Shown: in pieces, positions 1-22,086 of the stretch
Layout of the letters: each line of letters begins with the position of its first letter
Position numbering within the stretch: the first letter of the stretch is position 1
The notes under the pieces: model-generated
What the model saw: the letters and a program-made list of their open reading frames with translations, nothing else
Told to the model about the DNA's origin: nothing
Databases searched by the model: none
Program-made: the position numbers and the translations under genes
From: a virus
Strand: one strand, 5' to 3'
Length of the DNA: 22,086 nt
IMG/VR virus record: IMGVR_UViG_3300025603_000095
Location: 1 to 22,086 of that record

Positions 1-1
1 G

Positions 2-241
2 CAGGAAATTACTGAGGACATCCTTGAGCGCATTGACGCAGGGGTTTTCTCGCTCGTCGGGCAGGAAATTACTGAGGACGTTCTCGAGCGCATTGACGTT
101 GGGGTGTTCGCCATCGATGGCCAAGCAGCTCCGAAAGGCGTTTCAGAATTCGCTGACACTGGGGTTTTCTCGCTCGTCGGGCAGGACATCACCGAGGACA
201 TCCTTGAGCGCATTGACACTGGGTTGTTCAATGTGGTGTTC
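2..241 (+). repeat. Four tandem 60-bp in-frame repeats
   Basis: The units are 2-61, 62-121, 122-181 and 182-241. Units 1, 2 and 4 are very similar, sharing GAGCGCATTGAC and neighbouring bases. Unit 3 keeps only its second half (GGGGTTTTCTCGCTCGTCGG). Each unit is 20 codons, so copy-number change would keep the frame. More units may lie upstream of the window. Confidence 0.85.
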
Positions 242-358
242 TTTGATGTTGCATTGCGCAAGCCTCGCTACGAGTTCCGTGGTGATTCCACTAGCGCAAG
301 GACCAACACAACGCCAAACTCTGCTCTGGTGCTGCAGCTAACCAACAGTGCAACATAG
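2..358 (+). CDS. C-terminal end of a repeat-containing phage structural protein (partial)
   Basis: This frame is open from the left edge to a TAG stop, giving 118 visible residues; the start lies outside the window. Four consecutive 20-residue units fill residues 1-80. Three follow the pattern Q-E/D-I-T-E-D-(I/V)-L-E-R-I-D-x-G-(V/L)-F, and the third unit is diverged (QAAPKGVSEFADTGVF). A non-repetitive tail of about 38 residues follows. Position just before a baseplate-like gene and the lysis cassette suggests a tail-tip, fibre or other virion protein. That role is inferred from gene order and repeats only, and no family is recognised. Competing reading frames here look like repeat shadows: the chosen frame keeps the repeat acidic and helix-like, and it ends just before a good ribosome site for the next gene. 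Confidence 0.6.
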   Translation, partial: QEITEDILERIDAGVFSLVGQEITEDVLERIDVGVFAIDGQAAPKGVSEFADTGVFSLVGQDITEDILERIDTGLFNVVFFDVALRKPRYEFRGDSTSARTNTTPNSALVLQLTNSAT

Positions 359-386
359 ACACGTCAAAGGAATAGGGTAATCTGAC

Positions 387-716
387 ATGGCATTCTACAT
401 AAAACAAAACGACACATTCCCAGCCATCAGGTCTATCATCCGCGATGGCGACGATGTGGCAATTAACCTGACTGACGCAACAGTGCGGTTCCACATGCGC
501 GAGGCCCAGACCAACGAGCTTATTGTCGACGAGCTCCCATCAATCGTCAGCGAGGCAGGTGGCATCGTCGAATACCAATGGCAGTCGGGCGACACCAGTG
601 CAGTGGGTTGGTATAAGGCCGAATGGCAGGTTACCTACGGCAGCGACTTCGCTGGTGTTGAGACATTCCCTAGCGAGGGATACATTTGGGTCAAGATCGA
701 AGGTGAAGTGGCATGA
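387..716 (+). CDS. Small tail/baseplate-like protein (BppU N-terminal-like)
   Basis: The protein has 109 residues. The start ATG is preceded by AAAGGAATAGGG, a plausible ribosome site. The N-terminus (MAFYIKQNDTFPAIRSII) followed by DGDDVAINLTDATVRFHMR resembles the beta-sandwich domain at the start of siphophage baseplate upper proteins (BppU_N), where a ligand-independent beta fold opens with this kind of 'polarised input, then L-T-G/D-A-T-V' pattern. The C-terminus (GYIWVKIEGEVA) is beta-rich. It sits between a structural repeat protein and the lysis genes, and overlaps the next gene by ATGA. A virion role is a family-level inference from pattern memory. It could be another Ig-like tail accessory protein. 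Confidence 0.55.
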   Translation: MAFYIKQNDTFPAIRSIIRDGDDVAINLTDATVRFHMREAQTNELIVDELPSIVSEAGGIVEYQWQSGDTSAVGWYKAEWQVTYGSDFAGVETFPSEGYIWVKIEGEVA

Positions 717-1006
717 GCGAAGACGATCGTTTCAACAGGCTTGAGAAGCACATGGACAAGCTCGGTGACAAGATCGACGAGCTTGTTAAGGTTGTTGTTG
801 ACATGGCCAAGATGGAAGAGCGGATGATCACGCTTTTTAAGCGCATGGACAAATACGACACCCGCATGGAAAAGGTTGACGACAGGGTGACGCTGATTGA
901 AAAGACATCCAACAAACGTGGTGCTGTGTACATGATCTTGGACAAAGGGTTCTGGGTGGTGTTCGGCGCGGCAGTCGCTTACATAATCCAAACCAATGGA
1001 GGGTGA
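713..1006 (+). CDS. Coiled-coil protein with C-terminal membrane segment (holin-like or XhlA-like)
   Basis: The protein has 97 residues and overlaps the preceding stop as ATGA. Residues 1-70 are highly charged and heptad-like (RLEKHMDKLGDKIDELVKVV, then MEKVDDRVTLIEK), predicting a coiled coil. Residues 77-93 (LDKGFWVVFGAAVAYII) form one membrane segment close to the C-terminus. This architecture matches hemolysin XhlA-type and other holin-associated proteins that anchor a coiled coil to the inner membrane. The gene directly precedes the endolysin and spanins, so a lysis role is likely. No second transmembrane helix is visible, so it would be a single-span holin or a holin partner. No other holin candidate is apparent in the cassette, apart from the membrane tail of the endolysin itself. 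Confidence 0.6.
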   Translation: MSEDDRFNRLEKHMDKLGDKIDELVKVVVDMAKMEERMITLFKRMDKYDTRMEKVDDRVTLIEKTSNKRGAVYMILDKGFWVVFGAAVAYIIQTNGG

Positions 1007-1007
1007 G

Positions 1008-1631
1008 ATGACTAGACGATTTAGCCAACGCAGCCTGAACAACCTGCGCGGTATTCACCCTGACTTACGGCGCGTGATCAATCGTGCGTTGAAAGATTCG
1101 CCGCTGGACTTCGTTGTGATTGAAGGTCTGCGGACAGAGGCGCGTCAAAGCGAGCTCGTTGCCAGTGGTGCATCAAAGACGATGAACAGCCGCCACCTGA
1201 CTGGTCATGCTGTTGACCTGCTTCCCATCGGGCCGAACGGCAAAGCAGCATTCGACTGGCCTCTTTACCACAAGCTGGGCCCAGCAGTAAAAGCAGCTGC
1301 TGAGGCTGAGGGCGTCAAGATCGTTTGGGGTGGCGACTGGCGCACATTCAAGGACGGTCCGCACTTTGAGCTCAACCGCCAAGCTTACCCTGCGGACCAA
1401 TGGACTTCGGCTGAGGAGCCACCAGCAGCGCGCACCAGCGCAGCACAGTCCACCACCGTGCAGGCTTCGGCTGTGCAGATTGCATCGGGTGCTGGGGCAG
1501 CTGTGGCAGCAGTTGGATCGCTAGACGGAACAGCGCAGATAGTCGCTCTGGCATTCGCTGGCATTGTCGTGTTGGCTGGTGCGTGGATCATGCGCGAACG
1601 GATCCGCAAGTGGTCAGATGGTGAACGGTGA
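1008..1631 (+). CDS. M15-family peptidoglycan peptidase (endolysin) with C-terminal membrane anchor
   Basis: The start at 1008 has GGAGG at 998-1002 with good spacing; an in-frame ATG at 996 lacks this. The product has 207 residues. Residues 8-125 form an M15C/VanY-like L-Ala-D-Glu or D-Ala-D-Ala peptidase domain. The SxHxxGxAxD zinc motif is intact at residues 61-70 (zinc ligands His63 and Asp70), and PHFE at 118-121 supplies the third ligand His119. An Ala/Ser/Thr-rich linker (about 130-160) leads to a hydrophobic segment at about 177-195 (QIVALAFAGIVVLAGAW), followed by a basic tail. There is no N-terminal signal. The enzyme should cleave peptide bonds in peptidoglycan at lysis. The membrane tail is unusual for a soluble endolysin and may tether the enzyme or contribute holin-like activity, which is inference. 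The stop overlaps the i-spanin start as TGATG. Confidence 0.85.
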   Translation: MTRRFSQRSLNNLRGIHPDLRRVINRALKDSPLDFVVIEGLRTEARQSELVASGASKTMNSRHLTGHAVDLLPIGPNGKAAFDWPLYHKLGPAVKAAAEAEGVKIVWGGDWRTFKDGPHFELNRQAYPADQWTSAEEPPAARTSAAQSTTVQASAVQIASGAGAAVAAVGSLDGTAQIVALAFAGIVVLAGAWIMRERIRKWSDGER

Positions 1632-1867
1632 TGCTGGGAAAGCTAAAGCTCTACGCATTCGCTGGCGCAGCCTTTGTGTTGGGGCTGCTCGGCATCTATT
1701 TGCGCGGAAGGTCCGACGGGGCAAGCTCCGCAACAGCAAGCACAACTGAGCAGCGGCTGGATGCAATGAAGCAGGCAAAGGAAGTCGAAGATGAGATTGA
1801 GATCCTTGACGATGTTGGGCTTGGTGAGCGTGCTGGTCGGTGGATGCGCGAATCTCGCGACCAATAG
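1631..1867 (+). CDS. Inner-membrane spanin subunit (Rz-like)
   Basis: The product has 78 residues from ATG 1631, which overlaps the endolysin stop; a GTG three bases upstream is also possible. Residues 4-25 (GKLKLYAFAGAAFVLGLLGI) form an N-terminal membrane anchor, followed by a basic LRGRSDG junction. The rest is a charged helical region (TEQRLDAMKQAKEVEDEIEI). This is the layout of an i-spanin, although it is shorter than lambda Rz (about 150 residues). An o-spanin-type lipoprotein gene begins inside it in another frame, which is the classical Rz/Rz1 arrangement and the strongest evidence for this call. The pair would fuse inner and outer membranes as the last step of lysis in a Gram-negative host. 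Confidence 0.75.
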   Translation: MLGKLKLYAFAGAAFVLGLLGIYLRGRSDGASSATASTTEQRLDAMKQAKEVEDEIEILDDVGLGERAGRWMRESRDQ

Positions 1868-2012
1868 CTATTGCGACATCGCTGGCCCAATGCAATTCGG
1901 CAACCAAGCCAGCGTTGACTGGCTGCTGAGGAACGACAGACAACTGCTCGTGAAAATCGTGGTAAACAACGAGACCCACGAGCGAATCTGTCAGCCGCAC
2001 CTGATCCGATAA
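1791..2012 (+). CDS. Outer-membrane spanin lipoprotein (Rz1-like)
   Basis: The product has 73 residues in a frame different from the i-spanin and starts inside it (overlap 1791-1867). The N-terminus MRLRSLTMLGLVSVLVGGC is a lipoprotein signal peptide with lipobox L-V-G-G-C; the Cys at residue 19 would be lipidated. ATG at 1812 is an alternative start that keeps most of the signal. The mature part (about 54 residues) is longer than lambda Rz1 and is not strongly proline-rich. It contains two further cysteines. The nested position and lipobox support an o-spanin role. The 3' end overlaps the convergent gene on the minus strand by 22 bp. Confidence 0.75.
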   Translation: MRLRSLTMLGLVSVLVGGCANLATNSYCDIAGPMQFGNQASVDWLLRNDRQLLVKIVVNNETHERICQPHLIR

Positions 2013-2251
2013 AGCTGGCGCGCACCGCGTCCCAGCTGATCGACCTTTTCAATGAAGATTCCTTGAGCGGTCATCCGCTCGATCAATATGTTCATTGAAA
2101 CAATTAGCGAGTTGCGGTGCGCACTGAGCCCCCAACGCTCGACCCTTGTGGTGATCTCGTCGAGGCTGACAGTGTCAACTCCAGCCTTCTTGCGTTCGGC
2201 GATCAATTCCACAATCGCCATCTGGCGGTCGGTCAATGTGCGCTTATTCAT
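1991..2251 (-). CDS. Small winged-helix-like protein
   Basis: The product has 86 residues. The start ATG at 2251 overlaps the helicase stop as ATGA, so translation is probably coupled. The sequence MNKRTLTDRQMAIVELIAER, then VSLDEITTRVERWGLSAHRNSLIVSMNILIERM, then GIFIEKVDQLGRGARQLYRI reads as helix, helix-turn-helix, and a beta-wing. This resembles a MarR or winged-helix DNA-binding fold. No exact family is recognised. As the last gene of the leftward cluster it could be a regulator or a helicase partner; both are inference. It ends inside the o-spanin coding region, with no space for a terminator between the converging genes. Confidence 0.65.
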   Translation of the reverse strand: MNKRTLTDRQMAIVELIAERKKAGVDTVSLDEITTRVERWGLSAHRNSLIVSMNILIERMTAQGIFIEKVDQLGRGARQLYRIRCG

Positions 2252-3960
2252 CCCAGTCCTAGCTCCCGTCCTACGTCCAGCACCAATGCGCTGAAATCTT
2301 TTTTGGATTGAAGGTTGCGCAGCAGGGCATAGTCGATGCAGCCCTTGGCAACCAAGTCGATGTAAAGCGCCGAGCCACCCATTCCGATGCGGTGGATGCG
2401 GTCCTCGCTCTGCCAACGCTGGACAGAGTTGAACCCGTTGGAATAGTAGATGGCTGTTGAGCTCACCTTTTGCAATCCGTCAAGACCCTCAGCAGCTGTG
2501 GCTGGGGTTGCCACGAAGTAGCGCACTGGTGATTCAGGATCGCAGAAGTCTGCTTTTGCCTTGGTCCGTGCGCGGTCGTCGTCGTCACCAAAGTAGGTGA
2601 CAGCCTCGTCGCCCAGCTCGGCCGCGATGCCACGGATGTCGTGTTTGTAGCGAGCCCAAATCACGACCTTGCCGTCAACGTCCTCCAGCACAGACTTCAG
2701 AGCTTCCATGCGCGGGTTGGGGAAGGTGTCCAACCCGAACTCATGCGCGATGAACCCATTGCTGACCTCTTGGATCTTGCCCAGCGTTGGGGCTGCACCC
2801 TCAAAGAACACGTCCTCGCCCATGGCTGTTGTGTAAATCTGCGTTGTGCGCAGCTGGCTGATAGCATCGCGCTGCTCCTTGGACAAGTCGAATGCGACCT
2901 TGCGATACTGCTTTGCGGGCAGGTCGAGGCAGTCCTCTTTCTTGACGCGGAACACGTATGGTGCGGTGATGTCTTTAAACCGAGTTAGGTTCTTGGAGCC
3001 AACAATCTGCTTGCCTTCAAAGCCACCCATGATGCAATACTCGTTGCGGAAGGCGGTCAGGTAGCGGTGACCCACGATGCCTTCGTCCAGCAACTTGAGC
3101 TGCGACCACTCGTCCACGAGGTTCTTGGCGATAGGCGACCCTGTCATGATGATCCGCACACCGCACTGTTCGGCCACGCGCAATGCAGCCTTTGTGCGTG
3201 CGGCAGTCGGGTTCTTCAGGTAATGCGTCTCGTCGCCAACAAAAGCCACGCGACCCTTGTGAGCCTGCATGAATTCGTTGAGCTCTTGCGCAGCCTTCTT
3301 GTGGATGATCGCATCGAAGTTGACGCAGAACCACTTGAGCTCGTCGTCAAGCTTGAACATGTGAGGCGGCACAGCCTTGCCATTCCAAACATGCGCGCGC
3401 CAACGGACTTCCGATTGGGTGAACATCTTGATTGGGCAAGGCTCGGTGGTGCCGTCGTCCTCAACGCTGTCAGCCGCCCACTGCTCGTGGACACCCTTCT
3501 TGGCGAGCAACACCACCGCGTCAATCCTTCCTGCGCAGTGGTGACGGTTGATCAGGTCGATGGCCATCTTGGTCTTGCCTGTTCCCATGTCTGCGAACAA
3601 TGCGCTGACAAAAGCACCGTTCGGAGCCTTGAGGTCACGGAACTTCTCGTGGGCCATGCGCTGGTGAGCGTGGTCGCGCAAATGAACAACACCAGAGGAC
3701 CCCGAAAAATACGTCGTAGGGGCGCAGAAGGCAGCTTTGGCAGGCAACCCTACAGCGGAACCCCATAGCTCGGCTCCTGGTTTGGCTCCGTGGGCCTCTG
3801 GCACTGTGATGCCCAAAGCCTCTGCGCACCGAACGTTGTGGGGTGTCCGCTCGAAGCGGAACGATCCGTCCTGCAACCACCGCCTGCCACCCTCCAGTTG
3901 GGGTGACAGCATCAGCGCTGCGCGTCGGTCGGTCTTGGGGAGCGTTACGAAGTCACGCAT
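2248..3960 (-). CDS. SNF2-family (SF2) DNA helicase/translocase
   Basis: The product has 570 residues from ATG 3960, which has AGGAGA just upstream; an in-frame ATG at 4020 lies inside the preceding gene and is not preferred. Motifs in order: Walker A ADMGTGKT at 123-130; Walker B/DEAH-like DETH at 243-246; motif III TGSP at 273-276; the C-terminal RecA lobe, with GKVVIWARY at 430-438 and ATPATAAEGLDGL at 484-496; and motif VI QRWQSEDRIHRIG at 514-526. Together these identify an SF2 helicase of the SNF2/RapA-like group common in phages. It is expected to use ATP to translocate on or remodel DNA in replication, recombination or repair. It overlaps the upstream gene by 8 bp and the downstream gene by 4 bp, so all three are probably co-translated. 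Confidence 0.92.
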   Translation of the reverse strand: MRDFVTLPKTDRRAALMLSPQLEGGRRWLQDGSFRFERTPHNVRCAEALGITVPEAHGAKPGAELWGSAVGLPAKAAFCAPTTYFSGSSGVVHLRDHAHQRMAHEKFRDLKAPNGAFVSALFADMGTGKTKMAIDLINRHHCAGRIDAVVLLAKKGVHEQWAADSVEDDGTTEPCPIKMFTQSEVRWRAHVWNGKAVPPHMFKLDDELKWFCVNFDAIIHKKAAQELNEFMQAHKGRVAFVGDETHYLKNPTAARTKAALRVAEQCGVRIIMTGSPIAKNLVDEWSQLKLLDEGIVGHRYLTAFRNEYCIMGGFEGKQIVGSKNLTRFKDITAPYVFRVKKEDCLDLPAKQYRKVAFDLSKEQRDAISQLRTTQIYTTAMGEDVFFEGAAPTLGKIQEVSNGFIAHEFGLDTFPNPRMEALKSVLEDVDGKVVIWARYKHDIRGIAAELGDEAVTYFGDDDDRARTKAKADFCDPESPVRYFVATPATAAEGLDGLQKVSSTAIYYSNGFNSVQRWQSEDRIHRIGMGGSALYIDLVAKGCIDYALLRNLQSKKDFSALVLDVGRELGLG

Positions 3961-4369
3961 CTTTCTCTCCTTGTGGTGGCCATTTTGCCAAGACCTTGCC
4001 TGTTGTGGTTTGCAGCTCAACGGTGCCTTGCTTTGCTTTGCGCGCTGTCAGCTTAAATTGAAGCTCAGCCTCTGACGGTATGCCTTCGTAGATTTCGCGC
4101 GGCTCGTCGGTTTTGCGACCAGACCAACGGACCACATAGTGCTTAACACCTGAAGCCATTTCCTCTGCGTCACGGATCATGCCAGCCTTCATCTCGCACC
4201 AATCTGGTGTGGTGTTCGGGGTTTCCATGATCCGAGGATTGCTTCTGTCTGCGTGCGAGCATGCGTGCTGACCGAGGTGGAATGTTCTGAACACGCACCA
4301 GTTGCAATGCACCTCTCTGGCTTTTTTGGTGATTGTGTCGATTGTTACTTGGGGTCCGAAAGATCTCAT
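3953..4369 (-). CDS. Cys/His-rich phage protein, possible zinc-binding, unknown function
   Basis: The product has 138 residues. ATG 4369 overlaps the stop of the DenV-like gene as ATGA. The N-terminal half is rich in cysteine and histidine: C22-x2-C25, H31, H35, C37, H39 and C58, a spacing that suggests a small zinc site. The C-terminal half (KHYVVRWSGRKTDEPREIYE, then ELQFKLTARKAKQGTVEL) is beta-like and basic. No family is recognised. Its position between a UV-repair glycosylase and an SNF2 helicase makes a role in DNA metabolism plausible, but this is context only. Confidence 0.7.
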   Translation of the reverse strand: MRSFGPQVTIDTITKKAREVHCNWCVFRTFHLGQHACSHADRSNPRIMETPNTTPDWCEMKAGMIRDAEEMASGVKHYVVRWSGRKTDEPREIYEGIPSEAELQFKLTARKAKQGTVELQTTTGKVLAKWPPQGEKDA

Positions 4370-4776
4370 AGCGCATACTCCATGATGGCGTCATACTCTT
4401 CGCGGTATGGGCGGTGGTCGGGTGCACGCTCAATGAGGCGGCACAGGTTCACAGTAAGGTCGGTCTTGTCGGGTTGCCAAAGCGGTCCGAAACCAAGGCC
4501 GATGACTCGTTCTACGCCATCAATCTGCTTGCGTTGGTCAGCTTGATAGCCACGGTGGCGCATCTCCTTGGCCAGCCAACCCGTGCGCAACGTGATGTAG
4601 CCAAGCTTGTCGGCGAAGAATTTCATGTGACCCTTGCCCAGAGTGTATCGCTCGGGGATGTCCTTTGGGTCAACACCACCCTCAGCGAGCGTGATGATGC
4701 GGCCGATCTCGTGCCACTCGGCCAGCAGGTGCTGACGTGTCAACAAAGACGGGTGGACGACGTTGATTCTTGTCAT
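4366..4776 (-). CDS. denV: Pyrimidine-dimer DNA glycosylase / AP lyase (T4 endonuclease V-like)
   Basis: The product has 136 residues, close to the 138 of T4 endonuclease V. The start at 4776 has GGAGG upstream. It places Thr at position 2, so that removal of Met exposes the catalytic N-terminal threonine; the longer frame to 4806 would destroy this. The N-terminus MTRINVVHPSLLTRQHLLAE matches the T4 enzyme layout, and Glu23 (catalytic in T4), His16 and Arg26 are conserved. T4 Arg22 is replaced by His here. The enzyme excises UV-induced cyclobutane pyrimidine dimers and nicks the abasic site. It follows a structured intergenic element that should form its 5' leader. Assignment is strong; activity is inferred from conserved residues. 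Confidence 0.9.
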   Translation of the reverse strand: MTRINVVHPSLLTRQHLLAEWHEIGRIITLAEGGVDPKDIPERYTLGKGHMKFFADKLGYITLRTGWLAKEMRHRGYQADQRKQIDGVERVIGLGFGPLWQPDKTDLTVNLCRLIERAPDHRPYREEYDAIMEYAL

Positions 4777-4965
4777 GGTTGTTTCCTCCAACTTACCACT
4801 TTCCACTTTACCCTACAATTCCCACAAACCCTATCATATACTCTCTATCTTCTCTTCTTTCTCTAACTCCTGAGAATTGTAAGAAAAATGGAAAGTGGTA
4901 AGTGGGAAAACAAGGACTTAACTTTTTGGTGTGATTTCGGGGGAGCCTGAGCCCCCCCACGATGG
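4777..4965 (-). promoter_or_regulatory. Structured intergenic element copy A, upstream of the DenV-like gene
   Basis: This 189-bp gap lies between the DUF932 stop and the denV-like start. Read on the minus strand, 4929 to about 4792 is closely similar to 18072-18211: the first 58 or so bases differ at about one position and the rest is more diverged. An 18-base inverted repeat has arms at 4792-4809 and 4885-4902, with one mismatch that would be G-U in RNA. It extends through ACAATT/AATTGT inside, around a loop of roughly 50 bases that is purine-rich in the transcribed sense. GAAAACAAGGACTTA lies at 4906-4920 on the plus strand. Close to the DUF932 stop there is also a GGGGG(8 nt)CCCCC hairpin (4939-4956) without a T-run. 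Confidence 0.75.
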
Positions 4966-5964
4966 TCACACAGCCAGCTCTGCGAGCTTCTGTTGGGCCA
5001 CGGCCTTGAGGCGGTAGTTGTGGCCCCACCAGCTGTCGACGAGACGCTTGTCTTGCTTGTCGCCAGCACCGTGATCGGTCCAGTGGGTAATGCCATTGAG
5101 CACACCCCAAGCAGACTCTTGTTCCGCACCTGCGCCATTCATGTAGCTGTTCATGAATTGACCCATGCGAGAGCGTTTGCCCAGCTGTGTGTCGATGGCT
5201 TCCAGCATCTCTGTTGCTCCAGCACGGTCAAGAGCCTCTTGGCTGATCAGCGAGTTGAAGAACACCATGGCGTCAAACTTGTCCATCTTGATCTGCTGGA
5301 GCTGTTTGGCGAAGTCACCTTGGGCAGCGAGGTTCTGGTTGGCCATGTCGACCACCTCACGTGCACGGCTGAAGTCAAAGTCGCACATGTGGTTCTGGCG
5401 GTATTCGCTCTGGGTCCCACCGTTGAGAGAGTAGGTAAGGGTGTTGTTGCAAACCACGCGGACCGAGGTCGTGCGGACTTGGATCGACGAGCCAACAACG
5501 TGCGGCAGCGAGAACAGCAGGTAGCCTTCAGTGCGGTCGCCGTTGGGGAGCGTGAAGCCATTGCCCAACTTTGCGAGAGCCCAGACGTGCTGGCCACCCT
5601 TGAGCGAGCCAGCTGTTTCCATCTTGGCACCGCCGACCTCGCAGAACTCACGGAAGAATTCGAATGCCTCTTTGTTCTGGGTCGGACGCCAGTTGTCGCC
5701 GCTGATGGTCATGACCTTGTTGTCGCTGGTCCGCGTCAGTGCCCACTTGGAAGGGACCTTGATGCGGTCGGTCTTCTGGGTCTTAGGATCATACAGCTGG
5801 GTGTAGATCGGCGTCTTCTTGACTTCCCAGTCGAGGCCAGCAGCCACCATCATCTCGTCGACCGAGATTTCAGGATCGACCTGCGTGCCGAGGCCGTGCC
5901 AAGGCAGGGAGCCTGCGTAGGCCATTTTTGCTTCACCGTTGACGATTTCGAGTTCGTGTGCCAT
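4966..5964 (-). CDS. DUF932 phage/plasmid-like protein
   Basis: The product has 332 residues; the start MAHELEIVNGEAKM has AGGAGGACAACC upstream. The opening AYAGSLPWHGLGTQVDPEIS, then VDEMMVAAGLDWEV, is characteristic of the DUF932 (phage/plasmid-like, TIGR03299) family, as are SGDNWRPTQNKEAFEFFREF and TSVRVVCNNTLTYSL further on. Length is normal for the family. The molecular function is not established; members are common on phages and plasmids in early or replication-associated regions. Here it is the largest early leftward gene before the structured element. The minus-strand frame is supported by the family match, so the long plus-strand frame across it is a shadow. Confidence 0.85.
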   Translation of the reverse strand: MAHELEIVNGEAKMAYAGSLPWHGLGTQVDPEISVDEMMVAAGLDWEVKKTPIYTQLYDPKTQKTDRIKVPSKWALTRTSDNKVMTISGDNWRPTQNKEAFEFFREFCEVGGAKMETAGSLKGGQHVWALAKLGNGFTLPNGDRTEGYLLFSLPHVVGSSIQVRTTSVRVVCNNTLTYSLNGGTQSEYRQNHMCDFDFSRAREVVDMANQNLAAQGDFAKQLQQIKMDKFDAMVFFNSLISQEALDRAGATEMLEAIDTQLGKRSRMGQFMNSYMNGAGAEQESAWGVLNGITHWTDHGAGDKQDKRLVDSWWGHNYRLKAVAQQKLAELAV

Positions 5965-5981
5965 GGGTTGTCCTCCTAGGA

Positions 5982-6173
5982 TCAGATGTTGGCGTTGACA
6001 GTTGCGACCAGCTGTTCGTGGTCGGTTGGATTGAGCTTGGGGAAACGCTCGGCCACCCAAGGCCGAACGTCGGAGCTGGCAAGAGGCTCGTGCGAGCTCT
6101 GGCGTCCTTGGAGCAAGGACAGTGCGCAGCGGGTGGCTGAGGTGAGGTTGTTGGTCTTGAAGTAAAGTTGCAT
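5982..6173 (-). CDS. Small hypothetical phage protein
   Basis: The product has 63 residues from ATG 6173; a longer form from ATG 6191 (69 residues) is possible. ATG 6173 is preferred because GGGA sits 7 bases upstream, whereas the AGGA before 6191 is too close to the codon. It begins 1 base after the stop of the small membrane-protein gene. The sequence (MQLYFKTNNLTSATRCALSL, later PWVAERFPKLNPTDHEQLVA) looks helical and soluble. No family or function is recognised. It ends 17 bases before the DUF932 gene and is probably in the same transcript. Confidence 0.6.
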   Translation of the reverse strand: MQLYFKTNNLTSATRCALSLLQGRQSSHEPLASSDVRPWVAERFPKLNPTDHEQLVATVNANI

Positions 6174-6174
6174 G

Positions 6175-6300
6175 TCAGAATCCCAATCCATGTCCTATAA
6201 TAAGAAAGATGTAGCCTGCTCCGAAGAGCGAGGCGACCCCGATAAGGTCGCCCAGCCAATGATCGTTGAGCCAGTTGGCGAGCTTGATGAGCTTACGCAT
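6175..6300 (-). CDS. Very small membrane protein
   Basis: The product has 41 residues. ATG 6300 lies inside the end of the upstream gene (8-bp overlap). An amphipathic basic start (MRKLIKLANWLNDHWLGD) leads into one hydrophobic segment (LIGVASLFGAGYIFLIIGHG). No family is recognised. The overlap with both neighbours and the clear membrane pattern argue for a real gene despite its size. A role in host takeover or superinfection exclusion would be only a guess. Confidence 0.55.
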   Translation of the reverse strand: MRKLIKLANWLNDHWLGDLIGVASLFGAGYIFLIIGHGLGF

Positions 6301-6553
6301 GGCCGAAATTCCAGATGACGCGCTGGGCTGTGCGTGGCCCGAAGAAGACGATCGCGATGTCGTCGTTCGCCAGCATGCAAGTCTGGTAAAGACCATTGGC
6401 GCCAGAGCGTGTGGTCTTGAGCCAGTTGCGGGCGCGAGTGCGCGCCTCGTTAAAGGCAGGCACCGCGCTGGGGTTGTCCAGCAGCTCCTTAGCGTGCGGT
6501 GTGCTAGCAAGCTGTGCGGCGACGGTGCCAGCGCGAGGGAAAGAGTATGCCAT
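6293..6553 (-). CDS. Hypothetical phage protein
   Basis: The product has 86 residues with a strong GAGGAGG ribosome site before ATG 6553. The site lies within a small AACCT/AGGTT inverted repeat, which could mask it weakly in RNA. The sequence has an Arg-rich helix in the middle (NEARTRARNWLKTTRSGANG) and a hydrophobic C-terminal stretch (ANDDIAIVFFGP). No family is recognised. It is the second gene of the leftward cluster, so it is likely expressed early. Confidence 0.6.
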   Translation of the reverse strand: MAYSFPRAGTVAAQLASTPHAKELLDNPSAVPAFNEARTRARNWLKTTRSGANGLYQTCMLANDDIAIVFFGPRTAQRVIWNFGHA

Positions 6554-6580
6554 GAGAACCTCCTCAGGTTAGGCGTTGCG

Positions 6581-6829
6581 TTAGACTTTCATGAAGCCTT
6601 CGTAGCGGCCAGCGTAGCCACCCTGTGTTTTGTTGAGAATGACCAGCGCAGTCCAGCGGCCAGAAGGTGTGCGAACAACCATCGAGCGGTCGTCGTATTC
6701 GGGATACATTTCAGCATACTGGGCCAGTCGCTTGCGCAGGTTGGCCTCGGTGGCGTAAGACTCGACGTAGTTGCCGTCGAGTGCTGTGTTGCCGTCGAGT
6801 GCTGTGTTGTCGATTTCGCGCATTGCCAT
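6581..6829 (-). CDS. Hypothetical early phage protein with duplicated NTALDG motif
   Basis: The product has 82 residues from ATG 6829, with GAGGA 9 bases upstream; ATG 6823 is an alternative. It contains a tandem TALDGN-TALDGN near the N-terminus from an exact 18-bp duplication. The remainder (ANLRKRLAQYAEMYPEYDDR, then SMVVRTPSGRWTALVILNKT, then GGYAGRYEGFMKV) looks like a helix followed by a small beta-sheet domain. No family is recognised. It is the first gene transcribed leftward from the divergent control region. Confidence 0.65.
   Translation of the reverse strand: MAMREIDNTALDGNTALDGNYVESYATEANLRKRLAQYAEMYPEYDDRSMVVRTPSGRWTALVILNKTQGGYAGRYEGFMKV
6771..6806 (-). repeat. Exact 18-bp tandem duplication inside a coding region
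   Basis: TTGCCGTCGAGTGCTGTG occurs twice head to tail (6771-6788 and 6789-6806). It adds six residues in frame to the N-terminus of the early gene. The perfect identity suggests a recent slippage event. Confidence 0.9.
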
Positions 6830-7185
6830 AGTTTGTTCCTCTGGATTTCGTGGTGACTCTTCAGGGCAGGGTACCAATCCCTGCCGATCCAGCCGCTGAA
6901 AACCAGAGCGGAGAAGCTGCGAGGATCAAGTGCCGTCGGGCCAGCGTCTCCGACCTATCAGTCGGTGGGTTGTTATGCTTAGGCAACCCGTCCTGTTACA
7001 TCCTTTATCTCCTGTTTTGGCAGAAAAGAAAAGTAAAATCGTCCGAGAAGATGCAAGCGAAAACAAGGACTTGTAAAATAGTTCATTTAAGAACCCAAAA
7101 AGAGCGTGCTTTTTGATTCGCGCCGATGCATACTCGGCGAGGGTGGCGACACGACCACCATTAACTCCAAGTGTAGGAGGCCAAC
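6830..7185. promoter_or_regulatory. Divergent intergenic control region
   Basis: This 356-bp region separates the leftward and rightward clusters, so promoters for both should lie here. It holds a CCGAC(6 nt)GTCGG hairpin at 6950-6965; a 10-mer AGGCAACCCG at 6981-6990 preceded by TATGCT, shared with the gap before terS; and GAAAACAAGGACTT at 7059-7072. The last is preceded by CGTCCGA and GC-AAGC in a pattern also seen at 18250-18286. AT-rich sequence runs from about 7010 to 7110. AGGAGG before 7186 is the ribosome site of the rightward gene. No convincing -35/-10 pair can be assigned. An 88-codon GTG-start frame at 6850-7116 is not believed to be a gene. Confidence 0.6.
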
Positions 7186-7965
7186 ATGGCCAAAGAAGTC
7201 GCGAAAGCGCAACAGACTGCCCTCTCCACCGAGATCTCTTTCGAGGATTACGCTGGCGCAGGGTTAGAGAATGTCACCAAGGACGACATTCTCATCCCAC
7301 GCCTGACACTGCTTCAGGCTCTTTCACCCCAGCTCAACAAGAAGAAGCCTGAATACATCGAGGGTGCTGCGATCGGCGACATCGCTGACGTAGGCACTGG
7401 CGAGGTGTTTGAGGCGCCAATCTTGTTCTTGCCTGTGCATTTTCAGAAGGTCTGGATCGAGTGGGCACCGCGTGACAGCGGCAAAGGCCTGATCGCCATC
7501 CACGACAATTCGGACTGCATGGACGGGTGCGAGCAGAACGACCGTGGTCAATGGATCAACGATTCGGGCAACTACCTCGCAGAGACCTCACAGTTCTTTG
7601 GGTTCAACCTCGCAGCTGATGGACGCAAGTGCTTTGTGTCGTTCACATCGACGCAGCTTAAGAAGGCACGTCGCTGGAACACGCTGGCCATGAGCGAAAA
7701 GCTCAAGCGTGCTGACGGGAGCGAATATGCACCGCCTTTGTTCTTCCGAACCTACAAGCTCGGTTCGGCTGAGGAAAGCAACTCGCAAGGTGATTGGGCT
7801 GGCTGGACAGTCGAGCGTGGTCCGAAGATGGAAGAGCTCGAGAATTTCAAGGCGATGTTCGCAGAGGCTATTGAGTTCCGCAAGCAGCTTTCGTCGGGTG
7901 TTGTCAAGGCTGACAACTCTGACATCGAGGATGCCGTAGTCTCCAAGGACGAAGGCGCGATGTAA
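7186..7965 (+). CDS. Conserved phage early protein, unknown function (possible ssDNA-binding role)
   Basis: The product has 259 residues with AGGAGG upstream. The pattern DILIPRLTLLQALSPQLNKK, then YIEGAAIGDIADVGTGEVFE, then ILFLPVHFQKVWIEWAPRDS recalls a widely distributed phage protein type usually encoded early, next to replication genes. Its name and function are not certain to me. The central region has C-x-x-x-C (DCMDGCEQ) and the C-terminus is acidic (ADNSDIEDAVVSKDEGAM), a tail feature shared with single-stranded DNA-binding proteins. That similarity is weak and could be coincidental. It is the first rightward gene and is separated from the rest of the cluster by an intrinsic terminator, so it is probably expressed at a higher level than the genes behind it. 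Confidence 0.75.
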   Translation: MAKEVAKAQQTALSTEISFEDYAGAGLENVTKDDILIPRLTLLQALSPQLNKKKPEYIEGAAIGDIADVGTGEVFEAPILFLPVHFQKVWIEWAPRDSGKGLIAIHDNSDCMDGCEQNDRGQWINDSGNYLAETSQFFGFNLAADGRKCFVSFTSTQLKKARRWNTLAMSEKLKRADGSEYAPPLFFRTYKLGSAEESNSQGDWAGWTVERGPKMEELENFKAMFAEAIEFRKQLSSGVVKADNSDIEDAVVSKDEGAM

Positions 7966-7974
7966 TTTGCCACA

Positions 7975-7999
7975 CCCAGTGTTCAACGATGACACTGGG
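7975..7999 (+). other. RNA hairpin preceding the terminator
   Basis: CCCAGTGT and ACACTGGG form a perfect 8-bp stem with a 9-base loop, 9 bases after the stop of the upstream gene. ACTGGG is repeated at 8003-8008, so the left arm has an alternative partner that overlaps the terminator stem. Confidence 0.6.
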
Positions 8000-8005
8000 T
8001 TAACT

Positions 8006-8045
8006 GGGTGGTGGTGCGGGAGCCCAATATCCACCACCCTTTTTT
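8006..8045 (+). terminator. Rho-independent terminator
   Basis: GGGTGGTGG (8006-8014) pairs perfectly with CCACCACCC (8031-8039) around a 16-base loop and is followed by six T residues (8040-8045). It lies between two genes of the same orientation, with the next ribosome site (GACAGGAG) only a few bases beyond. It should therefore reduce rather than abolish expression of the downstream replication cluster, unless antitermination acts or a promoter lies elsewhere. Confidence 0.82.
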
Positions 8046-8060
8046 GACAGGAGATACCCA

Positions 8061-8615
8061 ATGACCGACTTGTTTGACATTCCCGCCGAGAGCTCTGGCA
8101 ACCTTGTGGAAGTGCTCAAGGACTATTGCTCTGAAGCGATCGAGCTAGACGAAGCTGTCAAAGGCTACGAGCTCGCAATGAAGACTGCCAAGTCGCGGCT
8201 GCATTCGCTGCGCACATTGAAGATACCCGATGCGATGGCTGAGGCTGGCATCGGCGACGTGTTCTCAATGGACACTGGCCATGTGATCAAGCTCAAGCAG
8301 TTCGTCTCTGGCTCGATGCCCAAGGAAGACGAAAAGCGTGACCTCGCGATGAAGGTGCTTGCGCAGCACGGCGGAGCGGCGCTGATCAAGACCGCTGTGG
8401 AAATGGCCTTTGACAAGGGCCAAGCGCACGAGGCCCAGCAGCTCGTAATTCAACTGCGCAACGATGGCTATGACGTGGCCGTGAAAGAAGACGTCAATGC
8501 AATGAGCCTTCAAGCCTTCGCTCGTGAGAAGCTGCGCAACGGCGAGGAGCTTCCACTCGAAACGCTCGGTCTGTTCGCTGGAACCACCGCTGACATCAAG
8601 GAGCCCAAGAAATGA
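8061..8615 (+). CDS. Conserved hypothetical phage protein
   Basis: The product has 184 residues; GACAGGAG precedes the start. Helical heptads at 20-55 (EAIELDEAVKGYELAMKTAK) lead into KIPDAMAEAGIGDVFSMDTG and VIKLKQFVSGSMPKEDEKRD. A 'split helix, then small beta domain with G-x-x-x-F' layout of this kind occurs in phage early proteins near replication genes. No function is recognised. It is the first gene after the terminator and overlaps the next by ATGA, which starts a long run of coupled genes reaching the primase-helicase. Confidence 0.7.
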   Translation: MTDLFDIPAESSGNLVEVLKDYCSEAIELDEAVKGYELAMKTAKSRLHSLRTLKIPDAMAEAGIGDVFSMDTGHVIKLKQFVSGSMPKEDEKRDLAMKVLAQHGGAALIKTAVEMAFDKGQAHEAQQLVIQLRNDGYDVAVKEDVNAMSLQAFAREKLRNGEELPLETLGLFAGTTADIKEPKK

Positions 8616-8881
8616 GACTTCAATCACTGCGCATCGGGCTTAGAAACCCATACAGCGACCCGAGCCCAACGAACCCTTATCAGGCAGTGCTTGAGGTCTC
8701 ATACGATGACACCAAGATGCAAGTTACGCTGGGCGACGAGACGTGCCGACGCATGCTCGAGCTGGCTGGGGAAGAGATCGCCGCTGCGGCACAGATCCAG
8801 ATTCAGGACTTCGTGCGCACAGCACTGGCTGTTTCCAAGCACCAGACAATCGAAGCAATCGCCACCAGCGAGGTGAAATAA
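8612..8881 (+). CDS. Hypothetical phage protein
   Basis: The product has 89 residues; its start overlaps the previous stop as ATGA. An N-terminal stretch rich in Pro and Asn (GLRNPYSDPSPTNPYQAVLE) is followed by a beta-hairpin-like VSYDDTKMQVTLGDETC and a helical C-terminus (RMLELAGEEIAAAAQIQIQD). No family is recognised. The start codon of the next gene uses the last base of its stop (TAATG). Confidence 0.65.
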   Translation: MRLQSLRIGLRNPYSDPSPTNPYQAVLEVSYDDTKMQVTLGDETCRRMLELAGEEIAAAAQIQIQDFVRTALAVSKHQTIEAIATSEVK

Positions 8882-9081
8882 TGAAGCGCATCATTTGCAC
8901 CAACTGCGGCATCCAACTGGAACCAAAGCCCACTGGCCTTGGCGACTGGCCTCTTGAGGCGATGGTTGCGGAGGACGACGATTATCGCCAGAGCCAGCTA
9001 GACGCAGCTCTGGCGGGGTTGCCCTATAAGCACTCGCTGAACATGGCAGCTAACCACCCGACTGTGCAGGTGTTTCCATGA
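8881..9081 (+). CDS. Small hypothetical protein with N-terminal CxxC
   Basis: The product has 66 residues from ATG 8881, with GAGGTGAA upstream. It begins MKRIICTNCGIQLEPKP, which resembles half of a zinc ribbon; a second CxxC is absent, so metal binding would require dimerisation or is not present. The rest is helical and featureless. It overlaps the following gene by ATGA. No function is assigned. Confidence 0.6.
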   Translation: MKRIICTNCGIQLEPKPTGLGDWPLEAMVAEDDDYRQSQLDAALAGLPYKHSLNMAANHPTVQVFP

Positions 9082-10010
9082 TCGTCGCTGGAGCAGGGCT
9101 TGCTGGGTTGATCGCCGCGTCAATGCTGCGTGACGAGGTTGAGGGTGTTTATGAGCTTCAATCCCAACTTCCGCACAACCACTCGGCATTGCTGCGGTTC
9201 CGCAGCTCGGTGGTGGGGGATGCTGTTGGCATTCCCTTCCGCAAGGTCAAGGTCATGAAGTCCGTTGATCCGTGGCGCAACCCAGTTGCTGATGCGCTGA
9301 TGTATTCGATGAAGTGCACAGGCAAGGCCCAGCTTCGTTCGGTGGTGTCAGCGGCTGGTGAGATTGAGGAGCGGTTCATCGCACCTGATGACTTCATCCC
9401 GCGCCTCGCCAAACAGGTCGGACCCAAGATCGCCTTCAATGCTGGGGTGGAAAATGCTCTGGGTCGCCACAAGGTTATCTCGACAGTCCCTATGCCAGCG
9501 ATGATGGACCTGTTGGGCTGGGAAGACAAGCCTGCGTTCGACTTCACTAGTGGCTGGACGATCACTTGCGACCTGCCCAAGTCGATCGATGTGTGCGCAA
9601 CAGTTTACATGCCGCACCCTGCGGTCGAGCCTTACCGCGCATCCATCACTGACCACCGCCTAATCATCGAGGTCAGCGACTGGCAGCTTAATTCGCAACA
9701 ACAAGAGCCATCTAAAGAGCTCGCGATCGGCGCAGCTTGCATGGCTTTGGGGCTGGACCACCTGATGGATTACGTCAAGGAGCACCACGAGATGAAGCGC
9801 ATGAAGTATGCGAAGATTTTGCCGATCCCTGACGCAGTGCGCAAGCGGTTCATAATCTGGGCCAGCGAGAAACACAACGTATATTCGCTAGGACGCTTCG
9901 CCACGTGGCGTCCTGGATTGTTGCTGGACGATGTTGTCAATGACGTTCGCCAGATTCAAAAGATGGCCAGTGGCGAAGTCCACTCCTACAAATCAATGCT
10001 GAAAGGATAA
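9078..10010 (+). CDS. FAD/NAD(P)-dependent oxidoreductase-like protein
   Basis: The product has 310 residues, shorter than typical flavin oxidoreductases (350-500). The extreme N-terminus is a dinucleotide-binding loop (IVAGAGLAGLIAA, G5-x-G7-x-x-G10), with Glu26 where the second strand usually ends. VISTVPMPAMMDLL at 133-146 resembles the mid-protein strand of amine-oxidase/UDP-galactopyranose-mutase-type flavoproteins. LGRFATWRPGLLLDDVVNDV at 271-290 resembles their C-terminal FAD-binding motif (G-R-x-A-x-W/Y, then D-D). Family-level similarity is therefore probable, but the substrate is unknown. It sits immediately upstream of ThyX, itself an FAD/NADPH enzyme, and is probably co-expressed with it. 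A role in flavin or thymidylate chemistry, or in nucleotide-sugar modification, is inference. Confidence 0.75.
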   Translation: MIVAGAGLAGLIAASMLRDEVEGVYELQSQLPHNHSALLRFRSSVVGDAVGIPFRKVKVMKSVDPWRNPVADALMYSMKCTGKAQLRSVVSAAGEIEERFIAPDDFIPRLAKQVGPKIAFNAGVENALGRHKVISTVPMPAMMDLLGWEDKPAFDFTSGWTITCDLPKSIDVCATVYMPHPAVEPYRASITDHRLIIEVSDWQLNSQQQEPSKELAIGAACMALGLDHLMDYVKEHHEMKRMKYAKILPIPDAVRKRFIIWASEKHNVYSLGRFATWRPGLLLDDVVNDVRQIQKMASGEVHSYKSMLKG

Positions 10011-10015
10011 GTCCG

Positions 10016-10768
10016 ATGGACGTGAAACTGATCGATTACACTGGTGCTGGGGCAGCTGATCCCGCACGCCACGCAGCCAACGTGCTGGTGTTCACCAAGC
10101 AGACACGGCTCGAGATGAACGCTGGGTTGATGGATGACATCGCCGCATGGCCAGACGATAAGATTATTGAAGAGCTGCGTTACATGGCCAACACAATCCC
10201 AAGCTCTTGGGAGTTTGTTGAATACAAGTTCCTGATCAACGGCGTCACGCGTGGGTTCACTCACCAGTTCGTGCGCACACGGACAGGCAGCTACGCCCAG
10301 CAGACCATGCGCGTGTTGAACGTCAACGGCTGGACCTATGGCACTGGACCAACTGTGGAAGAGGTGCCTGAGCGGCACGCTGAGTATGCTGCGTGTATGG
10401 GATCGATAGCTGACGTTTACGAGAAGCTGATCGACATGGGCGCCAAGATCGAGGATGCGCGCGGCGTTTTGCCTACGAACATCCACACCAACATCGTGGC
10501 CAAGTTCGATCTGCGGACGCTGGCGGACACAGCGCGCAAGCGTGCGTCGTCGCGGACCCAAGGTGAGTATCGCGATGTCATGGAAGCGATGTTGGCTGAG
10601 GTTTTGCGCGTCCACCCTTGGGCGGCGATGTTTATCAATCGCACCTTCGACAAGGCTGCGGCTGAGTTGGAGGATCGCATCAAGTCTCTTTGCACTCAGC
10701 TGCGCACTGGCGACGTGATCTCAACCAACCTGATCAAGCTGATCGACCAGATGAGGATGACGGCATGA
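10016..10768 (+). CDS. thyX: Flavin-dependent thymidylate synthase (ThyX family)
   Basis: The product has 250 residues; AAAGGATAAG lies just upstream. ThyX enzymes methylate dUMP to dTMP using methylene-tetrahydrofolate, FAD and NADPH. The signature region is HQFVRTRTGSYAQQTMR at residues 83-99, aligning with the canonical Q-x-x-R-H-R-x-x-S-Y-x-x-x-S-x-R-Y. Here the central His is Thr88, the second Ser is Thr97 and the final Tyr is Val100, while Arg87, Arg89, Ser92 and Arg99 are kept. The C-terminal block LPTNIHTNIVAKFDLRTLAD, then RKRASSRTQGEYRDV, matches the family's dUMP/FAD-binding end. The fold assignment is secure; whether catalysis is standard with these substitutions is open. The gene overlaps the next by ATGA. 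Confidence 0.88.
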   Translation: MDVKLIDYTGAGAADPARHAANVLVFTKQTRLEMNAGLMDDIAAWPDDKIIEELRYMANTIPSSWEFVEYKFLINGVTRGFTHQFVRTRTGSYAQQTMRVLNVNGWTYGTGPTVEEVPERHAEYAACMGSIADVYEKLIDMGAKIEDARGVLPTNIHTNIVAKFDLRTLADTARKRASSRTQGEYRDVMEAMLAEVLRVHPWAAMFINRTFDKAAAELEDRIKSLCTQLRTGDVISTNLIKLIDQMRMTA

Positions 10769-10971
10769 GCTGCGTTTTTGAACCGATCACCGTGCACAGC
10801 TCCCTGCATGGCTTTGAGAAGAAGGATGCGTATGCGTTCTCGATCGTGCCGATGCGCAAGTGTGGCATGAAGAATGGCTTGCCGAGGTCGTATTGCTCCA
10901 ACTTCATCCTGAGCAGGCAGAGCGACCCTGACCTGTCATTTTACGATCAACTTGGCGAGGTCGATTCATGA
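10765..10971 (+). CDS. Small hypothetical protein
   Basis: The product has 68 residues. It starts at ATG 10765 overlapping the ThyX stop, and ends overlapping the next start, both as ATGA. Two clusters of basic and cysteine residues (VPMRKCGMKNGLPRSYCSNF) are visible. No family is recognised. The double overlap supports its being a real coupled gene. Confidence 0.6.
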   Translation: MSCVFEPITVHSSLHGFEKKDAYAFSIVPMRKCGMKNGLPRSYCSNFILSRQSDPDLSFYDQLGEVDS

Positions 10972-11117
10972 AGGAGCGATGGAGATTTTATTACGTGCAC
11001 CGTGACGGGTGGCTGACCGACGACATTAACAAGGCCCTCGGCAAGTGCGTAGGTGTCGTTGAAGCTCGCAGCGAAGAAGAGGCGCTGCGTCTGGCCAAGG
11101 AAAGGGAGCTGCTGTGA
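10968..11117 (+). CDS. Very small hypothetical protein
   Basis: The product has 49 residues. It opens MKERWRFYYVHRDGWLTDDI and ends in a charged helix (EARSEEEALRLAKERELL). It overlaps the previous stop as ATGA and the next start as GTGA. The dense overlap on both sides and protein-like composition support it. Function is unknown. Confidence 0.55.
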   Translation: MKERWRFYYVHRDGWLTDDINKALGKCVGVVEARSEEEALRLAKERELL

Positions 11118-11560
11118 GAGGCAAGATTATTATCGTCGACCTTGACGGAACCCTTTACAATTCTGTTGGGCGGTCGCACTTGGCCAAGGCTGGTCTTTGG
11201 GACGATTTCCACTCGCAGTCTGTTTTTGACCAACCCAACTATGACGTGCTTGAGCTTGTGCAGCTTTTGTCAAAAGACCACACAATGCTGGGAATAACAG
11301 GACGCAGCGAGAAGTTCCGTAACATCACCAACGCATGGATGCATCGCTGGTCTGTTCCGCTGGATGACCTTTTGATGCGACCCGACGGAAACTATTACTC
11401 CGACGCTGAGGTTAAGCTGAGCCTGTTGCACCGCTGGCTGGGCAAAAACGACCGCACAATGCGCGAGGTCTGGTTCGCGTTGGAAGACCGCGACAAGATG
11501 GTGGACGCATGGCGCAATGCGAACATCCCATGTTACCAAGTCAGAGCAGGAGAATACTGA
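11114..11560 (+). CDS. HAD-superfamily phosphatase (polynucleotide 3'-phosphatase-like)
   Basis: The product has 148 residues from GTG 11114, which overlaps the previous stop; GGGAG is 5 bases upstream and no better ATG exists. Motif I is VDLDGT with nucleophile Asp9 and acid/base Asp11. Motif II is T62-G-R. Lys101 (AEVKLSLL) fits motif III and E124-D-R-D127 fits motif IV, so the full HAD catalytic set is present. The layout, with W-M-x(n)-V-P-x-D then R-P-D-G-N-Y-Y, resembles the phosphatase domain of phage T4 PseT-type end-healing enzymes. No kinase domain is present. Its substrate could be DNA or RNA 3' ends or nucleotides. A place among replication and repair genes favours nucleic-acid or nucleotide substrates. 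Confidence 0.82.
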   Translation: MRGKIIIVDLDGTLYNSVGRSHLAKAGLWDDFHSQSVFDQPNYDVLELVQLLSKDHTMLGITGRSEKFRNITNAWMHRWSVPLDDLLMRPDGNYYSDAEVKLSLLHRWLGKNDRTMREVWFALEDRDKMVDAWRNANIPCYQVRAGEY

Positions 11561-11760
11561 TGGACGGGCAATTCTACGACTACGCAACTGATTCGATCAA
11601 CAACTCACCTTACCACCCCGACTATGGCTTCATCGACAAGTTCCGCCTCAACTGCGTTGAGCTGGCATCGATGGTCGGGGTGCGTGCAGCAGCCGAGGCT
11701 GCTGAGGTGTCAAAGGCATCAATTTACCGCTGGAGGAAAGATTATGATGACCGTGCCTGA
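11560..11760 (+). CDS. Small helix-turn-helix protein
   Basis: The product has 66 residues from ATG 11560, which shares one base with the previous stop and has AGGAGA 9 bases upstream. The C-terminal half (VELASMVGVRAAAEAAEVSK, then ASIYRWRKDYDDRA) is a compact helix-turn-helix of the homeodomain-like/transposase-type, the recognition helix being SKASIYRWRKDY. It is too small to carry any other domain and may be a regulator or a DNA-binding accessory. The 3' end overlaps the following start by 17 bp. Confidence 0.68.
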   Translation: MDGQFYDYATDSINNSPYHPDYGFIDKFRLNCVELASMVGVRAAAEAAEVSKASIYRWRKDYDDRA

Positions 11761-12067
11761 TATGCTGCGGCAATCCGCAGAGACCTACGAGCAGCGCAAC
11801 AAGCTCTATGGCGACAACTACAAGCGTTTCGGCCACATCGTCGCATTGCTGTTCCCCAACGGCATCAAGCTGGAAAGCGAAGACGACCACAATCGTTTTG
11901 GGGTGTTCGTGCAGATCGTTTCCAAGCTGACCCGCTACGCTGAGAATTTCGGCACTGGTGGCCATGACGACTCGCTGCTGGACATGACAGTTTACGCGAC
12001 GATGCTGCGCGAGCTGGACATGGAAGCCAAGGCGCGCACCATGGATTCAATTAGGAAGAGTTTGTGA
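11744..12067 (+). CDS. Small phage protein, DUF6378-like
   Basis: The product has 107 residues from ATG 11744 (a second ATG follows at 11747), with GGAGG 7 bases upstream. AETYEQRNKLYGDNYKRFGH, then ALLFPNGIKL, R-F-G-V-F-V-Q-I-V-S-K-L-T-R-Y and DDSLLDMTVYATMLRELD form an all-helical pattern common to small phage proteins that I associate with DUF6378. The D-S-L-L-D-M-T-V-Y-A-T-M-L helix also resembles all-alpha NTP pyrophosphatases (MazG-like), but the complete metal-binding motif is not obvious. Nucleotide-pool function is therefore a suggestion only. It overlaps the exonuclease start as TGATG. Confidence 0.65.
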   Translation: MMTVPDMLRQSAETYEQRNKLYGDNYKRFGHIVALLFPNGIKLESEDDHNRFGVFVQIVSKLTRYAENFGTGGHDDSLLDMTVYATMLRELDMEAKARTMDSIRKSL

Positions 12068-12633
12068 TGCAGGCGATATTGTTCGACACTGAGACCACCG
12101 ACCTGATCCACAACCACGCAATCCCTCTGGACCAGCAGCCTCGCATCATCGAGATCTACGCTCTCAAGATTCAGCTGCCAGCGGATGCGTTCGGCTCAGC
12201 CGAGGAATGGCAGTTTGTCGATGAGTTTGAATCCTTCGTGAATCCTGGGATCAAGATCACCGACGAGATCACGCGCATCACCAACATCACCAACGCAGAC
12301 GTCCGCGATGCACCGCGCATCGCCGAGCTATGGCCAAGGCTGCGTGACTTCTTCGCAACGGCGGACATGGTGGTGGCCCACAATGTTTCATACGACATGG
12401 GCGTCATAGACTTCGAGCAGTTGCGTGTTAATGACAAGCAGAAGTTCCCTTGGCCACCCAAGCGGCTGTGCACTGTTGAGGCAACTGAGCACCTAAAGGG
12501 CCACCGCCTGAGCCTGACTGCGTTGCATGAGCAACTGTTCGGCGTCAAGTTCGAAGGCGCACACCGCGCACGCACTGACGTGAAGGCCATGACCATGTGC
12601 TTTAAGAAGCTCTGGGAGGATTGTGAGATATGA
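12067..12633 (+). CDS. DnaQ-like 3'-5' exonuclease (DEDD family)
   Basis: The product has 188 residues from ATG 12067; a GTG one codon upstream is possible. The three exonuclease motifs are complete: ExoI FDTETT (Asp7, Glu9), ExoII HNVSYDMG (Asp110) and ExoIII HRARTD (His166, Asp171), with the His spacing of the DEDDh class. This is the proofreading epsilon-type fold. It overlaps the start of the C-family polymerase gene, so it is very probably the proofreading subunit for that polymerase, encoded as a separate protein. An alternative is a general exonuclease for host DNA or RNA. Confidence 0.88.
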   Translation: MQAILFDTETTDLIHNHAIPLDQQPRIIEIYALKIQLPADAFGSAEEWQFVDEFESFVNPGIKITDEITRITNITNADVRDAPRIAELWPRLRDFFATADMVVAHNVSYDMGVIDFEQLRVNDKQKFPWPPKRLCTVEATEHLKGHRLSLTALHEQLFGVKFEGAHRARTDVKAMTMCFKKLWEDCEI

Positions 12634-15509
12634 GGATCCGCACAGGCTATTCATTCCGCCAAGCAGTGGGGCACCTCGACGAAGCTCTCGCAGGCATCCA
12701 GCGCATGGGGCTCCCATTCGCGCCAATCACCGACCGCGCCTCAACCTTTGGGTTCGTGCGTTGGTCCAAGCTGTGCAAGAAGAACGACCTCAAGCCTGTG
12801 TTCGGGGTTGAGCTGGCAGTGACCGACGACCCACAGAGCAAAAAGCCTGCGTTCGACCACTGGACATTCGTGGCCAAGGATTCACTGGTGCAAGTGCATG
12901 AGGCTCTTGAGCTGGCCACCTCTCAGTTCCGCTATGAGGCTCTGCTCAACTATGATCAGGCCCAAGCGGTTGACGCAATCAAGATCGTCGGCCATCGCTC
13001 AAACCTAGAGGGCATCGACCCCAACACACCTGACCTTTACGTCGCGCTGAGCCCAAGCCTGAGCAATGGTCAGTTTGTGCGTGCGCAGCGATTGGGGTTC
13101 AAGTTCATCGCATCGGGCGACAATCGCTACCCCAGCGAGAAAGATCTGGCGTTCTACGAGGTGGTGTGCGGACGCATGGCATCCACCCAGAGCTATCCGC
13201 AATGGATCGTCTCTCGTGAGGAGTGGGCAGCAGCCCTGCCCAGAGGCTGCTCAGCGTCCGTGGCCGACGAAGCGTGGGCAACGCTACTCTCGGTCGGAGA
13301 AAGCCTTTCAGCGGCGCTAAAATCTGGGTCTCTGTTGGTGCCCGAAAAGAAGATGTCGCTGCGCAAGATGTGCGAGGCGGGTGCGAAAGAATTAGGCATC
13401 GACCTTTCGGACGAAATATACGCTGCTCGGCTGAAGAAAGAGCTGGACCTGATCGACCTCAAGCAGTTCGAGGACTACTTCTACATCATCGCTGACATGG
13501 TGGCTTGGGCACGGGAGCGGATGATCGTCGGCCCAGCGCGGGGTTCGTCGTGCGGGAGCTTGGCTTGCTACCTGCTCAAGATCACGACGATTGACCCAAT
13601 CCCTTACGGGTTGATCTTTGAACGCTTCATCGACCTCAATCGTTCGGACCTGCCAGACATCGACATCGACTTCTCCGACCAGCAGCGGCACCTCGTGTTC
13701 GAATACATGGAGAACAAGTACGGTCGCGACCGCATTGCGCGGCTGGGCACGGTGGCGATGTATAAGGCACGGTCGTCGATGCAGGAAGCTGGCGCAGCGT
13801 TGCGCATTCCGCGTTGGCAGACCGACAAGGCTCTGGACGCATTGATTGAGCGCAGCTCGGGCGACTCACGCGCATTGGACACGCTGCGTGACACGCTGGA
13901 ACAAACACCCAACGGCCAAGAGCTGGTGAGCAAATACCCAGAGGTCATGGTGGCGACAAAGATGGAAGGCCACCCACGTCACCACTCCCAGCACGCGGCG
14001 GGCATCGTGTTGACCGAGCTGCCAGTGCATGAATACGTCGCCGTGGACAAGAGGACGGGTGCGACCCATTGTGACAAAAAGGACGCTGAAGAGCTTGAGC
14101 TGCTGAAGATCGACGCGCTGGGCCTTACGCAGCTGTCCGTGTTCGAGGATGCATTGGAGCTGGCGGGGTTGCCGCTGCACTTTTTGGAGAGCGTGCCACT
14201 GGACGACGACGCTGCGTTCGACGTGCTCAACAAGGGCCATTTTAGCGGCGTGTTCCAGTTCAACGGGTTGGCATTGCAGTCGTTGTGCAAGCAGACCAAG
14301 GTGGTCGAGCTGGACGACATCATCGCCATCACCGCTCTGGCGCGTCCTGGACCGCTGACGTCTGGTGGCGCATCCGAGTGGGTTTACCGCAAGAACGGCT
14401 GGGACCCAAGGATCAATCAGAAGATCGGCACCACCTACCCTCACCCGTTGTTTGAGCCATACCTGAATGACACGCGTGGCATCGTGTTGTATCAGGAGCA
14501 GGTCATGGAGATCGGTCGGCAGATTGGCGACCTGAGCTGGGAAGACGTGACCGCATTGCGCAAGGCGATGTCGAAGTCTCTGGGCAAGGAATACTTCGAC
14601 CAGTTCGGCGACCGCTGGAAGGACGCAGCCGAGAAGAAGGGCATCCCGCGCGACGTGCTTGACAAGGTCTGGGACGACCTTTGCGCCTACGGTGCGTGGG
14701 CATTCAACAAGTCACACTCGGTGGCGTATGGGATGATCAGCTATTGGTGCTGTTGGATGAAGGCACACTACCCAACGCAGTTCGCCGCTGCGACCCTCAA
14801 CCACGAAACTGACCCAATGAAGCAGATCGGCACGCTGCGTGAGCTGCACAACGAGGGAATCGGCTACGTCGCGGTGGACGCAGAGCTGTCGACCGACAAG
14901 TGGCAGGTTGGGTTTGTTGACGGCAAGCAGGTGCTGGTGGGCCCAGTGCAGAACGTCAGGGGCATTGGCCCAAAGCTCGTGCAACAGATTGTGAGCTCAA
15001 GGCACCGCAACGAGCCTCTGCCAGCGCGTGCTGCCAAGCTGCTGGCCGACCCCAAGACCCAGATCGACACGCTGTGGCCAGTGCGCGACCGCATCCAAGA
15101 GCTGATCCCTGACCCAACAGAGCGCAACATCCTTACGCCTGTTTCGGTCATCGAAGACATAACAGAAGCTCACGAAAAGGAGACGACATTCTTGATCATC
15201 GCAGTGGCCAAGTCGATCAACCCGCGCGATGAAAACGAGACGATCATGATCGCGCGGCGTGGCTATGAGATCAAAGATGGCAAGACGCAATCGCTCAACC
15301 TGCAGATGGAGGATGACACAGGCATCATCTATTGCAAGATCGGGCGGTGGAAATACGCCCAGCTAGGCAAGCAGATCGTCGATCGCGGTCGTCCTGGCAA
15401 GTCAATTTATGCCATCAAAGGTTCGGCCCTGCCCAAGCGCAGGTTCTTGATGGTCGAAAACGTTCGCTACATTGGCGACATGGATCCAACACACGAGGAA
15501 AACAAATGA
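12630..15509 (+). CDS. C-family DNA polymerase (DNA polymerase III alpha-like)
   Basis: The product has 959 residues; ATG 12630 overlaps the exonuclease stop. The polymerase core carries GPARGSSCGSL at about 301, the catalytic P-D-I-D-I-D-F with Asp343 and Asp345, and the third carboxylate in LLKIDALGL at Asp495. HHSQHAAGIVL, ALARPGPL, YQEQVM (about 621) and AFNKSHSVAYG (about 691) are further C-family blocks. The N-terminal PHP-like region (about 1-215) has lost the opening HxH metal ligands: it reads RIRTGYSF, and ITDRASTFGFV further on. An OB-like domain spans roughly 849-945. The protein ends there, so the tau-binding tail of cellular DnaE (about 1,160 residues) is absent. It is the replicative polymerase of the phage, partnered with the exonuclease before and the primase-helicase after. 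Confidence 0.93.
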   Translation: MRIRTGYSFRQAVGHLDEALAGIQRMGLPFAPITDRASTFGFVRWSKLCKKNDLKPVFGVELAVTDDPQSKKPAFDHWTFVAKDSLVQVHEALELATSQFRYEALLNYDQAQAVDAIKIVGHRSNLEGIDPNTPDLYVALSPSLSNGQFVRAQRLGFKFIASGDNRYPSEKDLAFYEVVCGRMASTQSYPQWIVSREEWAAALPRGCSASVADEAWATLLSVGESLSAALKSGSLLVPEKKMSLRKMCEAGAKELGIDLSDEIYAARLKKELDLIDLKQFEDYFYIIADMVAWARERMIVGPARGSSCGSLACYLLKITTIDPIPYGLIFERFIDLNRSDLPDIDIDFSDQQRHLVFEYMENKYGRDRIARLGTVAMYKARSSMQEAGAALRIPRWQTDKALDALIERSSGDSRALDTLRDTLEQTPNGQELVSKYPEVMVATKMEGHPRHHSQHAAGIVLTELPVHEYVAVDKRTGATHCDKKDAEELELLKIDALGLTQLSVFEDALELAGLPLHFLESVPLDDDAAFDVLNKGHFSGVFQFNGLALQSLCKQTKVVELDDIIAITALARPGPLTSGGASEWVYRKNGWDPRINQKIGTTYPHPLFEPYLNDTRGIVLYQEQVMEIGRQIGDLSWEDVTALRKAMSKSLGKEYFDQFGDRWKDAAEKKGIPRDVLDKVWDDLCAYGAWAFNKSHSVAYGMISYWCCWMKAHYPTQFAAATLNHETDPMKQIGTLRELHNEGIGYVAVDAELSTDKWQVGFVDGKQVLVGPVQNVRGIGPKLVQQIVSSRHRNEPLPARAAKLLADPKTQIDTLWPVRDRIQELIPDPTERNILTPVSVIEDITEAHEKETTFLIIAVAKSINPRDENETIMIARRGYEIKDGKTQSLNLQMEDDTGIIYCKIGRWKYAQLGKQIVDRGRPGKSIYAIKGSALPKRRFLMVENVRYIGDMDPTHEENK

Positions 15510-17719
15510 GCAAGAAATCAGTATCGTCCCTGAGCGAGATCCCTGCGGTCCACGAATATCTGCAGCGCATCGGCGCTGAGCCACGCTCGCTGCTGACAGC
15601 AGTGGTCCGAGAGATGAGCGGCAAATACTGGCAAGACGTCGCGGTGATCAAGTTCGAGCGCAACGGTGCCGTAACAGCGCACGAGGCCTTCGCACCCAGC
15701 GAGAGCGAAGTGACCCGAATCATCGCACAGTTCGATGAATACGAGTTCCCCACGCAACAGAAGATCAAAGGGCTGAACAACGTCCCTGAGGCAATCGACA
15801 AAGCAGAGCCTGAGAATGTGTTCAAGTTCTTTGACTCTGATGGATCAATTATCATGCTTCAGCTGAGGCGCGATGGCAAGGACGGAGAGAAGAATTACGT
15901 CCCCTACACCTATTGGTCCGACGGCAAGTGGCGTGCGGCCGAGCCTGAAGGGTTGTTGCCGTTGTGGGGCATTGACCAGCTGAAAGACCACACCACCGTG
16001 TTCGTCCATGAAGGCGCAAAGGCTGCTCGGGCAGTGGCGCGCATGGTCGCTGGCGAAACTCGTGCGGACCGTGATGCGCTAACAGCGCACCCTTGGGGGC
16101 CAGAAATGGCAGGCGCGGCGCATGTTGGGTGGATTGGTGGGGCGCTGTCACCCGCGCGCACTGACTGGGGAGTGCTCAAGCGCATGGGCTTAAAGCGTGC
16201 CTACATCGTGAGCGACAATGACCCTGCTGGGGTGCAGGCGGTCCCCGCAATCGCTTACCGCCTGAGGGTGCCGACCTTCCACGTCCAGTTCACTGACGAA
16301 TGGCCAGCGTCGTTCGACCTCGCGGACAAGTTCCCTCGGGCCATGTTCCGTGCGCTGGACGGGGTTGACCACTACGTTGGGCCAGCATTCCGTGCATGCT
16401 TGCATCCTGCAACATGGGCCACGGACCTGATCCCCAACGTAGCAGGCAAGCCAACAACTGTGCTCCGCCAACACTTCAAAGAGATGTGGGCCTACATCGA
16501 AGAAGCTGACCTGTGGGTGTGCACCGAGATGCCAGAGATCGTGCGGACTGAGCCCGTCGTTAACAAAGTGTTCTCGGCATTCTCCCACACGTCCAACACC
16601 ACCCAGCTACTGCTGAAAGCCTATCAAGGTCGCTCAACAAAGATCTGCTATCGCCCTGATGTCAAAGGCAGAATCGTAACTGACCGCTCGACCAGTGCGA
16701 TCAACCTGCACATCCCGTCCCAGATCAAGCCTGCGAGCGGGGACGCTGGGCCATGGATTGAGTTCCTGAGCTACATGTTCCCGACCGAAAGCGAGCGCAA
16801 GAATGTTGAGCGGTGGTGCGCCACGCTTATTGCTCACCCTGCGGTTCGGATGGAGTATGGGTTGTTGTTGGTGAGCGAGGCCCAAGGCATAGGCAAGACC
16901 ACTCTGGGTTCTGAGGTCCTGGGCAAGCTGGTGGGTGACCACAACGTGGGGTATCCCTCGGAGAAGACGATCACGGAAGGTGGGTTCACTGACTGGATCG
17001 CCAACAAACGGCTGATCGTGGTCAACGAGATCTATTCGGGCCACAGCTGGAAAGCCTACAACACACTGAAAAGCTACATCACCGACAAAGACGTGACTGT
17101 TAATGCGAAGTATCAGCGGCCCTACATAATCGATAACTGGGCACACATCATTGCGTGTTCCAACTCAATGCGTGCTCTGCGCATGGAACAAGACGACAGG
17201 CGGTGGTTTTACCCTGAGATCACAGAGGCCCGCTGGCAACCTGCCAAGTTCAAGGAATTCTACAACTGGCTGCAAGGCGGTGGGCTGTCGATCATCGCTG
17301 GCTGGGCCAAAAACTACGGCAACTACGTCCAGAAAGGGGAGCGTGCGCCAATGACTGAGCGCAAAAAGGACATGATCGCTGGCTCGCGGACCGAGGCGCA
17401 GATTGAAGCGGCGGCGCTGGCTGAGGCTGCGCAGCGTTCACCACGGCCGATGGTCATGTCGATGAAAGAGATTGAGATGTGGGCGCGCACCCAGATCCAA
17501 GGGCGGATGTATGATAGTCCGTATGACTTGCGGAAGGTGATGAAGGAGTGTGGGATGAACCCTTCAAAAGGACGCATCTTCGTGAGCAACCGACTGCAAT
17601 ACGTGATCGCTAACACAGCGGCGATGCAAAAGCTGGCTGGGCCACTGGACGGGAACAACCTTGAGCTGATCAAAGACATGGTCGTAAAACCTAGCGATGT
17701 TATGGAAGGGGCGATGTGA
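15506..17719 (+). CDS. Primase-helicase (Toprim-like plus SF3-type ATPase)
   Basis: The product has 737 residues from ATG 15506 (ATGA overlap with the polymerase). The N-terminal half contains a Toprim-like core: VHEGAKAARA with Glu169 and IVSDNDPAG with Asp237 and Asp239. This fits primer synthesis. The C-terminal half is an ATPase of the phage DUF5906/SF3-helicase type: Walker A SEAQGIGKTT (Lys464), Walker B-like RLIVVNEI, and motif C-like HIIACSN followed by DDRRWF. The enzyme would unwind the fork and prime DNA for the adjacent polymerase. The region before the Toprim core (residues 1-150) has no recognised zinc-binding module, although template-recognition domains can be very divergent. 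This is the last large gene of the replication cluster. Confidence 0.87.
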   Translation: MSKKSVSSLSEIPAVHEYLQRIGAEPRSLLTAVVREMSGKYWQDVAVIKFERNGAVTAHEAFAPSESEVTRIIAQFDEYEFPTQQKIKGLNNVPEAIDKAEPENVFKFFDSDGSIIMLQLRRDGKDGEKNYVPYTYWSDGKWRAAEPEGLLPLWGIDQLKDHTTVFVHEGAKAARAVARMVAGETRADRDALTAHPWGPEMAGAAHVGWIGGALSPARTDWGVLKRMGLKRAYIVSDNDPAGVQAVPAIAYRLRVPTFHVQFTDEWPASFDLADKFPRAMFRALDGVDHYVGPAFRACLHPATWATDLIPNVAGKPTTVLRQHFKEMWAYIEEADLWVCTEMPEIVRTEPVVNKVFSAFSHTSNTTQLLLKAYQGRSTKICYRPDVKGRIVTDRSTSAINLHIPSQIKPASGDAGPWIEFLSYMFPTESERKNVERWCATLIAHPAVRMEYGLLLVSEAQGIGKTTLGSEVLGKLVGDHNVGYPSEKTITEGGFTDWIANKRLIVVNEIYSGHSWKAYNTLKSYITDKDVTVNAKYQRPYIIDNWAHIIACSNSMRALRMEQDDRRWFYPEITEARWQPAKFKEFYNWLQGGGLSIIAGWAKNYGNYVQKGERAPMTERKKDMIAGSRTEAQIEAAALAEAAQRSPRPMVMSMKEIEMWARTQIQGRMYDSPYDLRKVMKECGMNPSKGRIFVSNRLQYVIANTAAMQKLAGPLDGNNLELIKDMVVKPSDVMEGAM

Positions 17720-17907
17720 TGGCTGTGGTGCATGTTGCGAAGATCGAAACTGATGGGCGCACGGCGCGTGTGATCCTGTCCGATGGGAACGAGCTGCATG
17801 GGCTGATAAGTGTTGATTCGAGTGGCGAGGTTAATGCGCTGTCTAAGTTCGTGATCGAAGGCTATATCATGAGGGTTTGTGAAATGGACAAAAAGAGCTA
17901 CAGTTGA
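17719..17907 (+). CDS. Small hypothetical protein
   Basis: The product has 62 residues from ATG 17719, overlapping the previous stop as TGATG; GGAAGGGG lies upstream. The short, beta-rich sequence (VVHVAKIETDGRTARVILSD, then SGEVNALSKFVIEGYIMRVC) resembles small SH3-like or OB-like proteins, but no family is recognised. It ends the compact replication cluster; non-coding and degenerate sequence follows. Confidence 0.6.
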   Translation: MAVVHVAKIETDGRTARVILSDGNELHGLISVDSSGEVNALSKFVIEGYIMRVCEMDKKSYS

Positions 17908-18130
17908 GGTGCCAAGCGGTGCGTGGCTGGGCTGACAGGTGCCCGAAAACGACCGCACAGTGGCTGGGTTAATCTTCCTCCCTGATCCTGGGTCGCTGCG
18001 TCCTGAGTATGACGTTAAACTGCTTGCTGGATCAAACATGATGGTCGGTGGCCGCTGGGGCCAAAAACAGCCCAAAAAGTTAAGTCCTTGTTTTCCCACT
18101 TACCACTTTCCATTTTCCTTACAATTCTGA
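17879..18130 (+). pseudogene. Interrupted reading frame after the replication cluster (possible broken gene)
   Basis: A frame beginning at GTG 17879 (GAGGG 3 bases upstream) reads VKWTKRATVEVPSGAWLG, stops at TGA 17933-17935, then continues as QVPENDRTVAGLIFLPDPGS and on to about 18066 with codon use like its neighbours. After that it runs into the structured intergenic element. The segment after the stop could also start at GTG 17939. Continuity across a single TGA looks like a nonsense-mutated small gene, but this is only a reading of composition. A sequencing error, a real short ORF starting at 17939, or chance are all possible. Confidence 0.3.
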
Positions 18131-18211
18131 AGACTCTGAGAAGAAAGAGAAGAAGAGAGTATATGAGAAGGGTTTGGGGTATTGATGGTAAAAGCGGAAA
18201 ATGGAAAGTGG
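18072..18211 (+). promoter_or_regulatory. Structured intergenic element copy B, upstream of the nuclease gene
   Basis: It is the second copy of the element at 4792-4929, in the same orientation relative to the next gene. From CCAAAAAGTTAAGTCC through the ACAATTC at about 18120-18127 the two copies are almost identical; beyond that a purine-rich run (GAGAAGAAAGAGAAGAAGAG) and ATATGA are recognisable but diverged. Perfect 16-base inverted arms lie at 18103-18118 and 18196-18211. Motif TAAGTCCTTGTTTTC at 18081-18095 is the reverse complement of 18272-18286, so the whole segment is framed by 15-bp inverted repeats. Function is unknown; an RNA leader, a protein-binding region or a replication signal would fit. 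Confidence 0.75.
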
Positions 18212-18286
18212 GTATTTAATGATATCAAGGAGTTATAAAATGAGAAAAACGTCCGAAAAAAAGCCTGTAGCGAAAACAAGGACTTA
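18081..18286. repeat. 206-bp segment framed by perfect 15-bp inverted repeats
   Basis: TAAGTCCTTGTTTTC (18081-18095) and GAAAACAAGGACTTA (18272-18286) are exact reverse complements. Two further copies of the motif occur at 4906-4920 (15/15) and 7059-7072 (14 of 15). No flanking target duplication is visible, so this does not look like a fresh insertion of a miniature transposable element. Confidence 0.8.
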
Positions 18287-18287
18287 G
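18240..18287 (+). CDS. 15-codon leader ORF
   Basis: ATG 18240 has an exact AAGGAG at 18227-18232 with 7-base spacing, and opens a frame encoding MRKTSEKKPVAKTRT before TAG 18285-18287. The stop is two bases from the nuclease start, and the AAGGA of the repeated motif at 18278-18282 is that gene's ribosome site. A basic 15-residue peptide followed immediately by a gene suggests translational coupling or a leader role. The peptide could also be a by-product of conserved DNA; a related string (SSEKMQAKTRT) can be read across 7036-7071 without an obvious start. Confidence 0.5.
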   Translation: MRKTSEKKPVAKTRT

Positions 18288-18289
18288 CC

Positions 18290-18697
18290 ATGGCGAGCGA
18301 AGAGAGGCAGTTTCAGCAGTGGTTCGTGCGGGAGTGGGAGAAGTCGGGCAGATGGGCTGAGAACATCCACCCTAGCTTTGGGACCAAGACGGGCATCCCT
18401 GATGTGTTTTTGTTGATCAGCAAGCTGCTGGTGCCGATTGAGATAAAGACTGCTGAGCTGGTCGCAGGTGAGTTGAAGGTGAGCGATATCAGACCCGCAC
18501 AGATACGTTGGTCGCGCAAGTTCGCGGCGCACGGCGGAGCTTGCTGCCTTGCGGCAGGGCTGCGAGACGGCAAGAGCTGGCGCATTGCTGTGGTGCGGAA
18601 CGAGGCTTGGTGGTCAGGCAAGGTGGTGTTCTCTGAGGATGAATTCGTCGTTGTGGATACCCCATTCAGGGCTTTGATCCACGTGCTGTCACAATGA
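18290..18697 (+). CDS. PD-(D/E)XK nuclease (VRR-NUC/Holliday-resolvase-like)
   Basis: The product has 135 residues. The ribosome site is AAGGA in the repeated GAAAACAAGGACTTA motif 8 bases upstream. Catalytic signature: GIPDVFLL with Asp38, then PIEIKTAE with Glu51-x-Lys53, and a downstream RPAQIRW with Gln71, as in VRR-NUC and Hjc-like nucleases. Residues before this (EERQFQQWFVREWEKSG) form the usual helix, and the IHPSFGTKTG before the catalytic Asp fits the family. The enzyme probably cleaves branched or damaged DNA during recombination, repair or processing of replication products before packaging. It lies between the replication and packaging modules. Confidence 0.82.
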   Translation: MASEERQFQQWFVREWEKSGRWAENIHPSFGTKTGIPDVFLLISKLLVPIEIKTAELVAGELKVSDIRPAQIRWSRKFAAHGGACCLAAGLRDGKSWRIAVVRNEAWWSGKVVFSEDEFVVVDTPFRALIHVLSQ

Positions 18698-18764
18698 GCT
18701 TTCCTTTTTTGGTGCTTTCAGCGATAATGAGGCAACCCGCGCAATTATGTGAGAGCCTCAGCCC
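18698..18764 (+). promoter_or_regulatory. Short gap before terS with a motif shared with the divergent region
   Basis: The 67-bp gap contains GATAAT at 18723-18728 and AGGCAACCCG at 18730-18739. The same 10-mer follows TATGCT at 6974-6990. A promoter for the packaging genes is plausible, but no convincing -35 hexamer is seen. Confidence 0.35.
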
Positions 18765-19298
18765 ATGCAACCGATGATCCCCAGCTTTTGGAAACAGTCG
18801 AAAGAGCACGTCCGGAATGCTGCTCGTGGGCGTCCGCAAACCTACGACAATTCAGAAGACCTTGCCAACGCATGTGGCGGATACTTTGATTGGTGCGAGC
18901 AGAATTTCGTTGAGGAAGAGGTCTTGGTCAATTTTCAAGGTGTCACCACCAAGGAAAAAAAGGCGCACCCAGTGCCTATGATCATCAGAGGAATGTGTAA
19001 TTTCATCGGCGTGAACGAAAGCACATGGCGAGTTTGGCGACAAACGAGGCCAGATTTATCAGCGACTATTGGCTGGGCGGAACATGTCATCTACATGCAG
19101 AAGTTCACAGGCGCTGCGTCAGGCCAGTTCAATGCGAATTTGATAGCACGCGATCTGGGTCTGGCCGAAAAGTCAGAGCTCACAGGCCGCGACGGTGGGC
19201 CAATCCAGACAACGACCATCGACACTGAGAAGCTAAGCACGAGCGCATTGAAAGAGATTTTAGCTGCGAGGAACCATGCTCAATCTGACGACAGCTGA
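18765..19298 (+). CDS. Terminase small subunit (P22 gp3-like)
   Basis: The product has 177 residues. SEDLANACGGYFDWCEQNF, then LVNFQGVTTKEKKAHPVPMI and IIRGMCNFIGVNESTWRVWR match the small terminase/DNA-packaging gp3 type: an N-terminal helix-turn-helix region followed by a 'strand, T-x-x-x-x-x-x-x-P-M, then helical W-R' block. KFTGAASGQFNANLIARDLG near residue 120 is another family-typical segment. Two start codons (18765 and 18774) are possible. The small subunit recognises viral DNA and feeds it to the large subunit, whose gene begins inside this one (23-bp overlap). Confidence 0.85.
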   Translation: MQPMIPSFWKQSKEHVRNAARGRPQTYDNSEDLANACGGYFDWCEQNFVEEEVLVNFQGVTTKEKKAHPVPMIIRGMCNFIGVNESTWRVWRQTRPDLSATIGWAEHVIYMQKFTGAASGQFNANLIARDLGLAEKSELTGRDGGPIQTTTIDTEKLSTSALKEILAARNHAQSDDS

Positions 19299-20712
19299 CA
19301 TAAACGCTGTCGAGCGTGAGTTGTGCAAGAGGTCGCTCAGCGGCTTCCTCCAGTGCGCATGGCCACACATTGACCCTGTGAGATACGTGCACAACTGGCA
19401 CATCGAGGCCATGGCCGAGCACCTTGAGGCAACCACCACTGGCCAGATCAAGCGTCTTTTGATCAACATCCCTCCAGGAACATCCAAGTCCACGATGACT
19501 GGTGTCATGTTCCCTGCTTGGTTGTGGGGTCCGCACGATTGGCCTGGTGCACGCATCATCGGCGCTGCTCACGATCAAGGCCTAGCTGTCCGCGACAGCC
19601 GCAAGGTTAGAGAGCTCGTAACTAGCAATTGGTTCCAGAGCCATTGGCCATTGAAGCTGATGGGCGACCAGAATGAGAAGCTCTATTTTGAGAACGAGGC
19701 CAAGGGATTCAGGCAGGCAAGTGCGGTTGCTTCCATGACTGGGCGGCGTGGCGACTTCGTGATCTGGGACGACCCGCACACACCTGAGAAGGCACTGTCC
19801 GACGTCGACCGAACGAAGACCATCCGCATTTTCCGTGAGACCTTGCCCACTCGCCTCAACGACCCTGAGCATTCGGTCATCATCGTGGTGATGCAGAGGT
19901 TGCACGAAGGCGATGTTTCAGGTGAGATCTTGTCCAGCGAGAGCGACTACGTGCATTTGCGCATCCCAATGGAATACGAGCCACAGCTCGCCAAGGCAAC
20001 CAAGATCGGCTGGCGTGACCCGCGCAAGACCGAGGGTGAGTTGTTGATGCCCAATCGTTTCACGGCTGAGGTCGTCGAGGCATACAAGCGTGACATGGGC
20101 TCTTATGCCTACGCTGGTCAGATGCAGCAGCGCCCAGCACCTTCTGGCGGCGGCGTGTTCAAGGACGAGTGGTGGCAATTCCACACCCACCCACCACGGA
20201 TCAAGTGGCGCACCATCTATGCTGACACCGCACTGAAGACCAAGGAGCAGAATGACTGGTCTGTGTTTCAGTGCTGGGGTTGCTCGGTCGATGGTCAGGC
20301 GGTCCTCCTTGATCAGATACGCGGCAAGTGGGAGGCTCCTGATCTGTTGGTGCAGGCACGAGCTTTCTGGAACAAGCACAAGGCTGTGGTCGGCCAAGGC
20401 ACACTGCGAGCCATGAAGCCTGAGGACAAGGCATCTGGCACAGGCTTGATCCAGACGCTGAAGCGCGAGGGCATGCCTGTGATCCCGATCCAGAGATCAA
20501 TTGACAAGCTGACCCGCGCGTATGATGCGGCACCATTTGTTGAGAGCGGGCATGTCTCTTTGCCTAGCGACGCACCATGGCTGAGCGACTACCTTGCTGA
20601 GTTCTCGTCGTTCCCCAACGGGACGCACGACGACCAACTAGACCCAACGATGGACGCGATTATGGACATCCTTCACGAAGGCGCACAGCGCCCACAAATA
20701 AGGGCATTGTAA
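19276..20712 (+). CDS. terL: Terminase large subunit
   Basis: The product has 478 residues; CGAGGA precedes ATG 19276. ATPase: Walker A PPGTSKST at 66-73 (Lys71), Walker B VIWDDP at 162-167. The C-terminal RNase H-like nuclease domain starts at about 310 with YADTALKTK (Asp316), and HDDQLDPTMDA near residue 455 supplies a later acidic pair. Domain order and length are normal. With the small subunit and portal it forms the headful or cos packaging motor; the sequence does not show which. It shares one base with the portal start. Confidence 0.95.
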   Translation: MLNLTTADINAVERELCKRSLSGFLQCAWPHIDPVRYVHNWHIEAMAEHLEATTTGQIKRLLINIPPGTSKSTMTGVMFPAWLWGPHDWPGARIIGAAHDQGLAVRDSRKVRELVTSNWFQSHWPLKLMGDQNEKLYFENEAKGFRQASAVASMTGRRGDFVIWDDPHTPEKALSDVDRTKTIRIFRETLPTRLNDPEHSVIIVVMQRLHEGDVSGEILSSESDYVHLRIPMEYEPQLAKATKIGWRDPRKTEGELLMPNRFTAEVVEAYKRDMGSYAYAGQMQQRPAPSGGGVFKDEWWQFHTHPPRIKWRTIYADTALKTKEQNDWSVFQCWGCSVDGQAVLLDQIRGKWEAPDLLVQARAFWNKHKAVVGQGTLRAMKPEDKASGTGLIQTLKREGMPVIPIQRSIDKLTRAYDAAPFVESGHVSLPSDAPWLSDYLAEFSSFPNGTHDDQLDPTMDAIMDILHEGAQRPQIRAL

Positions 20713-22073
20713 TGAAACTACCAAAGCTGTTCCGACGTGCAGAGACCAAAGAAAGCGCAACCAGCGCGATCATGGTCATGAATCCTGGCCAGCCTGTTTG
20801 GTCTCCGAGGGACTACAAGTCATTCGCCGACGAAGGCTACAACAAGAACGTGGTGGCCTATCAAGCAATCAACCGCATAGCTGAAGCCGTCGGCTCTGTG
20901 CAATGGACTGTTTGGCGCGGCGAAACTGAGCTCACAGAGTCCCCGTTTTTGGACCTGATCAAGCGACCCAACCCCATGCAGTCGTATCAGGAATACCTGA
21001 TGGCAAAGGTCGGGTTCCTGATGATCAGCGGCAACAGCTACGAGGAGCGAGTGGTCGTCGGTGGACAGCCGCGCGAGCTTTACAACCTGCGACCCGACCG
21101 CATGAAGATCATCCCTTCCACCAACTCAATCCCAGCTGCCTACGTCTACGAGCTCAACTCTCGCAAGGTGCGTTGGGACCTTGACGCTATCACGCTGCAA
21201 TCCGACGTCATGCACACAAAGCTGTTCAATCCGATCAACGATTGGTATGGCATGGCACCTATCGAGGCTGGCGCATTCGCAATCGACCAGCACAATGAGT
21301 CGATGAAGTGGATGCAGGCTCTGTTGCAGAACAGCGCACGACCCTCTGGCGCACTGGTCACCAAGGACGGTGAATCGCTGTCCGACGACAATTACGCACG
21401 GCTCAAGGCACAGGTCGAGGAGCAATATCAGGGAGCCTCAAACGCTGGCCGACCGATGCTGCTTGAGGGTGGGTTGAGCTGGCAGGCCATGGGCCTTTCC
21501 CCGACCGACATGGGCATTATCGAGAGCAAGTATTCGTCCGCGCGGGACGTCTGCTTGGCCTTTGGGGTTCCGCCTCAGCTGCTGGGCATTCCTGGGGATA
21601 ACACCTATTCCAACTACGCAGAGGCACGGCTGGCGTTCTGGGAAGACACAGTGATGCCGCTGATCGACCGCATTGCAGCCGACTGGAACAAGTGGCTCGG
21701 GCCATTCTTCGGTGACCAAGAGCTGCGTGCCGACCTCGACCAGATCCCAGCCATCGCCGACAAGCGCATGACCCTTTGGGACATGGCCGACAAGTCCAAT
21801 GACCTGACGATCAACGAGCGGCGTGAGCTAAAAGGGTTCGAGCCGATCGAGGGTGGCGACGTATTGTTGGTCGGCATGGGGCAGATCTCTTTGGGCGACG
21901 CAACCGCACCGCTGGACACCGCACCGCCTGCTGATGCATCACCGCCCAACCCCGACGCGGCTGCTGATGCATCACCGCCCAACCCCGACGCGGCTGCGGA
22001 AGACGAAGAGCTAAAGATGGATTACGACCTGTTGTCCAAGATCGCAGGATACAATGGCAAAAAGACTGACTGA
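20712..22073 (+). CDS. Phage portal protein (HK97-type)
   Basis: The product has 453 residues with start ATG overlapping the TerL stop. The DYKSFADEGYNKNVVAYQAI opening, RIAEAVGSVQWTVWRG, FLDLIKRPNPMQSYQEY, LISGNSYEERVV and the GVPPQLLGIPGDNTYSNYAE block are typical of the HK97 portal family. It forms the dodecameric ring at the unique vertex through which DNA enters the head. The C-terminus carries a low-complexity Pro/Asp/Ala section with two perfect 11-residue repeats, a tolerated variable tail outside the conserved core. The end is overlapped by the next gene. Confidence 0.93.
   Translation: MKLPKLFRRAETKESATSAIMVMNPGQPVWSPRDYKSFADEGYNKNVVAYQAINRIAEAVGSVQWTVWRGETELTESPFLDLIKRPNPMQSYQEYLMAKVGFLMISGNSYEERVVVGGQPRELYNLRPDRMKIIPSTNSIPAAYVYELNSRKVRWDLDAITLQSDVMHTKLFNPINDWYGMAPIEAGAFAIDQHNESMKWMQALLQNSARPSGALVTKDGESLSDDNYARLKAQVEEQYQGASNAGRPMLLEGGLSWQAMGLSPTDMGIIESKYSSARDVCLAFGVPPQLLGIPGDNTYSNYAEARLAFWEDTVMPLIDRIAADWNKWLGPFFGDQELRADLDQIPAIADKRMTLWDMADKSNDLTINERRELKGFEPIEGGDVLLVGMGQISLGDATAPLDTAPPADASPPNPDAAADASPPNPDAAAEDEELKMDYDLLSKIAGYNGKKTD
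21930..21995 (+). repeat. Exact 33-bp tandem duplication in the portal gene
   Basis: Units 21930-21962 and 21963-21995 are identical; the repeat encodes ADASPPNPDAA twice in frame. Perfect identity suggests recent slippage in a flexible C-terminal tail. Confidence 0.92.
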
Positions 22074-22086
22074 TAGCGACCCACGC
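22054..22086 (+). CDS. Start of the next gene (partial; prohead protease expected by gene order)
   Basis: ATG 22054 has GCAGGAT upstream and the frame is open to the window edge (MAKRLTDSDPR). It overlaps the end of the portal gene by 20 bp. In HK97-type phages the head-maturation protease usually follows the portal; the 11 visible residues cannot confirm this. Confidence 0.4.
   Translation, partial: MAKRLTDSDPR

Follow-up and report, generated by a model that had tools for sequence, protein, structure and literature searches.

Why would a phage carry the same structured intergenic sequence twice, each time in the same sense ahead of a different gene with a role in DNA processing? The question arises in a 22-kb phage fragment (22,086 nt, referred to as the window), whose genes form a leftward group on the minus strand (2248-6829) and a rightward group on the plus strand (7186-22073), separated by an intergenic region near 6860-7186. 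A first-pass annotation, made from the sequence alone, had matched 4929-4792 on the minus strand with 18072-18211 on the plus strand and had placed both segments before DNA-repair or nuclease genes. We have re-examined the extent of this duplication, its predicted structures and its distribution, and have compared it with regulatory RNA elements described in other phages.

Extent of the duplication and neighboring genes

The annotated coordinates are correct, and the match widens to 4940-4788 on the minus strand (copy 1) and 18061-18212 on the plus strand (copy 2). The two copies, each of approximately 153 nt, are intergenic and share 84.5% identity over 155 alignment columns (E = 4e-36). Each of the two main operons, leftward and rightward, holds one. 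The copies stand in opposite orientation 13 kb apart, so the replication genes would be inverted if the two recombined with each other. Among the genes at 12630-15509 are one for a PHP-containing DNA polymerase III alpha homologue and, next to it, an exonuclease-subunit-like gene.

Copy 1 is flanked upstream by a DUF932 gene and downstream by a gene (4366-4776, minus strand) for a pyrimidine dimer glycosylase, a homologue of T4 endonuclease V or DenV (Pfam PF03013, E = 4e-14; phrog_1183, E = 1e-30; PDB 2end, E = 1.3e-7). Upstream of copy 2 is a 63-aa ORF, and downstream is a gene (18290-18697, plus strand) for a 135-aa protein that matches the endonuclease family phrog_93 (E = 6e-6). As this protein has no significant Pfam match (only Hjc, E = 0.078, below the cut-off), we refer to it as a probable nuclease of the PD-(D/E)XK type. 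The description of a structured duplicate lying in the same sense ahead of two genes of the DNA-repair or nuclease type is thus upheld. Downstream of copy 2, a possible leader ORF of 22 aa (18219-18287, plus strand) ends 2 nt before the nuclease ATG and contains an internal ATG at 18240 with its own Shine-Dalgarno (SD) sequence, AAGGAG. We also considered translation of a leader peptide from the ATG conserved in the loop, and rejected it because the reading frames are not kept between the copies.

Identity between the copies is concentrated at their 5' ends, where about 58 bases had been reported to differ at a single position. We find a block of 57 nt (4873-4929, minus strand, in copy 1; 18072-18128, plus strand, in copy 2) that differs only at C18117 and that we refer to as the 5' strand. 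In a sister strain (L002), even this difference disappears: the 5' strand of its copy 2 is identical to that of copy 1 (0 of 57 differences), whereas the same two sequences differ at 10 of 43 loop positions and at 11 of 42 positions of the 3' strand (about 25%). The contrast in divergence between the 5' strand and the rest gives a Fisher p value of about 1e-4 with the window copy. Judging from these comparisons, the invariance of the 5' strand calls for an explanation by recent gene conversion or by some further constraint acting on it. Pairing alone is not the full answer to the 57-nt identity, since positions 18119-18128 (approximately), which form part of the 5' strand of copy 2, are hardly paired.

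Predicted RNA structure

The long inverted arms described in the first-pass annotation are real. In copy 1, 4787-4809 and 4885-4907 are complementary at 91% and are extended by 4807-4824/4871-4888; in copy 2, 18103-18118 and 18196-18211 are complementary at all 16 positions. Copy 2 carries a second inverted pair that had escaped description, in which 18081-18095 is complementary to 18272-18286 at 15 of 15 positions. In the predicted fold of copy 1, these arms form a stem that runs almost unbroken over more than 40 pairs (5' arm 4871-4913, 3' arm 4779-4824, both on the minus strand), while copy 2, on the plus strand, is predicted to form a perfect 16-bp inner stem and an outer stem made by the second pair. 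The predicted structures span about 165-210 nt from the first to the last paired base, with a purine-rich loop of 40-80 nt.

Folding of the sense RNA gave z scores of -6.5 (copy 1) and -4.7 (copy 2), and none of 200 dinucleotide shuffles was equally stable. In a sliding-fold scan across the whole window, copy 1 was the strongest structure for its base composition. The earlier proposal of a conserved RNA or cruciform structure can be narrowed for copy 1, where sense RNA is favored over a cruciform: the sense strand folds at -75.8 kcal/mol, versus -55.9 kcal/mol for the antisense strand, and its main stem contains five G.U pairs and no A.C. For copy 2 the advantage of the sense strand is small (-67.7 versus -63.8 kcal/mol), with little strand asymmetry. 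The strand bias in copy 1 is as expected for an RNA that matters, within the limits of the folding model and of small numbers.

It had further been claimed that the arm sequences of the second halves differ between the copies and that each still pairs with its own left arm. The 3' arms do differ, but the 5' arms are identical, and the changes are one-sided, turning A-U into G.U pairs or losing pairs. Because the 5' arms are identical, the covariation hinted at between the copies finds no support, and no compensatory change was found among the two copies and one near-identical strain. The one strain variant within a stem, C18117T in L002, converts a C-G pair to U.G and keeps the pairing.

The absence of a recognizable noncoding RNA class was borne out in Rfam, where neither gathering nor loose thresholds gave a real match to any family. 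We rejected sub-threshold matches to microRNAs (the best, MIR6288, at 41 of 74 bits) as generic matches to a long hairpin. An intrinsic terminator was also rejected, as neither copy shows a short, G+C-rich stem running into a stretch of T.

Predicted burial of the ribosome-binding sites

The best clue to the function of the element is one absent from the first-pass annotation, namely the position of the ribosome-binding sites (RBSs) within the predicted helices. In copy 1, the 5' strand pairs through GGAGGAAACAA, and the 5' arm 4871-4913 pairs with 4779-4824 to within 3 nt of the DenV start codon (ATG, 4774-4776), covering the GGAGG SD at 4785-4789. In copy 2, the outermost 15 nt of the structure, TAAGTCCTTGTTTTC (18081-18095), are perfectly complementary to GAAAACAAGGACTTA (18272-18286), exactly over the SD of the downstream nuclease gene (AAGGA, 18278-18282). 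Since GAAAACAAGGACTTA lies outside the duplicated segment, this SD pairing is no trivial result of the duplication. In the folding models, one 5' strand is thus predicted to bury two different RBSs through different helices.

We calculated the free energy required to open positions -16 to +4 around each start codon, within a context of -230 to +40. In a comparison of 26 predicted genes, whose start codons we assigned ourselves and in some cases weakly, the DenV gene (16.83 kcal/mol) and the nuclease gene (16.05 kcal/mol) ranked first and second, and the next value was 11.72 kcal/mol. When the upstream sequence was shuffled and the RBS kept (n = 300), the mean opening energy was 7.4 kcal/mol for DenV and 6.6 kcal/mol for the nuclease, and the observed value was reached zero times and once, respectively. 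Deletion of 60 nt of the 5' strand lowered the opening energy to 5.7 kcal/mol (DenV) and 6.1 kcal/mol (nuclease). Masking of a 14-mer (AAGTCCTTGTTTTC) alone lowered that of the nuclease RBS from 16.05 to 5.64 kcal/mol and that of the DenV RBS from 16.83 to 11.14 kcal/mol. The other half of the phage (contigs L010 and L099) contains a single higher opening energy, at an antisense GTG frame with no SD.

These predictions lead us to propose, with moderate confidence, that the element acts in cis as a leader RNA, present in duplicate, that keeps translation of two DNA-processing genes locked. Read-through transcripts from the upstream genes would carry the pyrimidine-rich 5' strand, which would fold back onto the purine-rich stretch that precedes the next gene and hide the SD of that gene, directly in copy 1 (the DenV homologue) and via the extra outer helix in copy 2 (the probable nuclease). 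Both enzymes would be poorly translated until the helix is opened. Candidates for the opening step are transcription initiated within the element, RNase III cutting in the long stem and, for copy 2 only, a ribosome translating the 22-aa leader ORF. The duplication, the complementarity, the predicted burial of the SDs and the dependence of this burial on the 5' strand are what the analysis demonstrates, whereas we infer that translation is repressed in the cell and when and how the repression is lifted. The gene order is compatible with late genes lying within early or middle polycistronic transcripts.

A scan for sigma-70 promoters detected none in the sense orientation at either copy. Outside the loops of the element, the conserved 13-mer AGAGAGTATATGA turns up in this phage no more often than chance would give, and we found no support in it for a late promoter within the loop. 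A phage-specific promoter may be present between the 5' strand and the RBS.

The element might instead serve RNase III processing or mRNA stability, which we regard as unlikely as the primary explanation, although the two functions are compatible and not mutually exclusive. The stem would then mark a cut in the polycistronic transcript that separates the upstream gene from the nuclease gene, and RBS burial would be a by-product or would be relieved by the cut. The almost unbroken stem of copy 1, with its more than 40 pairs, the perfect 16-bp inner stem in copy 2 and the presence of one copy in each main operon all fit such a role, but it leaves unexplained why the SD is paired in both copies, by different helices.

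The 14-mer and a third site in the divergent intergenic region

A search for the 14-mer AAGTCCTTGTTTTC allowing up to two mismatches returned four sites in the window, against 0.08 expected by chance, and all four are exact. Two are at the 5' ends of the element copies, one is inverted at the nuclease SD, and the fourth, which the first-pass annotation had not reported, lies at 7059-7072, also inverted, in the divergent intergenic region ahead of a gp34-like gene. The sequence at this last position, GAAAACAAGGACTT, is complementary to the 5' ends of both copies and belongs to a third site (7035-7072, plus strand) that is 80% identical over 41 nt to 18245-18285. We considered a conserved peptide encoded at 18245-18285 and 7035-7072 but discarded it, as it is not kept in a related phage contig, L023. 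An AT-rich block at 7022-7095, before the gp34-like gene, is partly common to L023 (2760-2830; CAGAAAAGAAAAG and ACTTRYAAAATAGTTYA), with a spacing that differs by 10 nt, and has the look of a promoter or operator region that has been conserved.

These sites bear on the possibility, which we consider rather improbable, that the 57-nt block and the 14-mer are read as DNA, forming an operator, a promoter or another protein-binding site, and that the RNA structure is secondary. That the 57-nt identity exceeds the needs of pairing would be understandable on such an account, as would the presence of the 14-mer on both strands, with one site (7059-7072) in the divergent intergenic region, adjoining the block common to L023. 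However, neither copy has a sense sigma-70 promoter, the 14-mer is absent from L023, the copy 1 stem has G.U pairs and lacks A.C, which points to RNA, and chance does not explain the burial of the RBSs. Nor did any observation hint at a role in replication initiation.

If the element is a translational lock, the 57-nt strand could conceivably act as a common switch, although we give this little credence. RNA from the third-site region is predicted to bind both leaders with a net gain of -5 to -12 kcal/mol, and RNA from 7035-7085, using its exact 14-nt complement GAAAACAAGGACUU as a toehold at the 5' ends of both leaders, could free both SDs. A single phage riboregulator would then turn on two DNA-processing enzymes together. 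Because L023 has the AT-rich block at the corresponding place but no 14-mer, a DNA-level role of the 7035-7085 region is just as possible.

Distribution of the element

Conservation beyond the two copies in related phages did not emerge, as no homologue was found outside this phage species. The element was found only in contigs of the same species (L001/L009, L002/L096 and L003/L010/L095); a further contig of the species, L011, ends short of it. DNA-similarity searches revealed no homologues in annotated phages and plasmids, and searches of viral and genome collections with exact and gapped patterns returned same-species contigs only, besides short chance matches. Contigs L092, L097, L098 and L101-L113, which have about 19-24 nt in common with the element, were set aside as chance or simple-sequence matches. 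No such leader precedes the genes of two DenV relatives (L093 and L094), and the element is absent from relatives identified by terminase and gp34. Its confinement to one phage species limits every evolutionary test.

The same searches bear on the idea of a MITE-like mobile or selfish miniature element that inserted twice and has no regulatory role. Two copies beside unrelated genes in opposite genome orientation, and perfect 15-bp terminal inverted repeats in copy 2, are what such an element might leave, but we consider this origin very unlikely. The idea is weakened by the unequal ends, as the homology ends at 18212, short of the right 15-mer, and copy 1 lacks the same right end. The copies therefore do not share the terminal inverted repeats of a MITE, and inspection by eye revealed no target-site duplication. 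No more copies were found in the approximately 37 kb of this phage searched or in other phages, plasmids and genomes, and the 5' strand is conserved while the rest has diverged.

Comparison with known systems

It is established that the RBSs of T4 e, soc, 49 and I-TevI are buried when they lie in long transcripts (PMC3014915), as are those of I-TevII, I-TevIII, segB and mobE of Aeromonas phage Aeh1 (PMC2988022). The predicted lock resembles the leaders of T4 e (lysozyme), soc and 49, in which the SD and/or AUG lies in a helix of long early transcripts (PMC3014915), and T4 I-TevI, I-TevII, I-TevIII and segB and Aeh1 mobE, in which a stable helix formed in read-through transcripts only buries the SD of the endonuclease gene (PMC2988022); here, too, an SD or start codon lies, by prediction, in a stable helix of a read-through transcript. 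In contrast to the T4 e, soc and 49 leaders, the structure is larger, at about 165-210 nt with a 40-80 nt purine-rich loop, and has no internal promoter that we could find. In the T4 and Aeh1 endonuclease hairpins, a late promoter inside the structure gives rise to unlocked transcripts (PMC2988022), whereas we found no such promoter here. An internal late promoter is the defining feature of the best-studied members, and the element is therefore not filed as a proven member of the T4 e/I-TevI type despite the predicted burial.

The genes involved are also different, being a DenV homologue and a probable PD-(D/E)XK nuclease here and homing endonucleases in the T4 and Aeh1 endonuclease hairpins. 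The principle of locking an RBS is known, and the new part is one invariant strand common to two unrelated genes. To our knowledge, a nearly identical 57-nt 5' strand serving two unrelated genes occurs in none of the T4 and Aeh1 hairpin cases. If our interpretation is correct, a small phage outside the T4 group has evolved the same translational lock on DNA-cutting enzymes. The lock would have arisen by the copying of one leader to a second, unrelated gene, and such locks could spread as modules within a genome. The two-gene case would also offer a simple test of whether one RNA strand coordinates a small regulon.

The put RNAs of HK022 measure about 70 nt and form two stem-loops each; putL and putR, one per early operon, are located no more than approximately 270 nt from their promoters (PMC9378689). 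An antitermination RNA of this kind, acting on RNA polymerase, is highly improbable here: the phage does carry a pair of related structured sequences, split between its leftward and rightward operons, as HK022 does, but they are single long stems set against start codons, some 2 kb and 11 kb away from the divergent region, they differ from put RNA in size, stem-loop number and position (PMC9378689), and they match no sequence family. Both the put RNA and the mobile-element models fit worse than the translational lock.

Other repeats in the window

Three tandem repeats were noted elsewhere in the window. In its first 240 positions (1-240), a 60-nt (20-residue) coding unit occurs four times, head to tail. 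A small leftward gene contains a perfect 18-nt tandem duplication at 6770-6805 (NTALDGNTALDG in the protein). The C-terminal part of a portal-like gene contains a 33-nt tandem repeat (21907-21972), and the sister contigs are apparently about 33 nt shorter there.

Follow-up and report, generated by a model that had tools for sequence, protein, structure and literature searches.

A phage flavoprotein with a predicted UDP-galactopyranose mutase-type fold is encoded beside a ThyX altered at conserved active-site positions

Organization of the locus

The window (the whole stretch of DNA that was analysed) is a virus record of 22,086 bp and represents an incomplete fragment. The genes of the cassette described here are all encoded on its plus strand. 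The gene under study is a 310-aa ORF (9078–10010) with ATG 9078 as the sole start codon in the open frame, which on the basis of a profile match and a predicted fold was assigned to a family of FAD proteins with the fold of UDP-galactopyranose mutase (UGM) (PHROG 4828, labelled FAM1 below). It is preceded by genes for a Pam3 gp34-like protein (7186–7965; Pfam, 7.5e-56) and a Pam3 gp33-like protein (8061–8615; Pfam DUF7307, 1.4e-21), both conserved upstream (57 and 58 of 74 nonredundant loci, respectively), and by a 67-aa ORF (8881–9081), the stop codon of which overlaps the FAM1 start (ATGA). A divergent thyX (10016–10768; Pfam Thy1, 2.6e-31) begins 5 bp after the FAM1 stop codon, with an AAAGGA-like ribosome site preceding its start. 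Further downstream are genes for a HAD phosphatase of the PNKP-phosphatase type (11114–11560; Pfam HAD_PNKP, 3.4e-22), a MazG-like/DUF6378-like protein (11744–12067, a likely start inside ORF 11624–12067; phrog_4889, 3e-16, with Pfam DUF6378 at E 0.016 being below the cut-off), a DNA polymerase exonuclease subunit (12064–12633; phrog_192, 2.4e-40) and a DNA polymerase III alpha-like ORF (12630–15509), annotated homologues of which lie 3′ of the same cassette elsewhere. The left-end protein of the window (2–261), taken from the ORF listing, contains a repeated unit of ~21 residues (ADTGVFSLVGQDITEDILERI-like).

The flavoprotein family and its predicted fold

The initial annotation had described an N-terminal Rossmann loop and a C-terminal FAD motif in the 310-aa protein, and both were found to be conserved in an alignment of 64 rows. 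The GxGxxG FAD-binding loop (GAGLAG, residues 5–10, 9090–9107) has invariant G5, G7 and G10, a second loop (LPHNHSALLRFR, residues 31–42, 9168–9203) has invariant H35, R40 and F41, and the C-terminal motif (YSLGRFATWRPGLLLDD, residues 269–285, 9882–9932) has invariant G272, R273, A275, W277, D284 and D285. Over the alignment as a whole the invariant residues are G5, G7, G10, E26, H35, R40, G272, R273, W277, D284, D285 and D289. The combination of GxGxxG with the acidic E26 after strand 2, which marks GR2 flavoproteins, is thus present throughout the 64 rows.

The window protein matched only PHROG 4828 (“unknown function”), as a full-length profile (4e-54, residues 1–299); Pfam gave nothing below E 0.1, and NCBIfam gave no match. 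Relatives were found in 359 of 50,697 phage records, with hosts being Pseudomonas (291), Escherichia (27), Serratia (9), Rhizobium (8), Xanthomonas (6) and others; among the records listed they are mostly annotated as “hypothetical,” with “oxidoreductase” appearing in Pantoea phage Kyle. Viral contigs gave 498 candidate stretches encoding FAM1, and the 80 best of these were retained. The profile match, the phage records and the viral-contig stretches together argue that the gene is not a chance ORF. A profile scan of 84,980 bacterial and archaeal species genomes returned three relatives, two of which adjoin a thyX, the third being cut at a contig end. The family is essentially phage-only.

An AlphaFold2 model built from the 64-row alignment (mean pLDDT 90.6, pTM 0.86) placed UGM first in Foldseek (5vwt, E 1.7e-10). 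The best PDB match by VIA-align was also a UGM (4dsg; Z 21.7, rmsd 3.2, 296 residues), followed by Aspergillus fumigatus UGM at ~20.8, including its NADPH and NADH complexes (5vwt, 5vwu), with protoporphyrinogen oxidase (18.3) and monoamine oxidases (~16) further down. Structure prediction and fold search therefore agree with the UGM-like FAD fold proposed initially. The model indicates a complete UGM-type (GR2) FAD fold over the whole chain, and from fold and motifs the protein is predicted to bind FAD. Sequence-profile searches of the PDB gave weak matches (best E about 0.01–0.02, to amine-oxidase N-termini; UGM 4dsg at E 0.04 with 64 rows), so that the fold assignment depends on the AlphaFold2 model.

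FAM1 resembles the UGMs of Trypanosoma cruzi (4dsg) and A. fumigatus in its whole-length GR2-type FAD fold, its GxGxxG start and its GR...D end. However, it has 310 aa compared with 466–510 aa in the best matches, is essentially confined to phages and has no sugar pathway context, with no sugar-nucleotide gene being recognised among its conserved neighbours (74 loci). The GLF profile (PF03275) did not match the window protein at E ≤ 1, was absent from the 14 families matched in 64 FAM1 members (E 0.1) and was found in none of 14 whole phage records, although the control gave matches in 4 of 14 genomes.

Linkage of the flavoprotein gene and thyX

Ninety FAM1 loci were compared, the window and locus L006 among them being the same place. 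ThyX lies 3′ of FAM1 on the same strand in 88 loci, with gaps between the open frames of −145 to 2,404 bp. The two others (L012 and L084) stop 22 and 64 bp past the FAM1 gene. A reverse search with a 14-row profile of the variant ThyX gave 80 loci, on many contigs common to the forward set, and FAM1 was found upstream in 77; the three remaining loci hold only 2, 0, and 101 bp of sequence upstream of ThyX. All five misses are hence contig-end cuts, and among the 80 loci found through the variant ThyX every intact one has the flavoprotein. The pairing is near-obligate. The co-orientation with thyX noted at first reading is accordingly general, and the neighbourhood survey then proposed as a check found the linkage to be conserved and fixed.

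Of the 74 nonredundant FAM1 loci, 72 have ThyX, 71 the HAD/MazG cluster, 62 the exonuclease, 58 the Pam3 gp33-like protein, 57 the gp34-like protein and 55 Pol III alpha. HAD/MazG linkage is as tight as that of ThyX, so general operon conservation accounts for part of the linkage. A conserved cassette protein present in 22 of the 74 loci (L001:10072–10620) has a weak glyoxalase/VOC likeness (Pfam E 0.0045). In Pseudomonas phage WP1 (PP596839.1, 1286–4526), FAM1 and ThyX are each broken into several annotated ORFs, a pattern as would result from frameshift errors in the record.

The altered partner ThyX

The initial annotation correctly reported a ThyX neighbour but did not notice its abnormality, namely the loss of conserved active-site residues. 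The ThyX of the window matches the Thy1 profile (2.6e-31) and lacks the canonical RHR, His53 and Tyr91. In the alignment, R-T-R...M-R-V (10274–10315, plus strand) replaces R-H-R...R-Y at the positions of His79 and Tyr91. Residue numbers are those of Thermotoga maritima ThyX, taken from printed TM0449 alignments via phage P74-26 with an inferred 12-residue tag offset. Among 88 FAM1-linked ThyX rows, His53 occurs in none, His79 of RHR in three (Thr in 76, Ser in 7, Asn in 2) and Tyr or Phe at position 91 in none. The variant-ThyX search set (76 rows, overlapping the FAM1-linked set) has no His53, one His79 and no aromatic residue at 91, such that RHR is present in four rows (3/88 and 1/76). Gln75 (88/88), Arg78 (88/88), Arg80 (88/88), Arg90 (86/88) and Arg147 (87/88) are kept; these retained residues are those assigned to FAD and dUMP binding. 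Columns labelled 163, 165, 174, 178, 180, 181 and 182, misplaced by one position or more, were left out of the comparison. The partner is thus like canonical ThyX/FDTS (TM0449) in being a Thy1 protein by Pfam which keeps Gln75 and the FAD/dUMP-binding arginines, but differs from it in the replacement of His53, His79 and Tyr91.

Control phage ThyX from 80 loci had His53 in 78, His79 in 80, an aromatic residue at 91 in 80 and a full RHR in 79; as this set was drawn with a profile of four RHR ThyX proteins, its RHR content is partly due to selection. The absence of the flavoprotein from the controls is not a product of that selection. Neither FAM1 nor the related actinophage family FAM2 (below) occurred in the 80 control loci, which are pieces of genomes, nor in the whole records of four RHR-ThyX phages (P74-26, phi18-2, SRB7757 and SRV). 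One Thy1 protein was found in each of 14 FAM phage records, a set apart from the window record, and ThyA was found in none of them (the control matched in 9 of 14 genomes).

The RHR motif has been described as FAD-binding (PMC6514825). Tyr91 has been proposed as the general acid of ThyX methylene transfer, and in the Y91A variant consumption of the flavin carbinolamine was reported to be more than 100-fold slower (PMC8316439).

The actinophage family and the ThyX tree

FAM2 is an actinophage “oxidoreductase” family (Rie18 gp52) of 120 records from phages of Gordonia (46), Microbacterium (36), Mycobacterium (26), Streptomyces (9), Arthrobacter (2) and Nocardia (1). Its model (pLDDT 92.7) is of the same fold class (4dsg, Z 15.3), and in the viral library its best matches beyond FAM2 itself are to FAM1 proteins. 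The two families aligned by hhalign at 98.0% (E 2.1e-13, 120 columns) with a 60-row profile; a six-row FAM2 profile aligned over 33 columns only. FAM2 shares with FAM1 the fold class and a ThyX partner of the same clade, but has ~265 aa, very low sequence identity and a usual distance of 5–9 kb from thyX. ThyX was present in 51 of 80 FAM2 viral-contig loci (flanks of up to 10 kb), always downstream and on the same strand (−87 to 9,468 bp). Four of the 29 loci without it (L275, L285, L309, and L317) lack it despite ~10 kb of downstream sequence. Position 79 of the 51 FAM2-linked ThyX is Gln, Ser, Thr or Asn and never His, position 53 is Leu in all, and Phe is found at 91 in 25.

In a 72-row ThyX tree, in which long branches were flagged and the motif columns were retained, FAM1- and FAM2-linked ThyX fall together on one side of a branch with support of 97/88; FAM1-linked ThyX have their own branch (100/99), and FAM2-linked ThyX need two changes. 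The flavoprotein–ThyX pairing probably arose once and was kept over great divergence. As losses and partner trace to one clade, the ThyX residue losses are not independent and count essentially as one event.

Companion genes

Short-chain dehydrogenase (SDR) genes were found in 48 of 139 FAM1, 25 of 86 FAM2 and none of 84 control loci, and carbamoyltransferase genes in 8, 0, and 0 of the same sets. These counts are of distinct records, following removal of 29 FAM1 duplicates (28 contigs fetched twice, and L006, which is the window) and three for FAM2; before deduplication the FAM1 figures were 11/168 for the carbamoyltransferase and 59/168 for SDR. The carbamoyltransferase of L005 matches Pfam Carbam_trans_N (1.1e-55) and Carbam_trans_C (4.3e-44). 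In L005, L045 and L049 the order is ThyX, HAD gene, carbamoyltransferase, and in L078 the gene sits between the flavoprotein and ThyX. The position of these genes in the cassette is varied (L005:4569–6329; L078:6945–8606; also L020, L034, L045, L049, L079, and L231).

Carbamoyltransferases of this type use an acceptor hydroxyl, and thymine has none. Their possible role in the cassette is a further nucleotide modification. They are the clearest hint of a hydroxylated product, though one found in 8 of 139 loci only. In phage SirHarley the genes that follow FAM2 encode an NT5C pyrimidine deoxynucleotidase, a methyltransferase and an SDR, and L012 has a YfbR-like deoxynucleotidase upstream.

Evidence on DNA modification

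Phage modules for modification at the nucleotide level include those of 2-aminoadenine phages with MazZ/DatZ and those of hydroxymethylase phages. The FAM1 cassette is similar in that a putative modifying synthase has pyrophosphatase/phosphatase genes as neighbours, together with a polymerase encoded by the phage itself. However, hydroxymethylases of the known thymidine-modifying phages are ThyA-type, and base modification by the FAM1 cassette is a prediction. A ThyA-type hydroxymethylase route found no candidate, there being no ThyA synthase in the 14 FAM phage records. The HMUDK_hel (5-hmdU DNA kinase) domain matched in none of the 14, but neither did the control in any genome. Jumbo phages with TS or ThyX have been described as making thymidylate or a modified pyrimidine, and MazG-like enzymes as possibly removing unmodified nucleotides (PMC7824862); the available text of that source does not describe the flavoprotein–ThyX pair. 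No published account of the pair was found in titles and abstract openings, in a search with little coverage of the subscription literature.

Restriction data on phages with the pair include both resistance and sensitivity. DNA of the Pbunavirus phages AA20 and AC20 was reported as resistant to 10/16 and 7/16 enzymes, respectively, with both being cut by HindIII and MspI (PMC11945000). Part of this resistance may be due to missing sites, as the first 50 kb of Ab27 contain no SmaI or XhoI site. DNA of JG024, also a Pbunavirus, was cut by SacII (PMC3008698). Phage rebooting makes use of yeast-cloned genomes of JG024 and F8 (PMC10913387), so that any modification would not be needed at entry. Wifcevirus has been described as sensitive to EcoP1_I, and the first 50 kb of the Wifcevirus phage Bas98 contain 13 EcoRI, 3 EcoRV and 5 EcoKI sites.

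Palindrome avoidance by T number was tried as a sign of modification and rejected, the control phages N4, phiEco32, KPP10 and LUZ24 being broadly similar. In Wifcevirus and Pbunavirus, GC-only sites are avoided more than T-rich ones. L189, L190 and the window strongly avoid, for example, CCCGGG and CCGCGG and have TGATCA in excess, with CTCGAG also avoided in L189 and L190.

Proposed role of the pair

At a probability of roughly 0.42, the favoured reading is that FAM1 is a minimal UGM-fold FAD enzyme and the dedicated partner of a rewired ThyX, a C5-substituted product of which it handles. The pathway of two flavoproteins would act on dUMP and probably give a 5-substituted deoxyuridylate instead of plain dTMP. 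The chemistry that we infer is as follows. The partner ThyX would still bind dUMP and FAD and add a one-carbon unit at C5, but the usual reduction to dTMP with NADPH would no longer be completed. Instead, the methylene intermediate would leave, or be trapped, as a 5-substituted product (e.g., 5-hydroxymethyl-dUMP). On this nucleotide the UGM-fold flavoenzyme may then act, either by flavin redox or through chemistry at flavin N5. The neighbouring HAD phosphatase and MazG-like enzyme could shape the nucleotide pool, the phage's own Pol III would incorporate the product, and in some phages a carbamoyltransferase or short-chain dehydrogenase may act further.

This redirected-ThyX reading is favoured by the predicted fold, the linkage, the losses of His53, His79 and Tyr91, and the shared ThyX branch (97/88), as well as by the carbamoyltransferase and SDR genes of FAM loci (0/84 in controls) and NT5C in SirHarley. 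Against it stand the origin of the losses in a single clade event, the equally tight linkage of HAD/MazG, the Phe91 kept in 25 of 51 FAM2-linked ThyX, the four RHR rows, the cutting of Pbunavirus DNA by SacII, HindIII and MspI, the EcoP1_I sensitivity of Wifcevirus, and a palindrome avoidance by T content which is the same as in control phages. A tentative extension, less probable than the reading itself, is that the phage clade as a whole, with its therapeutic PB1-like Pseudomonas phages, its Wifcevirus members and numerous actinophages, could produce a pre-modified pyrimidine deoxynucleotide by means of a ThyX-derived hydroxymethylase or C5-substituting enzyme together with the UGM-fold flavoenzyme. 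Of the roles offered in the initial annotation, action on a nucleotide or support of DNA modification is favoured by indirect evidence.

The supply of reduced flavin, also put forward there, is possible and would belong to a two-component thymidylate synthase. In it the flavoprotein, once reduced by NAD(P)H, would pass electrons or reduced flavin on to a ThyX that now makes poor use of NADPH, and ordinary dTMP would be made faster than by ThyX alone. This model ranks second and is rather unlikely. The same linkage and residue losses fit it, as do the NADPH and NADH complexes of UGM (5vwt, 5vwu) among the closest fold relatives and the single ThyX without ThyA in 14 of 14 FAM phages, but Tyr91, with its proposed part in methylene transfer and not in flavin reduction, is also lost, and the carbamoyltransferase, SDR and HAD/MazG companions and the restriction resistance of Wifcevirus are left unexplained. 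Less likely again is that the flavoprotein acts on its own and is simply passed on with ThyX as part of a conserved replication operon: the similar linkage of HAD/MazG, exonuclease and Pol III alpha (71, 62, and 55 of 74 loci) is as expected under co-inheritance, yet the actinophage genes are usually kilobases apart and still co-occur (51/80 loci; Sadboi and Aikoy), and the variant ThyX was never found in an intact locus without the flavoprotein (77/80, with three cut). A true UGM or nucleotide-sugar mutase serving DNA or surface glycan modification is very improbable, as the action on nucleotide sugars once proposed has no support beyond UGM being the best fold match. At 310 aa the protein falls short of the UGM chains that it matched (349–513 aa), and both GLF matches and recognised sugar-nucleotide neighbours are absent from the sets searched.

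ThyX is described as a self-sufficient flavoenzyme. Here, in a phage clade that is both large and widespread, it occurs with a second flavoprotein that is unnamed in databases, and it has been stripped of three conserved active-site residues. The pair bears on whether the ThyX reaction might be divided or diverted, and on whether base modification has been overlooked in common therapy phages. The findings suggest that many phages, therapy phages among them, run an undescribed two-enzyme step which makes or modifies thymidylate. If the redirected-ThyX reading is true, it would represent a ThyX-based route to DNA-base modification and would account for the restriction resistance of Wifcevirus, which has no known protection system.
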